This document shows, in pieces, positions 1-64,000 of a stretch of 64,000 nt of DNA (the first letter of the stretch is position 1; every line of letters begins with the position of its first letter). The stretch lies in the NCBI RefSeq assembly GCF_017303155.1, contig NZ_JAEKJR010000002.1, positions 1,736,001 to 1,800,000 on the forward strand. Direction: 5' to 3'. The DNA comes from Microbulbifer salipaludis (GTDB lineage Bacteria > Pseudomonadota > Gammaproteobacteria > Pseudomonadales > Cellvibrionaceae). The position numbers and the translations under genes are program-made. Below the pieces are notes generated by a model, which did not search any database, was not told the DNA's origin, and worked only from the letters and a program-made list of their open reading frames with translations.

Positions 1-1053
1 CAAACGGATCAGGGTACTCTTGCCCGCACCGTTGGGGCCGATCAGCCCGACCTTGTCGCCGCGCATCAGGGTGAAATCCAGGTCGCGAATCAATGGCGTC
101 GCATCCCCCTCAAAGCCAAAGGTGACGCCCTTGAGCTCGGCGACCAGCTTACCGGAGCGCTCGCCGGCATCTAGCGCCATCTTGGCCACACCCTGGCGTT
201 CACGCCGGGCCATGCGCTCTTTGCGCAGGGACTGCAGTGCCCGCACACGGCCTTCATTGCGGGTACGGCGGGCCTTGATCCCCTGGCGTATCCAGGTTTC
301 TTCCTGTGCGAGTTTCTTGTCGAACAGCGCGTCATTGCGCGCCTCTTCCTCCAACAGTTTTTCTTTTTCCTGCTGATAACGGTTGAACGGGCAGTTGAAT
401 ACCCGCAGCGTGCCCCGGTCGAGATCCCACACGGAGGTGGCAAGGCGCTGCGCCAGGGCCCGGTCATGGCTTACGAACAGCAGCGCGCCGCGATAACTGG
501 CGAGGAAGTCTTCCAGCCACTCCACGGCCGCAATATCCAGGTGGTTGGTAGGCTCATCGAGAATCAACAGATCCGGCTCGGTCACCAGCGCCCGCGCCAG
601 TGCCGCCCGCCGTTGCCAGCCGCCGGACAGGTCATTCACTCTGGCGCTCTCATCCAGGTCCAGGCGATCCAGCACACTGTCGATGTTCGCCAGCAACTCC
701 CAGCCGTGCGCATTTTCGATCTTTGCCTGCAGCGCCGGGTCCTGATGATCCCGGTACTCCGACAGCCAGACGCCAACGTCGCCCAACCCCTCGGCTACGT
801 AGCGATACACCGTATCGGTGCAGTCCTCCGGCAGCGCCTGCTCCAGCGTGGCGAGCACCATGCCGCTCTGGCGGATGATCTCGCCGTCATCCGGGTCCCC
901 CTTGCCGCCAATCAGGCGCAGCAAGCTGGACTTGCCCTCACCATTGCGCCCAACGAGGCAAATTCGATCCCCGCGTTCGATCTTGGCATTCACATGATCC
1001 GCCAATACCTGAACGCCATAGCGCAAACACACGCCATCCAACTGAAGCAACAT
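1..1053 (-). CDS. uup: ABC-F ATPase Uup (C-terminal part cut by window edge)
   Basis: Soluble ABC-F family protein with two ATP-binding cassettes and no membrane domain; family members act on the ribosome, and Uup is linked to limiting precise excision of transposons. Visible in the translation are the first Walker A (GRNGEGKSS), the signature LSGGWQRRAALARAL, Walker B plus linker LLILDEPTNHLD, the inter-cassette segment with KLAQEETWIRQGIKARRTRN, which is highly typical of Uup, and the second Walker A (GPNGAGKST) just before the edge. The ATG at 1053 gives MLLQLDGVCLRYG, the expected start of the first cassette. The second cassette and C-terminal DNA-binding tail lie outside the window. It is divergent from slt. 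Uup near slt and rlmKL/rmf/pyrD is a known gammaproteobacterial neighbourhood. Confidence 0.93.
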   Translation of the reverse strand, partial: MLLQLDGVCLRYGVQVLADHVNAKIERGDRICLVGRNGEGKSSLLRLIGGKGDPDDGEIIRQSGMVLATLEQALPEDCTDTVYRYVAEGLGDVGVWLSEYRDHQDPALQAKIENAHGWELLANIDSVLDRLDLDESARVNDLSGGWQRRAALARALVTEPDLLILDEPTNHLDIAAVEWLEDFLASYRGALLFVSHDRALAQRLATSVWDLDRGTLRVFNCPFNRYQQEKEKLLEEEARNDALFDKKLAQEETWIRQGIKARRTRNEGRVRALQSLRKERMARRERQGVAKMALDAGERSGKLVAELKGVTFGFEGDATPLIRDLDFTLMRGDKVGLIGPNGAGKSTLIRL

Positions 1054-1121
1054 AAATACGCACTACAATGTTTTTGGAGTACCTCTTGAACTTTCCTTGT
1101 GAAAATTTTGAAGGTGCTCGA

Positions 1122-3254
1122 GTGAAAAAGGACATTTTACGCTTTATTCTCGTCCCTTCGAATAAGCGATTTCTCAATCGGGTTGTAAGTATGTCGATTG
1201 GCAGCACAGGACTCGCCCTTCTCTCCGCAGCACTGCTGGTCTCGGGCCTCGCAGCGACCAGTCTGGCCGAGGCCCGGCAGGCCGCCAAGAGCGGCCGCTC
1301 AACGCCGGCGGCGGCCATCCCACACAAGGCTGAGAGTAAAGACACCAAAGCCGCGCAGGCCGCCGTGGCGCAGCGCGAGAAGCTGCAGGAGGCGCGGCTG
1401 GCCATTGCCCGCAATGACCAGCGCCAACTCAAGCGCCTCAAGAAAGAGCTGAAAGACTACCCGCTGCTCCCCTACATCGACTACTGGGCCATCAGCAAGA
1501 AGCTTTCACGCCTCCCGTACGATGACATCGACCAGTTTCTGAAAACCCATGACGGCACCGCGCTCGGCGACTGGATGCGAGTGCGTGTACTGCGTGAGCT
1601 GGGTGGCAGAGAACGCTTCAAGGCCTATCTCAAATATTACGACCCGGAGAAAATCCGCCGCACCCAGCTGCGCTGCTATTACGCCGATGCGCTTTCCCGC
1701 CACGGTGACAAGCAACAGGCTTACGCGCTTATCGAAGAACTGTGGACGGTCGGCGCCTCTCAGCCGAAGGAATGCGACCCCGCTTTCAGCCGCTGGATGC
1801 GGGACGGGGGGCTCACGCAGGAACGTGCCTGGAAGCGCCACACCCTGGCGGTGCGCGCGGGCAACCTCGACCTGGCGGACTTTATCGCGCGCAAGCTGGA
1901 CAGCGACCGCGCCAAGCGTGCGACCCTTATGCGTGCGGTGTATCGCAAGCCGGACCAGATAATGGATTACGACCGGTTCATCCAGCAAGAGCCGGAGTAT
2001 CGCGACATCGTCACCATCGGCCTGCGACGCCTCGCATCTCAGGACCCGAACAAGGCCAGCGAGGCATGGCAGCGCTATCGGGCGAGCTACCTGTTCAGCG
2101 ACGAGGAGCGCGACACCTTCCTGCGCTATGTGGCGCTGCAGTTCGCCCGCAAAGACGACCAGAAAGGGCTCGAGCAGCTGATCAAATCGAGCCCGGGCTT
2201 TTTTGACCTGCGCACCTCCGAGTGGCTGATCCGCCAGGCCCTGCGAGAAATGGACTGGGCCCAGGTGGAGTTCTGGATCGACCAACTGCCGGAAAAAGAC
2301 CGCCACCGGGACCGCTGGCTGTACTGGAAAGCCCGCGCCATCAACGAGCAACTGGCCGCCAGCAACAAAAACAACCCGCAGCGCTCAGACCGTTCGCGCC
2401 AGCTTCTAAAGAAAGCGGCACAAGAACGCAGTTATTACGGCTTTCTCGCCTCGGATACCCTGGGCAAAGACTACAGCTTCGTGGACCGCCCCGCCCCGAT
2501 CACTCCCGAGCTGGTAGAAAAGGTCGCGGCGCTGCCGGGCATGCAGAGAGCGGAAGAGTTGCAGGCGATCGGGGAGTTCTATCACGCCCGCCGGGAGTGG
2601 GACTACGCCACCGAGAAAATGACCACTGAAGAATTGATGACCGCCGGCAAAGTCGCCAGCACCTGGGGCTGGTATCACAAGTCCATTCAGTCGATCCTTG
2701 CCGCGGACTACCTCGATGACCTGGAACTGCGCTTTCCACTGGCCTTTAGCGACATTGTCAGCGACGTGGCCGGACGCATGGGCAAGAAAACAGCACTGGA
2801 CTCTTATCTGGTACTGGCGGTGGCGCGGCAGGAAAGCCATTTCAGCCACGATGCCAAATCCCACGCCGGCGCCATGGGCCTGATGCAGCTGCTCCCTTCC
2901 ACCGCGCGGGCCACGGCGCGCAAAGCGGGCGTGCCCTACCGCCGCAGTTGGGACCTGTTGAACCCGAACACCAACATCAGCCTGGGCGCGTTCTACCTGA
3001 ATTCACTGCTGAAGCGTTTCGACAACAACCGCTTCCTGGCCGCGGCGGCGTATAACGCTGGCCCCACGCGTGTGTCCCGCTGGCTGAGGGATACGGATAA
3101 AAAGCTCCCGTTCGATGTATGGATCGAAACCATTCCATACAGCGAAACCCGCAAGTATGTGCAGAATGTATTGTCGTATTCGGTGATCTACGCGTACCGC
3201 AGTGGCGACAAGGCGCCACTGCTCAGAAAGAACGAAGCGGAAGCAAAACTGTAA
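1122..3254 (+). CDS. slt: Soluble lytic murein transglycosylase (Slt70 type)
   Basis: Periplasmic peptidoglycan lytic transglycosylase that cleaves MurNAc-GlcNAc bonds to give 1,6-anhydro ends. The C-terminal SLT domain has the catalytic glutamate in ARQESHF (about residue 571) followed by the family motifs GAMGLMQLLPSTA and AAYNAGPTRV; the upstream ~450 residues are the alpha-helical superhelical U/L domains, and the ~710-residue length fits Slt70. Start choice: the GTG at 1122 has AAGGTG five bases upstream and gives a long signal peptide whose hydrophobic core is LALLSAALLVSGLAATS. An ATG at 1191 would still keep the signal core but has no clear ribosome site, and the frame is also open to an ATG at 1068. 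Confidence 0.93.
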   Translation: MKKDILRFILVPSNKRFLNRVVSMSIGSTGLALLSAALLVSGLAATSLAEARQAAKSGRSTPAAAIPHKAESKDTKAAQAAVAQREKLQEARLAIARNDQRQLKRLKKELKDYPLLPYIDYWAISKKLSRLPYDDIDQFLKTHDGTALGDWMRVRVLRELGGRERFKAYLKYYDPEKIRRTQLRCYYADALSRHGDKQQAYALIEELWTVGASQPKECDPAFSRWMRDGGLTQERAWKRHTLAVRAGNLDLADFIARKLDSDRAKRATLMRAVYRKPDQIMDYDRFIQQEPEYRDIVTIGLRRLASQDPNKASEAWQRYRASYLFSDEERDTFLRYVALQFARKDDQKGLEQLIKSSPGFFDLRTSEWLIRQALREMDWAQVEFWIDQLPEKDRHRDRWLYWKARAINEQLAASNKNNPQRSDRSRQLLKKAAQERSYYGFLASDTLGKDYSFVDRPAPITPELVEKVAALPGMQRAEELQAIGEFYHARREWDYATEKMTTEELMTAGKVASTWGWYHKSIQSILAADYLDDLELRFPLAFSDIVSDVAGRMGKKTALDSYLVLAVARQESHFSHDAKSHAGAMGLMQLLPSTARATARKAGVPYRRSWDLLNPNTNISLGAFYLNSLLKRFDNNRFLAAAAYNAGPTRVSRWLRDTDKKLPFDVWIETIPYSETRKYVQNVLSYSVIYAYRSGDKAPLLRKNEAEAKL

Positions 3255-3308
3255 CCGGAAGATGGGGCGGGATGGCGCTCACGCACGTAGTGTCGTGAAA
3301 CCGAGCGC

Positions 3309-3563
3309 TTAATCAAGCCGTGCGCGGAGCCATTCCTCTAGTTCATGGGAGGAGAATGGCCAGCACAGGACATCGTCTACATCGCCGAGGCCGACCACCG
3401 GAATGCTCCAGCCGAATCGACGACTCAGCTCCTCGTCATCGGCAATGTCGACCGACGCCAACCGCAACTGAAATGCCTCCAGCTGCGGCCAGATTTCCAC
3501 CTTGGCTTTTTCGCACAGGCTACAGCCAAGGGTGGTGTAAAGAATAAGGGCGCGATCAGACAC
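3309..3563 (-). CDS. Glutaredoxin-family (DUF836-like) small thiol protein
   Basis: An 84-residue thioredoxin-fold protein. It begins with the strand ILYTTLGCSLCEKA, where CSLC is the CXXC redox motif of the glutaredoxin-like DUF836 family, and carries the cis-proline region SIPVVGLG before the C-terminal helix. Size and motif spacing match that family, whose members are usually single-domain cytosolic proteins of poorly known role. It lies 32 bp downstream of the FHA gene on the same strand, so the two may be co-transcribed. The specific partner cannot be told from sequence. Confidence 0.75.
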   Translation of the reverse strand: MSDRALILYTTLGCSLCEKAKVEIWPQLEAFQLRLASVDIADDEELSRRFGWSIPVVGLGDVDDVLCWPFSSHELEEWLRARLD

Positions 3564-3595
3564 ACAGGCTCCTCAGCGGGGCAACAAAAGCAGGG

Positions 3596-4468
3596 CTAAA
3601 CCAGCCCCTGGCCCTGGGCCCAGAAATAACCGGCCACCGCAGCACCGGCCACCAGCAGGCCAACCCACATCCAGCCACGGCTGCCCGCCGCAGCGGAGTC
3701 GCCGGCGTAATTTTGTGCGGACACAGGCTCTTTAGCCGACGACGCTTTGCCGCTCTCGCGAATACGGCCCCGCTGCATGGCCTGATCCAGCGCCGCACTT
3801 TGCCGCGCGGCCTCCGGCAGGGTTACTGCCTGACGCACGGTGGTTTTATCGATATCGTCCGCCGGGCCCACCACACTGAAACTGAGGCTGTCGAAGCGCA
3901 GTTCATCCCCACGTCGTACCCGCGACTCGGTTACCCGCTGGTTGTTCAGAAAGGTACCGTTGGCGGAGCCGAGGTCCACCACAAAAAGCAGCCCGTCGCG
4001 CACTTCCAGGCGCGCATGGCGCCGGGACAGGTGCGACATGGAGAAGGTCAGGTCACAATCATCCGACCGCCCCACCACACTGGTTTCCCGCACCGGAAAT
4101 ACACGCCCGGCAATCGCGGGGTGATTGGCCCGCAGCGCCCAGGCCACATTGGCGCTGGCGGCAGCGGCCTTGAGACGCGTAATCTTCGGGTCGATCACCG
4201 CCAGGTTGCGATCTCCCAGCTGGATTCGATCATTGCGCTGAAGCTTGCAACTGCTTTCCACCGCCTTGCCATTGACCGACAGTTGGCCGCCCGCCACCAG
4301 ATTGCGCAACTCCAGATCTTCACCATCCACCAGGATTTCGGCGTGCAGTTTGGCAATGGAGGCATCGGCAAGCGTCAGGTCACACTGATTACCACGCCCA
4401 ATCGTCACCCTGGGTGCCACCAGCCACACGCTCTGAGAGGCATCTTTTACGTCGCAAAGTTTCAACAT
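3596..4468 (-). CDS. Membrane-anchored protein with two FHA domains
   Basis: About 290 residues starting at MLKLCDVKDASQ (ATG 4468; the frame is open 12 codons further upstream but that extension is unlike the family). The first FHA-like domain contains VTIGRGNQCDLTLADASIAKLHAEI and the second VVGRSDDCDLTFSMSHLSRRHARL followed by DLGSANGTFLNNQRV; the GR, S, H and NG positions that bind phosphothreonine are present in the second and largely in the first. A polar linker is followed by one C-terminal membrane span (VGLLVAGAAVAGYFWA), so the FHA domains should face the cytoplasm. It is divergent from the PP2C and kinase genes, forming a phospho-signalling set: the FHA protein is a likely reader of marks made by the neighbouring kinase (inferred). 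Confidence 0.85.
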   Translation of the reverse strand: MLKLCDVKDASQSVWLVAPRVTIGRGNQCDLTLADASIAKLHAEILVDGEDLELRNLVAGGQLSVNGKAVESSCKLQRNDRIQLGDRNLAVIDPKITRLKAAAASANVAWALRANHPAIAGRVFPVRETSVVGRSDDCDLTFSMSHLSRRHARLEVRDGLLFVVDLGSANGTFLNNQRVTESRVRRGDELRFDSLSFSVVGPADDIDKTTVRQAVTLPEAARQSAALDQAMQRGRIRESGKASSAKEPVSAQNYAGDSAAAGSRGWMWVGLLVAGAAVAGYFWAQGQGLV

Positions 4469-4707
4469 TGTCCGGCTTCCTAAACAGCGGGCGAAAGTGT
4501 ACAATTTTTGACCACACTTTCCGCTCGCAGTGGCTACTTCTTAATTATGTTGCGGGGAAGTTTATCACGGCCAATTTCATTGGCCTGTGATTCCGTTTGC
4601 AGCTTACAATGCCAGCAGGCTCTAGTATGGAAGTGTTTAAATCCGCATGGATCTGCGCGGTTTGGCATTTTCGACAATAACGACAGGTAACAGGTAGTTG
4701 CATACCA

Positions 4708-5661
4708 GTGAGTGAAGCCAAAGTACGGGAACGCCCCAGTGGTGTAAGCCAGTCCGCCACCACTTCATTGAAGCGCAGTGCGGGCGCCACCCATACCGGG
4801 TACCGGCGAGAACAGAACGAAGACGCCTTCTGGGGTGATGAGGCACAGGGTATCTGGGTCGTGGCAGACGGACTCGGCGGCCACCACGCCGGTGAGATCG
4901 CCAGCCAGACCGTGGTCGAAGAAATCCAGCGCTCTTCCGCAACGGACCGCCATTACGAACAGGCCCTGCGCAGAGCCCATGCATTGCTGATCGGTGATGA
5001 AAACACCACAACCGCCATGGGCACCACCGCGGTGGTAGTGGCCGAAGATGGCGGTTACTTCCATATTTATTGGGTCGGCGACAGTCGCGCCTACCTATGG
5101 ACGCCACCAAGCCCAACGCAAAATGACCCTCTGCATGTAAACGGCACCCTGAAGCAACTAACAGTCGATCACTCGTACGTGCAGATGCTGGTGGACTCCG
5201 GGGCGATCAATCAGGAAGAAGCCGCCAATCACCCCAACCGGCACGTGATTACCCGCTGCATCGGTGGCTCCTCCAACCCCACACTCGAAATTGACCGCGC
5301 CTCTTTCTCGTGGGAGAAAGGGCAAAAACTACTGCTGTGCAGCGATGGCCTGAGCAATGAGGTGAGCGAGGCAGAAATCTGCCAGGTACTCGCCAGCAAT
5401 GCGGATAACCAACGCGCCAGTGAGTTACTGATTGCGGCCGCGTTGGACGCCGGTGGGCGCGACAACGTGACCGTGCAAGTGATCAGCTCGCCCGACAAGG
5501 CCGCGCCAACTTCTGAAAACCTGAACTCCCGCACACCGCCAAAGGAAACTGAGTCCCGCCATTTATTCTCCAGCAAGGGCACACTGTTCGCGAAAGTCGC
5601 TACAATTGCGATTATTTTTTCACTCAGTGTTTACGCGGCCTGGCAGCTGCTGAACGGATAA
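4708..5661 (+). CDS. PP2C-type Ser/Thr protein phosphatase
   Basis: A 317-residue PPM/PP2C phosphatase. Metal-binding and core motifs are all visible: the Asp in REQNEDAFWG, VVADGLGGHHAGE, MGTTAVVV, WVGDSRAYL, LLCSDGLSNEV and GGRDNVTVQV. A C-terminal segment (KVATIAIIFSLSVYAAWQLL) is a single membrane span, so it is probably anchored with the catalytic domain in the cytoplasm. The start is GTG 4708, preceded by an AGGTA-rich stretch. The next gene, a Ser/Thr kinase, starts 17 bp after its stop, so a kinase-phosphatase operon is likely. Such pairs also occur in type VI secretion loci, but no T6SS gene is visible here. Confidence 0.92.
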   Translation: MSEAKVRERPSGVSQSATTSLKRSAGATHTGYRREQNEDAFWGDEAQGIWVVADGLGGHHAGEIASQTVVEEIQRSSATDRHYEQALRRAHALLIGDENTTTAMGTTAVVVAEDGGYFHIYWVGDSRAYLWTPPSPTQNDPLHVNGTLKQLTVDHSYVQMLVDSGAINQEEAANHPNRHVITRCIGGSSNPTLEIDRASFSWEKGQKLLLCSDGLSNEVSEAEICQVLASNADNQRASELLIAAALDAGGRDNVTVQVISSPDKAAPTSENLNSRTPPKETESRHLFSSKGTLFAKVATIAIIFSLSVYAAWQLLNG

Positions 5662-5677
5662 TTAGGGACAGGCTCGA

Positions 5678-8071
5678 ATGGAAGTTGTCAGCAGCGGCAC
5701 CGCTTCGCTGGAAATTCCCGGCTATCAGATCCTGAAGAAAATCAATCAGGGCGGAATGTCGACGGTCTATCTGGCAACACAGCGCAGCATGGGCCGGCAG
5801 GTGGCGCTCAAAGTCATGTCCCCGGTGCTGAACGCCGACCCCATATTCAGCGAACGCTTCCAGCGGGAAGCGAACATCGTCGGCCAGCTCTCCCACCCCA
5901 ACATCGTCGCCATTCACGATATCGGCCGCTATCGCAGCCTCAACTACATCGCCATGGATTACCTGCCAGGCGGTTCGGTGGCCGACGCGCTGACCAAGGG
6001 TGCCATTGAGCCCCTCGAAGCACTGCATATCACACGCCAGATTGCCATGGCACTGGATCATGCCAGCAACAAAGGCTACGTGCACCGGGACCTGAAACCC
6101 GAAAACATCCTGTTCCGCGAAGACGGCTCAGCCGTTCTCACCGACTTTGGTGTGGCCCGCGCCGTGGCACGCACCACACGCATGACCAACACGGGCATGG
6201 TGGTTGGCACACCGCATTATATGAGCCCAGAACAGGCCCGCGGTGCCGCCGTGGATGGCCGCGCTGACCTCTACAGCCTGGGGGTGGTGTTTTACGAAAT
6301 GCTGACCAGTGCGGTGCCCTTTCAGGCGGAAGAAGCGGTCGCTATTGCGATCAAGCACCTGACCGACCCGATTCCCCGCCTGCCCGCACGACACTCGCTG
6401 TACCAAGGGCTGATCGATCGCTTCCTGGCAAAAGACCCGGACCAGCGCTTCCAGCGCGGTCTGGATGTGGTTGACGCCATCGACCAGCTGCTGGCTGCAC
6501 TGGACGGCAAGACCCCCGCCTCCACCACCAAGATGAACAACACCTCGGTGCGGGTGTCCAGCCTGCTTCGTGCGCTGGTCATGACCCTGTACGGCACACT
6601 GAGCGACCGCCTCAGCGCGCGCTGGGCCCGCTGGCGCGACAAGCCCCTGCACCAACAGAATCCCCGCGCTGAACAACAGACCATCATGCGCCTTCAGCAA
6701 GTGATGCAGCAGGCCGCACCGGTCAAGCGCCGCTCCTGGCTGTTTGCCGCGACCCTGCTTGGAAGTATTGCCCTGGTGTGGGTTCTGTTCAGCCTGTTCA
6801 GCAACAAGTTCCAGTGGCAGAGTGAGTCTGGCCTGGTGAACGATGCGGTCGATCTGACCTCACAGATGCTGCTCCCGCCCACGTACGTGGATGGCGCCAT
6901 TAGCAATGACTCGGTGCCCGCGGAGCTGCCAGGCCCGGTAAACCCGCTGACTACAAGCCAAACCAACCAGCTGCGCCCGGTACTGCGCACGGAATCCGCG
7001 GCGCCCACCCCTGCAGCCCCGGCCAGGGTCGTTGAAGAAACTGCCGCTGAGCCCGAAACCGATGATTCTCTGCAGAGCCCTCCCCCCACGGAGCCTGAGG
7101 AGATCGCCGCCGAAGAAGCGCCACCCACCTATGCGCTGAAGGTATCCGCGAAGCCGCGGGACGCCCGCATCCGGGTGATGAATATCGTTCCCCGCTACAC
7201 ACCGGGTATGGCTCTGGAACCCGGGCGCTACGACATTGAAGTCAGTAAGGCAGGCTTCAGTACCGTGCGCCGCTGGATAGAAATTACGGCCGCCGACGTC
7301 AATCTCGCGGTGGAACTGGAGCGGAGATTCTTCCCCGGTAAAAGTTTCCAATCCCCGTTGAAGTCCGGCGGCAAAGGGCCGGCCATGGTGGTGGTTGCCC
7401 CCGGCACATTTACCATGGGCAACAACCGTCGCCCGTTCACCAGCCCGGCACACAAAGTATCCATTGCCCGGCCTTACGCCATCGGTACCCACGAAGTCAC
7501 CTTCGATGAGTACGACCGTTTTGCCAAGGCTGCCGGCCACGCACTGCCGGCGGATGAAGGCTGGGGACGGGGAAGCCGCCCGGTCATCAATGTGACCTGG
7601 CAGGATGCACAGCGCTACGCCAAGTGGCTGAGTGGGGAATCCGGCCAGAAGTACCGACTGGCAAGTGAGGCCGAATGGGAATTTGCCGCACGTGCCGGCA
7701 CTGAAGGCCCGTTCTGGTGGGGGGACGGCAGTGCCAGGGGCAAAGCCAACTGCCGCCGCGGCTGTGCCAGTGAATTCAATTCACTGTTTACCGTTGCCAC
7801 CGCACCGGTGGGGAATTACAAGGCAAACCCCTACGGCCTGTACGACACCTCCGGCAACGTGGGCGAGTGGGTACAGGACTGCTTTCTCGGGGATTTCACC
7901 AACCACCGCGACGACGCACGCCCGGTGCAGCTAAAAAACTGCAAGTTGCGCGTGATACGCGGTGGCTCCATGCGCGAACCACTGCGCAACATCAGCTCAG
8001 ATTACCGTACTGGCCTCAGTGAAAAGGCCACCTCGAAGGAAGTGGGCTTCCGCCTCGTTATGGAGCTTTGA
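5678..8071 (+). CDS. Transmembrane Ser/Thr kinase with PEGA and FGE/SUMF1-like C-terminal domains
   Basis: A 797-residue fusion. Residues ~14-275 form a Hanks-type kinase: glycine loop NQGGMSTVYLA, catalytic lysine in VALKVM (about K45), catalytic loop VHRDLKPENIL (about D138) and LTDFGVARA, with GTPHYMSPEQARG as the activation/APE region. A membrane span (WLFAATLLGSIALVWVLFSLF, ~353-373) is followed by a Pro/Glu-rich linker, a PEGA-like stretch (~485-535, ending LEPGRYDIEVSKAGF) and a formylglycine-generating-enzyme/sulfatase-modifying domain (~568-797, with APGTFTMGN, SEAEWEFAARAGTEG and GLYDTSGNVGEWVQD). The last would be periplasmic and may sense or bind ligands rather than catalyse. It is co-directional with the phosphatase and overlaps the convergent rlmKL end by 14 bp. 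Confidence 0.92.
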   Translation: MEVVSSGTASLEIPGYQILKKINQGGMSTVYLATQRSMGRQVALKVMSPVLNADPIFSERFQREANIVGQLSHPNIVAIHDIGRYRSLNYIAMDYLPGGSVADALTKGAIEPLEALHITRQIAMALDHASNKGYVHRDLKPENILFREDGSAVLTDFGVARAVARTTRMTNTGMVVGTPHYMSPEQARGAAVDGRADLYSLGVVFYEMLTSAVPFQAEEAVAIAIKHLTDPIPRLPARHSLYQGLIDRFLAKDPDQRFQRGLDVVDAIDQLLAALDGKTPASTTKMNNTSVRVSSLLRALVMTLYGTLSDRLSARWARWRDKPLHQQNPRAEQQTIMRLQQVMQQAAPVKRRSWLFAATLLGSIALVWVLFSLFSNKFQWQSESGLVNDAVDLTSQMLLPPTYVDGAISNDSVPAELPGPVNPLTTSQTNQLRPVLRTESAAPTPAAPARVVEETAAEPETDDSLQSPPPTEPEEIAAEEAPPTYALKVSAKPRDARIRVMNIVPRYTPGMALEPGRYDIEVSKAGFSTVRRWIEITAADVNLAVELERRFFPGKSFQSPLKSGGKGPAMVVVAPGTFTMGNNRRPFTSPAHKVSIARPYAIGTHEVTFDEYDRFAKAAGHALPADEGWGRGSRPVINVTWQDAQRYAKWLSGESGQKYRLASEAEWEFAARAGTEGPFWWGDGSARGKANCRRGCASEFNSLFTVATAPVGNYKANPYGLYDTSGNVGEWVQDCFLGDFTNHRDDARPVQLKNCKLRVIRGGSMREPLRNISSDYRTGLSEKATSKEVGFRLVMEL

Positions 8072-10244
8072 TCTCCCATACATTGTGAATCTTGGGGTTG
8101 CGCTGAAAGTCCTTGTCGAGCAGCTTCGCGGACAGGTTTTCTACCGCAAACGCCTCGAGCACTTCCCGATCCATCTTGAAGCTGCGCAGGTTGTTCGAAA
8201 ACAGCAAGGTGCCCCCGGGGGCCAGCAGAGCCATGCACTGCTGGATCAACTGCGCGTGGTCCCGTTGGATATCCAGTACACCGCGCATCTTTGCGGAGTT
8301 TGAAAAGGTCGGCGGGTCCAGAAAAATCACATCGTAGTGGCCGCGGCGATTCTGCTGTGCTGCCTCCAGCCACTGTAGGCAATCCGCCTCGATCAGCTGG
8401 TGCCGATAAGAATCCAAACCGTTCTGACGGAAATTGCGCTGCGCCCAGGCCTGATAGGTTTTGGATAAATCGACACTGGTGCTTTCCACACAACCACCGA
8501 TGCCCGCCTGCACCGTCGCGGTTGCCGTGTAGCAAAAAAGGTTCAGCAGTTTCTTGCCGCGGGCGATCTGTTTCAGGTACTGGCGCACCGGCCGGTGGTC
8601 CAGGAACAGTCCGGTATCCAGGTAGTCCCACAGGTTGATTTCCAACTGCGCACCGTACTCGTCGACCCAGAACGCCTGCGCACCCTCCCCCCGCTTCTGG
8701 TACTGACTGCCACTTTCTTTGTGCGAATGACGGCGACGCTCCTTGATGGAGACATTGCGCGCGGGCAAGTCCAGCACATGGCGCGTGGCACGCACCAGTT
8801 CGCTCAGACGCGCACGCGCCTTCTGCTCCGGAATACTCGCCGGTGCGCGGTACTCCTGTATATGGGCATAGGTTTGCCCTTCGATGGAGCGATACACATC
8901 AATCGCCGCGGAAAACTCCGGAAGGTCTGCATCGTAGAGCCGATAGTTTTCGACGCTGTTTTTACTCGCCCACTTTCCGGTGGTGCGCAGATTTTTTTGC
9001 AGGCGGTTTGCCACCATCTGTGCCTCGTCCGACAGACGCGGCTTGGCGCTGTCGCTGGAGTCACCATCCGCGCGCTGCTGGTGGATATCAAACAGCAGAA
9101 GCTGGCTCGGCAAGCTGCCATTGAACAGCTTGTATTGCTTGTGCGAACGCAACCCGGTGGCATGGCAGAGTTCCGGATTACCCGTGAAAATCGCCGCTTT
9201 CCAGCCGCCAAATTCCTGTTTCAACTGACAGCCCAGCTCGGCGTAGGTCTCCCGCAGCGCTTCCTGTTCACCCAGGCGCTCGCCATAGGGTGGATTGGTT
9301 ATCACCAGTCCGGGCTTGACCGGTCGGTGACTGGGTACCTTAAACGCAGCTACCGGGCGGCAACTCACACGCACGTGCTTGTCCAGCCCTGCGCGTGCAA
9401 TATTCGATTCCGCGGCAAACAGGACCTTCGCATCGGCGTCGTAGCCACGGATCTCCGGCAAGGATTTCTGCAAACCGGCTGACCGGCGCTCAAGCGCCTC
9501 TTCACGCAGTGGCAGCCACAGATCATTCTGGTGGTTGAGCCAGCGCTCAAACCCGAAGCTTTCGCGCATCAGTCCCGGCGCGATGTCCGCTGCCATGAGC
9601 GCGCCCTCCACGAGAAAAGTTCCGGAGCCACACATGGGATCGAGGAGCGCCCCACCCTCCTCGGCTATGGCCGGCCAGCCTGCGCGCACCAGCAACGCCG
9701 CTGCAAGGTTTTCCTTGAGTGGCGCGGCACCAATATGCGTGCGGTAGCCCCGGCGGTGCAGGCTGTCGCCACACAGGTCAATGGCGATTTCCAGAACATC
9801 ACGGTGCAGGCGCAGCATGACCGACAGATCGGGATCCCGCTTGTCCACATCCGGACGGGCGCCGGTCGCCTTGCGCAGGCGGTCGACGATGGCGTCTTTG
9901 GCCTTCTGCGCGCCAAACTGGCTATTGCGAATCTCGCGGTTGGTACCGGAGAACTGCACCCACAGAATCCCGGTGGGGCTGATATGCTCCTCCCACGGAA
10001 TATCGACAACCGCGCGGTAAAGCGCCTCGGCATCCTCCACCTTCGACTGCCCCAGATTGAGCAGTACGCGGTTTGCCATGCGACTCCACAGGCACACCCG
10101 GTACGCCATACTCAGGTCAGCGTGAAAGCGAACGGCGGCCGGCTGCTCGCGCTCCACCGCAGCCCCAAGTGCGCGCAGCTCATCGGCAAGTACGTTTTCC
10201 AGCCCCTTGGGGCAGGTGGCGGTAAAGGAATACTGGACAGTCAA
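8058..10244 (-). CDS. rlmKL: Bifunctional 23S rRNA methyltransferase RlmKL (m2G2445 / m7G2069)
   Basis: A 728-residue cytosolic fusion enzyme that methylates helix 74 of 23S rRNA. The N-terminal part is THUMP-like, followed by the RlmL methyltransferase with DPMCGSGTFLVEGAL and the N6/N2-type catalytic motif NPPYGERLG. The C-terminal RlmK domain has LNLFCYTATATVQAG as SAM-binding motif I and FLDPPTFSNS as the catalytic motif. Length equals the E. coli fusion (about 700). The start at 10244 gives MTVQYSFTATCPKGLE, the normal family beginning. It is convergent with the kinase gene and divergent from rmf, matching its usual company with uup, rmf and pyrD. Confidence 0.95.
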   Translation of the reverse strand: MTVQYSFTATCPKGLENVLADELRALGAAVEREQPAAVRFHADLSMAYRVCLWSRMANRVLLNLGQSKVEDAEALYRAVVDIPWEEHISPTGILWVQFSGTNREIRNSQFGAQKAKDAIVDRLRKATGARPDVDKRDPDLSVMLRLHRDVLEIAIDLCGDSLHRRGYRTHIGAAPLKENLAAALLVRAGWPAIAEEGGALLDPMCGSGTFLVEGALMAADIAPGLMRESFGFERWLNHQNDLWLPLREEALERRSAGLQKSLPEIRGYDADAKVLFAAESNIARAGLDKHVRVSCRPVAAFKVPSHRPVKPGLVITNPPYGERLGEQEALRETYAELGCQLKQEFGGWKAAIFTGNPELCHATGLRSHKQYKLFNGSLPSQLLLFDIHQQRADGDSSDSAKPRLSDEAQMVANRLQKNLRTTGKWASKNSVENYRLYDADLPEFSAAIDVYRSIEGQTYAHIQEYRAPASIPEQKARARLSELVRATRHVLDLPARNVSIKERRRHSHKESGSQYQKRGEGAQAFWVDEYGAQLEINLWDYLDTGLFLDHRPVRQYLKQIARGKKLLNLFCYTATATVQAGIGGCVESTSVDLSKTYQAWAQRNFRQNGLDSYRHQLIEADCLQWLEAAQQNRRGHYDVIFLDPPTFSNSAKMRGVLDIQRDHAQLIQQCMALLAPGGTLLFSNNLRSFKMDREVLEAFAVENLSAKLLDKDFQRNPKIHNVWEIKAP

Positions 10245-10649
10245 AAGATTAGTCTCTGTGAATAGTTGGCGATTTTGGCACGGTCAGACCGGGCAATCTG
10301 GACAGCCGGTGGCGTGGGTGCGCAAGGATACCGGAAAGACGCGGGGCATTCCGCAAATCCTGGCCTCACAACGCGAGTCACATCGCTGGCATTGCCCACT
10401 TTACTCTCATACCCCACATGAGCCACATAACCTACGCCGCTATACGGATTGTGCCTAACCGAGCCATTTTTCAGATGAATTGGTTCATTCCGGTGCCCAC
10501 CGCAATCTGGTTTACTCAAGGTCTTCCTGTCGGGCCATTCCCACAATAAGCTGAATTGTACGCAGGGGGAAAATCCTTGCTCCTGTTCAGCAGCATTCGT
10601 GAACACGAGTTCATAACAAGTTCGTCAAGATGTTCGAGGTACCCTATCT
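10245..10649. other. Intergenic control region between rlmKL and rmf
   Basis: 405 bp with no convincing gene between two divergent starts. It must hold the promoters of both rlmKL and rmf. A purine-rich GAGGT lies about 10 bases before the rmf ATG. I see no clear consensus promoter, repeat or stable RNA in it. Confidence 0.5.
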
Positions 10650-10853
10650 ATGAAACGCCAAAAACGTAATCCAAACGATAGAGCTTTCCACAAAGGTTAC
10701 GTTGCTGCTATGGAAGGCAGAAACCACGACAGCTGTCCTCATGAAACTCGATCACTTCATCAGGAGTGGGTTAACGGCTGGCGCCAGGGGCGACAGGATT
10801 ACTGGAGCGGCTTCGGTCGCGCGGCCGTTGCGCAGCGCATGGCCAACATGTAA
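10650..10853 (+). CDS. rmf: Ribosome modulation factor (100S hibernation factor)
   Basis: A 67-residue basic protein starting MKRQKRNPNDRAFHKGYVAA, with the conserved CP (residues ~31-32) and the WVNGWRQGRQDYWSG core. These match Rmf, which binds 70S ribosomes in stationary phase and dimerises them into inactive 100S particles. It is slightly longer than E. coli Rmf (55 residues), as is usual outside enterics. It is a single gene with its own strong terminator and lies next to pyrD and rlmKL as in relatives. Expression at slow growth is expected from the family but is not readable from the upstream sequence. Confidence 0.95.
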   Translation: MKRQKRNPNDRAFHKGYVAAMEGRNHDSCPHETRSLHQEWVNGWRQGRQDYWSGFGRAAVAQRMANM

Positions 10854-10926
10854 CGCCAAGGGACAAAACTCCAGCCATAACGCATCAACCTATATTCAGG
10901 TTCACACGGCGTACAGTAGCCGTTAA

Positions 10927-10956
10927 AAAAATCCCGGGACATGTCCCGGGATTTTT
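10927..10956. terminator. Bidirectional Rho-independent terminator between rmf and pyrD
   Basis: A perfect 30-bp palindrome centred at 10941/10942: a GC-rich TCCCGGGACATGTCCCGGGA core flanked by an A-run on the left and a T-run on the right. It can end transcription from both rmf (plus) and pyrD (minus), which converge here. Confidence 0.92.
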
Positions 10957-11003
10957 GCTCGACTCCAACTCGCCATGCGACGTCAACAAAGGGCACCGCA
11001 GCG

Positions 11004-12044
11004 CTACTTGTTCACCACCCGCCCTTTGTGCAGTTCGGCGATGGCCGCAGCCGCCTCGCGAATCACTTCCGGCCCACGATAAATAAAGCCAGAGTAAATC
11101 TGTACCGCAGTAGCGCCCGCGCGGATCTTGTCCGCGGCGGATTCTCCATCAAAAATCCCGCCCACACCGATGATCGGGATCTCGCCCTTCAGCGCGTCCG
11201 ACAGCTTGCGAATCACTTCGGTAGAGCGCTCGGTCAGGGGCCGTCCACTCAGCCCGCCTTCCTCACTGCCATGCGCCAGGTGTGCAACCGAGGACTTGTC
11301 GATGGTGGTATTGGTGGCAATCACCCCATCAATCTCGTGGTCACGCAACGCTTTCGCTACATGGCTAATGGCATCATCGTCCATATCTGGTGCAATTTTC
11401 ACCGCCAGTGGCACATAACGGTCGTGCTCTGCGGCGAGCGCGCCCTGCTTTTCTTTCAGCGCCTCAAGCAGACGGCTCAGGCTGTCGCCGAACTGCAGAT
11501 CACGCAGCCCCTTGGTGTTGGGCGAGGAAACATTGGCGGTGATGTAATCGGCGTGCGCGTAGACCTTGTCCATGCACAGGCAATAATCATCTGCGGCCTT
11601 CTCCACCGGGGTATCGAAGTTCTTGCCAACATTGATACCCAGCACACCGGAATAACGGCGGCGTTTCACCCGCTCCAGCAGGTAATCCACCCCTTCGTTG
11701 TTAAAGCCCATACGGTTGATGATCGCCTCAGCGTCCGGCAGCCGGAACACCCGCGGCTGCGGATTGCCCGGTTGTGGGCGCGGCGTGACCGTGCCCACCT
11801 CCACAAAACCGAAACCGAGGGCACCGAGGCCATTGAACGCCTGGGCGTTCTTGTCCAGGCCGGCGGCGAGGCCAACCGGGTTTGGCAGGGTCAGCCCCAT
11901 CAGCTCAACGGGATCATCCGGGATCTGGCGCGCAAACAGAGACATGAGCCCAAGGCGCTCGGCTGCGCCGATGGCGTCCATCGAGAGGTGGTGAGACCGC
12001 TCAGGGTCGAGCGCAAACAGGGCTTTGCGCAAATGTTGATACAT
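11004..12044 (-). CDS. pyrD: Dihydroorotate dehydrogenase (quinone), class 2
   Basis: Membrane-associated FMN enzyme of pyrimidine synthesis that oxidises dihydroorotate to orotate with quinone as acceptor. The 346-residue protein starts [19 protein letters not shown] (ATG 12044, preceded by AGGAAG); 13 further upstream codons are open but not family-like. The N-terminal helices form the quinone/membrane site of class 2 enzymes. The FMN and substrate motifs [30 protein letters not shown] (with the class 2 catalytic serine) and IPIIGVGGI are all present. It converges on rmf. Confidence 0.96.
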
Positions 12045-12186
12045 GAGCTTCCTTTTGGTTCGTGCCCGGGGGAGCGTCAACACACCCCCGGGCTTGCTGT
12101 ACTGGACTGACTCTACTGGGCTATTCCAGGCTGCGCACCACTCGACGCAGCCCTGAAGTCGGGCCAGCGGAGCGGGCGCGCCTATT

Positions 12187-12222
12187 GTACGGATTTCTGC
12201 ACAGATTTCTGTACGGATTTCC
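12187..12222. repeat. Three tandem copies of a 12-bp unit
   Basis: Three adjacent 12-mers: GTACGGATTTCT, GCACAGATTTCT and GTACGGATTTCC. They lie in the short gap between the gdhB stop and the pyrD start. Purpose unknown; probably slippage-derived. Confidence 0.7.
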
Positions 12223-12242
12223 TGCGCCCGTTGCCCGCCCGA

Positions 12243-15200
12243 TTAACCGCCAAGGGTCTCATAGTCGGCGGTGGCATTGGCGAGGTACATCAGTTCGCGC
12301 AGCGCCACCGTAAACATGGCGAAGTCGCCCTGGGGTGCCGACTTCAATTCCTTGATCAGGTTCTTCCAACGCTGAATCGGCTGCGCCATCAACGCGACCC
12401 AACGCTCCACCGCGGTTTCAATGTCCAGACCGTCGTCGCCCGCAAGACGCAAGATATGAATCGCCAGTCGAGCCAATTGGCTATCCAGGTCGTCCATGCT
12501 GGTTTCCCGGGCCTGAGACTGCCAGAAAGTCTCAGACGGCAGCGCAATGATCTGGTTGCCAAACCAGTACAGGCCGAGCTTGTCCGCCAGTGCGAAGTAG
12601 ACCTTGGCCACCTCTTCCACCGGCCGATCGCTGACGCGCGCCGAATCGGAAATTCCCAGTGCGGAAAACAGATACGTCGGCGATGCCGCCAGCAGTGCCA
12701 GAGGTTCCGGTACGTTCGCCGCCAACAGCGACTCCTGCCGCGACTGCCACTCGCGGAGCGGCTCGCCACTCAGGACCTCCGGCAATGCGCGGATGACCCG
12801 CTGTACCGGCTCCTGGAACAGGTCACGCTCCTGAGCGGGATCGAGGTCACCGCGGCGGTTGCGGATAAACCAGCGCGTTGCCCGGCGCACACGGCCGATC
12901 ATGGAATTCATCAACTGCAGCTGCAGCTCTGCGGGCACCTGGTAATCCAGCGCCGCCACGCTTTCCTGGAACTCGCGCATCAGATACACATCCCGCGCAC
13001 TGATATACGCAGACGCTATGGTGTCGATATCCGCACCGGTGGCACCACTGATACGGTGATAGAAGGTGATGCCCATGCTGTTGACCATCTCATTGGCCAC
13101 CTGCGTGGAAACAATCTCACGACGCAGCTGATGGTCGTACACCAGCGCCTTGTACCGGGCCACCAATGCGGGCGGGAATGCGGACTCCACCGCAGCCTGC
13201 ACATACTCGTTGTCGATGATGTGTGCGTGCAGCAACTCTTCCTTCAGTTTTACTTTCACATAGGAAATGAGCACCGATAGCTCGGGCCGCGTCAGATACT
13301 GCTTTTTGTTCTGGCGCTCATTCAGGGTTTCGTTATCCGGAATGAACTCCAGTGCGCGGCGCAGGCGCCCTTCGGATTCCAGTGCGTTGATAATACGGCG
13401 GTACTCGTCAAACCGGTCGCTGACCTGGTAGGAGGCAACACTCAGCGCGCTGGTCTGGTTGTAGTTGTTGTCGAGCACCAGCTCCGCCACCGACTCCGTC
13501 ATCTCCTCCAGCATCTGATTGCGCTGCTTCTCGGTCATATCGCCATTGGCGACCACCTTGTCCAGCAGAATCTTGATGTTTACCTCATGGTCGGAGCAGT
13601 CCACGCCGCCGGCATTGTCGATGAAATCGGTATTACACAGGCCACCATTCAGCGAGAACTCGATACGTCCGCGCTGGGTCATACCCAGGTTGCCGCCCTC
13701 ACCAAAGACTTTACAGCGCAGCTGGTTACCATTGACCCGCAGGTTATCGTTGGACTTGTCCCCCACCTGGGCATTGCTTTCACCAGTGCCTTTCACATAA
13801 GTGCCAATACCGCCATTCCAGATCAGGTCCACCGGTGCTTTGAGCATCGCACTGATCAGCTCGTTTGGCGTGAGCTGGTCTTCGGTAATGTCGAAGGCCT
13901 GCTTCATCTCCGACGTGATTTTGACCGACTTGGCGCGGCGCTCGAAGATGCCGCCACCCTTGGAGATCAGGCTCAGGTTGTAGTCTGTCCAGCTAGAGCG
14001 CGGCAGCTCGAACAGGCGCTTGCGCTCGATAAAGCTCGAGGACGCGTCCGGGTTCGGGTCGACAAAAATATGCAGGTGGTTAAATGCACCTTTGAGGCAA
14101 ATGTGTTCCGACAGCAGCATGCCGTTACCGAACACATCGCCGCCCATGTCGCCGATCCCGATGACCGAGAAATTTTCCGCCTGGACATTGACGCCCATCT
14201 CACGGAAGTGGCGCTGCACGGACACCCAGGCACCGCGCGCGGTAATGCCCATTTTCTTGTGGTCATAACCATTGCTGCCGCCGGAAGCAAAGGCATCGCC
14301 CAGCCAGAAGTCATAGTCGGCCGCGATACCGTTGGCGATGTCGGAGAAGGTCGCGGTGCCCTTGTCGGCAGCCACCACGAGATACGGGTCATCGGCGTCG
14401 CGACGGATCACGCGCTCCGGCGGTATCACCTCGCCGTCCTTCAGGTTATCGGTAATGTCCAGCAGCCCGCGGATAAACGTCTTGTAGCAGCTGATACCGG
14501 ATTCGATAAATGCTTCGCGGCTGTTGTCGACCGGCGGCTTGCGCACCACGAATCCGCCCTTGGCGCCGCTGGGAACGATCACCGCATTCTTTACGTTCTG
14601 GGCTTTTACCAGGCCCAGTACCTCGGTGCGGAAATCTTCCAGACGATCGGACCAGCGCAGGCCACCCCGGGCCACCTTGCCGCCGCGCAGGTGTACCCCT
14701 TCCACCTGGGGCGAGTACACGAAAATCTCAAATTCCGGGCGCGGTTCGGGAATATTCGGAATATCCCGCGGGCTGAACTTGATGGAAATGTAGTCTTTGG
14801 GCTGATCCTGCTCGTCCAGCTGGAAGAAGTTGGTGCGCAGGGTGCCGCGGATCAGGTCGAGATAGCGGCGAATGACCTGGTCTTCGTTCAGGTTATCCAC
14901 GGCGTCGAGGCCATCGTGAATCTTGCTGATCAGGCGCTCTACCCGCGACTGGTCCTGGCGGTCCGCCGAATTGATGCGCGGGTCGAACATGGCCCGGAAC
15001 AAGGCCACCAGGTTGCGGGTAATCTCCACGTGATTGGCCAGGGTCGCCGCAATGTAGGACTGGCTGGCACTGAATTTGGTCTGCTTCAGGTAGCGGGCAT
15101 AAGCGCGCAGCATGGTGACTTCACGCCAGTTGAGCCGCGCCGCGAGCACCAGGCGGTTGAACGAATCGCTCTCCGCCACCCCATCCCAGATCGCGGCAAA

Positions 15201-17129
15201 GGCGTCCTGGAACAGTGAGCGGGACGCCTGCGCGTCAATGCGCGTGGGCAAGCCGAACTCCAGGCGGAACTCGTGCATCCACACATCCTGCTGTCCCTTG
15301 GGGCGGATGGTATAGGGGAATTCCCCCATGACGCGCAGCCCGAGGTTCTCCAGTACCGGAATCACATCGGAAAGGGTCAGCCCACCGCCCACATTGAACA
15401 CCTTGAAGCGCAGGCTCCCCGGCTCGGCACCCACCGGCTGGTAAAAACTCATGGCCACCCGGTTGCTTTCATTCAATTCCTGAATAGAGCTCACATCCTG
15501 TACGGCAATGCGCGGCTCAAAGTCCTCGCGGTAGCCCGCCGGGAACGCCTGGCCAAAAATGCTGGTCAGGCGGCTGCCCACCTCTTCACCGTGGGTCTCG
15601 ATCAGTGATCTCTGAAATACATCTTCCCAGCTGCGGGTAATATCCACGATTTGCGCCTCCAGTCGCGCTACATCAAATTCCACCGGCACATTGCGGTCAA
15701 CACGGAACACCAGGTGTACCCGGGCCAGAATCGATTCGGAAAAATAGGTGGTGAAGTCACAGTCGAGCGCGTTAATGGTGCGCGCGATACGATCACTGAT
15801 CCGCTCGCGGATCTCACTGTTGAACTGGTCCCGCGGCACATACACCAGGGCACTGACAAACTTGCCGAAGGGGTCCTTGCGCATAAACAGGCGCAGCCGC
15901 GCGCGCTCGTTCATGGCGAGCACACCGAGGGTTGTCTCGAATAGCTCGGAGGTACTGCTCTGAAACAGCTCGTCGCGAGGGAAGGTGTCGAGGATACGCT
16001 TCAACGCCTTGCCATCGTGGCTGTTCGGCGCAAGGCCACTCTGCTCGATCACCGACGCCAGTTTGCGACGGATAATGGGTATTTTTGACGGACTCTCGGT
16101 GTATACCGGCGAGGTATACAGTCCCATAAAGGCGGATTCACCAATTACCTCACCGGCGGCATCGTAACGCTTGATGCTGACGTAGTCCGAATAGGCAGCG
16201 CGGTGTACCCGGGATTTGACCGAGGACTTGGCAAACGTCAGGAAATTGGGGCCCTGATAAAATCGCTGCTTGCCCTCATTGAAGGCATATTCCGGCGTCG
16301 GTTCCGCCGGCTGCTGCAGGTTTTTGAAGATCCCCAGGCGGCGACCTTCCACCTCGCACAGCACTTTTTTGTCGCCTTGCTGGGCGAACTCGTACTCGCG
16401 GTAGCCGAGGAAGGTGAAGTTGCCGTCGCGCATCCACTGCAGAAACGCGCTGGCCTCTTCCAGATTGGCGTCGTTATCCGCCAACACCGCATGCAGCTGG
16501 TCTTCCATGGCCGCGCAGGTGTCCAGCATAGGCACATAATCGTCCACCGCCAGGGCCACATCGCCCAGGGTATCCTTGAGGTCGCGTGCCAGCTCTGATG
16601 CGTGGGAAGCGGACGTGTCGAGATTGATTTCCACATAGATCAGCGCCTCGGCGCTGACCGCTGGATCGTCCTGACGGCGGTCCTCCTCCTGGCTGGCCGG
16701 GGCGAGCAGCCGCAGCAGGCGCCCATCGTCTCCCCGCTGCAGTTGCATCACGGTGCTCTTGATGGAGTGGATGACCGTGTTGTGGCGGTTGATCTCCATA
16801 CGCACAGAGTCCACCAGAAACGGCATGTCCCGCTGCAATACACACACCACGGTATGGGAACACTCCCAGCCGTGCTCTTCCAGACGCGGGTTAAACACCC
16901 GGATCTTGGGGGCGCCCTGGGCGCGCTGCTGGATAAAGTCCCAGCTGGTATAAATGCACCCGTACACATCCGCCAGGCGCCGCCCCGCCAGATCTTCCAG
17001 CGGGTACTGATTCAGGAACTGGGCAGCAAAGGCCGCCACCGGGCCCGCCTTGTCGCCCAGCTTCTTTTCTATGAGACCGCTGACCTGTGCCAGCAGCTCT
17101 TCCCGGCTGTCGGTAATGACCGTCGCCAT
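12243..17129 (-). CDS. gdhB: NAD-dependent glutamate dehydrogenase, large 180-kDa type
   Basis: A 1628-residue cytosolic enzyme that oxidatively deaminates glutamate to 2-oxoglutarate using NAD+. The length and regions match the large bacterial NAD-GDH class: a long N-terminal regulatory part, then the catalytic domain with KVARGGLRWSDR, VPSGAKGGFVV (substrate lysine region), VAADKGTATFSD and GIGDMGGDVFGNGML (dinucleotide site), and a long C-terminal helical part. Start: ATG 17129 (MATVITDSREELLAQ) with AGGAAG upstream; 14 more codons are open but lack a ribosome site. It is divergent from moxR, the same neighbour as in Pseudomonas. Confidence 0.96.
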   Translation of the reverse strand: MATVITDSREELLAQVSGLIEKKLGDKAGPVAAFAAQFLNQYPLEDLAGRRLADVYGCIYTSWDFIQQRAQGAPKIRVFNPRLEEHGWECSHTVVCVLQRDMPFLVDSVRMEINRHNTVIHSIKSTVMQLQRGDDGRLLRLLAPASQEEDRRQDDPAVSAEALIYVEINLDTSASHASELARDLKDTLGDVALAVDDYVPMLDTCAAMEDQLHAVLADNDANLEEASAFLQWMRDGNFTFLGYREYEFAQQGDKKVLCEVEGRRLGIFKNLQQPAEPTPEYAFNEGKQRFYQGPNFLTFAKSSVKSRVHRAAYSDYVSIKRYDAAGEVIGESAFMGLYTSPVYTESPSKIPIIRRKLASVIEQSGLAPNSHDGKALKRILDTFPRDELFQSSTSELFETTLGVLAMNERARLRLFMRKDPFGKFVSALVYVPRDQFNSEIRERISDRIARTINALDCDFTTYFSESILARVHLVFRVDRNVPVEFDVARLEAQIVDITRSWEDVFQRSLIETHGEEVGSRLTSIFGQAFPAGYREDFEPRIAVQDVSSIQELNESNRVAMSFYQPVGAEPGSLRFKVFNVGGGLTLSDVIPVLENLGLRVMGEFPYTIRPKGQQDVWMHEFRLEFGLPTRIDAQASRSLFQDAFAAIWDGVAESDSFNRLVLAARLNWREVTMLRAYARYLKQTKFSASQSYIAATLANHVEITRNLVALFRAMFDPRINSADRQDQSRVERLISKIHDGLDAVDNLNEDQVIRRYLDLIRGTLRTNFFQLDEQDQPKDYISIKFSPRDIPNIPEPRPEFEIFVYSPQVEGVHLRGGKVARGGLRWSDRLEDFRTEVLGLVKAQNVKNAVIVPSGAKGGFVVRKPPVDNSREAFIESGISCYKTFIRGLLDITDNLKDGEVIPPERVIRRDADDPYLVVAADKGTATFSDIANGIAADYDFWLGDAFASGGSNGYDHKKMGITARGAWVSVQRHFREMGVNVQAENFSVIGIGDMGGDVFGNGMLLSEHICLKGAFNHLHIFVDPNPDASSSFIERKRLFELPRSSWTDYNLSLISKGGGIFERRAKSVKITSEMKQAFDITEDQLTPNELISAMLKAPVDLIWNGGIGTYVKGTGESNAQVGDKSNDNLRVNGNQLRCKVFGEGGNLGMTQRGRIEFSLNGGLCNTDFIDNAGGVDCSDHEVNIKILLDKVVANGDMTEKQRNQMLEEMTESVAELVLDNNYNQTSALSVASYQVSDRFDEYRRIINALESEGRLRRALEFIPDNETLNERQNKKQYLTRPELSVLISYVKVKLKEELLHAHIIDNEYVQAAVESAFPPALVARYKALVYDHQLRREIVSTQVANEMVNSMGITFYHRISGATGADIDTIASAYISARDVYLMREFQESVAALDYQVPAELQLQLMNSMIGRVRRATRWFIRNRRGDLDPAQERDLFQEPVQRVIRALPEVLSGEPLREWQSRQESLLAANVPEPLALLAASPTYLFSALGISDSARVSDRPVEEVAKVYFALADKLGLYWFGNQIIALPSETFWQSQARETSMDDLDSQLARLAIHILRLAGDDGLDIETAVERWVALMAQPIQRWKNLIKELKSAPQGDFAMFTVALRELMYLANATADYETLGG

Positions 17130-17266
17130 ATTCACGTGCTTCCTCCCATCAACGCACGACCGCCATCGCACGCAAGAATGCTACATTTGCTGAATCAAGG
17201 TAGAACAAAACGTCAGAATAATTGTCTACTCTGCCGCCTTTTGGGTGCCCGGGTGAGGGCTGGCGG

Positions 17267-17294
17267 TTGCCTATCGGCACATCGCCGCTAAAAT
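17267..17294 (+). promoter_or_regulatory. Candidate sigma70 promoter for the moxR-bat operon
   Basis: TTGCCT (17267-17272) and TAAAAT (17289-17294) with a 16-bp spacer, about 107 bp before the moxR ATG. It is the best-matching pair in the 229-bp gdhB-moxR gap, but unsupported by any other signal. Confidence 0.35.
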
Positions 17295-17400
17295 CAACCA
17301 ACCCGCGAAAACCGGACAAGTAGCTATATATAAAGATGATAGATAGCCACCCGCCCCGGGCAGCGTATTGAAACAGGAAATTGGCAAAAGAAGTGACGAT

Positions 17401-18360
17401 ATGGACACACGCCAGCAGATAAAAATTCTGGGTGATTGGCTGGAGCAGCAGATTATTGGCCAGGAGGTTCTGGTCAATCGAATTCTCATAGGACTCCTCG
17501 CCGATGGACACCTTCTCGTGGAGGGCGCACCGGGCCTTGCCAAGACCAAAGCCATCAAGACCCTGGCCGACGCCATCGAGGGCGACTTCCACCGGGTGCA
17601 GTTCACTCCGGACCTGTTGCCCTCGGACATCACCGGCACGGATATCTACCGGCCGGAAACCGGCGAATTCCAGTTCCAGCCCGGGCCAGTGTTTCATAAC
17701 CTGATCCTCGCGGATGAAATCAACCGCGCGCCCGCTAAGGTGCAGTCTGCCTTGTTGGAAGCGATGGCGGAACGCCAGATCAGTGTGGGGCGTAAAACCT
17801 ACTCCCTGCCGGACCTGTTCCTGGTGATGGCCACCCAGAACCCGATCGAGCAGGAAGGCACCTATCCGCTGCCCGAAGCCCAGCTGGACCGCTTCCTGAT
17901 GCAGGTCAACCTCAGCTACCCGGATGCCGAAGCGGAAACAAAAATCCTGAAACTGGCGCGTGCCGAGGCAAGCCACGGCGAGGGCCGCCCGCAAGCGGTC
18001 ATCAGTCAGGAAACCATCTTCGCCGCGCGCCAGGAAATTCTCGACCTGACCATGGTGGAGGCGGTAGAAACCTATATTGTGCAGCTGGTGATTGGCACCC
18101 GCGAGCCCCAGCGCTACGACGACGAGCTGGCCTCCTGGCTCGATTTCGGTGCCAGCCCCCGGGCCACCATTGCCCTCGACCGCTGCGCACGCGCCTACGC
18201 GTGGCTTGCCGGGCGCGATTACGTGACCCCGGACGACGTCATGGCCATTGCCCCAGACGTGCTGCGCCATCGCCTGCTGCTGAGTTTCGAGGCGGAAGCA
18301 GCCGGTGCCAGCGCCGACCAGGTGATCCACCGCCTGCTGCAGCAGGTTCCGGCGATTTAA
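17401..18360 (+). CDS. MoxR-family AAA+ ATPase
   Basis: A 319-residue AAA+ chaperone-like ATPase. Walker A is GAPGLAKTKAI (from about residue 42), Walker B/sensor region LADEINRAPAKVQSALLEAM, and the sensor-1 stretch VMATQNPIEQEGTYPLPEAQ is highly characteristic of MoxR. The ATG at 17401 is the family start; a TTG 33 bp upstream adds an unlikely extension. It is the first of six co-directional genes (MoxR, DUF58, DUF4381, two VWA proteins, BatD). In other bacteria MoxR ATPases act with VWA-domain partners in metal/cofactor insertion or envelope-stress tolerance; the client here is unknown. Confidence 0.93.
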   Translation: MDTRQQIKILGDWLEQQIIGQEVLVNRILIGLLADGHLLVEGAPGLAKTKAIKTLADAIEGDFHRVQFTPDLLPSDITGTDIYRPETGEFQFQPGPVFHNLILADEINRAPAKVQSALLEAMAERQISVGRKTYSLPDLFLVMATQNPIEQEGTYPLPEAQLDRFLMQVNLSYPDAEAETKILKLARAEASHGEGRPQAVISQETIFAARQEILDLTMVEAVETYIVQLVIGTREPQRYDDELASWLDFGASPRATIALDRCARAYAWLAGRDYVTPDDVMAIAPDVLRHRLLLSFEAEAAGASADQVIHRLLQQVPAI

Positions 18361-18368
18361 CCCTTGGT

Positions 18369-18437
18369 GGATGCGCTGCGCTTATCCACCCTACATACGA
18401 AGGCACAAGCCGTAGGGTAGATAAGCGCAGCGCATCT
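18369..18437. repeat. REP-like palindromic element
   Basis: Two 26-bp arms (18369-18394 and 18412-18437) are inverted copies with 24 of 26 positions matching, separated by a 17-bp loop. The arm core GATAAGCGCAGCGCAT next to GTAGGGT is a motif I recognise as a widespread intergenic repeat of gammaproteobacteria. It sits in the 122-bp gap between moxR and the DUF58 gene and could fold as a large hairpin in the operon mRNA. Confidence 0.75.
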
Positions 18438-18482
18438 CCCATCAGCCACACCAGAACGACCAAGAGCAGGACCAATAACCCA

Positions 18483-19448
18483 GTGGTTAAAACCCTCAAC
18501 CACAACGACCTGAACATCCGCGGCGCCTACCCTACGGTGGCGCCACTGGTGCGCCTGCGCCATCTCGCCCGCCAACTGCGCCTGTTCAAACCGCGGGTCA
18601 ACCGCAGTGACCAGGCCGGCAACCTGCTCACCCGTTATCGCGGGCGCGGCATGAATTTCGAGGAAGTGCGTTATTACCAGCCGGGCGACGATGTGCGCTC
18701 CATTGACTGGCGCGTGACCGCGCGCACCGGCGAAACCCACACCAAACTATTTCAGGAAGAGCGCGAGCGCCCGGTGGTGATCCTGCTCGACCTGCGCTCC
18801 CCCATGTTCTTCGGCAGCCAGAATGCATTCAAATCGGTCGCCGCCTGCAGCATTGCCGCCGCACTGGCTTGGGCCGGCCTGCAGCACGGCGACCGTATTG
18901 GCGCCCTGGTGTTTTCCGATCAGGGCGTGGATACGGTGCGCCCGCGCCGCAGTCACCACGCGGTGCTCGCTGCGATTCACGGCATGGTGGAAACCGCCGG
19001 CGCACTGCAAAGCCCGATTGCCAACGACGGCAGCCAGCCTCTCAGCGTACTGCTGGAGGAAGCCCGACGTATCGCACGGCCCGGCAGCGCCCTGTTCCTG
19101 ATCAGTGACTGTCACGATCTCGATGAAAGCTGCGAACAGCCGCTTTATCTGCTCACGCGGCACGCAGACCTGCAGGTACTGCGCATCACCGACCCACTGG
19201 AACAGCAGCTTCCGGAACAACCGCTGACCATCAGTGATGGCCAGCAGCGCACCTTCCTGGCTAAATCGAGCCGTTTACTGCGCCAGCAATTCGCCAATCA
19301 ACAGTACCGGGTACGCGAACAGACCGCGCAACTTTGCCGGCGGCTGCGACTGCCACTGGTGGACTTCGACAACACCCAGCCAGTGGTCCCGGTATTGCTG
19401 AGCACCTATGGGGAACGCCAACCATCACCGAGCCGGAGGCCGGCATGA
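18483..19448 (+). CDS. DUF58 (vWA-like) protein of the MoxR/Bat operon
   Basis: About 321 residues. The DUF58 hallmark GRGMNFEEVRYYQPGDDVRSIDWR is present (positions ~55-78), then a vWA-like fold with VVILLDLRSPMFFG. No GTG/ATG better than GTG 18483 (VVKTLNHNDLN) is seen; upstream codons in the same frame run back into moxR in another frame and are not family-like. Its stop overlaps the next start by four bases (ATGA), so translation is probably coupled. DUF58 proteins regularly sit just after MoxR ATPases and are presumed partners. Confidence 0.88.
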   Translation: MVKTLNHNDLNIRGAYPTVAPLVRLRHLARQLRLFKPRVNRSDQAGNLLTRYRGRGMNFEEVRYYQPGDDVRSIDWRVTARTGETHTKLFQEERERPVVILLDLRSPMFFGSQNAFKSVAACSIAAALAWAGLQHGDRIGALVFSDQGVDTVRPRRSHHAVLAAIHGMVETAGALQSPIANDGSQPLSVLLEEARRIARPGSALFLISDCHDLDESCEQPLYLLTRHADLQVLRITDPLEQQLPEQPLTISDGQQRTFLAKSSRLLRQQFANQQYRVREQTAQLCRRLRLPLVDFDNTQPVVPVLLSTYGERQPSPSRRPA

Positions 19449-20074
19449 TGACTGGTATAATGACAAGCGTGATGACAGTAGGCGCCGCGCTGAAACAGGC
19501 CTCACCGGCTCCCCAGAACCCGCCGGCCCCCAGCCCCATGTCGCCGGAAATGCAAAGCCTGCTGGCGCAACTGAAAGATATTCAGGAGCCCGCGCCGATC
19601 GGCTGGTGGCCGCTGGCACCGGGCTGGTGGATGCTTGCGGGGCTCATCGTCGCACTGCTGTTCGCCGCAGGCTGGCTGCTGCTGCGCCTGCGCAAAAAGC
19701 GCCGCCGCAACCTGTACCGTGCGGAGGGCGAGCGCCTGCTGCGCGCACTGGATCTCGACGCACCCAGGGTGGTGGAGCAGATCAATATCCTGCTCAAGCG
19801 AGTCGCGGTTGTCACCTTCGGGCGCGACACTTGTGCGCCCCTGACCGGGCAACGCTGGATCACCTTTCTCGAATCCGCGGTCGATGAGGCCATGCCAGAG
19901 GCCGCGCGCCGCGCGCTGCTGGAAAGCCTGTACAGCGACGCCAACGCAGCTCAGGCCGACCTGCAAGCACTGCGCGACTTTGCCATTGACTGGACGCGCA
20001 AACACCAGCATCCCCAGTTAGACACTGCGAAAGCCACAGCACCCGCACAGCAAGCGGAGGCCGAACATGTTTGA
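19445..20074 (+). CDS. DUF4381 membrane protein
   Basis: About 209 residues with one membrane span (GWWMLAGLIVALLFAAGWLLL) preceded by the DUF4381 signature of a short acidic/Pro-rich N-terminus and PIGWWPLAPGW, followed by a basic cytoplasmic region RLRKKRRR and a helical domain. The start is taken as ATG 19445 inside the ATGA overlap with the DUF58 stop; the ATG at 19448 is an equal option. It overlaps the next gene by 8 bp. DUF4381 proteins are typical middle members of MoxR-VWA operons; function unknown. Confidence 0.85.
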   Translation: MMTGIMTSVMTVGAALKQASPAPQNPPAPSPMSPEMQSLLAQLKDIQEPAPIGWWPLAPGWWMLAGLIVALLFAAGWLLLRLRKKRRRNLYRAEGERLLRALDLDAPRVVEQINILLKRVAVVTFGRDTCAPLTGQRWITFLESAVDEAMPEAARRALLESLYSDANAAQADLQALRDFAIDWTRKHQHPQLDTAKATAPAQQAEAEHV

Positions 20075-21125
20075 GTTTGGCCTGCCCTGGGTGTTTGTGC
20101 TGCTACCGCTGCCGATTTTGGCCCGCCTGCTGCTACCCAAAAGTGAACCACTGAGTAGCGCACTCAAGGTGCCCTACTACCGCAAGCTATCCCACAAGGG
20201 CGGCAGCGCTGCCGGCAATCGCCTCAACCTGGCACTGTTGTGGCTGCTCTGGGCCTTGCTCGTCGCCGCCGCGGCACGTCCGCAGTGGTACGGCGAACCG
20301 ATTTCGCAAACCAGCAGTGCGCGCGACCTGCTGATCGCGGTGGATATTTCCGGCAGCATGGAAACCCCGGACATGCTCCTGAACAGCAACCCGGCCATGC
20401 GCATCACCGCAGTTAAAAAAGTCGTGGGAGAGTTCGTGCTGCGCCGCAAGGGGGATCGCCTGGGCCTGGTGCTGTTCGGCACCCGCGCTTATTTGCAGGC
20501 ACCCCTGACTTTTGACCGGGAGACAGTAGCCACACTGTTGACCGAGGCCCAGATCGGGTTTGCCGGCCAGGGTACCGCCATCGGCGACGCCATTGGCCTG
20601 TCGGTGAAACGGTTGACCGAACGACCCGCCGATCAGCGGGTGGTGATTCTGCTCACCGACGGGGCCAACACCGCCGGCGAAGTCGCGCCACTAAAAGCCG
20701 CCGAACTCGCCAAACAGGCCGGAGTGAAGGTGTATACCATCGGCGTCGGGGCGGAAGAAATGGTGCAGCCGGGGTTGCTCGGCTCCCGCTTCGGCGCGCG
20801 CCGCATCAACCCATCGAGGGATCTCGATAGCGAAACACTCCAGGCCATCGCCGACAAAACCGGTGGTCTCTACTTTCGCGCCCATAATCCCCAGGAACTG
20901 GAGGGCATCTACGCCGAACTCGACCGTCTGGAGCCGGTCGAACAGGAAGCCGAAACCTATCGCCCACTGAAATCCCTGTACATCTGGCCGCTGGCCGTCA
21001 CGTTGCTGCTGGCATTCCTGTGGGCGGCCATCCCGCTGGTCGCCGCCTGGGAAAGCGGGAGACGGCAACGCAAAGCACAAACCCGTGTATCCAGCGCAGC
21101 AACGAACGGAGGCCGGACCGCATGA
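20067..21125 (+). CDS. BatA-like membrane protein with von Willebrand factor A domain
   Basis: A 352-residue protein with an N-terminal pair of membrane segments (VFVLLPLPILARLLL and LNLALLWLLWALLVAAAA), a vWA domain whose metal-ion-dependent adhesion site DISGSM is at about residue 93, and a C-terminal span (IWPLAVTLLLAFLWAAIPL). The threonine/aspartate MIDAS partners are seen in VVILLTDGANTAG. This layout is that of Bacteroides-aerotolerance BatA. It overlaps the genes on both sides (8 bp and 4 bp). Confidence 0.9.
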   Translation: MFEFGLPWVFVLLPLPILARLLLPKSEPLSSALKVPYYRKLSHKGGSAAGNRLNLALLWLLWALLVAAAARPQWYGEPISQTSSARDLLIAVDISGSMETPDMLLNSNPAMRITAVKKVVGEFVLRRKGDRLGLVLFGTRAYLQAPLTFDRETVATLLTEAQIGFAGQGTAIGDAIGLSVKRLTERPADQRVVILLTDGANTAGEVAPLKAAELAKQAGVKVYTIGVGAEEMVQPGLLGSRFGARRINPSRDLDSETLQAIADKTGGLYFRAHNPQELEGIYAELDRLEPVEQEAETYRPLKSLYIWPLAVTLLLAFLWAAIPLVAAWESGRRQRKAQTRVSSAATNGGRTA

Positions 21126-22990
21126 ATTTCCTGGCCGACATGGGACAGTTTCACTTCCTGCGCCCCGCGTTTTTATGGCTCGTGATACCGGCAGCCGTAA
21201 CCTGCTGGGGGCTGGCCCGCATTGTGTTTGCCAGTGGCGGCCTGCAGAAACTGATCGATCCGGACCTGCTCCCGCACTTGCTCCTGCGGGGCGGCGAAAA
21301 GCGACCGTGGCTGTTTGCCCTCATTTTTGCCCTGCTGACGGCCGTTATTATTGCCCTCGCCGGCCCCACCTGGCGCAAGCTGCCGACGCCGGTATATTCC
21401 AACCAAGATGCGCTGGTGATCCTCCTTGATCTGTCGCCGTCAATGATGGCTACAGATCTGGCCCCCAACCGCTTGACCCGGGCACGCCTCAAAATTCTCG
21501 ACATTCTCAAGCAGCGTAAAGATGGCCTCACCGCGCTGGTCGCCTACGCCGGCGAGGCCCACATCGTCACCCCCCTCACCGATGACACCGCCACCATCGC
21601 CAACCTGGTACCGCCGCTGTCACCACGGATCATGCCAGTGCCCGGCAGCAACATCGAAATGGCGGTACAGGAGGGGTTGCGACTGATTAAGGATGGCGCC
21701 AATGGCAAGGGTCGCCTGCTTGCGGTCACTGATGGCATCGACAAAGCGGCCATCAGTACCATCAAAAATAGCGTGAATAGCAGTGGCGCCACGCTTTCTA
21801 TTCTCGCCGTGGGCAGTGGCGAGGGCAGCCCCATCCCCAAAACCACCGGCAGCGGCTTCATCACCGATGACAGCGGCTCCATCATCATTGCCAATTTCGA
21901 TCGCCGCGAACTCTCGCGCCTCGCACAGAGCACCGGGGGGCACTTCGCCCAGATCACCGTGGACGACAGCGATATCGCCAGAGCTCTCCCCGCAATCACC
22001 ACCCCGGAGCAGGCCGAACTGACCGAGCGGGAATTCGACCAATGGTATGAAGAAGGCCCTTGGCTGGTATTGCTACTACTGCCCTTCGCCCTACTGCTGT
22101 TTCGCAAGGGCGCCCTGGCGTGCGCGCTTCCAATTGCCCTCCCCCTCGCCCTGATGGTGACCAGTCAGGACGCCAGCGCGCAAACCAGCAATCTGTGGCA
22201 GACCCCGAATCAACAAGCGCAGGAACTACTGGAAGAAGGTGACCCCAAAGCCGCCGCAGAACTCTTCGAAAACTCCCAGTGGCGCGGCACCGCCCAGTAC
22301 CGCGCCGGGGAATACGGCGCGGCCGCCGAAAACTTTGCCGAAAGCACCGACCCGCAGGGGCTCTACAACCTGGGCAACAGCCTTGCCCAACAGGGCCAGT
22401 TCGATGCCGCCATCGAAGCCTTCGACCGCGCGCTCCAGCAAAACCCGGAATTTGCCGACGCGCGCCATAACAAGGAAATTGCCGAGCAACTGAAGAAACT
22501 GCAACGACAGCAGCAGCAAAATCAGCAATCTCAACAGGGCGACCAGCAACAGGATCAGCAGCAAGACCAGGACCAGCAATCGCAAAGCCAGCCCCAGCAA
22601 GATCAACAGCAAAGCGACGCCGATCAATCCTCACAGCAACAGCAATCCCAAGACCAGCAACAGTCCGGCGAACAGGATCAGCAGCAGAACGCAAATCAGG
22701 GCGAACAGAACCCGTCTGAAGAGGAACAACAGGAGCAGCAGGCAGAACGCCAGCAACAAAACCAGGATGGTAACAAGCAGGAGCAACAGGCCAACGCCCA
22801 GCCACAAGAGCCCCAGAGTGACCTGGACCCGGAAACCCAGCAGGCGCTGGACCAGTGGCTGCGCCAGATACCCGATGATCCCGCCGGCCTGATGCGCGAG
22901 AAATTCAAATACGAAAGCCTGCAACGCCGCCGCGCCTACCGCGCCGGCGAATGGCAGCCCCCGGAAAACGGAGCCACCCAAAGATGGTAA
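21122..22990 (+). CDS. BatB/BatC fusion: vWA domain plus TPR and Gln-rich tail
   Basis: A 622-residue protein starting MNFLADMGQFHFLRP (ATG 21122, ATGA overlap). Membrane spans flank a vWA domain with the MIDAS variant DLSPSM at about residue 104 and VTDGIDKAA later. A further span is followed by TPR-like repeats (GLYNLGNSLAQQGQFDAAIEAFDRALQQNPEFADARHN). Next comes a roughly 110-residue, extremely Gln/Asp-rich low-complexity region (DNA ~22500-22815), then a conserved C-terminal helix LDQWLRQIPDDPAGLMREKF. In many bacteria BatB and BatC are separate; here they are one chain. It overlaps batD by 7 bp. Confidence 0.9.
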   Translation: MNFLADMGQFHFLRPAFLWLVIPAAVTCWGLARIVFASGGLQKLIDPDLLPHLLLRGGEKRPWLFALIFALLTAVIIALAGPTWRKLPTPVYSNQDALVILLDLSPSMMATDLAPNRLTRARLKILDILKQRKDGLTALVAYAGEAHIVTPLTDDTATIANLVPPLSPRIMPVPGSNIEMAVQEGLRLIKDGANGKGRLLAVTDGIDKAAISTIKNSVNSSGATLSILAVGSGEGSPIPKTTGSGFITDDSGSIIIANFDRRELSRLAQSTGGHFAQITVDDSDIARALPAITTPEQAELTEREFDQWYEEGPWLVLLLLPFALLLFRKGALACALPIALPLALMVTSQDASAQTSNLWQTPNQQAQELLEEGDPKAAAELFENSQWRGTAQYRAGEYGAAAENFAESTDPQGLYNLGNSLAQQGQFDAAIEAFDRALQQNPEFADARHNKEIAEQLKKLQRQQQQNQQSQQGDQQQDQQQDQDQQSQSQPQQDQQQSDADQSSQQQQSQDQQQSGEQDQQQNANQGEQNPSEEEQQEQQAERQQQNQDGNKQEQQANAQPQEPQSDLDPETQQALDQWLRQIPDDPAGLMREKFKYESLQRRRAYRAGEWQPPENGATQRW

Positions 22991-24699
22991 CCCCAGTGGA
23001 AACATACTCCTTTCCCACTCACAGAAAGCCGTTTGTAAGCGCGACCATCGCACTGGTCACGAAAGCCCTATGCGCCCTACTCCTCCTCGCTCTATCCCTG
23101 GGCGCAAGTGCGCAGGAACTGACCGCGTCTGTCGATCGCAACGAACTCGCCATCAACGAAACCTTTACCCTCACCCTGCGCTACAGCGGTGGGCAACGGG
23201 GCGGCCAGCCGGATTTTGACCTGCTGGAACAGGACTTCGAAGTTCTTTCACGGCAGCAGTCCAACCAGTATCGAGTGATAAACGGTCAGGCAGAAAGCTT
23301 CGTTGAGTGGACGCTCATCCTCGCCCCTCTCAAGGAAGGCAAGCTGTTTGTGCCCTCACTGCATTTGCACGGCCAGGTGTCCGACGCCATCCCCATCACC
23401 GTAAACCAGGCCGGCCAGTCCCCCAGCGGCAACAGCCGCAAGGCCTTCCTGGAAGTGGAACTCGACAAAGACAAAGTCCACGTGCAGGAACAGCTACTGG
23501 TAAAAGTACGCCTCTACACCACCGTCGGCCTCCACGACATCGCCACCGACCAGCTGCAGGTCCGCGGTGCACATGTGGAAAAAGTCGATGAGCAACGCTT
23601 CGAGCGCAGAATCGATGGCGTGGGCCACGCCGTTTACGAGCTCACCTACGCCGTGTTCCCGGAAAGCTCCGGCGAACTGCAAATCCCCGCCCTCAACTAC
23701 GTCGCCGTCACCGGGCGCAGAGACCCCTTCTCCCTGTTCAACCGCAACGCACAGCGCATCCGCCTGCGCTCCGAAGCAAAAACCATACAGGTAGAACCCA
23801 AGCCCGATAGCTACAGCGGCAGCCACTGGCTCCCCGCCGCCAGCCTCGGGCTGGTACAAAGCTGGTCCAAGGATCCGGAAGAATTCAAGGTAGGGGAACC
23901 AATCACCCGCATCATCACCCTGCGCGCCGAAGGCCTGAGGGCAGCTCAGCTACCACCACTGCCAGCGCTCAATATTGAAGGCCTGAAAACCTACCCCGAC
24001 CAAGCCCAGCAGGAAGATCAGCCAAGGATGAATGGCATTACCGGCAGCCGGATAGAAACAACCGCAATTGTCGCCACCAAGCCTGGCAGCTATCAGCTGC
24101 CTCCGGTGACGATTACCTGGTGGGATACGAAGAATGGGCGGCAGCGTGCCACGCAGTTGCCGGCGTTTCGGTTTAATGTTTCAGGTGCGCCAATAGTGAA
24201 TGCGGCAGATCCGGGGAAAGCAGCACCCGCATCGAGTGGTAGTCCGTCAGCGGTTCCGGTCGAACCGGGGTTTTGGCAGAAAATTGCGATTGCGGCGATC
24301 GCATCGCATTTGCTATGGATTTTCTATTTCTTCTACCTAAAGAAAGGCAAGGCCGCCGCTGATATCCGCAGCGACAGTGAAGCCAGAGGCGCAGCCGAAG
24401 ACTCCGGGGCACTAATGGACAAAATCAAGAACGGCAATCCGGTGTATATCCAACAAGCACTCCTCCAATGGGTGAACTCGCAGTGGCCCCACACACGAGG
24501 AATGAATCTCGCAGATGCAAGCACCCACCTCAAGATTCCAGAGCTGAATCAATTGACGCAACTGCTTAATGATGCTGCCTATAAAGTTCCACCGAAGCCC
24601 CTGAATCGCTCGCAAGCGCAGACACTGGCCAGCAGAATAACTCGCGGTGAAAAAAGCAACGATTCAATCCCAGAAGTGCTTCCCCAACTGTTTAGTTAA
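22984..24699 (+). CDS. BatD-like oxygen-tolerance protein
   Basis: A 571-residue secreted/membrane protein. A signal peptide (ALCALLLLALSLGASAQ) leads to repeated beta-rich domains typical of BatD (TASVDRNELAINETFTLTL at its start), then a membrane span (IAIAAIASHLLWIFYFFYL) near residue 445 and a short cytoplasmic tail. The start is ATG 22984, overlapping the previous stop. It is the last gene of the MoxR-Bat operon; no clear terminator follows within 100 bp. Function in this organism is unproven. Confidence 0.88.
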   Translation: MVTPVETYSFPTHRKPFVSATIALVTKALCALLLLALSLGASAQELTASVDRNELAINETFTLTLRYSGGQRGGQPDFDLLEQDFEVLSRQQSNQYRVINGQAESFVEWTLILAPLKEGKLFVPSLHLHGQVSDAIPITVNQAGQSPSGNSRKAFLEVELDKDKVHVQEQLLVKVRLYTTVGLHDIATDQLQVRGAHVEKVDEQRFERRIDGVGHAVYELTYAVFPESSGELQIPALNYVAVTGRRDPFSLFNRNAQRIRLRSEAKTIQVEPKPDSYSGSHWLPAASLGLVQSWSKDPEEFKVGEPITRIITLRAEGLRAAQLPPLPALNIEGLKTYPDQAQQEDQPRMNGITGSRIETTAIVATKPGSYQLPPVTITWWDTKNGRQRATQLPAFRFNVSGAPIVNAADPGKAAPASSGSPSAVPVEPGFWQKIAIAAIASHLLWIFYFFYLKKGKAAADIRSDSEARGAAEDSGALMDKIKNGNPVYIQQALLQWVNSQWPHTRGMNLADASTHLKIPELNQLTQLLNDAAYKVPPKPLNRSQAQTLASRITRGEKSNDSIPEVLPQLFS

Positions 24700-25125
24700 A
24701 GGAAATTGGTGATCGATTGCGTAACAATTAAAGTCGCTCTAATGCTTGAAAGTTCCTTATAGGCCAGAAAAAAGCTATAACCCCTTAAAATTTCTTTTTT
24801 ACTTCAACTTGAACTTCACATCTCACTCAAGGTCAGCGATCCAAGTCCAGCTTACAAGTAAATCTGACGCAAAAACTCTATAATAGCAAAGTAAGCGCTC
24901 AATAAACCTCACCTAAAACCCGACAGCTCTTCCGGGTACGCTCCTGATGTTTAACGATCAGGAGACTAACAGGAGGGCAGATCGAATTTTAGATGAGGAT
25001 TATTAAGCGCCTACCAATCGAAAACGGCAGAGGCCATTGCGGCTCTGCTACCGTAGAACATAAAGACTGCTGGGTTACCGGGAAGCAATTCTCGCGTCGA
25101 GGGTGTGGAAGACTGATCGCTTACA
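24700..25125. other. Gene-free stretch with a hairpin, upstream of IS remnant
   Basis: I see no credible gene. One perfect 8-bp stem (CTCCTGAT / ATCAGGAG, 24941-24964, 8-base loop) is followed by no T-run. A weaker ACCCG/CGGGT stem lies just before it. The stretch separates the GC-rich Bat operon from the AT-rich polysaccharide island and may be scar sequence from transposition. Confidence 0.5.
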
Positions 25126-25354
25126 AATGTGCGCACCCGAACACGCGGTGTATCCACCTCGAAGCTCCCCGCCGGGCTCTCCATGTCTTCGACGTGCGGC
25201 CATTCGTACGGTTGTTCTGATCATCGCTGGGCAGGTACTAATCCATGCATGGCGACTTCGGTGAGCTGTTTGATCAGGGAAGATAGGTGCCGAGGTCTTT
25301 GCTCTCACGCACTGTGTTGACGGTGGCATCCATATCGAAGGTTGGTTTTGTCAT
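25126..25354 (-). pseudogene. Broken N-terminal fragment of an IS256-family (mutator) transposase
   Basis: Reading leftwards from ATG 25354, one frame gives MTKPTFDMDATVNTVRESKD and then stops; a shifted frame gives SSLIKQLTEVAMHG; further frames give NRTNGRTSKT and ESPAGSFEVDTPRVR. In this order these match the start of IS256-type transposases (FDM..AL..LR.GKDL, then PLIKQLTEAA, then NGK..KT, then SPAGSFELDTPRDR). At least three frame disruptions and loss of the catalytic DDE part make it a dead remnant. It borders the AT-rich polysaccharide island. Confidence 0.72.
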
Positions 25355-25470
25355 AGGTCACCCTTCAGTGGTAAAGATGTGACACTGAATTTTGAACACT
25401 GCCGAGCATCTTCTGAAAACCGATGCCCGTCAGAGCAAGACTGAACTACTACATATCAATTCACCCTACC

Positions 25471-26271
25471 CTACACAGCTACCAGACCTAGCTTTTCCTT
25501 AAACTCTCTAATTTTAGTACAGCCCTCTAAGAGAGCCACCTCCTCCTGTAAAGCTTCATCCTTAACGTACTCACGGCCCCTATTCTTTAGAGAGTTACGA
25601 TTTGGCAAAGAAGAAATTGAGGCAAGCCTAACGCTTTTTTCTCCAAACCCTAACCTGGAGAACAAATTGTCATGTACGAACTGCTCCTTGTTATCGGACT
25701 CAACAAACGACTCCAAATCGAACAGCACAAAACGAGAGGCAGCAGAAGCCTTAATTTTGATCGCTTGACGCAGAGACCGTTGATATCTAATCTTAAAAAC
25801 TTCCAAATCAGATAGGTAGCCCATGGACCGCCAAGATCTCCAGACTTTAGCCACCGGTCTCACACAGTACACATAGTGAGGAAGAAGGGTTGAAAAGACG
25901 CTTTCAAACTCTTCGAAGTAACGCTCATATCCCGGTGTTTTTATTCCATGAAACTTTAGCGACTTGTTCGTCCCTATACAATCCTTTTTGTTCGCACAGG
26001 CAAAGAAAGTATGGGCAAAAGCAGCCTTTGATAGATTCCAAGAGCCATCGAGCCTGCGCCCTTTGCGTTCAGAATAGTGGTCATAAACATCGTCAACATT
26101 TTTGAGAAAAGCAAAAAAACTCTCGATAGTTTTTGCATGCATCTCTTCTTGGACCGCTATTTCCGGGTGCTCATTCAGCAAATCGGTCACCATTCTCGTA
26201 CCTGATCGCGCCGCACCGCAAACAATTATCGGATTAATTTCTTTAGACTCTTCAAGACCATTTAAAAACAT
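25471..26271 (-). CDS. Sulfotransferase-family protein
   Basis: About 266 residues. The N-terminal motif PIIVCGAARSGTRMVTDLL is the 5'-phosphosulfate-binding loop of PAPS-dependent sulfotransferases; a later conserved-looking stretch (VCRPVAKVWRSWRSMGYL in approximate form) could be the 3'-phosphate region. Start: ATG 26271 has GGTGA at a good distance; a GTG nine bases upstream lacks one. It is the last gene of the minus-strand polysaccharide cluster and AT-rich like its neighbours. A role in sulfating the polymer is inferred from location only. Confidence 0.75.
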   Translation of the reverse strand: MFLNGLEESKEINPIIVCGAARSGTRMVTDLLNEHPEIAVQEEMHAKTIESFFAFLKNVDDVYDHYSERKGRRLDGSWNLSKAAFAHTFFACANKKDCIGTNKSLKFHGIKTPGYERYFEEFESVFSTLLPHYVYCVRPVAKVWRSWRSMGYLSDLEVFKIRYQRSLRQAIKIKASAASRFVLFDLESFVESDNKEQFVHDNLFSRLGFGEKSVRLASISSLPNRNSLKNRGREYVKDEALQEEVALLEGCTKIREFKEKLGLVAV

Positions 26272-26375
26272 ATTGATCACCAGTTAAATCAAATTAAATT
26301 AAATAATTTTGGCCAGCAAATTAAATCGGCCCAAGCGAAAATCAACCAAAAATAAATTTGAAACTCCGCCATCCA

Positions 26376-28088
26376 TCAGAGCAAAGAGATCTCCCACTTC
26401 AAAAAACCAGAGCTATTCGGGCAGCGAGCTTGAATCACTGACGAGGGAGAGATTTCGTTATATCCAAAACTAACCCACCCCAAAAGCGGCTTTTCACGAC
26501 CACTAAAAACATTCAGCTCACAGTCTTCCGATTTAAGCTTTACTATTGCGTACCCTGGAACCTCTACAGTGTCAGCCGAAACAACATCAACGACTAATTT
26601 CGGATTAACATGCAAATTACTTACAAGTGAATAATCATTGAAAAACTTCCTAAACATGTCAATAATTGACAACTTTTCGTGAAAATCATCATAAATCTCT
26701 AAGAGATGGAATGGCTTCAACTCAAATACTCGCTTGTGTTCAAACTGCCCAGGCCTAGTCAATTTTCCGGAAACTCTAACGCTAGAGTCGGAAAAATTTA
26801 CACTTATAAGTTTACTTCCAGGAATGTCAACATCTTGCGGTCTTGAAGGGAGCCCGTCGAGCGAAAGAGTGTTATGAGCCGAAGCAGAAATTACATACCT
26901 CCGGAACTCATCTTTATTGTATGAATACTTCCCAGAGTCTACAAAAACCAACTCACCACGGTGAAACAATTCAAAAGAAAGCTCATCCGCGTGATTGTGA
27001 GCCTCATCAGAAAACGAAATTCCCGTGATGAAAAGCTGTGACGAGTCTTCAATAAGAGTATCGGGCAATGTCCGTATTGAAAAGTAACCTGATTTAGAAA
27101 AGTCTCCAACTTGGCACTTCACACCATTTAAAACCATAGGTTCTGAATAAAAATTGAGATCAGCGGAGTAAGACCCTGAGCTATCACCTATTCTTGCAAC
27201 CATCGAATTCGGGTAAACTAAATGAGGAGAGACCCTGGAAGCTCTATCAATCAACTCCAATACCTCACGACCATAAAGGCCCTGGATATTAAGTTGCCTA
27301 ATTGTTTTCAATGTAAAAAAATGGTAAGCTGGAGAATTTTCTTTGTGCACCCCCTCCCCAGTAAATTGACGCTCAAGTAAGCTGAACATCTTTTTACTAT
27401 TGTATTCACTTTCATTACTACACACTTCGGAATTTACTTCCGCGAGACAGAGAAGCCTCAGACCCACCAATTGAAAGTACGCGTGATTTCCATGCGCCAA
27501 AAATGATTCATCTAGGAGCTTTTCGATATGCTGCCTCATCAACACTCGAATCTTTTCCGCATCGGCAGGTAAAATTAGAAAGGGATAATTTGCCAGCTCC
27601 TGCCATAACCAAGCTAACTTCATAGCCCTAATACCAGTCGCCATATCATACCACTGCATGTGGTCGATATTACCATTTCCCTTATAATAGTTGTGCCAAT
27701 CAAGAATAATTGAAAAAGCCTCTTTTAAATATTTCTCATCTTGAGTTCTACGGTACTGCCTTAGCACCGAGTCAATCATTCTCCATGCTTGCAACTGGAA
27801 AACCCAATTCCTGTCATCATAAGGATCTGCAGACCAATCAAAAGGCAAGTCAAAATGGACAGGGTCGACATCTTTTCGAGGCCGAAATCCCAGCTTTTTA
27901 AACTCTTGATATGTAGAAGAGTAAACCAAGTTAATATTATTTAAAGATATTTTCTCTTGAGCAGCCCATAGGCCAGTAGAAGGCAACATGAGAAGGAGCA
28001 AAAAAAAACCTGAAACTTGAGACAATAATTTTAGCAAACCTACAACTCTGACTTTACAGTTAGCGATCTGTGACATTGTATATCTCAT
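26376..28088 (-). CDS. Exported heparinase II/III-family polysaccharide lyase-like protein
   Basis: A 570-residue protein with an N-terminal signal (LLSQVSGFFLLLLMLPSTGLWAA). Central motifs typical of heparinase II/III and alginate-lyase-like proteins are present: LDWHNYYKGNGNIDHMQWYDM, HGNHAYFQL (Asn-His catalytic region), NSPAYHFF and EAHNHADELSFELFHRGE plus YSYNKDEFRRYVISASAHNT. These enzymes cleave uronic-acid polymers by beta-elimination. It overlaps the next upstream gene by 29 bp; an ATG four codons further in (28076) is possible. Likely periplasmic. The substrate cannot be told, but genes in polysaccharide loci often encode lyases for their own polymer. Confidence 0.85.
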   Translation of the reverse strand: MRYTMSQIANCKVRVVGLLKLLSQVSGFFLLLLMLPSTGLWAAQEKISLNNINLVYSSTYQEFKKLGFRPRKDVDPVHFDLPFDWSADPYDDRNWVFQLQAWRMIDSVLRQYRRTQDEKYLKEAFSIILDWHNYYKGNGNIDHMQWYDMATGIRAMKLAWLWQELANYPFLILPADAEKIRVLMRQHIEKLLDESFLAHGNHAYFQLVGLRLLCLAEVNSEVCSNESEYNSKKMFSLLERQFTGEGVHKENSPAYHFFTLKTIRQLNIQGLYGREVLELIDRASRVSPHLVYPNSMVARIGDSSGSYSADLNFYSEPMVLNGVKCQVGDFSKSGYFSIRTLPDTLIEDSSQLFITGISFSDEAHNHADELSFELFHRGELVFVDSGKYSYNKDEFRRYVISASAHNTLSLDGLPSRPQDVDIPGSKLISVNFSDSSVRVSGKLTRPGQFEHKRVFELKPFHLLEIYDDFHEKLSIIDMFRKFFNDYSLVSNLHVNPKLVVDVVSADTVEVPGYAIVKLKSEDCELNVFSGREKPLLGWVSFGYNEISPSSVIQARCPNSSGFLKWEISLL

Positions 28089-29274
28089 CCGCCATTTGAT
28101 CCATGATTCTCGTCCGCCGATAATAATCGATAAACTTTTTTCTTTTACTCAAACCGTACTCAATCTTATCCAATGCCGAAATTGCGCCATAACTATCACC
28201 GGGCTTAAACACAGCAGCATTAACAATCTCCTCGGCTATAAACTCTGCGGCATACCCGCTAACTCCAGCAACAATAGGCTTTTCTGTCGCAGCGTACTCA
28301 AAAATTTTGGAAGGAAGAACTTTGTGCATCGAGGGATTATCATCAAGATGAAGAAATAACACATCTGCCGACCTGTACATCTCGATTAACAATTGCCTAG
28401 CAACGGGCTTATAGATAACAACATTCTTCAAACCTAACCTTGAAACCTCCTCCTCTAGCATAATTTTTCTTGCCCCATCCCCAACAATTACCACCTCAAA
28501 GTTTGAGGGTAATAAACTGGCAAACTCAGGAATTATATTATGCAAACACTGCGCCTGCCCTATATTTCCAGCATATAGAATCCTTCGAGCGCACCCTGGG
28601 CCCTTTATAGTTTGCGAAAATACATTATCCGCAGCTTCCCGAATAAACAGCTCATCAATCCCGTTTGTGTAGCATGAATAACTTAGAGTTGGATACTTAT
28701 AATAAAAGTAACTCTTGAACCCTTTTGAAACCAAATTGACTTGACTGCTGTTTCTTAGTGCCCATCGCTCAAGATATGAAAAAAAACATTTTGCCAACCA
28801 TCTCATACGCCTAGGAAAAACATACCCAATATTGTCTACAAAAATATCACGAATATCTAGATAATAAATTGCATTAGCACGCCGAGACACAAATGAACCG
28901 AGGACTGCCGTCATAAGCCGTGAAGATGTAGCTATAACCAAGCAATATCTATTACTCCTAGCAAGACGAATTGATTTTAACGCATATACCGCATATGAAA
29001 TTGCCTGCGTAACCATACCGCCAGAGTGCTGAGGAATATCAACCCTGTCTATGAGAAGCCTACCATCGCATAACGACTCAACTAACTCTGCTTTTTTTGC
29101 CATTGATAAATATCTATTTGGCTGCGCAGCTATAACATGTAATGTCACCTTCGAGCCGAAACGCCTCATTAAAGCGTCCACCAAAGCCTTTGAGCGGAAT
29201 GACCCGGCACTCAAGTCTGGAGGAAAATAGTAACTTAGTAAAAGTATTCTTCGCTCTCCGTCGACCGCAGCCAT
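28060..29274 (-). CDS. GT4-type glycosyltransferase
   Basis: A 404-residue GT-B fold protein. It begins ILLLSYYFPPDLSAGSFR, typical of GT4 enzymes (donor-side P-rich loop), and has LYAGNIGQAQ, VVIVGDGARK and the acidic C-terminal motif VLPSKIFEYAATEKPIVA, the E-x7-E equivalent that binds the nucleotide sugar. Cytoplasmic and probably membrane-associated. It is translated just after the next GT4 gene (2-bp gap) and overlaps the heparinase gene. Sugar specificity unknown. Confidence 0.85.
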   Translation of the reverse strand: MAAVDGERRILLLSYYFPPDLSAGSFRSKALVDALMRRFGSKVTLHVIAAQPNRYLSMAKKAELVESLCDGRLLIDRVDIPQHSGGMVTQAISYAVYALKSIRLARSNRYCLVIATSSRLMTAVLGSFVSRRANAIYYLDIRDIFVDNIGYVFPRRMRWLAKCFFSYLERWALRNSSQVNLVSKGFKSYFYYKYPTLSYSCYTNGIDELFIREAADNVFSQTIKGPGCARRILYAGNIGQAQCLHNIIPEFASLLPSNFEVVIVGDGARKIMLEEEVSRLGLKNVVIYKPVARQLLIEMYRSADVLFLHLDDNPSMHKVLPSKIFEYAATEKPIVAGVSGYAAEFIAEEIVNAAVFKPGDSYGAISALDKIEYGLSKRKKFIDYYRRTRIMDQMADEIYNVTDR

Positions 29275-29276
29275 AA

Positions 29277-30509
29277 TTAAAGTATTTCCGCAGCAACAAC
29301 TTTATTGTAAAGCTTTACAAGCTCACCCTCTTGCACTTCCCAGTTCAACTTTAAGGCAGCTTTATAAGCGTTCTCACTAAACTTTTTCCGTAATGATTCA
29401 TCATCAACCAGCTTGATTATGGCATCCCGCAATTCCTCTTTACCTTCTGGAGATGCAAGAAGCCCAAGTTTGAACTCCTGTACAACTTTAGCGATCTCAG
29501 GAAGATGGCTAGCCACGACGGGTAGCCCGGCTATAACATACTCGAATAGCTTATTGGAGTCTGTTGTGAAGTGGTTCAGACAGGTATTTTCTATTGGTTG
29601 CACACCAATGTCTGCAGATGCTGTAAACTTTGGGAGTTCATTCAGTGTTATTGTCGGAATGAAAAAAACCCTTTCGTTTAATTTACAATCCTCGACGACA
29701 CTTAACAAATGACTGGTTAAGCGCCCCCCGCCAATTAACACAAAATAGGCATTCGGAATTTCAGAGGCTAATCGCACAAATTTCTCTAATCCTCTACCTT
29801 GCTGTAAGCCTCCTTGGTACAAAACAACTGGCCATGACTTAGTCAGCTTAAGGCAATCACGAATCGTACTATTTCTTTCGACAGACGTGTATCTCGGGCG
29901 ATTTTGCAAAACTAACGGACGATCAATTCCATACGCTCTCGCGAAAAACTTCGACCTGGCATCGGTTGTTGTAATACAACCTGCGGCTCTAGGCATAATG
30001 AATTTTTCAACACAGCCGACAATTTTGCGAAAGTTTACATAGCCTTCACGATCAGTGCTAATCTCGTGTGCGTCATATACTAGGGGTATCCGGCAAATTA
30101 TCGAAGCAACCCATGCCGTCGGCAGCACGTTCACGTCATGGGCATGGATTACACCAGGTCTTGCTTTAACTATGCTTAACAACAGCCCAAAATGTGTCCA
30201 GAGCCTCGCTAGAATCCTAAGTCCCTGCCGCAAAGGCGTCACTGGAATACTATGGTTTTTGGAGCTAGCACTGCCCTGGCGCTGAAAACTTTTCCTGTTT
30301 CTCAATCGCCATAGCGGACTTCGAGATATTCGTTTAACTCTTATGCCGCCAGCCAACTCCTCAACATGTTCGGTGACGCCAGGCGTGTGGAGCGCGTGTA
30401 TAGTTAGAACATAGCCAGCTTTTTGCAGTGTCTGCGCTTCTTTTAAGACTCTAGCATCGTTAGTAAATTCATTCCAAACAAGCATGGATACCGCTGTCAA
30501 CTTTACCAC
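29277..30509 (-). CDS. GT4-type glycosyltransferase
   Basis: A 410-residue GT-B glycosyltransferase starting MVKLTAVSMLVWNEFTNDAR (GTG 30509 with GAGG upstream). Visible motifs include VIHAHDVNVLPTAW, VLYQGGLQQGRGLEKFV, YFVLIGGGRLT and NKLFEYVIAGLPVVAS, the nucleotide-sugar-binding C-terminal region. It resembles wall/capsule GT4 enzymes. It is packed between the 404-residue GT4 and the membrane fusion gene. Donor and acceptor unknown. Confidence 0.86.
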   Translation of the reverse strand: MVKLTAVSMLVWNEFTNDARVLKEAQTLQKAGYVLTIHALHTPGVTEHVEELAGGIRVKRISRSPLWRLRNRKSFQRQGSASSKNHSIPVTPLRQGLRILARLWTHFGLLLSIVKARPGVIHAHDVNVLPTAWVASIICRIPLVYDAHEISTDREGYVNFRKIVGCVEKFIMPRAAGCITTTDARSKFFARAYGIDRPLVLQNRPRYTSVERNSTIRDCLKLTKSWPVVLYQGGLQQGRGLEKFVRLASEIPNAYFVLIGGGRLTSHLLSVVEDCKLNERVFFIPTITLNELPKFTASADIGVQPIENTCLNHFTTDSNKLFEYVIAGLPVVASHLPEIAKVVQEFKLGLLASPEGKEELRDAIIKLVDDESLRKKFSENAYKAALKLNWEVQEGELVKLYNKVVAAEIL

Positions 30510-30523
30510 CTCTATTGCGTCGT

Positions 30524-32299
30524 TTAATTTACAGCTTCAAGATCCGTACTACTATTCTGTAGCATAGAATTAATCTGTGGAAGTAAAACCAAAGCTTCTT
30601 TAAAACTCTGCCTTTGGCAGAGGGCTAAAAACTCATATATGAATGCAGAAAGTGTAACACTGGCAATCCCAACATCTTTTAAATCATCCCTGCGGGATCT
30701 AGCCAGCTCGACAGCTTCTGGCAGCTTATCCAAGGCCCAATCATCTAGAGGCCAACCTGCCCCCACTGGCTCCAAGCACCATCGGCCCCAATTTCCACAC
30801 ACATATTCTTTCTCAAAATTTACAAATAGTGAGTCAGCCTTTAAATCAGGATTCACTATTGCCAGTGGTAAGGAGCTTAATTTTTGGAAGATAATTTCTC
30901 GACAATGAAAGAAACTAGCAAGCTGAGCTTGAACTTCTAAACCAGCACCAATAACCGCTACACTTAGACGCTTAAATAGAACGTCATTTATCTGACCCCA
31001 CATCATTTGTCGAGACCTTGTGTAGCTTGAAATCAATGCTGAACTTGGTGGAACGGACATCATATTTGCCACAACTTTCCAAGCGCATAACCTCGCCTCC
31101 TTACGAGAAACTTCACGGTGCCCAGTAAAATCAAATAGGTGCCATTTAAAATCACCGAGCTTTCCGACGTTCAACAGATTAGGGACCGGCAAGCCCTCTT
31201 GCAAAGTTAGTATCAACGCTTCGTGATCGGACAAGCGTGAACGTTTCTCACCATATATCTTCAAATATAGCGATGCGCGCTCCTCCTCGGCGACAGAAGC
31301 TGAATGAAACACATCAAATGCAATAACATCAGGCACCCCACTTTGTCGAAAATTAAACTCCATGGGCTCACCGCCTAAGGAATATCTCTCTCCACCACTC
31401 TTACCAATGATCACTCTGAGGGTATCTTTATTAATGTGACTCCAAAAGTCTGCAGCCTGACTTTTTGAACTCGGCAGCAAGACATGACCATGAAAAAAAA
31501 GTACATTCAATTGGTTTTTTCTGCTATTCAGCCAGGTCATATCATGGAAGGCACCTACAGATTTACCGGTCAACTGCCGCGCCAGAATCAATGTTAAAAT
31601 AGCGGACAATGGTTGAATTTCCCGCCCAGTAAAAAAGAAAATCAATATTGACAGAAATACCAGCAAAAATCCGACAGATGCGCCGACCTTTACGAAACTA
31701 GAAAGATACGTATTGGAAAATTTTTCGTCTCTCCTACAAAGATAGTACCCGATAGAGCACAGAAAAAATGCAAAACCAAGTATAATGAAGAAAACTAACG
31801 ATGAAAGATAAGCAATACCCGCAGATATCAAGAGAATAAGAATGCCCCCACCCAGACTCCGTGCATACCTGGAGTACCCATCCTTTGCAACATCTTCCTG
31901 ATTTTCAAATAATACTACTTTGTTATTAGCCGCCAGAAGCTTTTTGGTAGATATATCTGAAAACACGCCTATAAGCTTTTCAAGACCCAAATGAACAACA
32001 TAGAAAACTGCAGAGAGCCCTCCGAGCATCAGTATTAAAGTCTCATGATCGAATACAGAAAACGCTGAAGGAAAGTACCGTGGAATACGTTGAGTGCCCA
32101 CTAATATGACAACTTTGAGCGGCAGTAAAAAAGCAAGAATTGCAAAAACTTGTGAAAACACATTCGCCAGAACAATCGAAATCGTAGCAAGCCAAGCCTT
32201 CTTTAGAAATTTGCTTCCAACTGAATAATACCATTTGAAGTATGAGACCAAGCTATTAGACAACACAGCTCCCATTGCGCCTATCAAAATTAATTTCAA
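30524..32299 (-). CDS. Membrane protein: ABC-exporter-like transmembrane half fused to a degenerate kinase-like domain
   Basis: A 591-residue protein I do not recognise as a named family. Residues ~35-255 contain about six hydrophobic spans in the pattern of a type I ABC exporter (for example LANVFSQVFAILAFLLPLKV and LILLISAGIAYLSSLVFFII), but no nucleotide-binding cassette follows. Instead the C-terminal ~330 residues look like an aminoglycoside-phosphotransferase/choline-kinase fold: LYLKIYG (Lys strand), DHEALILTL, LPVPNLL, then a catalytic-loop-like VNPDLKADSLFVN and GNWGRWCLEP. Against the usual HxDxxxxN...D, His, Asn and the metal Asp appear replaced (N, S, N), so it may be a pseudokinase. 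This is my reading of short motifs, not a database match. Confidence 0.6.
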   Translation of the reverse strand: MKLILIGAMGAVLSNSLVSYFKWYYSVGSKFLKKAWLATISIVLANVFSQVFAILAFLLPLKVVILVGTQRIPRYFPSAFSVFDHETLILMLGGLSAVFYVVHLGLEKLIGVFSDISTKKLLAANNKVVLFENQEDVAKDGYSRYARSLGGGILILLISAGIAYLSSLVFFIILGFAFFLCSIGYYLCRRDEKFSNTYLSSFVKVGASVGFLLVFLSILIFFFTGREIQPLSAILTLILARQLTGKSVGAFHDMTWLNSRKNQLNVLFFHGHVLLPSSKSQAADFWSHINKDTLRVIIGKSGGERYSLGGEPMEFNFRQSGVPDVIAFDVFHSASVAEEERASLYLKIYGEKRSRLSDHEALILTLQEGLPVPNLLNVGKLGDFKWHLFDFTGHREVSRKEARLCAWKVVANMMSVPPSSALISSYTRSRQMMWGQINDVLFKRLSVAVIGAGLEVQAQLASFFHCREIIFQKLSSLPLAIVNPDLKADSLFVNFEKEYVCGNWGRWCLEPVGAGWPLDDWALDKLPEAVELARSRRDDLKDVGIASVTLSAFIYEFLALCQRQSFKEALVLLPQINSMLQNSSTDLEAVN

Positions 32300-32317
32300 T
32301 AAAAAACTCCAAAAGGG

Positions 32318-34921
32318 TCACTCATACATAGACTGAGTGACTAACGCTATCATTTTAAGAGTCGTTTCTTTATTTGGTGGAGAGTGGCCTAATTCAGGAT
32401 CATCATAATAGACAATGTTTAATCCAGTTTTACTAACAACACTACCGCTTCCAAAATTAAATTCTGTAATATCGCCTTTGTAGCGATTTATCATAGGCTT
32501 AAGATGCCTCAGCAAATGTGATTCATCATGGACATTCTGAAAAATACAAACAGGACTCTCTCTAGCACCGCCATCTAAATTCACCGAAAGTCTTGTAGAG
32601 TACTTTTTCACAACTTGATTTCGATCCAAGCCAGGATAGCAGGACTCCAACATGCCAAGAAAATGAGAGGGAGTATATCGCTCTAGATACAGTTGTGGGT
32701 TGATAGCGATCACAGGGCACTTCGGGAGCTCATTGGCAAGCTTCAAGCCAGCGAACCCGCCAGCGGAAGAGCCAAAAATTGTAATATCCTCTGGTTTATA
32801 GTAGTCACGTTCAATAAGTAACTGTACAAATTTTATGAGCGCATCTATCCCATATGCTTTTTCGGAATTCTGGAACCAACCAATGGAAATATTGTTATCA
32901 TCTCTAATACTAGGGTCCGAAAATGATATGATATCAAAATCCTTAAAGTCGTTAGCCCAACTATGACGCTGAAAGTCATATATTCCCTTGGAGCGCTTGG
33001 TCGCACCAGGAAGCATCAAGATTACTTTCCGGCACTCAGAAGAAAAAGAAGAGTAAAACGTCAACGGCACATTATCAATGTAGACCCTATTTGTTCTCTC
33101 GCCAAACGCCCGACTAAAGGCACTTGCATCCAAATAAACTTGATGCTGGATATTTGGCAAAATGCTTTTACTAGACCTCTCATTTAAAATGACTGTTTTC
33201 TTCAAGAGTTCAGGCTCAATATGATGAGCCACAAATGCCAATGCATCTTCGCGATTGTCTTCAGTAAGACTGAGTGCCGTCACTAGCTTCTCGGATTTAC
33301 CAAAGCCTTTAAACCCAAGAGCTAGTGCTGGGGAAAAACAGTAATCATTTTCTGATATAAAACCTTGTAGGTTCTTATCGTCACCATAATGTATTATCGG
33401 AGAAACACTACCGTTTAGGCAATCAATGTAAATTTCGTTTCCAGAACTATCCAAACAATATAGCGAGCGCTCAAGCAGACTAGATATATGGAATCGCTTG
33501 TCTAAATGAAACCACTGGGTAAACCCTCTCTCTCGTACAAAATCCAAATCATCCACTACGACAACCCAACATCCAGGCTTAAAATAAATGTCTCGAGAAT
33601 GCTTGATCGCCGGGTAGTCAAGGTTAGCGTTAAAACGAAATATATTTTCTGACACTTGCTCTACGGAGTTCAACGCTGAACCATAAGGCTTGATTTTTAG
33701 AATATCAAATCCTTCAATTTCCACAGAATTATGCGCTCTAGCGCTGAGAAAATAGTTTCTATACCTATCGCTGCGATATCCATATTTACCACTATCACAT
33801 ATGATTTTCTCACCACTTTCGAACCACTCGAAACTCATACAATCCCGGTGCTTATGGGACTTCGAGTGATAAGCAGCTGTCAAAAAAAGCATGGAAGAAT
33901 TATTAGGGTCTTTATGCCATGCTGATCGCACGATTCCGTATCCACTTTCGTGGAAATCTGAAATGCAGAAAGACTCTTGAAAGTTCTCACCAGAAAAATC
34001 GACAGAATCCTGAACTGTCAAAATTGAGTCTCCCACACATACTGGACGCTTCAGAGGGTCGACCAACCATTTTTTCTTGGTTTGCGCCTGATTAATCCTA
34101 CCTTCAATTAAATCACTTCTAGCATACCAGCCAGACTTTATAACCGCTAAGAATGTGGATAAGACATAGAAATGATAGTGAGGGGAGTGCTCTAAATGTA
34201 TTCCACTTGCATCAAACTGGGAGCTAACAAGCTCTTCCATTCTCGCCAGGGCATAACCTACATTGTCATCAGTCTCATCCGCGCCTAGAACAGTTAGAAG
34301 TGCAAGAAGACCATGGATCTGAAAAATCCCGTGATTATTAAGAGAAAAGGTTTCCTCAGAAGAAAGATTAGCAATGTGCTTTTCAGCCAGGCACCTCAAA
34401 ATATCTCGATCAGCCTCAGATAAAGGAATTTTAAAGAAGCCAATTCTATTTATCATAAAGGCAAGTATTAGCGCCCTGAACCCTACCGACATGTCATACC
34501 ATGCATAGCTAGACGGCATTCTTGAAGTGGTTACATTATCGGGATCATTTTTGTATTGACCATACCAGTCACGAGCGATGGCAAGAAAATAATCGACAAT
34601 TTCATTCTTATCTTCGTAAGAGTCAAAAAAATTCATAACAGGATGGAACATCGTCCAGCCCTGAAGCTGCATACGCCAATTTCTATCTGAAGAATCTTTA
34701 ACAGCTTCCCAGTCTACTGGTAGAGTAAGTGCAAGCTCTTCACAGTCTTTCCTTGGCTTAAAAATTCTCTCTCTGACAATGCGATTTTTATCTGACTCAT
34801 AGAGTCCGGCAGGAAATATTCGATGAAGAAACGTCTCCACCGGAATAACTGAATGTTGCTCAAAGTTCACGATTGTATATTCCAAAACTTCCCCGAATTC
34901 TGCAGTGAACAAGTCTATCAA
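32318..34921 (-). CDS. Heparinase II/III-like protein fused to a C-terminal serine-hydrolase domain
   Basis: An 867-residue two-domain protein without a clear signal peptide. Residues ~1-600 resemble its 570-residue neighbour: NWRMQLQGWTMF, SYAWYDMSVGFRAL, NNHGIFQIHGL, EHSPHYHFYVL, SKSHKHRDCMSFEWFESGE and FLSARAHNSVEIE. Residues ~650-867 form an alpha/beta-hydrolase-like domain: VILMLPGATKR, nucleophile elbow DITIFGSSAGGFAGLKLA, a candidate Asp in QNVHDESH and a candidate His in DPELGHSPP. The second domain recalls XcbB/CpsF-type capsule proteins and could be an O-acyl esterase/transferase. Fusion is in one uninterrupted frame. Function inferred only. Confidence 0.78.
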   Translation of the reverse strand: MIDLFTAEFGEVLEYTIVNFEQHSVIPVETFLHRIFPAGLYESDKNRIVRERIFKPRKDCEELALTLPVDWEAVKDSSDRNWRMQLQGWTMFHPVMNFFDSYEDKNEIVDYFLAIARDWYGQYKNDPDNVTTSRMPSSYAWYDMSVGFRALILAFMINRIGFFKIPLSEADRDILRCLAEKHIANLSSEETFSLNNHGIFQIHGLLALLTVLGADETDDNVGYALARMEELVSSQFDASGIHLEHSPHYHFYVLSTFLAVIKSGWYARSDLIEGRINQAQTKKKWLVDPLKRPVCVGDSILTVQDSVDFSGENFQESFCISDFHESGYGIVRSAWHKDPNNSSMLFLTAAYHSKSHKHRDCMSFEWFESGEKIICDSGKYGYRSDRYRNYFLSARAHNSVEIEGFDILKIKPYGSALNSVEQVSENIFRFNANLDYPAIKHSRDIYFKPGCWVVVVDDLDFVRERGFTQWFHLDKRFHISSLLERSLYCLDSSGNEIYIDCLNGSVSPIIHYGDDKNLQGFISENDYCFSPALALGFKGFGKSEKLVTALSLTEDNREDALAFVAHHIEPELLKKTVILNERSSKSILPNIQHQVYLDASAFSRAFGERTNRVYIDNVPLTFYSSFSSECRKVILMLPGATKRSKGIYDFQRHSWANDFKDFDIISFSDPSIRDDNNISIGWFQNSEKAYGIDALIKFVQLLIERDYYKPEDITIFGSSAGGFAGLKLANELPKCPVIAINPQLYLERYTPSHFLGMLESCYPGLDRNQVVKKYSTRLSVNLDGGARESPVCIFQNVHDESHLLRHLKPMINRYKGDITEFNFGSGSVVSKTGLNIVYYDDPELGHSPPNKETTLKMIALVTQSMYE

Positions 34922-34926
34922 TCTAT

Positions 34927-37050
34927 CTACAAGCTTGAATAAAGCTCATTCACAATACTGGCTCCATTTTTCCAGTCTCGATTTTCACACACCCAACGCC
35001 TTGCGTTCTGACCGAGTAAAACTCTAAGATCAGGCTTTTGGATCAAAGACTCTAACTTGCTGCTAAAGTCAATTATATTGCCCTTTTCAAATACTAATCC
35101 GGTTTTTTCATTCTCAACAATCTCTGTCAAAGCTGCACAACTAGATACGAGTACAGCTTTTTCACTCGCCATCGCTTCAAATGGCTTCAGTGGTGACACT
35201 TTTTCACACACTTCATATGGCTTACGAGGAAATGGTGCAATATCTACTAATGAATAATATGCTTGTACTTCTTCATGAGGGACTCGACCTGTTATTGTTA
35301 CGAAGCTCTCAAGCCGCAGTTCTGAGACTAACCTTTTGAGCTGAGGGAGTACCGCACCATCTCCAACTATCAAAGCGTGAAAATTTACCACCTCCCTATC
35401 AACCAACAGTCTAAGAGCTTTGAATAGATCATCTAGCCCTTCATAATTGACAATAGATCCAATATAGCCGATTACGACATCCTTTCGAGATATACCTAAA
35501 CGCTTACCCAACTCTTCATCCTTATTATGTGGGGTAAATCTATCGGTATGCACACAGTTAGGGACAACAGTTATTTTCTCCTCCGGCACCCCTCTACTGA
35601 CCATCAGCTCTTTAAGAGCATTAGTTATAGTTATCACTTTATCGGCTTGCTTGCATGCTTCCGCTTCCATTTTTGCCGTGTACTTGAACTGTTCGGTGTC
35701 ACTCCAATCACTCTGCCTTGACAGTCGAGTAATTTCCCACAAACCCCTCACCTCGTATACGGACTTGATGCCAAGATTGCGGGCGGCAACGATCGCCGCA
35801 TAAGCGTTCGGAAAATTTGAAGCAGCGTGAATAATACTCACTCTTTTCTTAGTAGCGAGCTTCTCTATTTCCGCCGCATACGAATCAACATAATCAGAAA
35901 AAGTAATAATACTTTTACGAGTACTTTGATCACACCTAAAATAGCATACCCCATTAATTACATCTCTCAATGGAACAACAGTTGGCAAAGGCTTGCTAAT
36001 ATATTTTTTATGATCCGTCGGGAACCCAGGACGTGAAACACCTGAAACCTCAAAATCACCGATACTATTTATTCCCACCAACAAGCCTTGGGTTCTTGTT
36101 GCATATCCTCCAGAATTATACGGCAGGGAATTATGTAACAAGTATAAAACACTGCACCCAGGGGAATAAGCTGGTGCTAAGCGCCGTGCCGGCAGTGGGA
36201 AGCCGCATTCAAGATGATTTATCTCATCGGAAATACGACGAGTTCCAAGAGATTCACGGCCTACACTTGCATCAACTTCAATTGAAAAATCTCTTGACTC
36301 ATACATCTTCCCAAGATAGGTCAGCTGCGCCTTGACCGAGTTGGCCAAATGGCGATCTTCCTTTCTATTTCTCCAAAGGGCCCATCCAACGTAGCAAGTG
36401 ACAGATGGCAGCTCATCCTTCATAGACCAGTAACATTTTTCTAACTCTTCGATGTTACGTGTTTTTACCATCCACTTATCGATATAGTTGATCTTTGATT
36501 CAGCCGTATCGAATCTTCCGATGTGTGGTTGTAGCTTGTATATATATGATGCAAACACTCTCCTTTTCCGGGAGGCATAGGCAAACAAGATCTTTGCGCG
36601 TACTATATGAAACATATGAACGGGATAGGCGACCCGACGAAAAACAGGCGTCAGGGCCGACACCATTCTAAATTTTTTGCTACTTGTAATTCTTTTTATT
36701 TCAGCCAGCGCCTTTCTTTTCATCCTCTCTTCATAGCGAACTTTGTACTTCAAAGAGTTTATTCTTGATTCAAATTCTTTGTCTTTTGTCCAGATTGCTT
36801 CGATAATACGTGGATCGCAATTATCTAAACGCTCAAATACCGGTTTACCTTCCTCATGATGCGTATAAATGTATCCATGGCTTGTGAGCACACACAGAAA
36901 ATCGTAAAACGATGCTTGCTCGCTGGGACTTGCCAAAATACGTTGCTTAACATCTTTCCTGAGCTCATTACTGAGGTAGTCATTTAGCTCTTCAATGCTA
37001 TAGTAAACTGCCGCAAGCGATGGTTTTTTTATGGGGTCACTTATTTGCAT
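34927..37050 (-). CDS. Large GT4-type glycosyltransferase with extra N-terminal domain
   Basis: A 707-residue protein. Residues ~310-707 are a GT4 GT-B enzyme: LLHNSLPYNSGGYATRTQGL, IIHAASNFPNAYAAIVAAR, YEVRGLWEITR, VIGYIGSIVNYEGLDDL, LIVGDGAVLPQL and the acidic C-terminal site KVSPLKPFEAMASEKAV. The first ~300 residues are helical, basic and of unknown role, with a possible coiled coil (about 90-125). It is the first gene of the glycosyltransferase block, five bp before the heparinase-hydrolase gene, and separated from wecC by 186 bp that hold a structured repeat. Confidence 0.82.
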   Translation of the reverse strand: MQISDPIKKPSLAAVYYSIEELNDYLSNELRKDVKQRILASPSEQASFYDFLCVLTSHGYIYTHHEEGKPVFERLDNCDPRIIEAIWTKDKEFESRINSLKYKVRYEERMKRKALAEIKRITSSKKFRMVSALTPVFRRVAYPVHMFHIVRAKILFAYASRKRRVFASYIYKLQPHIGRFDTAESKINYIDKWMVKTRNIEELEKCYWSMKDELPSVTCYVGWALWRNRKEDRHLANSVKAQLTYLGKMYESRDFSIEVDASVGRESLGTRRISDEINHLECGFPLPARRLAPAYSPGCSVLYLLHNSLPYNSGGYATRTQGLLVGINSIGDFEVSGVSRPGFPTDHKKYISKPLPTVVPLRDVINGVCYFRCDQSTRKSIITFSDYVDSYAAEIEKLATKKRVSIIHAASNFPNAYAAIVAARNLGIKSVYEVRGLWEITRLSRQSDWSDTEQFKYTAKMEAEACKQADKVITITNALKELMVSRGVPEEKITVVPNCVHTDRFTPHNKDEELGKRLGISRKDVVIGYIGSIVNYEGLDDLFKALRLLVDREVVNFHALIVGDGAVLPQLKRLVSELRLESFVTITGRVPHEEVQAYYSLVDIAPFPRKPYEVCEKVSPLKPFEAMASEKAVLVSSCAALTEIVENEKTGLVFEKGNIIDFSSKLESLIQKPDLRVLLGQNARRWVCENRDWKNGASIVNELYSSL

Positions 37051-37170
37051 ATTTTTCTTAATAAACCTTTACTTGGTATTTGAACGATTTCGGGACATCC
37101 CATCAACGCACTTCGCAAATAAATTGCATTGACTCTAAATTAGAACCCTACTTGAGCTGGACTTTAGTCC

Positions 37171-37237
37171 GATCTGGTTAAATATTTCTCCTGCCCACAA
37201 AGGCAGGAGAAGTTGTATCTTACGCTCTAACCAGATC
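37171..37237. repeat. Nested inverted repeat after wecC (possible attenuating terminator)
   Basis: An outer 10-bp pair GATCTGGTTA (37171-37180) / TAACCAGATC (37228-37237) encloses a perfect 8-bp hairpin CTCCTGCC / GGCAGGAG (37188-37209). It begins at the wecC stop and precedes the long GT4 gene on the minus strand. There is no strong T-run, so a full terminator is uncertain; an RNA structure that separates wecBC expression from the rest of the island is possible. Confidence 0.6.
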
Positions 37238-38517
37238 TATAAAACACCACGAGTATCAACTACCCGGACAAACTGCTTAATTCTACTTGCTTGCTCTTTA
37301 AACTCTGCATGGTCTACAAGCAGTAGAATAATATCCGCATTTTCTAGAGCGCTATCGATATCAACTAACTCCGCTTTTTGCATTAGCGACCGCGGAAGTT
37401 TAGATATATTTGGCTCCACCACCAATAATTTACTCGGATGCCGATCAGCCAAACTCACTGCTATGTTCAGCGCTGGGCTTTCACGCAAGTCATCTATATC
37501 AGGCTTGAAAGCAAGGCCAAAACAGGCGACAGTAATATCTTTCACATCTTTTATAGGGTTTAGCTGACTAATTCGAGCTATCTCAAGCCCAACTTTTTCC
37601 AACACCCAATCGGGTTTGGAGTCATTAACTTCCCTGGCTGCTCGTGTAAGTTTGGCCAGTTCAGGCGTTCGAGAAACAATGAACCAAGGATCTACAGCTA
37701 TGCAGTGCCCCCCCACGCCACACCCCGGCTGCAAAACATTTACTCTTGGATGTCTATTCGCCAAACTGATTAACTCCCAGACGTCAATCTCTAGCCGATC
37801 AGCAATCATTGAAAGTTCATTTGCGAAAGCAATGTTGACATCCCTAAAAGCATTTTCAGTCAACTTTGCCATTTCGGCAGTACGAACATCAGTAAGTAGG
37901 CATTCACCTTCAACCAAAAGTTCGTACAGCTCTTTTGCTTTTTCGGCACATTTAGGGGTCATGCCTCCAATCACTCGGTCATTTTCTACAAGCTCTCTCA
38001 TCACATGCCCAGGCAGTACCCGCTCCGGGCAGTGAGAAATATATATATCAAACTCGCCGCTTGACCTATTGGATACAGGAATCCGTAAGTCCGGCCGGAA
38101 TTCCTGCAAGCCTTTCGCCATATGCTCTGTCGCACCAACAGGAGATGTAGATTCAAGAATAACTAGATCGCCTTTTTTTAATACCGGGGCGATTGCGCTT
38201 GCAGCGGCCTCGATATAGGCAAGATCAGGCTGCTTATTACCTTTGAAAGGTGTCGGCACCGCAATTATAAATGCATCTGCACTCTCAGGCGTAAGTGAAG
38301 CTTTTAAGTAACCCTCTGTAACCGTTGAATGCACAACGATATCTAGCTCAGGCTCAACGATATGAATCTCGCCTTGATTAATTGTGTTCACCGCATGTTC
38401 ATTAACATCAACGCCACAAACCTTCAGTTTTCGTGACGCAAATGCAGCAGCTGTAGGCAAGCCGATATAGCCGAGCCCCATAACAGTTAAAGACTTGAAA
38501 TTTTCACTTTTTTTCAT
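37237..38517 (-). CDS. wecC: UDP-N-acetyl-D-mannosamine dehydrogenase
   Basis: A 426-residue NAD-dependent dehydrogenase that oxidises UDP-ManNAc to UDP-ManNAcA, a building block of acidic polysaccharides. The Rossmann start VMGLGYIGLPTAAAFASR, the STSPVGATE loop, and the active-site signature PGCGVGGHCIAVDPWFIV (catalytic Cys in the first GCG or HC region) are all typical of WecC rather than UDP-glucose dehydrogenase. It follows wecB by 15 bp in the same operon as nadK-wecB. Confidence 0.93.
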   Translation of the reverse strand: MKKSENFKSLTVMGLGYIGLPTAAAFASRKLKVCGVDVNEHAVNTINQGEIHIVEPELDIVVHSTVTEGYLKASLTPESADAFIIAVPTPFKGNKQPDLAYIEAAASAIAPVLKKGDLVILESTSPVGATEHMAKGLQEFRPDLRIPVSNRSSGEFDIYISHCPERVLPGHVMRELVENDRVIGGMTPKCAEKAKELYELLVEGECLLTDVRTAEMAKLTENAFRDVNIAFANELSMIADRLEIDVWELISLANRHPRVNVLQPGCGVGGHCIAVDPWFIVSRTPELAKLTRAAREVNDSKPDWVLEKVGLEIARISQLNPIKDVKDITVACFGLAFKPDIDDLRESPALNIAVSLADRHPSKLLVVEPNISKLPRSLMQKAELVDIDSALENADIILLLVDHAEFKEQASRIKQFVRVVDTRGVL

Positions 38518-38532
38518 GTTTACCCCCGATTG

Positions 38533-39693
38533 TTAACCAACAACATCTAAACTTTCTTTCTTATGAGAGAATGCTCTCAAAACATCTTGAACGATTCGCT
38601 CACAGGCCTTCCCATCACCATAAGGATTGTGCGCCTCAGACATTTTTTGGTAATACTCTTTGTCATCCAGCAACCGCTGCACTTCGACGCACATGACGGC
38701 CTTATTTGTTCCGACCAATTTCACAGTGCCTGCATCTACTGCTTCCGGCCGCTCTGTCGTATCGCGCATTACTAGTACTGGCTTACCCAAAGACGGAGCT
38801 TCCTCTTGAATCCCACCCGAATCAGAAAGAATCAGATAAGAGCGACTCATTAAGTATACAAAGGGAAGATATTCAAGAGGCTCTATAAGCAGAACATTTT
38901 CTTGACCTGAAAGAATTCGATTTACCGGCTCACGTACATTTGGATTTAAATGCACAGGGTAAACAAATTGAACTTCTGGATTATTCTCTGCCATTTCTAT
39001 AATGGCTTGACACATATTTTCAAAGCCGGAACCAAAATTTTCTCTACGATGCCCGGTAATTAGTACGATTTTTCGATTTTCTCGTAAAAAAGGGAGTACA
39101 TCTAAAATCGCCGTTTCGGTTGCAGAATTATTTTTAATTATATTAAGCACTTCAAAAAGGGCATCAATAACTGTATTTCCAGTAACAGTAACGGTCGATT
39201 CGAAATGCCCTTCGGACAAAAGATTGTGCTGTGACCTCGCCGTAGGCGCGAAATGATAAGTTGCCACTGCCCCGGTTATCTTCCGATTCATTTCTTCCGG
39301 CCACGGAGAGTATATATCCCCGGTTCTAAGACCGGCCTCTACGTGTCCGACCGGAATTTTTTCGTAATAACTTGCTAAAGACGCAGCGAGTGTGGTTGTC
39401 GTATCACCGTGCACCAGTACTACATCTGGCTGCCAATCTTTCAGTATGGGGCGGAGCCCCATCAATATGCGGGCTGTAATGTCCGTTAGATCCTGCCCAG
39501 GCTGCATGATATCAAGATCCCATTGGGGCTTGATCTCAAAAAGCTCTAAGACCTGGTCTAGCATTGAGCGGTGCTGTGCAGTTACGCATACGCGACAATC
39601 GACTTCACTCCGCTTTTTAAACGCTTTTACAAGCGGGGCCATTTTAATTGCTTCAGGGCGAGTCCCAAAAACGATTAACACTTTCTGCTTCAT
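38533..39693 (-). CDS. wecB: UDP-N-acetylglucosamine 2-epimerase (non-hydrolysing)
   Basis: A 386-residue cytosolic enzyme interconverting UDP-GlcNAc and UDP-ManNAc. Motifs: [18 protein letters not shown] at the N-terminus, [10 protein letters not shown], and [28 protein letters not shown] near the C-terminus. It supplies WecC. It starts 4 bp after the nadK stop with no strong ribosome site, suggesting translational coupling to nadK. Confidence 0.95.
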
Positions 39694-39697
39694 GATT

Positions 39698-40573
39698 TCA
39701 ACTACTTATTTGCCAGTTTAATTTCGAACGACAGGTTTCATAAAAATTATGATCAATCGGGTGAATCAAAGTGAGCCGATGCGGCTTTTTGTGTATTCGA
39801 ATCACGTCTCCAGGTTCAGTAATTACCTGATCGTGTCCATCGCAGGTCACATAGGAGTGTGTAGAATTGTGCTCCCCAATGATGACCTTAAACTCACTAC
39901 TACCCTCGACCACGATCGGCCTGCTACTCAGCGCATGGGGATTTAAAGGAACGACCACAATGGCATCAAGCTTTGGGTGCATAATTGGCCCCCCACCAGA
40001 AAGTGCATAAGCCGTTGAGCCTGTGGGTGTCGACACAATCAATCCATCGGATCGTTGGGTATAAACAAATTGCCCATCGATAAACAGATCAAACTCAATC
40101 ATGCGGATATATTCACCTGGGTGAATGACTACATCATTAAGCGAGGAGCCTTTGCCAATTGGCTTACCATCTCGCGTGACGGACATATCGAGCAAGAAGC
40201 GGCTTTCGGCCATGTATTTGCCGGAAAGCACCTCGCCTACTTTTTCTTCGATTTCATCGGGCGTGATATCGGTGAGGAATCCAAGCCGGCCCCGGTTGAT
40301 ACCCAGGAGCGGAACACTGAATTTGGCGAGGGCGCGGGCGGCGGCGAGCAGGCTACCGTCGCCGCCGACAACGATTACGAGGTCGCAAAGTTCCCCGAGC
40401 TTGTCTTTACTGGATACACGCGCATTGTGACCCGCCACATCGTTGGCTGTATTTTTTTCGAGCACAACGGAGTAACCCTCTCGCTCCAGGAAGGCCATCA
40501 GGCGCTTGAGCGAGAGGACTGCGCTGTCACTTTCAGTGCGGCCGATCAGGCCGATGTTTTGGAATTCCGACAC
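39698..40573 (-). CDS. nadK: NAD kinase
   Basis: A 291-residue ATP-dependent NAD+ kinase producing NADP+. The catalytic GGDG is in [13 protein letters not shown], with [10 protein letters not shown] and [16 protein letters not shown] as the NAD- and ATP-site motifs. The start is GTG 40573 with GGGGGAG just upstream. It is a housekeeping gene that forms the head of the wecB-wecC operon here, an uncommon pairing for nadK, and marks the boundary of the AT-rich island. Confidence 0.95.
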
Positions 40574-40760
40574 CGCTCCCCCAAGGTGCCCGAATTTGGG
40601 CTAGTGCAGTTTTGGTAATGACTCGGACAACAAGCTGGTCACTAATCGTCCAAAATGCAAAGAATGACAGGCGATTATGCCTCAGTGAACGGTATGAGTC
40701 GAACTCTCGGTTTGGGCAATAGTGATTGAACGGTCAACAACCACAAAGACTATTTATTAG

Positions 40761-41726
40761 TCAGCGGGAGCCCTCGCCCCCTCGGCGTGGACGATGCCCC
40801 CGAGCTCCCTGCAGGCCGCCTGTATGTAGCAGTAAAACTCTTTGGCGCCTTCCTTCGCCCATTTTGCTATCGCCTTGTTCACACAATTCTCCAAGCGCCT
40901 TGGTCACCTTCCCCGTATATACTTGGTCGAGAACAACGCCAGTCTGCTGCCCGACCTCGTCAAGAAATGCGATCAAAGATTCATCAACCTTGCCATAGCC
41001 ACCGCAATGCCCGCCGGTAATCAATTCAGGATTACTCCCCGACGGGAGACTCCCCCCCCAGTCTACAATCGCAGCCGCGATGCTTCTTTCGGCTTTTAGA
41101 ACGGCAACCCCCACAGCCTTCGTAGTTTTCGGTAGGCTAGAAGCGAGCGCACCTAACGTGAGTCCTGTCCCACAGGCAAGCCAGCATTCATCAAATCGCA
41201 CAGGGCTAGTGGCCGCAATTGTCTTTCCCAGCAGCCTTACGCCCTGTGCACCTTGTGCGTTCTCGCCCCCTTCTGGCACAAACCAGCTGTCATTCCCGCT
41301 CAGTCCCAAACTACCAACGAAGTCCGGTTCATTACGTCTGCGGTACTCGGAGCGCGACACAAACCGCAGCTCCATCCCAAACCGCTCCGCGTCCTGCAGC
41401 ATGGCACTTGGAACCGGGGGCCTTTCACCCCGGATGATGCCGATGGTTTTAAACCCAAATCGCTGGCCAGCCGCGGCGGTGGCGTGTATGTGATTTGACC
41501 AGGCACCGCCACAGGTAACGATGGTGTCATTGCCCTGCTTTCGAGCTTCCAGCAGGTTGAACAGCAGTTTGTAGGCTTTATTGCCGGAGATAATGGGGTC
41601 GATCAGATCGTCGCGGCGGATCCAGAGATCAATACCGGGGAACAGATCAGAATTGATTTGTTGATAGGGGACATTTCTCGCGGCTTCGAGGAAGGCCTTT
41701 TCGCTAAGCTCGGTGAGGTATCGCAT
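40761..41726 (-). CDS. PLP-dependent 1-aminocyclopropane-1-carboxylate deaminase / D-cysteine desulfhydrase homologue
   Basis: A 321-residue fold-type II PLP enzyme. The PLP lysine is in DPIISGNKAYKLLF; CGGAWSNHIHATAAAG is the Gly-rich/Ser region; WLACGTGLTLGALASSL is the phosphate-binding loop; and LLHTGGLQGARG is the conserved C-terminal motif. Family members act on D-cysteine or ACC; which one is not decidable here. The C-terminal tail after HTGGLQG is unusually Arg-rich but in frame. It lies 19 bp downstream of the RES gene, on the same strand. Confidence 0.85.
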   Translation of the reverse strand: MRYLTELSEKAFLEAARNVPYQQINSDLFPGIDLWIRRDDLIDPIISGNKAYKLLFNLLEARKQGNDTIVTCGGAWSNHIHATAAAGQRFGFKTIGIIRGERPPVPSAMLQDAERFGMELRFVSRSEYRRRNEPDFVGSLGLSGNDSWFVPEGGENAQGAQGVRLLGKTIAATSPVRFDECWLACGTGLTLGALASSLPKTTKAVGVAVLKAERSIAAAIVDWGGSLPSGSNPELITGGHCGGYGKVDESLIAFLDEVGQQTGVVLDQVYTGKVTKALGELCEQGDSKMGEGRRQRVLLLHTGGLQGARGHRPRRGGEGSR

Positions 41727-41744
41727 CGTTACACACCAACCCCT

Positions 41745-42527
41745 TCATGCAGGCTGCGGTAATTGGCCGGAAGACAGGAACGCTTCGCGGTCGAAAGATT
41801 TTGAGTGGACACTGCTCCCACTTTTCACCAGGAAAGTGACGCGGTCGACGCGCGTTTCAGCCGTGACTTCGGCCTCCATGGTAGGGGGGCGGCGCAGGAG
41901 TGCCAGAGGTTCGAACAAGGCAACATTGATGCCTTCGCCACCATTGATTGGTAGTTCAGCCAGCCTCGCGGATAGTGCGCGGGCGGACGGGGTTTCCAGC
42001 CCCTGGATGCCGCTCTCGCGCATCAGGGCACCGAGTTGCTGGCAATAGCGGTATTCGGTCGGGTGGGTGACTTGTGGCCAGTGTTCTTGCCACTCTGTTT
42101 GCTGCAGCCGAATACCGGGGTCGGCGCAGTATTTGGCGGAAAAGACCTGGTGGAAGCTGGTGACGGGCGCTGCGGGCGGCTGCTCCATATCGCTGATAAA
42201 CAGGAGACGATAGTAAGCGGCCTCGGCGAGCACTGTACCGATGGTTTTGCTGCCGTAGAAAATACCACTCTCGGCAGTGCCGCCGAAGCGAGAACCCCAG
42301 GGCAGTGGCGGGTAGCGGAATGGGGTCGCTAGCAGGTAGTGAAGATCCTCACTGCCCGGCAGCCGCGCGGGCTTGCTCTGCTCCAGGAGATTTTCCAAGA
42401 CTTCCTGCTTTTGCAGGCTATCGACGAGACTTCGCGTGGCGACCTCTTCCTGGGATTCGATGATGCGGTAAAGCCGGCCAATCAGGCGGGTGGCTGACTG
42501 GCGAATTTTTTCGCCGAGGTCGATCAC
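41745..42527 (-). CDS. RES-domain toxin
   Basis: A 260-residue protein with the RES-family layout: RLYRIIESQ near the N-terminus, RYPPLPWGSRFGGTAESGIFYGSKTIGTVLAEAAYYRL with the conserved Arg, Gly and Glu, and a C-terminal half ending in ASR-like QGLETPSARAL. RES toxins modify NAD+ or related nucleotides. Its start overlaps the stop of the Xre gene (ATGA, 4 bp), the standard arrangement for the Xre-RES pair. Lack of a nearby second toxin supports this reading. Confidence 0.82.
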   Translation of the reverse strand: MIDLGEKIRQSATRLIGRLYRIIESQEEVATRSLVDSLQKQEVLENLLEQSKPARLPGSEDLHYLLATPFRYPPLPWGSRFGGTAESGIFYGSKTIGTVLAEAAYYRLLFISDMEQPPAAPVTSFHQVFSAKYCADPGIRLQQTEWQEHWPQVTHPTEYRYCQQLGALMRESGIQGLETPSARALSARLAELPINGGEGINVALFEPLALLRRPPTMEAEVTAETRVDRVTFLVKSGSSVHSKSFDREAFLSSGQLPQPA

Positions 42528-42886
42528 ACTTTGCCTCGCATGGCGTCGAGATAGGTGACGATACGCACCAGCCCATCGATGCGGCGAGCGACTTCCTTGG
42601 GGACGCCATTCAGCGCGCCATTGGCCGTGGCGAACCAGATTTTGGCGCCCTCTTCGCCCCCCATCAGTACAAACGCGGAGCGATAGGCCCGGACAAGTAA
42701 CAGGGCGAGCTGGCCTTCGGCACTTTGCGGGGCCAGGCCGCTGCGGCGGCGCAGGGTACGATCATCCAGGTGGATGATTTCACTGAGTTCTTTCTTTTTC
42801 AGGCCCAGGTGGTTGGCGGTGTTGAGGGTTGCCTCGAGGAGGACCTGATCTTCGGTGGTTTGTGGGGTTTGGGCTGGGTTGGCCAT
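42524..42886 (-). CDS. Xre/MbcA/ParS-type antitoxin
   Basis: A 120-residue protein with an N-terminal helix-turn-helix stretch (LGLKKKELSEIIHLDDRTLRRR) and a C-terminal toxin-binding domain (GGEEGAKIWFATANGALNGVPKEVARR, the family's NxAL...P motif). It precedes and overlaps the RES toxin gene and has a strong ribosome site (GGAGG) before ATG 42886. It should neutralise the toxin and repress its own promoter, which is readable just upstream. Confidence 0.87.
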   Translation of the reverse strand: MANPAQTPQTTEDQVLLEATLNTANHLGLKKKELSEIIHLDDRTLRRRSGLAPQSAEGQLALLLVRAYRSAFVLMGGEEGAKIWFATANGALNGVPKEVARRIDGLVRIVTYLDAMRGKV

Positions 42887-42923
42887 TTTGCCTCCGGGTT
42901 GAAGGTAGAGGACATATGACCTA

Positions 42924-42952
42924 AATATATTTTAGTTTTGGACATATTGCAA
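42924..42952 (-). promoter_or_regulatory. Promoter and probable autoregulatory operator of the Xre-RES pair
   Basis: On the minus strand TTGCAA (42947-42952) and TATATT (42924-42929) are spaced by 17 bp, close to the sigma70 consensus. A CTAAA-tatat-TTTAG palindrome (42921-42935) covers the -10 box, and two GACATAT copies lie exactly 30 bp apart (42911 and 42941), the expected kind of site for the antitoxin dimer. Confidence 0.7.
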
Positions 42953-43095
42953 AGATCGCGGAACCGACGGATACAGCATGTGCCATATCGGGACGGGACT
43001 GATTCGCGGCTACGCCGCTCACCCTCCGGGCGCCGCCGCTGCGCTCTGGCGTCCTAAATCGCTATGCGATTTGGTCGAACGGGGGTTCAGTTACA
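42953..43095. other. Structured GC-rich intergenic DNA
   Basis: No gene seen. It contains several short hairpins, the clearest being AAATCGC-TAT-GCGATTT at 43056-43072, and resembles the palindrome-rich filler often found downstream of tRNA genes in this group. Confidence 0.4.
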
Positions 43096-43163
43096 CCGGT
43101 CCGCCAGATACAAAAAAGCCCCTGTTCTTTCGAACAGGGGCTTTTTTGTATCTGGCGGACCGG
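43096..43163. repeat. Perfect 32-bp inverted repeat overlapping the 3' end of tRNA-Asp
   Basis: Arms 43096-43127 and 43132-43163 match base for base with a 4-bp loop. The inner 10 bp plus A/T tract make the tRNA terminator; the outer 11 bases of the right arm are the last 11 nucleotides of tRNA-Asp (acceptor strand and CCA). Confidence 0.9.
43112..43147. terminator. Terminator after the tRNA-Asp/Val unit
   Basis: Stem GCCCCTGTTC / GAACAGGGGC with a TTTC-type 4-base loop, flanked by six A on one side and six T on the other, so it can work in both directions. For the minus-strand tRNA transcript it lies five bases after the CCA of tRNA-Asp. Confidence 0.9.
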
Positions 43164-43229
43164 ACGGGACTCGAACCCGCGACCTCCGGCGTGACAGGCC
43201 GGCATTCTAACCAACTGAACTACCGGTCC
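43153..43229 (-). tRNA. tRNA-Asp (GTC)
   Basis: 77 nt with a GGACCGG/CCGGTCC acceptor stem, D-arm AGTTCAGTTGG, anticodon loop CTGTCAC (GTC), T-arm GGTTCGAGTCC, discriminator G and encoded CCA. It lies 25 bp after tRNA-Val in the same direction and probably shares its transcript. Confidence 0.96.
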
Positions 43230-43254
43230 ACGGTAGTGCACTCCCCTCGAGGAG

Positions 43255-43330
43255 TGGTGGGTGGTACAGGGGTCGAACCTGTGACCTACGCCTTGTAAGG
43301 GCGCCGCTCTACCAACTGAGCTAACCACCC
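43255..43330 (-). tRNA. tRNA-Val (TAC)
   Basis: 76 nt with GGGTGGT/ACCACCC acceptor stem, D-arm AGCTCAGTTGGTAGAGC, anticodon loop CTTACAA (TAC), T-loop GTTCGAC, discriminator A and encoded CCA. Confidence 0.96.
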
Positions 43331-43440
43331 AATTCGGTAACTTCCTGAGAAGGTTTCCGTTTTGCTCTGGGCTTGTCCCCCGAGAGCGAGGCGCATCATA
43401 CCCGACTGCGATTTTGTGTCAACAAAAAATGCGCCAAAAT

Positions 43441-45852
43441 TTACAAATTATTTTCCGCTGCCTCCGGGTCTTCGACGGATACCGGTGTTGGCTGAATGTC
43501 TTCGCCGGCAGGCTCAATTTCCTGCGCAAACGCTTCACCCAGCTGGCGATAATCCGCACTGACGGGATGCCCCGCGATCATGACATCGCCCCCCTTCTGG
43601 AACAGGGGATTTTTTGGGCGGCCTATGTCGGGCGCATTGTAGTTACACACCCCGTCGGGAAAAATCCTGCGCAGATCCTCGATTCGCTCGACGACATTTG
43701 CCGTTGCTTGTCCATACAGATTCTTCGCGACCGCACGCTCCACCGGCTGCAATGCGCACTTGAACACATCCCCTGTGATAGGCGCTCCGGCCATCAACCG
43801 CGGTGTGCTGTAAATCGGGTACTGCTGCATGCAGGCGCCTGCGGGTTTGTGATTCCATTCGCCATTCCACACACCCGGGCCAGCGGCCATCACATTGCCA
43901 TCTTTATCGAAACACCGATCCGTGGCTTCCACCGGCTTGTTGCCGGCCACGCCCAGTTCTGGATGCTCAATGATTTTTTGCATCCAGTGATCAATGATAT
44001 CCAGCGCCTCATCTATCGGATCATAGCTTTTATGGCTCATCCAGATCAGCTGGTTATCAGCATGGCCTCTTGCCCGGCGAATGCGCTCTCTGCTTGAGAA
44101 AGACGCGAGGCTGTGATGCATGTCCAGTTCACCTTCCAGATAATGCCGCACATCGAGGATCGGAATTTCCACATCACCCAGGAACACGTGGCCGGAGCGA
44201 AAGATACCCTCGATGGCCGCCACATTGGCAATGCTGCGTGGTGCAGGATTGTCGAGGCTGCCGAGGTTCATGTTGTGTTCGCTCCACACAGAGAGCTCCA
44301 CGGGAAAAACCTCTCCATTCATGAACCACAGTTTTTCGCCGCCCTGCTCCGTTGGGTCCTTCCAGCCTCCGATGGTGGCGTTTAGCCGCAGAAATTCATC
44401 AACGTTGATATGCCCCTGCTTAAGGGCCTGGAGACCGTACTGAACCCCCTGGTTATCCCAGGCACTGTTGGCATAGCCGTTCTGGTCCGCACCATAAAAA
44501 TCACGCAGGTCTTCCCAGTGCGACCAGTGCGTTTTTTCCGCAACATGATCCGCGAAGCTGTTGCTGAAATGCACAAAATTGGGGTTATTGACCAGCGGTA
44601 CCAGACCGCGCCAGCCCTGTACGCACTCCGATGCACCGTTAGCGGTTGCACGATAACGGCCATCGAAAAACGCAGCCGCGTTTTCCAGTACCTTAAAGCG
44701 ATGATCAAACTCTTCTTTGGTCGCCAAGCCTATGACCGCTTCGCGCTCCGATACATCGCGCCAGCGCGGGTCTTCGGCGGCAACCACATCGAAAAAGTAC
44801 TCCAGGGGCTCGCAGTCAAATACGTAAATCGTCTGACTCACCATATCGGGGTAGGAGTACAGCGGCAGCGCGGCATCCAGAACGCCGGGCGCATTCTGGG
44901 CCAAAAGATACTGCTGAATCGCACCACCAGATCCACCGATGCCGACGGTATACAGTGGCTCGGAATACAGCGCGGCAAACTGTTTCTTTAATCGGCGTGC
45001 GGTGTCTTCCGCCAACCAGATGTTGTAATGGTTACTGGTTTGATTGGCAGTGGAGTAAACCACGGCATAACCGCGCGCGAGTTGATCTGCTCGCCGTTCG
45101 ACAATCGCCTTGCGGCTGACATTACCCTGCCGACGCCCCACACCCACACCACCACGGAATTGATAGATCAGCCGCTTATTCCAGTTACTGGTATTGGGCT
45201 TCTCGGCGGTCTCGCCCTCCCCGCGCAATACAGCTATGGAGTAAAAAAATCGGTTGATCGTGCCGGTTTCGAGACGCACGACAAAGTCGGTGGTTTTCCC
45301 GTTAACCGTTACCTGGTCTATATCATTTTGTGCATTTGCCAGAGGGTGGAACTGGCCGTCGATTGTGCTGCGGTAAACATAGGAGACCGACGTACTGTGG
45401 CTGCAGTCTCGACTGTAGCCGATGATTTCATCCGTTTGCTGCCCATCTTCATTCAGGGCAAACACCGGCACACCTTCACCCTTGTGGTTGTCCACCAGAG
45501 GCTGGGCGCCGGTAATCTTGTTTTCGCCACACAAGAAAGGATAGGTAGACGGCCCCGCAAACAGGGTTTCAACCGGGCCGGTTTCGCCAATGGCAATGGG
45601 AAATGGAAAGTATTCCGCAGGCCGGCCGGTTTTTCGCGGGTGGTCGCCGGCGTACGCCGGTTGCGGGGCGTGATCCAGAGCGCCAGGTGGCACGCCGACT
45701 ACCGGTGATTTGGGCACCCCGGGAATTCTTGGCAGCTTTTCGTAAACAAACCAGCCGCCCAACCCCAGTAGAATAAAAAATGAAGCCACCAATCCCGTCA
45801 CTACTCGCCGCGCATTCAATCGGGCAAACAGTTTCCGTGTGCTCCAAGCCAT
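43441..45852 (-). CDS. Large membrane-anchored hydrolase-like protein (DUF6351-like)
   Basis: An 803-residue protein with one N-terminal span (VVTGLVASFFILLGLGGWFVY) that acts as anchor or signal, so the bulk should be periplasmic or outside. Sequence stretches such as VETLFAGPSTYPFLC, GYSRDCSHSTSVSYVYRS and RLIYQFRGGVGVGRRQGN fit my memory of the DUF6351 family. A nucleophile-elbow-like GIGGSGGAIQQYLLA suggests an alpha/beta hydrolase core; the substrate is unknown. The start is supported by GGAGG seven bases before ATG 45852. It is a single gene between tRNA-Val and cysC. Confidence 0.65.
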   Translation of the reverse strand: MAWSTRKLFARLNARRVVTGLVASFFILLGLGGWFVYEKLPRIPGVPKSPVVGVPPGALDHAPQPAYAGDHPRKTGRPAEYFPFPIAIGETGPVETLFAGPSTYPFLCGENKITGAQPLVDNHKGEGVPVFALNEDGQQTDEIIGYSRDCSHSTSVSYVYRSTIDGQFHPLANAQNDIDQVTVNGKTTDFVVRLETGTINRFFYSIAVLRGEGETAEKPNTSNWNKRLIYQFRGGVGVGRRQGNVSRKAIVERRADQLARGYAVVYSTANQTSNHYNIWLAEDTARRLKKQFAALYSEPLYTVGIGGSGGAIQQYLLAQNAPGVLDAALPLYSYPDMVSQTIYVFDCEPLEYFFDVVAAEDPRWRDVSEREAVIGLATKEEFDHRFKVLENAAAFFDGRYRATANGASECVQGWRGLVPLVNNPNFVHFSNSFADHVAEKTHWSHWEDLRDFYGADQNGYANSAWDNQGVQYGLQALKQGHINVDEFLRLNATIGGWKDPTEQGGEKLWFMNGEVFPVELSVWSEHNMNLGSLDNPAPRSIANVAAIEGIFRSGHVFLGDVEIPILDVRHYLEGELDMHHSLASFSSRERIRRARGHADNQLIWMSHKSYDPIDEALDIIDHWMQKIIEHPELGVAGNKPVEATDRCFDKDGNVMAAGPGVWNGEWNHKPAGACMQQYPIYSTPRLMAGAPITGDVFKCALQPVERAVAKNLYGQATANVVERIEDLRRIFPDGVCNYNAPDIGRPKNPLFQKGGDVMIAGHPVSADYRQLGEAFAQEIEPAGEDIQPTPVSVEDPEAAENNL

Positions 45853-46146
45853 AGCCGCCTCCGTACGCCTTTTGTTCCCTGTGCCGCTCGATTCTTCAAA
45901 TCAAACAGGCACAGCAACAGTATATGTGGCGCCGGGAAAAGCGTTGGGGAGTTGGCGGCGGAGTAGACTCGAAGAAAATTCGGTGTGCGAGGGCGGTCAA
46001 AAATCAGACCGAGAGCAGCGAGAAATCACAGGGAACAAAGGTGAGACTTCCGGGGCACGGCGACAAAAAATTGCCCCGGATGGGCGCAGACGGCAGAACA
46101 TTCCCACTGACGCTGTGCCAGTTGATGGAATGCCCTGCCACAGACA

Positions 46147-46770
46147 TCAAATGATGATGCCGCGCTCCTGCAGCGCCTTGATGACGGCCTCGACTTCATC
46201 TTCCAGGCTCATCTGGTCAGTGCGCAGGTGAAGTTCCGGGCTCGTAGGCGCTTCATAGGGGTCGTCAATTCCGGTAAAGCCGCGAATTTCACCAGCACGG
46301 GCCTTTTTGTACAGCCCCTTCGGATCGCGCTCTTCCGCCGCTTCCAGCGAGCAGTCGATAAACACCTCCATGAACGGCAGGTCACCTTCTTCGTGTACCT
46401 TGCGCACCAGAGCGCGGTCTTCCGCGTAGGGGCTGATGAAGCTGCTCAATACCACCACACCGGTGTCAGCAAACAGCTTGGAGATTTCACCAACCCGGCG
46501 AATGTTCTCCTGGCGATCTTCTGCCGAAAAACCGAGGTTGGAGTTGATACCGAGACGAATATTGTCGCCATCCAACCGGTAGCTGAGCACGCCGCGCGCA
46601 GTCAGGGCCTTTTCCACAGCAACCGCTACGGTGCTCTTGCCGGAACCGGACAGGCCAGTAAACCACAGGGTCACGCCCTTGTGGCCCAACATCGCAGCGC
46701 GATCCCCACGGGTTACGTCTCCATCGTGCCAATGGACATTGGTTGCTTTGCGTTCGACGACTTCAGTCAC
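46147..46770 (-). CDS. cysC: Adenylylsulfate (APS) kinase
   Basis: A 207-residue cytosolic kinase that phosphorylates APS to PAPS, the activated sulfate donor. P-loop [11 protein letters not shown], the DGDNIR substrate motif, [28 protein letters not shown] and the C-terminal lid [22 protein letters not shown] are all present. It stands apart from the usual cysDN genes in this window. PAPS from it could serve the sulfotransferase at 25.5-26.3 kb (inferred). Confidence 0.96.
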
Positions 46771-46913
46771 TTTTTTCCCCTAAGCGTGAAATGGTTAACC
46801 CTGGGCCGAGCCTTGGCCCGCAGGACAATAGAAAGGTGAGAACTGGCGCGCATTATCCTAGATCGCCCCGGGGTCGGTAAAGGCAGCCGATAGAACAATA
46901 GCGCCCGAAAACC

Positions 46914-46938
46914 AAAAAACCCGGCATAAAGCCGGGTT
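46914..46938 (-). terminator. Rho-independent terminator, originally that of tRNA-His
   Basis: AACCCGGC / GCCGGGTT stem (46918-46925 and 46931-46938) with a 5-base loop and a six-base T-run on the minus strand (46914-46919). It lies 22 bp after the 3' end of the tRNA-His fragment, where that tRNA's terminator would be expected. Confidence 0.8.
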
Positions 46939-46959
46939 CTCGGGACCAGAAGGTCAATA

Positions 46960-47004
46960 TGGGGTGGCCGACGGGGATCGAACCCGCGACCTCAGGAGCC
47001 ACAA
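46960..47004 (-). other. 3' fragment of tRNA-His (prophage attachment-site scar)
   Basis: 45 nt that match the anticodon-to-CCA part of a tRNA-His: TTGTGGC (loop with GTG anticodon), a T-arm with GGTTCGATCC, discriminator C and encoded CCA. The 5' half is absent: the bases to the right do not pair with the anticodon or acceptor strands. This is the usual footprint of site-specific integration into the 3' half of a tRNA, and it marks the left boundary of the prophage. Confidence 0.85.
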
Positions 47005-47167
47005 GCAGACCGACAAGTCTTTAAAAACAACGACTTAGCTGTTTTAGTGTGGCAATCCTTCCCGCTGATAGCGCCCTTATAGCCCGCATGGCGCCTTGAG
47101 GCCGCGAATATTACCACACCGCCAACCTGTATAGGCATACACCATTTTCGTGACGCCAAGAAAATGA

Positions 47168-47425
47168 TCACCCTACCCCCTCGACACTGCCTGAATACAG
47201 GCACAGCAGCCGCCAGGCACTGTAGCTGAGTTGCCGGTCGCCATTGAGGTAACTGGCCAGATCGGGAACGCCAATCAGGGCCGCTGCGGCCTTGGCTGTG
47301 AGGTGGGCTTTTTGCAGCTCCGCGCGGATCTCCACCGGTACCGGCGGGGACCAGCCAGCATCGAAGCGGGCGTATATTTCCGGGCGCGCAGCGTCCAGGC
47401 CGTAGGCCGGAACATCTTCGCTCAT
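47168..47425 (-). CDS. Small HTH-like prophage protein
   Basis: An 85-residue protein starting MSEDVPAYGLDAARPEIYAR (ATG 47425, with GGAGG eight bases upstream). The C-terminal half (AHLTAKAAAALIGVPDLASYLNGDRQLSYSAWRLLCLYSG) resembles the helix-turn-helix seen in phage/ICE regulators in which a WRLL motif follows. It is the gene closest to the attachment-site scar, with a long hairpin just upstream. Role unknown; a regulator is plausible. Confidence 0.6.
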   Translation of the reverse strand: MSEDVPAYGLDAARPEIYARFDAGWSPPVPVEIRAELQKAHLTAKAAAALIGVPDLASYLNGDRQLSYSAWRLLCLYSGSVEGVG

Positions 47426-47451
47426 GGTTGTCGCCTCCACTGAGGTTGATT

Positions 47452-47580
47452 CGGGCGGGCCGAACGGGGGCGCGTAGGCGCGCGTTGAGGAGTCCGCGCA
47501 GCGGTCTCCTGCGCGACTGCCGCCGTTCGGCCCGCCCGCCAGGGGCCGCGTTTAGCCGCGTAGCGGCTGCGGCCCCTGGC
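47452..47580. repeat. Two adjacent extended hairpins
   Basis: First: perfect 16-bp arms 47452-47467 and 47523-47538 enclosing 55 bases that themselves contain complementary segments (CGCGC..AGGAG with CTCCT..GCGCG). Second, starting at the last base of the first: 12-bp arms 47538-47549 and 47569-47580 plus an inner AGCCGC/GCGGCT stem (47554-47559 and 47563-47568) with a GTA loop and a 4-base bulge. No T-run follows. It covers the gap between two small minus-strand genes and the end of one of them. Confidence 0.85.
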
Positions 47581-47788
47581 CAGATGCGCCTTCCGGCTCG
47601 GTACGGTTTGCCGTTCGCATTTTCGCTTCGGCAGTCTGAATTGCGCCGGCGATCACCGCACCGACTTCCTCTCCAACCAGCTCTGTCAGCACCTGCCTGG
47701 CATTCTGGTCTGGACACATGGCGATCCATTCCAGGCCAACATTGAGATGCTTCACTCGGTATAGCTGCTTAACGTGTGCGGCAAACAT
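47552..47788 (-). CDS. Small prophage protein of unknown function
   Basis: A 78-residue protein starting MFAAHVKQLYRVKHLNVGLE (ATG 47788, with GGAG at good spacing; an upstream in-frame ATG at 47803 overlaps that ribosome site). I do not recognise the family. Its last ~10 residues (GQGPQPLRG) are encoded by the second extended hairpin, so the C-terminus is probably not constrained. It is co-directional with the HTH-like gene and divergent from the Xre regulators. Confidence 0.5.
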   Translation of the reverse strand: MFAAHVKQLYRVKHLNVGLEWIAMCPDQNARQVLTELVGEEVGAVIAGAIQTAEAKMRTANRTEPEGASGQGPQPLRG

Positions 47789-47823
47789 CTTATTATTCTC
47801 CATTCAGTAGGAATACTTAACTG

Positions 47824-48162
47824 CCTCTAGCGAACGGAGGGGAATCACGTCCCCTGACCACTTCATAGAGATAGACCCTTCCAAGCCCCACCACATCTCT
47901 GCGAAAGCGTCAGCTCAAACGCACAATAGCGACAAATAAGAGCGGAAAAATAATTCCACCCACACTGACCACTGCACATCCAAACTGCAGCAAAAATGGG
48001 CTACCTAGAACATCGTTTCGATAATTTCTGCGAAACAGTTCAAATCTACCGCTTTTAAAGTGATTCATTAAGTTCCAATGCTGGAAAGCGCTAAATTAGA
48101 AACACTTATCCACTCAGTGTTTCTATAATCGCGCACATTTCACGGCATTACAGTACGGCGGT
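47824..48162. other. Gene-free regulatory interval between divergent prophage genes
   Basis: AT-richer than its flanks. It contains the promoter/dyad at 48100-48130, and a TTCCA-N4-TGGAA dyad near 48073-48086. I see no gene in it. Confidence 0.55.
48100..48130 (+). promoter_or_regulatory. Candidate promoter and operator for the prophage Xre genes
   Basis: A consensus TATAAT lies at 48125-48130. Just before it a perfect 7-bp dyad AAACACT / AGTGTTT (48100-48106 and 48116-48122, 9-bp spacer) covers the place of the -35 region, whose own bases are poor. This is the geometry of a repressor operator. The first Xre gene starts about 33 bp downstream. Confidence 0.55.
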
Positions 48163-48519
48163 TTGAGTTCTGTGCCAGGTAAGATCGGTCAGCGGTTGAG
48201 AGCGGCAAGGCGGCGGCAAGGATTATCCGCAACGGAAGCAGGGAAACGCGTGGGCAATTTGTCGCGGTCACAAATATCGAAAATGGAGAGCGGTGTTCAG
48301 CGAATACCGAGCGACCTCCTGCCTCGCTGGTGCGACGCGGTCGGTATCTCGCTGGCTGAAGCATACGGCAAAGAACACGCGCACCACTTCGCTCGCGTCC
48401 CCTTCGCGCCCCACATTGCAAAACTCTACGCGCAGCTCCCCACAGACTGGCAGTTACACATTCAGCGCTCGATCGAGGGACTGCACAAGCTTTACGCGAA
48501 AACCAAAAACCGTAGTTAA
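48163..48519 (+). CDS. Xre-family helix-turn-helix regulator (prophage)
   Basis: A 118-residue protein. IGQRLRAARRRQGLSATEAGKRVGNLSRSQISKMESG is a complete N-terminal lambda-Cro/CI-type HTH (helices 1-4), with a C-terminal helical tail that could dimerise. The start is a TTG; a GTG three codons in is an equal option, and neither has a strong ribosome site. It lies just after the dyad-covered promoter and 41 bp before a second Xre gene, so it may repress itself or the divergent minus-strand genes. Confidence 0.75.
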   Translation: MSSVPGKIGQRLRAARRRQGLSATEAGKRVGNLSRSQISKMESGVQRIPSDLLPRWCDAVGISLAEAYGKEHAHHFARVPFAPHIAKLYAQLPTDWQLHIQRSIEGLHKLYAKTKNRS

Positions 48520-48560
48520 ACTACGTGTTGCTTTTCCGCCCCGGGCAATAGCCTCGCGGC

Positions 48561-48782
48561 ATGAAAAGGAACCTAAAGCAACAATTCGGCCAGCGACTGA
48601 CGGTGCTGCGCAAAGCTCGAGGCATTAGCCAGGAAGATCTGGCGTTCCTACTGGATGTCAGTGTTGAGACCGTGAGCCACATTGAGCGCGGCATACACGG
48701 CCCTCGCTTTGATCTGCTGGAAGACATCGCCCGCACACTCGGGGTTGAGCCGCGCGAGCTGTTCGACTTCCAGGAAGTCTGA
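48561..48782 (+). CDS. Small Xre-family DNA-binding protein (prophage)
   Basis: A 73-residue protein that is almost only an HTH domain: FGQRLTVLRKARGISQEDLAFLLDVSVETVSHIERG followed by LLEDIARTLGVEPRELF. Such stand-alone HTH proteins are typical phage or mobile-element regulators. It is the second gene of a probable two-gene plus-strand unit and ends 1 bp before the convergent PagL-like gene. Confidence 0.85.
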   Translation: MKRNLKQQFGQRLTVLRKARGISQEDLAFLLDVSVETVSHIERGIHGPRFDLLEDIARTLGVEPRELFDFQEV

Positions 48783-48783
48783 G

Positions 48784-49263
48784 CTAAAACGGCACCCGGA
48801 TCTGGATCCCATCGATACCGGTATTCGGATCATTGATCCCGGCACTCGAGTAATGAAAATATTCGAGTGCCACTACACTCCATTGCAGCCCTACCCCGAG
48901 CCGATAATTGATATCCCCCACCAGCGGCGAGCCGTCCACATAGGACACGCCCAGGCGGTAGTAATTCTGCGCCCCCAGGATCGTCCACCCCGGCTGTACC
49001 CGCCGGCTGATTGAATAAATCCAGTTGCGGTCGATGGGGCCACGGTCGGTGTGGCCCTGGCCTATGGCGGTGGCGGCCAGCTCCCACTGGTGGGCGGCGC
49101 CGAACTGCCAGCCGATTTCCCCCACGGTGTTGTGGCTGTTGAGTGCGGTGTGCCCCAGGCTCACCACCGGGCGGGCGTCCGCGCGCTCGGCAACCAGCGC
49201 GCACAGTAAAATCACCAGGAATAGCGCCACGGCGCCTTGGGTCCAGCTAAGTTTTGGTTTCAT
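48784..49263 (-). CDS. PagL-like outer-membrane protein (acyloxyacyl hydrolase family)
   Basis: A 159-residue protein with a signal peptide (ALFLVILLCALVAERADA) and a beta-barrel-like alternating pattern. The C-terminal stretch LEYFHYSSAGINDPNTGIDG resembles the PagL/lipid A 3-O-deacylase active-site region, where His and Ser of HxSN are catalytic. Here the second residue pair is HYSS, so His and Ser are present but the neighbouring Asn is replaced. It sits between tail genes and regulators, where lysogenic-conversion (moron) genes often are. It could remodel the lipid A of the host surface (inferred). Confidence 0.65.
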   Translation of the reverse strand: MKPKLSWTQGAVALFLVILLCALVAERADARPVVSLGHTALNSHNTVGEIGWQFGAAHQWELAATAIGQGHTDRGPIDRNWIYSISRRVQPGWTILGAQNYYRLGVSYVDGSPLVGDINYRLGVGLQWSVVALEYFHYSSAGINDPNTGIDGIQIRVPF

Positions 49264-49315
49264 CGGTTTTGCTCTCTCGTTGGTGTTGTGGGATTGGGTG
49301 CTGTATCCGGGCGGA

Positions 49316-49720
49316 TCAGCCGGCGCTGGGGATCGACTCCCACGCCTGCATGGAAACCGCCAGGTTTAGCATTCGGTAGACGCATTCGTCGGTGACCTCG
49401 GCCTGGCGCACCAGTGGGTCTACGGTGCCCTCGGCAATGGCCGCCACCAGAATGCTGTCCACCTTGGCCGGGCACTCCATGGCGCGCCCGCCCGGGGTGG
49501 CTTTGACGGTGTTGTCCGTATTGATCACGGCGCCGGTGGTTTTCAGGTTTAGCTGATCCACGTTGCCGTCCTTGTTGACGTCCTCCTCGATGCGCAGCAC
49601 CTGCACGCGGATCAGCTCGCCGGTGAATACCCCGGACGTGATGCGCAGCGCCACCTGGCCGGGCTGCAGCCCGGTCACGTCGGCGTTGGCGTTTTCATAA
49701 GTGACATTGCTCACGGTCAT
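49316..49720 (-). CDS. Hypothetical prophage protein with an EF-hand-like loop
   Basis: A 134-residue protein starting MTVSNVTYENANADVTGLQPG (ATG 49720, AAGGAAAG upstream; 11 further codons are open). It contains DVNKDGNVDQLN, which fits the DxNxDGxxD calcium-binding loop of dockerin/EF-hand type. The rest is not recognised. It follows the tail-tip gene on the same strand and could be a tail or fibre accessory protein. Confidence 0.55.
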   Translation of the reverse strand: MTVSNVTYENANADVTGLQPGQVALRITSGVFTGELIRVQVLRIEEDVNKDGNVDQLNLKTTGAVINTDNTVKATPGGRAMECPAKVDSILVAAIAEGTVDPLVRQAEVTDECVYRMLNLAVSMQAWESIPSAG

Positions 49721-49808
49721 ATCTCGCTCGCTTTCCTTGAGGCAAAAGAGCACCGCGGCCGACAGCTCCCTGGCCGCGGCGGTGTGGATTGGTTGATGGG
49801 ATAAGCGG

Positions 49809-52800
49809 TTAAGGCTTGTAGTACGGGTTGTGGGTGATGATGCGGTGCGCGGGGTTCCGGCCTGCGGCGTAGCTGATACCGCCCACCTTGATGCGACACA
49901 CCGCGCGCTGGCCGATAGGCTCCACGCGGGTGATGCGCTCCCAGGTCACATCGTGGCTGCCGTGGTGGCTCACGCCCACCCAGGTGCCGAGGGTGTCCGG
50001 GGCGCGGCGCACAACGCCGTCGCGATCGGTCACCGGCGCGGTGGTACTGCAGTGCACCTCCGCCCCGCTTTCCGTTACCAGGCGCACGCAGTCGATGTCC
50101 TCCACCAATTTGGTGGATTTAATCGGCCCGTGCCACAGCTGGTCGCCCGGCTCCCACACGCTAATCAGGTCACCGGCGCGCGCGTCTGCCGCCTGCAGCC
50201 CATCCAGCAGCCACATATCGGCACACACACACTCGTCTGGTGGCGTCCAGCCGCCGCCGCTACTGCTGCCGCCGTCGGACGGCGTGGTAATCACGTCCAC
50301 CAGACGCCGGTAGGGGCTGCCCTTGGCGGTGGCCCAGTTGGTGGTGGCGTGGTAGGTCACCGCACCGCCGGCAAAGTCCTCATCGTCGCAATACACATAG
50401 TATTTTTTGACAAATTGCAGGCCGGTAATGCTGGCGGAGTTATACGCCACGGTGAATCCACCGAACTGCACATCGTGCGCGGCGATATTGATGGTAGCGG
50501 TACTACCCGCATCCACCGCGGTACACACAGAGCTGAGCGCAATGCTGGCCAGGTCCGACTGCACCATGGGCAGGGTGCGCTGGTCCACCGCGCGGCCTTT
50601 CATGTTCAGGCCGCTGGTGAGCGCCGGAAAGCCCAGCAGCGGGCGCGGGTTCTGGTACATGCCGCCGCTTTCGATATGCTCGCCGGCGTCGGCGTAAAAC
50701 TCGCCGATCACCAGGTCGCGCTCGTTGGGCGTAAACTCGATGGTTTGCGTGCTGCCGTCGTAATACCGGTAGCGATACACACCGTGCTCCACATACACCG
50801 GGATCACCTGCTGGCCGCCGGTGAAGGTGTTCAGGCCGTTACCGGACGTATTAAGGCGTACCACAATCAGATAGTGGCCAATGCGGCTGGGGTTCAGCTG
50901 GTGCCGCGGAATTGGCACGCGCTTGCTGTTCCACACGATCCAGCCATCCACGTCCTGGGGTGCCCCCTTGGCGTCGTAGCCGTGGATATACAGTTCGCCA
51001 TCGCTGCCGCTGCTTCCTTGATTGGTGAAGGTGGAGGCATTCAAAATCAGCCCGCAGCCGTGGGCGTATTTCTGCCCCTCCAGCCACATCTGCGGATCAC
51101 CGGCGCCGCCGGCAACCGCCACCACGCCGTATATGGTGGCGCCATCGGTATTGCTGGACCAAATCGACACGGTATTGGTGCCGGCCACAATATCCACCTC
51201 AAAGGTGTACCACTTGGTGGCGTTGTTGGGTCCGGCGCAAACCCCCAGCTCCTCGTCATTTAACCCGACGTGCACACCGTTTTCGGCATCTCGCAGCAAG
51301 GCGTGAATGTAACCGCGCGCGGCCACCTCACTGGAAAACGTGTACTGCGCGCCCCCGTTGAAATTGGTTTCTGTTGGTACGCCAATGTTTTCCTCGCGGA
51401 AGTCCTCGCGCAACAGGCATACCGCACCCTCGCGCTGCTGAAGCAGGTTGATGCGCCCAGCCTCGTCCACGATGTCCACGCGGAAATAATCCACCTGCAC
51501 CCGCCCGCTGGTGCCTTCCCGGTTGGCCTGAATCAGCGGCGCAAAGTAGCGCACGTCCGGGTGCATCTGCCCGGGCTTTTCCTGGGTGTATTGGTTGATG
51601 CCGTTCGCCAGATAGTAGTCTCCGTGGCCGCGCACGTAGGCCACGTAGGTCTGCCAGCTGTCTCCGGCGGCGGCGAGGCTGTCTGCAGCAAAGTAATGCT
51701 GGTAGCCATTTTCTGCCAGGCCCCGGCGGCTCATCAGGTCGCCGTTCTTATCATAACCACACAGGCCGAGGTGGATGGTGCGGGTCAGGTCGCCCTCATT
51801 AAAAACTATTGCCCGCACCTCGATGCGGTAAGTCTTTTCCGGGTCGAACGGGAAGCGCTCGCGGTAGTGCAGGCGCAAATTACCATCGACGTCCAGATCG
51901 TTGTACTCGCCGCCCATCCGCAGCACATTGCCGCCAGAAATAGCGCCAATATCTCCCTCGACAATCCGGTAGCGCGCGGTCCCTATTACGGCCTCCCAGT
52001 CGTCGGCGGAATTGCTACCGATAAACGATTCATTAAACCCCGCGCCGGCGGTGCGCAGCATCCGGTTTTTGGCGCTGGCCAGACTTTCCAGCAGGCCCAC
52101 CACGTTGCCATCGTCCAGCAGCTGCTTGCTGTACTCGTCGTAGCTCAACAGGTTTTTGGTGGCGCCGTCCTCGGGCTTGCCGGCACCGCCAATCTGCGCC
52201 CAGTCCGCGCGCAAGCCGGCAATATCGGCAATTTTGTTGAGCAGCGCCTGGCGCGCGTCGTACACCGCCTGCCAGTTGCTATTCCACAGGGTGCGACTAA
52301 TGCTGGTGGTGGTGCCGGTGTTGTCCCAGTCCGGGGTGAGTCCGTTCAGGTAACTGGTGAGCGCATTCACCGCGCTGGTGTAGGCGGTTTTTTCGCTGGT
52401 AATGCCAAAAGTGGTAGCGCTGGCGGTGATGCCCGCCTGCTCACTGCTCATTGCGTTGTATTCGAGCACCGCGCGCAGCTTCTCGCTGGGGTGCAACTTG
52501 CCATCCGCGGCAATATCGTCCAGGTCGGCCAGCGCCGCCGTGGCATCCGCCTGTGCGTCCGCCGCGTCCTGGGCCGCCTGCTGGGCCTCCGCCAGGGCCT
52601 GCTGCAGCGCCGGGTCGATTTCCGGGTCCTGTGCATAGTTGGGGTACGGGGTGCGGCTTTTCGGCACCGTGTACACCCGCGCCGCATTCACGCCCAGGCA
52701 GCTGCCGCCGGTACCGGCATTGCCGGGGCTGTTGGGGCTGTCGCCATAGCAGGCCACCAGCTTGCTGTTGGTGAGTACCGGCTGGGGGTTCTGGTGGCCG

Positions 52801-55097
52801 TCCACAATCAGCAGCACGCCGCCAGGCGCACCGCCGCCGCCGCTGCCCCCATAGGGCCCGTTGGGGATCACCAGGGTGGTGCGGGAGCCGGGCTGGCCGT
52901 CGCCGCCGCTGGTGTCAATGGCACCGGCCACGCCCAGGGCAATGCCGCGTGCCACCACCACCACACCGGCGCCGCCCTGGCCGCCGCTGCCACCAAAGCC
53001 GGTGGGTTCGTAGCTGTTGTCGCCGTTCAGAAATTGGTAGGAGGTGCCGCCGCTGGCGCCACCACTGCCGCGCAGGTCCGCGGGGATGCCCAGCAGCTCG
53101 CCGCCGTCGTTGTCGATGGTGACCGGCGGCATTATCTCGTTGCGCCCCTTGACCACCTCGCCCTTGGCGTTTTGCCGCACAATGCCGCGGTCCTGCAGCA
53201 CACGGCCGCCGCCGCCGCGGCAGGAGCCGATAAACCCGGCGCCGCTGTTGCTGGGCACACCGCGCAGGGTACCCTCAATCTGCAGCACGCCCATAACCCG
53301 CAGCTCGACGTTATCCGCCACAAACAGGGTGCGCCCGGCGGGGATCGTCAGGTCGCCCAGGTAATAGAAAATGGTGCGGCTGCTGGCGGCGCCCTGTAGG
53401 GTGCCGTCGGCGGTCAAAAACCCGCTGCCGTCAATGGTCAGGCCCGCCGCGGTCATTTCGGTGCCGGCGGTGCTGTACCAGCCGTCCGGCAGCTCGGCGC
53501 TGGTGCTCGCGGCCTCGTCGGCAATCGGTGCTGCCTTCTGGGTGGAGCCGAACAGTTCCACCTGCACGCCGCCGCTCACCTGGTCCACGCTCACGCGCTG
53601 CACTTCCATGGCGCGGTCCAGGGTGCCGTCGCTGGTGTAGTCGCGCACTTGCGGCAGGGTCACGCGCACTACGTCGCCCACCTCAATATCGTTATTGCTC
53701 GGCAGCAGCGACAGCCGCAGGCGCAGGGGCGGGCCGGCAAAGCGGTCGCGCAGGGCGTCGAAGCGGTTTTTTAACGTGGTGAAGGTGTGGCGGCTGTTGT
53801 GCAGGCCCTTGAATTTCAGCGCCTGGGGCTTGCTCTCGCCGTGGTGGGCGATACTGTCGGCATCCGCCAGCACATTGGAGCGCAGAAAACGCCCGTCAAA
53901 CCCCGGCGCCTCGTACCAGGCCCATTGAATGGAAAAGATATTGCGCAGCGCTGCCAGGTCCTGCTGCAGCTCCCCCAGGCTCACCACGTCGTCGGCGGTA
54001 ATGGTGGCCACGGTGCCGGCGTCGGCCAGCACGCCGGTCATGCGGCGGAAACCCAATTGCCCGGCGGCATTCACCGGCATATAGGCGCCCAGCAGCAGGT
54101 TGATTTCCTGCTCGATGAATTTTTTGCCGTCGGTTTTGGTCAGCCCGTCGAAACGCAGAATCACGCCCTTGGCATAGTCGCCGGGCTTGTACCAGTCCGC
54201 GCCCACGTTCTCGAACTCGTCCGCCACGACGTGCGCGGGGTCGATCCCCAGGTGCCAATTGCTCGGCAGCACGTCGCTGGTGCCCAAAATATTGCCGGTG
54301 AGCAACGCATAGGCGAGCGCGGGCGCGGGCAGCTCGAGGTAAATAAACTCCTCGACCTCGATGCCCTTGTCGTCGTCGTTCTCGGTGGGCACGGTGTGGT
54401 CGTATTCCACGGTGCCGAATAAACCGCGGGTGACGCCGGTAAAGCTGGTGCCGGTTTTGCCGGTGGCGCGCACCACTTCCCAACCGTTTTGATATTTGAT
54501 TTTCAGGTAATAGACGGTCTGGCCGGGCGCGTCGCCAAAGCTCGAGGTGTGCGGGCAGGGTTCAAAATCCGCGGTGCTGTACACGGACAGGGTGCTGGCG
54601 CCCTTGGCAAAATCCGCGGCCAGGCGGGTGCTGCGCGGCACAAAAATGTCTTTGCGCATTTCCCGCTGAATATCGCGGCAGCGCACGCGATAGCGGCCGT
54701 GGTCATAGCCCAGGCTCTCCTCGGCCACCTGGGTTTGCTCCAGGCGAAAGTCCGCCCAATCCATGCCGGCACCGCCCTGGTACAGGCGCACGGTGCGGCC
54801 CTTGAGGCCGTTTCCCGCCTGCAGTTGGTTGCGCAGGGTGTCGGTGAATACGCCGCCCACGTCCACCAGCTCAAAATTGATTGCGCCGATTTCCGCGCGG
54901 CCGGCCTCGGGCTGCAGGCGCTGGCTGGTGCTGCTCACCTTGGCCAGCACGCCCGCCAGCGCACCCGCGGGCAGGCCGGGAATATCGCCATGGCTTGCCA
55001 GGTAAACCGGGGTGGGGAACTCAATCACCACCACCAGGCGCAGGGCGCGCTGGGGGTTTTGGTTGTACAGGTCGAAGGTTTCGGAGTTGTTGCGCAC
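49809..55097 (-). CDS. Large tail-tip/host-recognition protein with C-terminal Hint-like domain
   Basis: A 1762-residue mosaic. The first ~530 residues resemble baseplate-hub/tail-tip proteins of siphoviruses. A glycine-rich section (~600-760, with GGSGGQGGAG and GGSGGGGAPGG) recalls receptor-binding adhesins. A coiled-coil-like stretch (QQALAEAQQAAQDAADAQAD, ~835-860) follows, then a long beta-rich region probably carrying carbohydrate-binding modules. The last 140 residues (from ~1623) look like a Hint/intein-like domain: CVCADMWLLDG start, GDLISV, CSTTAPV and terminal THNP with a short tail. Some Hint residues (for example the usual block-B His) are missing, so splicing activity is uncertain. 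It is in the position of lambda J. Confidence 0.8.
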   Translation of the reverse strand: MRNNSETFDLYNQNPQRALRLVVVIEFPTPVYLASHGDIPGLPAGALAGVLAKVSSTSQRLQPEAGRAEIGAINFELVDVGGVFTDTLRNQLQAGNGLKGRTVRLYQGGAGMDWADFRLEQTQVAEESLGYDHGRYRVRCRDIQREMRKDIFVPRSTRLAADFAKGASTLSVYSTADFEPCPHTSSFGDAPGQTVYYLKIKYQNGWEVVRATGKTGTSFTGVTRGLFGTVEYDHTVPTENDDDKGIEVEEFIYLELPAPALAYALLTGNILGTSDVLPSNWHLGIDPAHVVADEFENVGADWYKPGDYAKGVILRFDGLTKTDGKKFIEQEINLLLGAYMPVNAAGQLGFRRMTGVLADAGTVATITADDVVSLGELQQDLAALRNIFSIQWAWYEAPGFDGRFLRSNVLADADSIAHHGESKPQALKFKGLHNSRHTFTTLKNRFDALRDRFAGPPLRLRLSLLPSNNDIEVGDVVRVTLPQVRDYTSDGTLDRAMEVQRVSVDQVSGGVQVELFGSTQKAAPIADEAASTSAELPDGWYSTAGTEMTAAGLTIDGSGFLTADGTLQGAASSRTIFYYLGDLTIPAGRTLFVADNVELRVMGVLQIEGTLRGVPSNSGAGFIGSCRGGGGRVLQDRGIVRQNAKGEVVKGRNEIMPPVTIDNDGGELLGIPADLRGSGGASGGTSYQFLNGDNSYEPTGFGGSGGQGGAGVVVVARGIALGVAGAIDTSGGDGQPGSRTTLVIPNGPYGGSGGGGAPGGVLLIVDGHQNPQPVLTNSKLVACYGDSPNSPGNAGTGGSCLGVNAARVYTVPKSRTPYPNYAQDPEIDPALQQALAEAQQAAQDAADAQADATAALADLDDIAADGKLHPSEKLRAVLEYNAMSSEQAGITASATTFGITSEKTAYTSAVNALTSYLNGLTPDWDNTGTTTSISRTLWNSNWQAVYDARQALLNKIADIAGLRADWAQIGGAGKPEDGATKNLLSYDEYSKQLLDDGNVVGLLESLASAKNRMLRTAGAGFNESFIGSNSADDWEAVIGTARYRIVEGDIGAISGGNVLRMGGEYNDLDVDGNLRLHYRERFPFDPEKTYRIEVRAIVFNEGDLTRTIHLGLCGYDKNGDLMSRRGLAENGYQHYFAADSLAAAGDSWQTYVAYVRGHGDYYLANGINQYTQEKPGQMHPDVRYFAPLIQANREGTSGRVQVDYFRVDIVDEAGRINLLQQREGAVCLLREDFREENIGVPTETNFNGGAQYTFSSEVAARGYIHALLRDAENGVHVGLNDEELGVCAGPNNATKWYTFEVDIVAGTNTVSIWSSNTDGATIYGVVAVAGGAGDPQMWLEGQKYAHGCGLILNASTFTNQGSSGSDGELYIHGYDAKGAPQDVDGWIVWNSKRVPIPRHQLNPSRIGHYLIVVRLNTSGNGLNTFTGGQQVIPVYVEHGVYRYRYYDGSTQTIEFTPNERDLVIGEFYADAGEHIESGGMYQNPRPLLGFPALTSGLNMKGRAVDQRTLPMVQSDLASIALSSVCTAVDAGSTATINIAAHDVQFGGFTVAYNSASITGLQFVKKYYVYCDDEDFAGGAVTYHATTNWATAKGSPYRRLVDVITTPSDGGSSSGGGWTPPDECVCADMWLLDGLQAADARAGDLISVWEPGDQLWHGPIKSTKLVEDIDCVRLVTESGAEVHCSTTAPVTDRDGVVRRAPDTLGTWVGVSHHGSHDVTWERITRVEPIGQRAVCRIKVGGISYAAGRNPAHRIITHNPYYKP

Positions 55098-55100
55098 CGA

Positions 55101-55484
55101 TTATGCCTCCACCGCAGTAAATGAAACTTGAAACCAGAAGTGCTCGTAGCGGCTTTCTTTAAAGCTGTTGCGCTTCAGCTGACAGGTCAGCGGCGCTGAT
55201 GCGCCACCGGCGATATCGGAAATATCCAAGGTAAAGTACTCACCGTTGGCACAACTGGCCGCGAATTCGCGCCAGTAGGGAAGCTGATCCGGATCGAACG
55301 GCAATGAGGTGATCTGCCACTCATTCTCTATGCGGTAAAAGACGCTCTCAGTGAATCCGCTGAGGGCGGTGTGGTCTTTGCCCTCTGAGCGGTGAGTGCG
55401 ATCGCACTTCACCAAATCCGTGATGATCTGTTCAGGCGAACCACTCACGAGCTCACGGGTGGCGGTGTAACTGATTTCTGCCAT
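55101..55484 (-). CDS. Prophage minor tail protein (family unknown)
   Basis: A 127-residue protein starting MAEISYTATRELVSGSPEQI; the compact, beta-rich profile (WQITSLPFDPDQLPYWREF, EHFWFQVSFTAVEA) fits small tail-tip proteins, but I cannot name the family. It lies 4 bp upstream of the tail-tip gene and 26 bp downstream of tandem terminators, so it should begin a separate transcript or need antitermination. Confidence 0.55.
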   Translation of the reverse strand: MAEISYTATRELVSGSPEQIITDLVKCDRTHRSEGKDHTALSGFTESVFYRIENEWQITSLPFDPDQLPYWREFAASCANGEYFTLDISDIAGGASAPLTCQLKRNSFKESRYEHFWFQVSFTAVEA

Positions 55485-55509
55485 CTGAAATTTCCGGATC
55501 CGCAGACAT

Positions 55510-55558
55510 AAAAAAGCCCGCGGCTAGCGGGCACAAAAAAGCCGCCCGAAGGCGGCTT
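55510..55558 (-). terminator. Tandem Rho-independent terminators inside the tail-gene block
   Basis: On the minus strand an AAGCCGCC/GGCGGCTT hairpin with a T-run (55535-55558) is followed immediately by a GCCCGC/GCGGGC hairpin with another T-run (55510-55532). Both are oriented to stop the leftward late transcript after the lipoprotein gene. Confidence 0.9.
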
Positions 55559-55575
55559 GTTGGGGTGATCTTGAT

Positions 55576-55854
55576 CTAGATCGTTGGCGCTTTCTGCGCG
55601 TCGGCTTCGCGTTGCCGTTTTTCTTCAAGGTACTCTTGTGTCACTCGCTGTTCGATCTCAGCTTCCTGACGCGGCGATAGCTGCGTATTGGGTACCGTGT
55701 AGCTGATACACTCGACACCAAAACTGCCAGTAACACAGGTGGTTTCGGTTTTCGGCATGGTATCAGCCAACGCCAACATGCCATTATGAAAAGACTGCAG
55801 GCCACTGCAACCAGAAACCAGTACCGCTACTATCAATAATCCGAGAAACTTCAC
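55576..55854 (-). CDS. Small prophage lipoprotein
   Basis: A 92-residue protein with a lipoprotein signal ending in the lipobox LVSGC (MKFLGLLIVAVLVSGCSG), two further cysteines (TTCVTGSFGVECIS) that could form a disulfide, and a charged C-terminal helix (SPRQEAEIEQRVTQEYLEEK). It sits between the tape measure and the tail-tip genes. Roles seen for such proteins include superinfection exclusion or Rz1-like lysis; neither can be proved here. Confidence 0.65.
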   Translation of the reverse strand: MKFLGLLIVAVLVSGCSGLQSFHNGMLALADTMPKTETTCVTGSFGVECISYTVPNTQLSPRQEAEIEQRVTQEYLEEKRQREADAQKAPTI

Positions 55855-55865
55855 TGCACCTCTCC

Positions 55866-57899
55866 CTATGCGTTAAGCGCTGCCAGCTCTTGGCCATTGC
55901 GCGAGTTTGGATCAATGAGAACTACATCACCATTATTGACCAAATCTCGAATCTCATCCACCAAGCGACCGGCATCATTTCCGGAGACATTACCCTGGAT
56001 GATGATATTGGTCTGCGCCGCTGGCTGCTCTGCCGCTGACGGTGCCGGTGTAGGCGCCACGGCAGCTGGCGAACTGGTGACCGATGAGGCGCTGGCAGAA
56101 CTCGCGGAGCCAACCGAGGTGCCACCGCCACCCCCGCCCTGGAAACTCTGCGAGCGGATGCGTTGGACATTCACAATGCCGGCCGCCACCGTCGCAGCCG
56201 CTGCTGCCAGGTTCAATGGCCAGGGCAAAGTTGTCATCGCCTTGTTTGCAGATTCGTAGGTTGAGACTACGGCATTTGCGATCGCGGCCGCCTTGCCGAT
56301 CTCAAATAGCTTGCGACTCTTGGACGCGGTCAGCGACATCAAGTCAGTCCACATTTTGCTTTGCAACTGCTGCCGGGACTTCGCTTCTGCTTGCGCGTTG
56401 GCAATGCGCTGTTTGATCTGCGCTTTTTCAAGATCGGTGAGCTTCTGCTCGTGCAGTCGCTTACGATCTGCCTCGATCTGATAGAACAGGTCGCGCGTCA
56501 AATAGCTGTTACCAAGCGAGGTCTGCAACGCCAGCAATTCCTGCTCGTACTTCCAGGTTTCCAGCTCCGTGCGTTTGATCAGCTCGCCCTCGATCGCTGC
56601 AGTGCCAGCCAGCGCCGCCGCGGTAGTGGCTTGTGCGACTTGCGTGGCAGTGGCTTGTGCTTCCGCCACCCAGGCCTGCAACCGCTCGCCGCGAGAAGGC
56701 CCCTCTACGAGGCTCTCAATGGCCTTGGCCTCGCTCTCAACCGCAACAGCCATGTCTTTGGCGAATTGCTTTATCTCACCACTGTTAAACGAGAGCGCGT
56801 CATTCAGCTTTCCGGAAAACGCGTCCGCAAACGCACCGGCACGCGCAGCAGCCTCATCGGATACCAGCCCGATTTGATTGAGCTTCTGCAGACCAGAGTT
56901 GATGAATTGGATCAACCCGATAAAGGTGACACGGAACGGCGTGAGGAAGTCCGTCATAAACCGGGCCACGGAGTCAGCACTGGCAGCCATGGCATCCGCC
57001 ACTGCACTGCCCAGTGATAGCGCCCCCAGCCTAAGCACACGGAACACCAGCTCCACCGGATGGAAGGCATCAAGCACAAAGGCGGCGCCCTTCACCGCAC
57101 CATTAAACGCTGCATTGACTGCACCCTCAAAGCCGCCGACATTCACCGCCCAGTCGGTGAAGCCTTTCGCAACACCTGAAATGATGGGGGAGACTTTGGC
57201 CGTGATTTCATTGCCAAGCCCCTTCACCACGCCGCCGGCTCGGGTCATGGCATCATTGGCCTGCTCCATCTTCGCCGCGTCAACGCGGCTGATAGAGAGG
57301 CCGAGAATTTCTGCCTCTTTGGACACTGCCGCCAAGCCGCTCTCACCCAGCTTGAGCGTGTTGATCAGGTCCACACCCTCAGAGTCGAACAGCTTGAAGC
57401 CTAACCGAACCCGGTCTGACTGGCTGCCCACCTGGTTCATGGCGGTGGCGATCTTGTTGAACTGCTGGTCCGGTGAAAGCCTGGCTAGCTGCTGCGCACT
57501 TAAGCCCAGCTCCTGCAATGCGCCGCGCGCTTCACCGGTACCCTGAGCCGCTTCTGCAACCCGGCGCGTCATACGCTGCAAGCCAAGATCCAGTTTCTGC
57601 TGACTAACACCGGTAAGCTCAGCGGCGTGACGCAAGCCCGCGAGCGCCTCGGTGGTCAGCCCGAGCTTATCCGCTGTTTTCGCGAGCTGATCATTGACCC
57701 TCAGGGAGTGCGCAACGATGGCGCCGATACCCGTAGCCGCGGCAGCCGCCATGGCCGCGAAGGCCACCGCACCGGTTTTCGCCATCTTCTTGAGGCTTTC
57801 TCCAGTGCGCCGGTTTTCCTTCTGCGCGCGGCCCATTTTCTGGTGAAACTTGGCGGTATTCGCACCCAATTCCACCAGTAGCGATGCTGCTGTCGCCAC
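55866..57899 (-). CDS. Tail tape measure protein
   Basis: A 677-residue protein. The N-terminal part (LLVELGANTAKFHQKMGRAQ, coil) and the hydrophobic segment AVAFAAMAAAAATGIGAIVA are typical of TMPs; long helical/coiled-coil stretches and further hydrophobic runs follow. The C-terminal region has Ala/Ser/Pro-rich low complexity (~600-630). It follows the chaperone GT frame by 3 bp, the classical order. The length sets a tail of about 100 nm by the usual ratio. Confidence 0.88.
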   Translation of the reverse strand: MATAASLLVELGANTAKFHQKMGRAQKENRRTGESLKKMAKTGAVAFAAMAAAAATGIGAIVAHSLRVNDQLAKTADKLGLTTEALAGLRHAAELTGVSQQKLDLGLQRMTRRVAEAAQGTGEARGALQELGLSAQQLARLSPDQQFNKIATAMNQVGSQSDRVRLGFKLFDSEGVDLINTLKLGESGLAAVSKEAEILGLSISRVDAAKMEQANDAMTRAGGVVKGLGNEITAKVSPIISGVAKGFTDWAVNVGGFEGAVNAAFNGAVKGAAFVLDAFHPVELVFRVLRLGALSLGSAVADAMAASADSVARFMTDFLTPFRVTFIGLIQFINSGLQKLNQIGLVSDEAAARAGAFADAFSGKLNDALSFNSGEIKQFAKDMAVAVESEAKAIESLVEGPSRGERLQAWVAEAQATATQVAQATTAAALAGTAAIEGELIKRTELETWKYEQELLALQTSLGNSYLTRDLFYQIEADRKRLHEQKLTDLEKAQIKQRIANAQAEAKSRQQLQSKMWTDLMSLTASKSRKLFEIGKAAAIANAVVSTYESANKAMTTLPWPLNLAAAAATVAAGIVNVQRIRSQSFQGGGGGGTSVGSASSASASSVTSSPAAVAPTPAPSAAEQPAAQTNIIIQGNVSGNDAGRLVDEIRDLVNNGDVVLIDPNSRNGQELAALNA

Positions 57900-57902
57900 G
57901 GC

Positions 57903-58597
57903 TTACCCTCCCAGAAAGGCTTTCATTTTCGCAATTGACTCTGTTACCCGCTGCCGCTTGGTTTTTACCGGCGGCGGAATGAAGTCTTGTGCGGTCATTG
58001 GTTTGTTGAGTTTGCGGTTGGAGTAATTGGCGACCGTTGCGGCAACCTGGCCCATGCGCCAGTTTTCCGTCTCATAGCCCCAGGGCTCCACCCTGGCAAA
58101 GGCGATCCACTCTGAGAGCTCCGCGCTATCGGTGGTCGCCAGCAGTTCGCGAACGGAACAGCCCCTGGCCAGGGCTAGTCGGAAGAGGAATCTTCGCCAG
58201 GGGCTTTCGGCAAATTTTCTTCGAGCTCTTGGATATCGCGATCAGACAGCCGGTTAAGCCGCTGCGCTACTTCGAATACTCGATCCAGCGCCGATACGCT
58301 TTTGCGACCCAGCGCGTCGACATCGCGCTTGCTGAACAGGCGATTACCCTGCTCATCCACTAGCACCAGCGACAACACGGTCGCACGCACATTGTCCAGG
58401 CCACCCACGCCTGATTTGCCAGCGCTGATGCAGTAGGCCTCGAACTGATCACGCTCACTGCCGGTCATGGTGCGCACGCGCACGGAACCGCCCCACTCCG
58501 GAACGGATACATCTTCGTGCTTGAGATCTTCAGCACCCAGAATCTCTGCCTTTGAAAGCAGCTTACTCATAACTTCCCCCAACTTGGAGTCATTCAA
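57903..58597 (-). CDS. Tail assembly chaperone GT (made by -1 frameshift)
   Basis: Continuing the chaperone G frame through the slippery site at 58211-58217 into the -1 frame gives LFRLALARGCSVREL, SAELSEWIAFARVEPWGYE and RMGQVAATVANYSNRKLN, which is the typical T-part motif (EW.A..r.EP.G.....rmG..aA.ian). This T-part has no good start of its own; a GTG/ATG at 58091 would give only 62 residues. The fused protein of about 230 residues would help the tape measure fold before tail-tube assembly, as in lambda G/GT. Confidence 0.8.
58175..58597 (-). CDS. Tail assembly chaperone G
   Basis: A 140-residue protein starting MNDSKLGEVMSKLLSKAEIL, with VRTMTGSERDQFEAYCIS and LNRLSDRDIQELEENL; it resembles lambda-type phage tail chaperones (gpG). 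It is the zero-frame product that ends 12 codons after the slippery site. It lies 44 bp downstream of the tail-tube gene. Confidence 0.8.
   Translation of the reverse strand: MNDSKLGEVMSKLLSKAEILGAEDLKHEDVSVPEWGGSVRVRTMTGSERDQFEAYCISAGKSGVGGLDNVRATVLSLVLVDEQGNRLFSKRDVDALGRKSVSALDRVFEVAQRLNRLSDRDIQELEENLPKAPGEDSSSD
58211..58217 (-). promoter_or_regulatory. Programmed -1 ribosomal frameshift site
   Basis: The heptamer A AAT TTG (X XXY YYZ) is in the correct phase of the G frame: codon 128 is AAT, then TTG. After a one-base backward slip both tRNAs re-pair on AAA TTT and the next codons (GCC GAA AGC) lead into the open T frame. Confidence 0.8.
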
Positions 58598-58641
58598 ATA
58601 ACGGCCCTAGCGGGCCGCCGGTTGTCCTGTGAGACGATTGA

Positions 58642-59070
58642 TTAAGTCCAGGTGCCCCAGGTCGGAGCGCCAGCCACTTTCACATCAATACTCGCGGTAA
58701 CTTTGTCACCTACCGGAGTACTGATCTTGAAGCTTTTCACCAGCAGGGGCACTTCGACTTGCGTTTGGCCGCTATCTGGCCACTGAATCTGAAACTTGAT
58801 GATGTCGCCAGCCTGTGCCGCTGAACGCAGTGCTTCCTGCTGTGCGTCACCGGGTAACCAGTTCATCTCGATCGTGGAGCCGGCGCCGTCCTTCATGCCG
58901 GCCTTGTACTCTTTCACACCGCCCGGCGAGTTCAGGTGCGAAAAGTCGACTTCATCCGCCTCCTGACCGAACTCCGGCAGCGAAAATACTTCAGGCACTT
59001 CTACGAACGTGTCTGGTGTTACGGCGTCGCTCAAAAGCAGGACGCCGATGCCTACAAAACCCTGGGACAT
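58642..59070 (-). CDS. Phage tail tube (major tail) protein
   Basis: A 142-residue protein with the layout of lambda-like tail-tube subunits: LPEFGQEADEVDFSHLNSPGGVKEYKAGMKDG near the N-terminus and TPVGDKVTASIDVKVAGAPTW at the end. It lies directly before the chaperone genes and after the tail-completion gene, as expected. Confidence 0.82.
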   Translation of the reverse strand: MSQGFVGIGVLLLSDAVTPDTFVEVPEVFSLPEFGQEADEVDFSHLNSPGGVKEYKAGMKDGAGSTIEMNWLPGDAQQEALRSAAQAGDIIKFQIQWPDSGQTQVEVPLLVKSFKISTPVGDKVTASIDVKVAGAPTWGTWT

Positions 59071-59073
59071 AAT

Positions 59074-59454
59074 TTATTCCTCATGCCAGATGGTGAGATC
59101 AATTGAGCCGCCGTAAAGCGACAGTTCCGTTACGAATTCTTCCTGGTCGTTTTCCAGTTCGGCGCCGTAGCAGTGGACGCCATTGCCCATGTCGCCGACA
59201 AAGCCATACAGTGAGGCTCGCACCTGGCTGCGGAGCGCTAACATGGCGTCATAGCCGGTGGTGTATACATTGAGCTGAAACCGGCTCTGCACCAGGCTGG
59301 CAGAGCCGTTCGCGGTCATAGGCCGCGTGGTGGATACGCGCTGATACACCAGAACCGGGACTTGCTCGGTCTCCTGGCGATCTATTGGCAAGATATTGCC
59401 GGTGAGATCCGGTACCTGGCTGGAGATACGAGAAACGATTCCGGTTTCTATCAT
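59074..59454 (-). CDS. Tail completion/terminator-like protein (DUF3168-like)
   Basis: A 126-residue protein; VPVLVYQRVSTTRPMTANGSA and FQLNVYTTGYDAMLALRSQVRASL fit DUF3168, the gp17/tail-terminator type of siphovirus neck protein. It overlaps the previous gene by 4 bp and precedes the tube gene by 3 bp. Confidence 0.78.
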   Translation of the reverse strand: MIETGIVSRISSQVPDLTGNILPIDRQETEQVPVLVYQRVSTTRPMTANGSASLVQSRFQLNVYTTGYDAMLALRSQVRASLYGFVGDMGNGVHCYGAELENDQEEFVTELSLYGGSIDLTIWHEE

Positions 59455-59987
59455 TTCTTTTTAACCTCGCCATTCCAGGCCTTTTCAATCCGCTTGGTGA
59501 GCCCACTCACAAAGCGCTCGATCACAGGTTTGCGGTTTTCATCCAGTGCAGGTCGCAGGAAGGGTTTGGCTTTTGCCTTTACTTCCACTTTCTTTCCGAA
59601 CCGGCCTTTTTTGCCGACCAAAGAGGTGGCTCCCCGCCTCTTGGCCGCTTTACCCAATTCAACTGCGTGCTGGTCCGTGCCGTACTCAACAAAACGCGCG
59701 TAGAACACGGGATTGCGCTTGGTCGATTTGGTACCGACGTACACGACTGCGTCGCGCTTGCTGACTCCGGCCAGCTTTTTCTTACCTTCTTTGCCCCGGT
59801 AGCGGCGAATGGATTTGCGCAGCCGACCACTCTCAACAGAGACCTTGGCTTTTGCCGCCTTCTGCACTACTTGAGCGGCATCAAACAGGCCATCTTCCAG
59901 CGCCTTCTGTGCAACAGCAGCATCGCCGATCTTGGCGAGTGCGGCGTCGAGCTCTGCCAGGCCGTGAATCTCTATCTGATCGCTCAT
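59451..59987 (-). CDS. HK97 gp10-like neck/tail-completion protein
   Basis: A 178-residue, very basic protein: GLAELDAALAKIGDAAVAQKALEDGLFDAAQVVQKAAKAK and FYARFVEYGTDQH are the hallmark stretches of the HK97 gp10 family. It forms part of the connector between head and tail. Overlaps of 4 bp with both neighbours indicate coupled translation. Confidence 0.88.
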   Translation of the reverse strand: MSDQIEIHGLAELDAALAKIGDAAVAQKALEDGLFDAAQVVQKAAKAKVSVESGRLRKSIRRYRGKEGKKKLAGVSKRDAVVYVGTKSTKRNPVFYARFVEYGTDQHAVELGKAAKRRGATSLVGKKGRFGKKVEVKAKAKPFLRPALDENRKPVIERFVSGLTKRIEKAWNGEVKKK

Positions 59988-60316
59988 GGATCAATCTCCT
60001 GACACAGCAGGTGCAGCCATCGATTGCGCTCCATGGCATTAATCACGGTCTCGATCTCGAGCACGCGCCCACCAAAGAGCACACGCATTTTCCGGGTAAC
60101 ACCCGGCCTATAGCGTATGGTTACTTGATGCGTGGTTTCCTGATAGCGATTGTCCGCTGCCGACAGCTCGCGGGCGGCATGCGGCTTTACCTCGGCCCTG
60201 ATATCCGCGAGATCCGTCCAGGTCTCGGTCCTTGCACCGGTGCCGCTGGCGTTCTGCACTTTTTGCTGCAGGGTCACCCGGTGGCGCAGCGCGCCGATCT
60301 TTACACGTGCAACCAT
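59984..60316 (-). CDS. Head-tail adaptor (SPP1 gp16-like)
   Basis: A 110-residue protein; IGALRHRVTLQQKVQNASGTGARTETWTDLADIRAEV followed by YRPGVTRKMRVLFGGRVLEIE is the typical beta-barrel of phage head-closure/stopper proteins. It overlaps the upstream gene by 16 bp and the next by 4. Confidence 0.85.
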   Translation of the reverse strand: MVARVKIGALRHRVTLQQKVQNASGTGARTETWTDLADIRAEVKPHAARELSAADNRYQETTHQVTIRYRPGVTRKMRVLFGGRVLEIETVINAMERNRWLHLLCQEIDP

Positions 60317-60603
60317 CGGTACGGGTTCCAGAGCATTCGGGTTGGCAACGGCAGTTGGCTGCCACCCTCGCGGTTTTCGTACAGAGACCCGACCAACACC
60401 ATGGCGCCAAGCTGAATGGATTCACTCAGCGCGATGGCGTTGTCCGGTTCGCTGGACAGGTCCGCACCCTCCGCGTAGAGCACGCGGCCGGTGTACTGAT
60501 TGAACTGCTGTTCAGCGGCAACACAGAGCGAGGTTATGTAGGCATCGTCATCGTCGTGCTCAACGATCAGATGCTTTTTCACCAGCTCCAGATCAAAGAT
60601 CAC
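60301..60603 (-). CDS. Head-tail connector (HK97 gp6-like)
   Basis: A 100-residue protein starting MIFDLELVKKHLIVEHDDDDAY; the helix and AEQQFNQYTGRVLY pattern fit the HK97 gp6 connector family that builds a ring under the portal. Compact gene within the overlapping neck cluster. Confidence 0.83.
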   Translation of the reverse strand: MIFDLELVKKHLIVEHDDDDAYITSLCVAAEQQFNQYTGRVLYAEGADLSSEPDNAIALSESIQLGAMVLVGSLYENREGGSQLPLPTRMLWNPYRWLHV

Positions 60604-61154
60604 TGTTGCTCGCCTCCGGCGTTGTCGGTTTCAGCTTTGCCGTCCGCTTCTTGCGCGGTCGGTTCAGCGGCTTGCTCGGCTGCTGCTTTGAGTTCGGCCA
60701 GCTCTTCCTGCAGTGCGACCTTTTCTTCTTCAAGCGTGGTCACCTCGCCTTCGAGCTTTTCCACCTCCGCTTCCAGAGTGGCGATGTACTCGGCCTGCTG
60801 TGCCACGGTGTTGCCCATCTGGGTAACCTGCTCGCCCTGTTTGGTGTTGGCCGCTCTGAGCGAGGCGAGCTTTTCCAGCGCGGCATTGAGCTCTTTGCCT
60901 TCGGCATGCACCGGCACCAGCTCCAGCTGCTGTTCCGCCTTCGCGGCCGCCTCGGCTTCTGCCTTGGCGATACGAGCAGGCTTCTGCGGCGGCTCCTGCT
61001 TGTTCTTGCCTTTCGGGTTTTTCAGCTCGGCGATGCCATCGTGGATCATCTGCCAGGCTTCATCGTTACCCGCTTCATAGTCGTCGCCAGCGGCAAAACT
61101 ATCTAAGGCGGTGACCAGGCTGGTGAGCAGTACCAGTTTGAATTTTGCGGACAT
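60600..61154 (-). CDS. Coiled-coil prophage protein of unknown function
   Basis: A 184-residue, Glu/Ala/Lys-rich protein with a long predicted coiled coil (EYIATLEAEVEKLEGEVTTLEEEKVALQEELAELKAAAEQ, ~100-140) and a Gln/Glu-rich tail. Located between capsid and connector genes, where decoration or head-accessory proteins can occur; no family is recognised. It overlaps the connector gene by 4 bp. Confidence 0.6.
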   Translation of the reverse strand: MSAKFKLVLLTSLVTALDSFAAGDDYEAGNDEAWQMIHDGIAELKNPKGKNKQEPPQKPARIAKAEAEAAAKAEQQLELVPVHAEGKELNAALEKLASLRAANTKQGEQVTQMGNTVAQQAEYIATLEAEVEKLEGEVTTLEEEKVALQEELAELKAAAEQAAEPTAQEADGKAETDNAGGEQQ

Positions 61155-61184
61155 CGGTTCTCTCCGGGTTATCCGATAGTGAAA

Positions 61185-61209
61185 GCGCCCGGTACCGGAC
61201 CGGGCGCTG
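61185..61209 (-). terminator. Strong hairpin after the capsid gene
   Basis: A perfect 10-bp stem AGCGCCCGGT / ACCGGGCGCT with a 5-base loop lies 28 bp after the capsid stop. It has no T-run, so it is either a weak terminator or a stabiliser of the capsid mRNA's 3' end. Confidence 0.5.
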
Positions 61210-61236
61210 TTCGATCAGTGCGCTAATGCGTCAGGT

Positions 61237-62409
61237 TTAAGCCTGCTGCAGGGTCTTGACCGCCTCTGCTACCAGCAGTTTGCCGTCGACACGCTTGCGC
61301 ATGCGGAATCCAACGTGCCCGGTATCAGCGTACTTCTCGTTGAGGCGCTGCATCACGATGCCGCCGCGGTCTGCGATGTAGTACTGTTTGAAATCACCGA
61401 AGGCGATGGACTTGTTACCGGTGGCAACGGCCGGCATGGCCTCGGAGGTGTAAACCTTGTGGCCAAGGAAGGTGTCAGGAGCACCCGCGGCGACAGACGG
61501 CTGCCACAGGGGGATGCCATCAGTGGATTTGAGTTTGCGCAGCATGCCCATGGTGGCATCCTTCACCAGGAAGCTGCCGTTGGAGCGATACACCGCGCGG
61601 ACGGAGTGGATCAGGTCTACGATCTCGTCGTAGGTGATTGCAGTAGCGCTGGCGGCAGTCTTGCCGACCTGACCGGTCACGGTCACACCGGTGGGCTTGT
61701 CGATGCCATCGCCAACAATGAATCCGGCCTCTTCCGCGGTACCGAAGGTCACACCAAAGATACGAGCAATCTCGGCCTCGACGTTTACCGCAGAATCCTG
61801 CAGAAGCTCTTCAGAAACTTTGGTGATACGACCGAGCTTCCAGGCTTTGAGGATGGCGCCCGCGAAAGCCGGATCGCTCTCGGGGTAGGGACCGCCTTCG
61901 CCAACCCAACCAGCGGCACCATTGTCGGCCACCAGTGGCAGATTGCGATCTTCACCGGTACCGATCACGGTACAGATGCTGCGCATGACCACATTGTCCG
62001 CCAGGCTTTGGATCAGCATGTTGGACCAGGACTCAGGGACGGTGTAACCACCTTCGGAATCAGTACCCACGGTCAATGCGGCACGGATGTCAGTGTTCAT
62101 GCCGGCACGAACGTACTGTTCGTAGCTACCAACATACTCATCAGTGCCCAACTTATTGATCGGCGCGCTGCCTTCAGGTGCCGGGCGATTGGCAGGATCT
62201 GGCACCTCACTCATGCGCGCCTCGATCTCTTCCATTTTTTCGAGCTGCGCAATCTGCTTATCCAGCGCAACGAGATCGTCATTCATTTTGCTCCACTGGG
62301 TTTCCTGATCAGTGGTCATACCTTTGGCGGAATCGACGCTGTCCACCAGGTTGCGCATGGACGCCGCCAGTTGGCCGCGCTTCTGCTGTAGGTCGAGCAA
62401 TTTACTCAT
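61237..62409 (-). CDS. HK97-family major capsid protein
   Basis: A 390-residue protein starting MSKLLDLQQKRGQLAASMRNL (ATG 62409 with GGAGAA upstream; 13 extra codons are open). The N-terminal ~100 residues are the coiled-coil scaffold/delta domain removed by the protease, followed by the HK97 fold with EGGYTVPESWSNMLIQSL, WKLGRITKVSEELLQDS and GIDKPTGV. It lies next to the ClpP-like protease that should cleave the delta domain. Confidence 0.92.
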   Translation of the reverse strand: MSKLLDLQQKRGQLAASMRNLVDSVDSAKGMTTDQETQWSKMNDDLVALDKQIAQLEKMEEIEARMSEVPDPANRPAPEGSAPINKLGTDEYVGSYEQYVRAGMNTDIRAALTVGTDSEGGYTVPESWSNMLIQSLADNVVMRSICTVIGTGEDRNLPLVADNGAAGWVGEGGPYPESDPAFAGAILKAWKLGRITKVSEELLQDSAVNVEAEIARIFGVTFGTAEEAGFIVGDGIDKPTGVTVTGQVGKTAASATAITYDEIVDLIHSVRAVYRSNGSFLVKDATMGMLRKLKSTDGIPLWQPSVAAGAPDTFLGHKVYTSEAMPAVATGNKSIAFGDFKQYYIADRGGIVMQRLNEKYADTGHVGFRMRKRVDGKLLVAEAVKTLQQA

Positions 62410-62432
62410 GGGGTTCTCCGTTTTTCGGACAT

Positions 62433-62455
62433 AAAAAAACCGGCTCAAGGCCGGT
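62433..62455 (-). terminator. Terminator-like hairpin between protease and capsid genes
   Basis: A 6-bp ACCGGC/GCCGGT stem with a 5-base loop and a seven-base T-run on the minus strand. It lies 24 bp upstream of the capsid start, so it may reduce upstream read-through while capsid has its own signal, or be overridden by antitermination. Confidence 0.7.
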
Positions 62456-62494
62456 GGGGATTTGCGAGAAGCGCGGACACGCTCCTGCTCGCAT

Positions 62495-63301
62495 TCAGGT
62501 TCGCTCGGCGATCTCGGTGAGACGCGCGTAGAGCGGGGTTCGGTGGTTGAATACTTCGGTTTCTGCTTCGATTGCAGCAGGCTGTTCCAGAGACTGATCG
62601 CTCTCGGAAATCAATTTACTCAGCGCCGCCGCAATTTGCTCAGCGCTAGCCCCGCCGAGATCGCCATTGATCTGGATGGCGGGTGCAGCCTGCTTCGGCT
62701 CAGACACCAGCTGTTCGGGTACACGCTTGCAGCCCTTAAACTTGTCTTTCTCAAAGCTCGCCGCGGCAGAGACGCCTTCGACGGTCTCATCGGCAAAACC
62801 TTGTTCCACACACTCACTGGCAGTAAGCCATGTTTCCTCATCCAGCATCGCCACCAGCGCATCCTCTTCGATGCCGGTTTTGGCGTGGTAGATGTTGAGC
62901 ATGGACTCGCGCAGCTTATCGAGCGTTTCAGCCGTTTTGCGCAATTCGCGAGCGTCGCCGTACGCACCCGTCCACGGGTTGTGGATCATGTACATGGCGT
63001 TTTCGGCGATCACCACCTTCTCACCGGCCAGGGCGATGATGGAGCCCATAGAGGCAGCGATGCCATCGATGTAGGTGGTGATTTTCGCCTTATGGCGCTT
63101 CAGCGCGTTGTAGATGGCATTACCCTCGAACACGCTGCCACCCGGGGTATTGATGCGCAGGTCGATACTGGTTACGTCCAGATCGTTGAGCTCATCGATA
63201 AAGGCCTTGGCTTCCACGCCGTAGTAGCCGATGTAGTCGTAGATATAGACCTCGGCGTTGCTATTGTCGGCAGCAGCCTTGATTTCATACCACTTACGCA
63301 T
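62495..63301 (-). CDS. ClpP-like prohead protease
   Basis: A 268-residue S14-type serine protease: DLRINTPGGSVFEGNAIYNAL, the nucleophile serine in GIAASMGSIIALAG, the catalytic His in MYMIHNPWTGAYGD. It processes the capsid scaffold domain. It overlaps the portal gene by 8 bp. The C-terminal ~60 residues are a charged helix-rich tail. Confidence 0.9.
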   Translation of the reverse strand: MRKWYEIKAAADNSNAEVYIYDYIGYYGVEAKAFIDELNDLDVTSIDLRINTPGGSVFEGNAIYNALKRHKAKITTYIDGIAASMGSIIALAGEKVVIAENAMYMIHNPWTGAYGDARELRKTAETLDKLRESMLNIYHAKTGIEEDALVAMLDEETWLTASECVEQGFADETVEGVSAAASFEKDKFKGCKRVPEQLVSEPKQAAPAIQINGDLGGASAEQIAAALSKLISESDQSLEQPAAIEAETEVFNHRTPLYARLTEIAERT

Positions 63302-64000
63302 TGTTTTCTCCGGTGGTGGTCTTGCCGCTGCCAGAGCGCGGCACGGTGATCGGCGCGGTGTTGAGTTGCAACCAGTGCTCGTCGCCGCCCTCGATGCTAT
63401 TCATGTTTTCCAGACGACGTAGATCGTTGATGCTGAGCGCACCCACATTGAACAGGTTTTTGTAGAACTCTGAACGGGCCTTGGCATCGCCGCGCAGCAG
63501 GCCTTCCACACTATGCTCGGCGTAGTACTGCTGACGCTCCACAGGCGACAGCAGATCGCGGAAAATGCTCTGCTCGATACGCTTCAGCCAGGGCAGCAGG
63601 CTGTATACCACGAACTGAATTGACTGGTGTTCGATGTTGCTGAAGGTGGCCTTGTCCAGGTCACCCACCATGTGTGGTGGCACGCCGAAGATTGCTGCAA
63701 TCTCGCTGCGCTGGTACTTGCGTGTTTCCAGGAACTGGGCGTCTTCGGCACTCATGCCAATTTGCTTCCACTTGGTACCCTCTTCCAGAATCGCGGTGCG
63801 GTGCGCGTTGGCGCCACCCTGGTGCCGGTTGTTCCAGCTGGTCCGCAGGCGATCGTAGGCCTCATCGGAAAGTTTGCCTTCGACCTCCAGCGTGCCGCCC
63901 GGGCGTGCACCGTTGGAAAATAACCGCGCACCGTGCTCTTCCAGTGCCAGAGCGAGACCAATGCCTTCGCGCGCCTGGCTGATTGGCGACAGACCAATAA
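63294..64000 (-). CDS. Phage portal protein, HK97 family (N-terminus beyond window)
   Basis: Reading from the right edge leftwards gives ISQAREGIGLALALEEHGAR, SNGARPGGTLEVEG, LRTSWNNRHQGGANAHRTAIL and then RKYQRSEIAAIFGVPPHMVGDLDKATFSNIEHQ, the hallmark of HK97-type portals. The frame is open to the edge with about 235 codons seen, roughly the C-terminal half. The N-terminal part and the terminase lie beyond the window. Confidence 0.92.
   Translation of the reverse strand, partial: IGLSPISQAREGIGLALALEEHGARLFSNGARPGGTLEVEGKLSDEAYDRLRTSWNNRHQGGANAHRTAILEEGTKWKQIGMSAEDAQFLETRKYQRSEIAAIFGVPPHMVGDLDKATFSNIEHQSIQFVVYSLLPWLKRIEQSIFRDLLSPVERQQYYAEHSVEGLLRGDAKARSEFYKNLFNVGALSINDLRRLENMNSIEGGDEHWLQLNTAPITVPRSGSGKTTTGENNA

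Follow-up and report, generated by a model that had tools for sequence, protein, structure and literature searches.

The window, a 64,000-nucleotide stretch of the 3.98 Mb genome of Microbulbifer salipaludis, contains a run of nine genes on the reverse strand. Among them is TMK, whose 591-aa product is predicted from its ORF, a structure model and its homologues to join an ABC-exporter-like transmembrane domain (TMD) to a pseudokinase of the APH/choline-kinase kind. The run begins with a WecB-like UDP-GlcNAc 2-epimerase (38533..39693; Epimerase_2, 9.6e-122), a UDP-sugar dehydrogenase resembling UGD and WecC (37237..38517; Pfam) and a large GT4-type glycosyltransferase, GT3 (34927..37050; Pfam). 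It continues with a heparinase II/III-like protein that has an alpha/beta-hydrolase-like C-terminal part (32318..34921; Pfam, with Peptidase_S9 below cut-off), TMK itself, and two further GT4-type glycosyltransferases assigned by Pfam and context: GT2 (29277..30509), which adjoins TMK, and GT1 (28060..29274). It ends with a second heparinase II/III-like protein, which has an N-terminal hydrophobic segment (26376..28088; Pfam and sequence), and a sulfotransferase-family protein (25471..26280; Sulfotransfer_3, 6.4e-9). The first of the two heparinase-like proteins is the larger. Neighbouring genes of the run overlap by as much as 29 bases or lie as far as 186 bases apart; the gaps on the two sides of TMK are 18 and 14 bases.

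One boundary of the locus is NAD kinase (39698..40573, reverse strand; a relative in L064 is NAD_kinase by Pfam), and the other is an operon at 20067..24699 on the forward strand, located with a BLAST anchor, which we take to be bat-like. Elsewhere in the same genome, a single Poly_export (Wza-type) match and a single Bac_transf match lie together at G000:C1:288298-290466 (L060, L061), on another contig than the TMK cluster. The idea of a group 2 capsule in this genome was rejected, PF05159 having no match there.

The TMK reading frame is present at 30524..32299 on the reverse strand and opens with TTG. Homologues begin to align at about residue 16-20, so translation may start some codons further on. 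TMK had no NCBIfam match at E<=1, its only match in a Pfam scan was a stray TMEM40 at 0.26, a sequence search of solved structures gave no useful match, and plasmid and phage searches gave no match. UniProt labels two members of the family simply "ABC transmembrane type-1 domain-containing" and one "DUF2254 domain-containing" (shortened names), and no description of a TMK-like protein was found among the open-licence PMC papers reached by the terms used.

The membrane half (residues 18-276; 31472..32248, reverse strand) takes up the six-helix fold of an exporter TMD by structural comparison of the model, with Foldseek support that is weak. The model keeps a long ICL1-like pair of helices (85-125 and 134-165), and has short TM4 (167-190) and TM5 (192-223), so that the second intracellular loop looks lost. 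In known exporters this is the loop that docks on the nucleotide-binding domain (NBD). An alignment of 190 fused rows shows conserved charges at K62, E107 and R241. Lys62 in TM1 (32114..32116, reverse strand) is K in 184 rows and Arg241 in TM6 (31577..31579, reverse strand) is R in 189, and both are kept in all four of the homologues that have a TMD only. At E<=1 the window protein matched none of PF00664, SbmA_BacA, ABC2_membrane (PF01061), Polysacc_synt or MurJ, and the model has six spans. One of 49 TMK members matched LptF_LptG at 2.4e-5, in a comparison covering the best 25 of 31 families.

The second half (residues 282-583; 30551..31456, reverse strand) is modelled as a kinase fold with both N-lobe and C-lobe, delimited by structure comparison. 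Beta-3 Lys347 (31259..31261) is K in 176 of the 190 rows and alpha-C Glu360 (31220..31222) is E in every row, both on the reverse strand, and W507 and G513 are kept in 189. The catalytic positions are a different matter. The HxDxxxxN motif is degenerate in the alignment (30830..30853, reverse strand; N483-P-D485 and S490), and the DFG Asp position is N503 in the window protein (30791..30793, reverse strand). Across the rows, the HxD Asp is present in 107, the Asn in 35 and the DFG Asp in 13; both Asp residues occur together in two, and a single row, P0080, has all three residues. The 190 rows include near copies (L018 and P0014, for instance, are the same protein) and took in 120 listed matches out of the 264 for the Halomonas cerina query described below; L035 was left out of row set A2. 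Judged by this alignment, the pseudokinase has a conserved site, though not one suited to ordinary Mg-ATP phosphotransfer.

The earlier note on this DNA had described an exporter-like membrane half fused to a kinase fold with no ATPase cassette and with its catalytic residues replaced. The fusion holds in the window protein and in the rows examined, and the C-terminal half came out as a kinase fold and not as an unrelated one. No cassette was found by Pfam on the window chain, where PF00005 has no match and the kinase fold takes the cassette position, and none was found on homologue chains; a Walker-A-like string occurs in one of 190 rows. The replacements are as described (N-P-D, S and N in the window protein), and the HxD His is present in no row. 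As read from sequence and structure model, this predicted anatomy is secure.

Searched against 5.8 billion proteins, the window protein found 13 full-length matches, itself included, and a profile made from these found the same 13 again. The member from H. cerina, used as a query against the same 5.8 billion proteins, found 264, itself included. The named genera include Halomonas, Billgrantia, Chromohalobacter, Salinicola, Marinobacter, Pseudomonas, Thioalkalivibrio, Zobellella and Microbulbifer, and a member is carried by a Halomonas elongata record. In a sample of the family of H. cerina, 30 of 121 genomes match TMK, four of them by the membrane half only. In Microbulbifer, TMK is found in 14 of 48 genomes, and its groups there are 15-29% identical to each other.

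The position of TMK in Microbulbifer was used to find out what occupies the same place in genomes that lack it. NAD kinase, found in 47 of the 48 genomes, bounds a variable locus on one side. Of the 14 genomes with TMK, 13 have it about 7-25.5 kb from NAD kinase, always on the same side; the 14th (G006) is cut by a contig end. The locus was read in 33 stretches, 13 with TMK (the window included) and 20 without. In these stretches the interval from NAD kinase to the bat-like operon (25471-39693 in the window) is a variable capsule-type polysaccharide locus, occupied by cassettes of differing sugars and exporters. The setting in a polysaccharide locus, which the earlier note had also proposed, is correct.

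Of the 20 stretches that lack TMK, 17 carry an ABC-2 permease and ATPase pair, and the remaining three (G008, G002, G033) carry Wzx/Wzy-like proteins. The permeases are 252-283 aa (two ORFs in G044) and the ATPases 210-247 aa; two pairs were identified by Pfam (ABC2_membrane and ABC_tran) and the others by HMMs grown from one pair. The Wzx/Wzy-like label is based on TIGR04370, above cut-off in G033 and below it in G008, on Wzy_C below cut-off in G002, and on Polysacc_synt below cut-off in G033; the two proteins with 12 segments, in G008 and G002, had no match. With the same HMMs, which cover one NBD family and could let a distant NBD escape, the ABC-2 pair was found in none of the 13 TMK stretches. 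The interval is whole, unbroken from NAD kinase through the bat-like operon, in 10 of the 13 TMK stretches, and the bat-like operon is reached in 18 of the 20 others. TMK is the sole candidate translocase in the 10 whole intervals, where one other protein has at least four hydrophobic segments, an AT3-SGNH acyltransferase in G024.

Microbulbifer polysaccharide clusters carry TMK in place of a recognised exporter. With kinship ignored, Fisher's test gives p 9.8e-7 for the ABC-2 pair (0/13 with TMK, 17/20 without) and p 3.3e-8 for any exporter (0/10 and 20/20). Kinship was taken into account with a tree of two flanking proteins from 27 genomes, 10 of them with TMK. On this tree the presence of TMK needs eight changes, at least six of which are forced by supported branches. 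In independent pairs, having any exporter is opposite to having TMK in six of six (p 0.031), the trait being the exact complement of TMK in the tree rows, and the ABC-2 pair taken alone is opposite in a mean of 4.9 of six (median p 0.0625). The low identity between the TMK groups suggests that the swap at this locus probably involved different TMK lineages. This replacement of exporters goes beyond what the earlier note had proposed.

Four genomes have an ORF of 250-272 aa that matches the membrane half of TMK only (E 3e-33 to 2.7e-19), and no separate kinase gene was found beside it in the 20-kb stretches. In G221 (L148, 8136-13426) this gene lies between two Capsule_synth (KpsC/KpsS-type) genes, followed by a cytidylyltransferase gene. 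The HMMs found no ABC-2 pair in about 60 kb around it, and an unclassified 276-aa protein with five segments is about 15 kb away. In G187 and G149 the gene occurs with glycan genes and PGT-like genes (neighbours scanned with Pfam in G187); 5-8 kb from it are an ATPase and a protein of 852-862 aa with 10 segments. In G174 (L151) it occurs with a Glyphos_transf gene, with a 12-segment protein about 5 kb away. These homologues, with no kinase half nearby, suggest that the pseudokinase is an add-on to a machine whose essential part is the membrane half.

The order TMK-GT2-GT1, with two GT4-like genes directly after TMK, is found in 20 of 44 stretches, and in seven of those 20 a PGT-like gene and then a Wzy_C-like gene come next (labels for which one PGT and two Wzy_C members were scanned with Pfam). 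Glyco_trans_1_4 was matched by 26 of the 79 scanned direct neighbours of TMK on the same strand. These 79 are what remains of 90 direct neighbours once 11 on the opposite strand are taken away; 12 locus ids were also set aside as short contigs, near copies or, in two cases, loci without TMK. In five Microbulbifer genomes (L066-L070) the gene that comes straight after TMK resembles an alginate lyase by HMM, and PF05426 was matched by five of the 79. The earlier note had raised the idea that such fusions always sit beside heparinase-like genes, and this did not hold up: a heparinase- or alginate-lyase-like ORF turned up in only 15 of the 56 TMK stretches fetched, a count that excludes the window, takes in several short contigs and includes two matches to partial ORFs at an edge.

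Flippases near TMK were also looked for. Four Halomonadaceae clusters with PGT and Wzy_C (G098, G104, G105, G109) have no Wzx-like protein within 14-20 kb on either side, where Wzx-like means 380-560 aa with at least 10 segments, Wzy_C excepted, and cluster boundaries were judged by eye. Polytopic proteins outside this size rule are near TMK in G105 (601 and 602 aa, 11 segments) and G104 (588 aa, nine segments). G098 has no PF01943 match in the whole genome. Such a match is present somewhere in 17 of the 24 TMK genomes searched. Two of these genomes, G114 (H. socia) and G117 (Guyparkeria), have it less than 10 kb from TMK; in G096, G099, G100, G101, G104, G113 and G118 it is on the TMK contig at a distance of about 18 kb or more. 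In H. socia (L039), a fifth Halomonadaceae cluster, the match (E 2.4e-59) is about 5 kb from TMK; in Guyparkeria (L051) the flippase-like gene is about 7 kb away on the other strand; and in Marinobacter orientalis (L026) a MurJ/MatE-like gene is near. The idea that TMK replaces Wzx everywhere was rejected as a general rule on the basis of these three.

Several loci, such as L032, L047 and L051, are not clearly polysaccharide clusters. In Thioalkalivibrio MAG loci (L037, L042, L048, L052) TMK is beside a DUF2063-like gene (one BLAST cluster, scanned with Pfam in L048) and not beside glycosyltransferases. The TMK copies of the Thioalkalivibrio MAGs are longer than usual. Four divergent members (L152, 3654-5435; L153, 9140-10939; L154, 8874-10655; L155, 9295-11091) have a full ABC exporter nearby and Q in place of K62. 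Giant ORFs adjoin TMK in L153 and L155; they measure 2208 and 3022 aa, and the longer one shows weak Ig-like matches. The L155 exporter carries a C39-like domain, and its surroundings also include a 1063-aa Mur-ligase-like protein and a LuxR-type regulator. This setting is another use of the same fusion.

TMK shares its TMD fold with type I (type IV fold) ABC exporters such as YbtPQ, CydDC, TmrAB and MsbA, with 6-14% identity among the structural alignments listed, and differs from them in having no ATPase cassette, a pseudokinase after the TMD, and short TM4 and TM5. PglK, a flippase of lipid-linked oligosaccharides, is of this exporter kind. The KpsM/KpsT and Wzm/Wzt exporters are of the ABC-2 type, and a pair of that type occupies the Microbulbifer locus in the 17 stretches mentioned; they belong to another family and are driven by ATP through two genes, whereas TMK is encoded by a single gene and lacks an ATPase. 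Wzx proteins, which are MOP proteins of about 12 spans, differ from TMK with its six, and Wzx/Wzy-like proteins occupy the locus in the three remaining stretches. In its second half TMK shares with APH and choline kinases (PF01636, PF01633) the fold and the Lys/Glu pair, but the catalytic His, the Asn and the metal Asp are replaced and the domain is fused to a TMD.

Two known proteins come closer. MviN of mycobacteria has a lipid II flippase role, with a membrane half of the MOP/MurJ kind. As in TMK, one chain combines a pseudokinase with a membrane protein, in this case one that envelope synthesis requires, but the MviN pseudokinase is Ser/Thr-kinase-like, whereas TMK combines an ABC fold with an APH-like domain. 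PMC12599244 describes the MviN pseudokinase as regulating the cell-wall membrane protein that carries it. SbmA/BacA (SLiPT) proteins share with TMK an ABC-type TMD with no NBD on the chain; TMK differs in carrying a pseudokinase and has no SbmA_BacA match. According to PMC13316013, SbmA shows that such a TMD can be driven by protons as a secondary transporter, and SLiPTs import peptides and have a TM0 domain and a glutamate ladder, without elbow helices. TMK resembles SbmA and MviN and, by the tests made, belongs to neither.

On balance we lean towards TMK being the protein that carries its cluster's polysaccharide across the inner membrane. We infer this role from the repeated replacement of exporters in one genus, with partial support elsewhere. 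Based on sequence and structure model, the best reading is that TMK would be an ABC-fold polysaccharide translocase without an ATPase of its own, controlled by its pseudokinase. Two chains would form one alternating-access unit, as in type I ABC exporters. The cargo would be an anionic and probably lipid-linked glycan, whose phosphate or uronate groups Lys62 of TM1 and Arg241 of TM6 might contact. Energy would come from the proton motive force, as it does for SbmA and for MurJ-type flippases, or from the growing chain, and not from a fused NBD. In the least supported part of this model, the pseudokinase would be cytosolic, would not phosphorylate, and might let through only glycan that is complete or properly primed, by binding a ligand or the glycosyltransferases encoded next to it.

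Some observations count against a translocase. Flippase-like genes are near TMK in the H. socia, Guyparkeria and M. orientalis clusters, and NBD-bearing ORFs are near some relatives outside Microbulbifer. Also, whole cassettes swap at the Microbulbifer locus, so if the products of TMK cassettes need no export, the exclusivity would arise without TMK translocating anything. The same side is taken by the divergent members L152-L155, the Thioalkalivibrio MAG loci, the 12-segment protein near the TMD-only gene of L151, the weak Foldseek support and the median p of 0.0625 for the ABC-2 pair alone. An unlikely alternative is that TMK transports nothing and is a membrane scaffold and regulator that gathers glycosyltransferases through its pseudokinase, while the polymer leaves by an exporter encoded elsewhere. 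The two GT4 genes that so often follow TMK and the frequent Glyco_trans_1_4 neighbours would fit this, the M. salipaludis genome does have Wza-like, PGT and Wzy_C-type genes elsewhere, and pseudokinases can scaffold (PMC12599244). It fits poorly with finding an exporter inside the locus in all 20 loci without TMK and in none of the 10 whole TMK intervals, and with the TMD-only homologues, which persist in glycan clusters without a kinase.

It is less probable still that TMK makes up one half of an ordinary ABC exporter, with the ATPase encoded separately and acting in trans. The exporter fold and the retained ICL1-like helix pair would allow this, and candidate partners exist in the NBD-bearing ORFs within 10 kb of TMK in L016 and L022/G102 (597 and 613 aa), in the exporters near L152-L155 and in the ATPases near the TMD-only genes of G187 and G149. 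The apparent loss of the NBD-docking loop with the shortening of TM4 and TM5 argues against it, and the 13 Microbulbifer TMK stretches have no ABC-2 pair or matching NBD by HMMs of one NBD family. Least probable of all is that the C-terminal half is a working enzyme of unusual chemistry (phosphotransfer, an AMPylation-like or another transfer), used by TMK to alter lipids or sugars at the membrane: the alpha-C Glu, beta-3 Lys, W507, G513 and, in 107 rows, the HxD Asp are kept, and SelO and SidJ are enzymes with kinase folds that lack canonical residues, but the HxD His is never present, the DFG Asp and the pair of Asp residues are rare, and the TMD-only homologues have no kinase domain.

Polysaccharide export in Gram-negative bacteria is usually ascribed to three routes: Wzx/Wzy, ABC-2 transporter and synthase. 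We propose tentatively, at somewhat short of even odds, that TMK and its TMD-only relatives are a further class of polysaccharide translocase beside these, with an ATPase-free ABC-exporter fold and, in most members found, an APH-type pseudokinase as a cytosolic control domain. If true, this would be a single-gene, ATPase-free ABC-fold route that is interchangeable with two of the three known routes at one locus. It would also be another ABC transmembrane fold that works without ATP, beside SbmA, and another pseudokinase on a membrane protein that builds the envelope, beside mycobacterial MviN. TMK would then be a candidate for clusters with a reported missing flippase, such as the Wzy-type region of Cobetia, where Wzx is described in one strain only and the authors suppose that an unknown hypothetical protein is involved (PMC11766843, section 2.4). 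Altogether, TMK may be a previously unrecognised way to move polysaccharides out of the cell.
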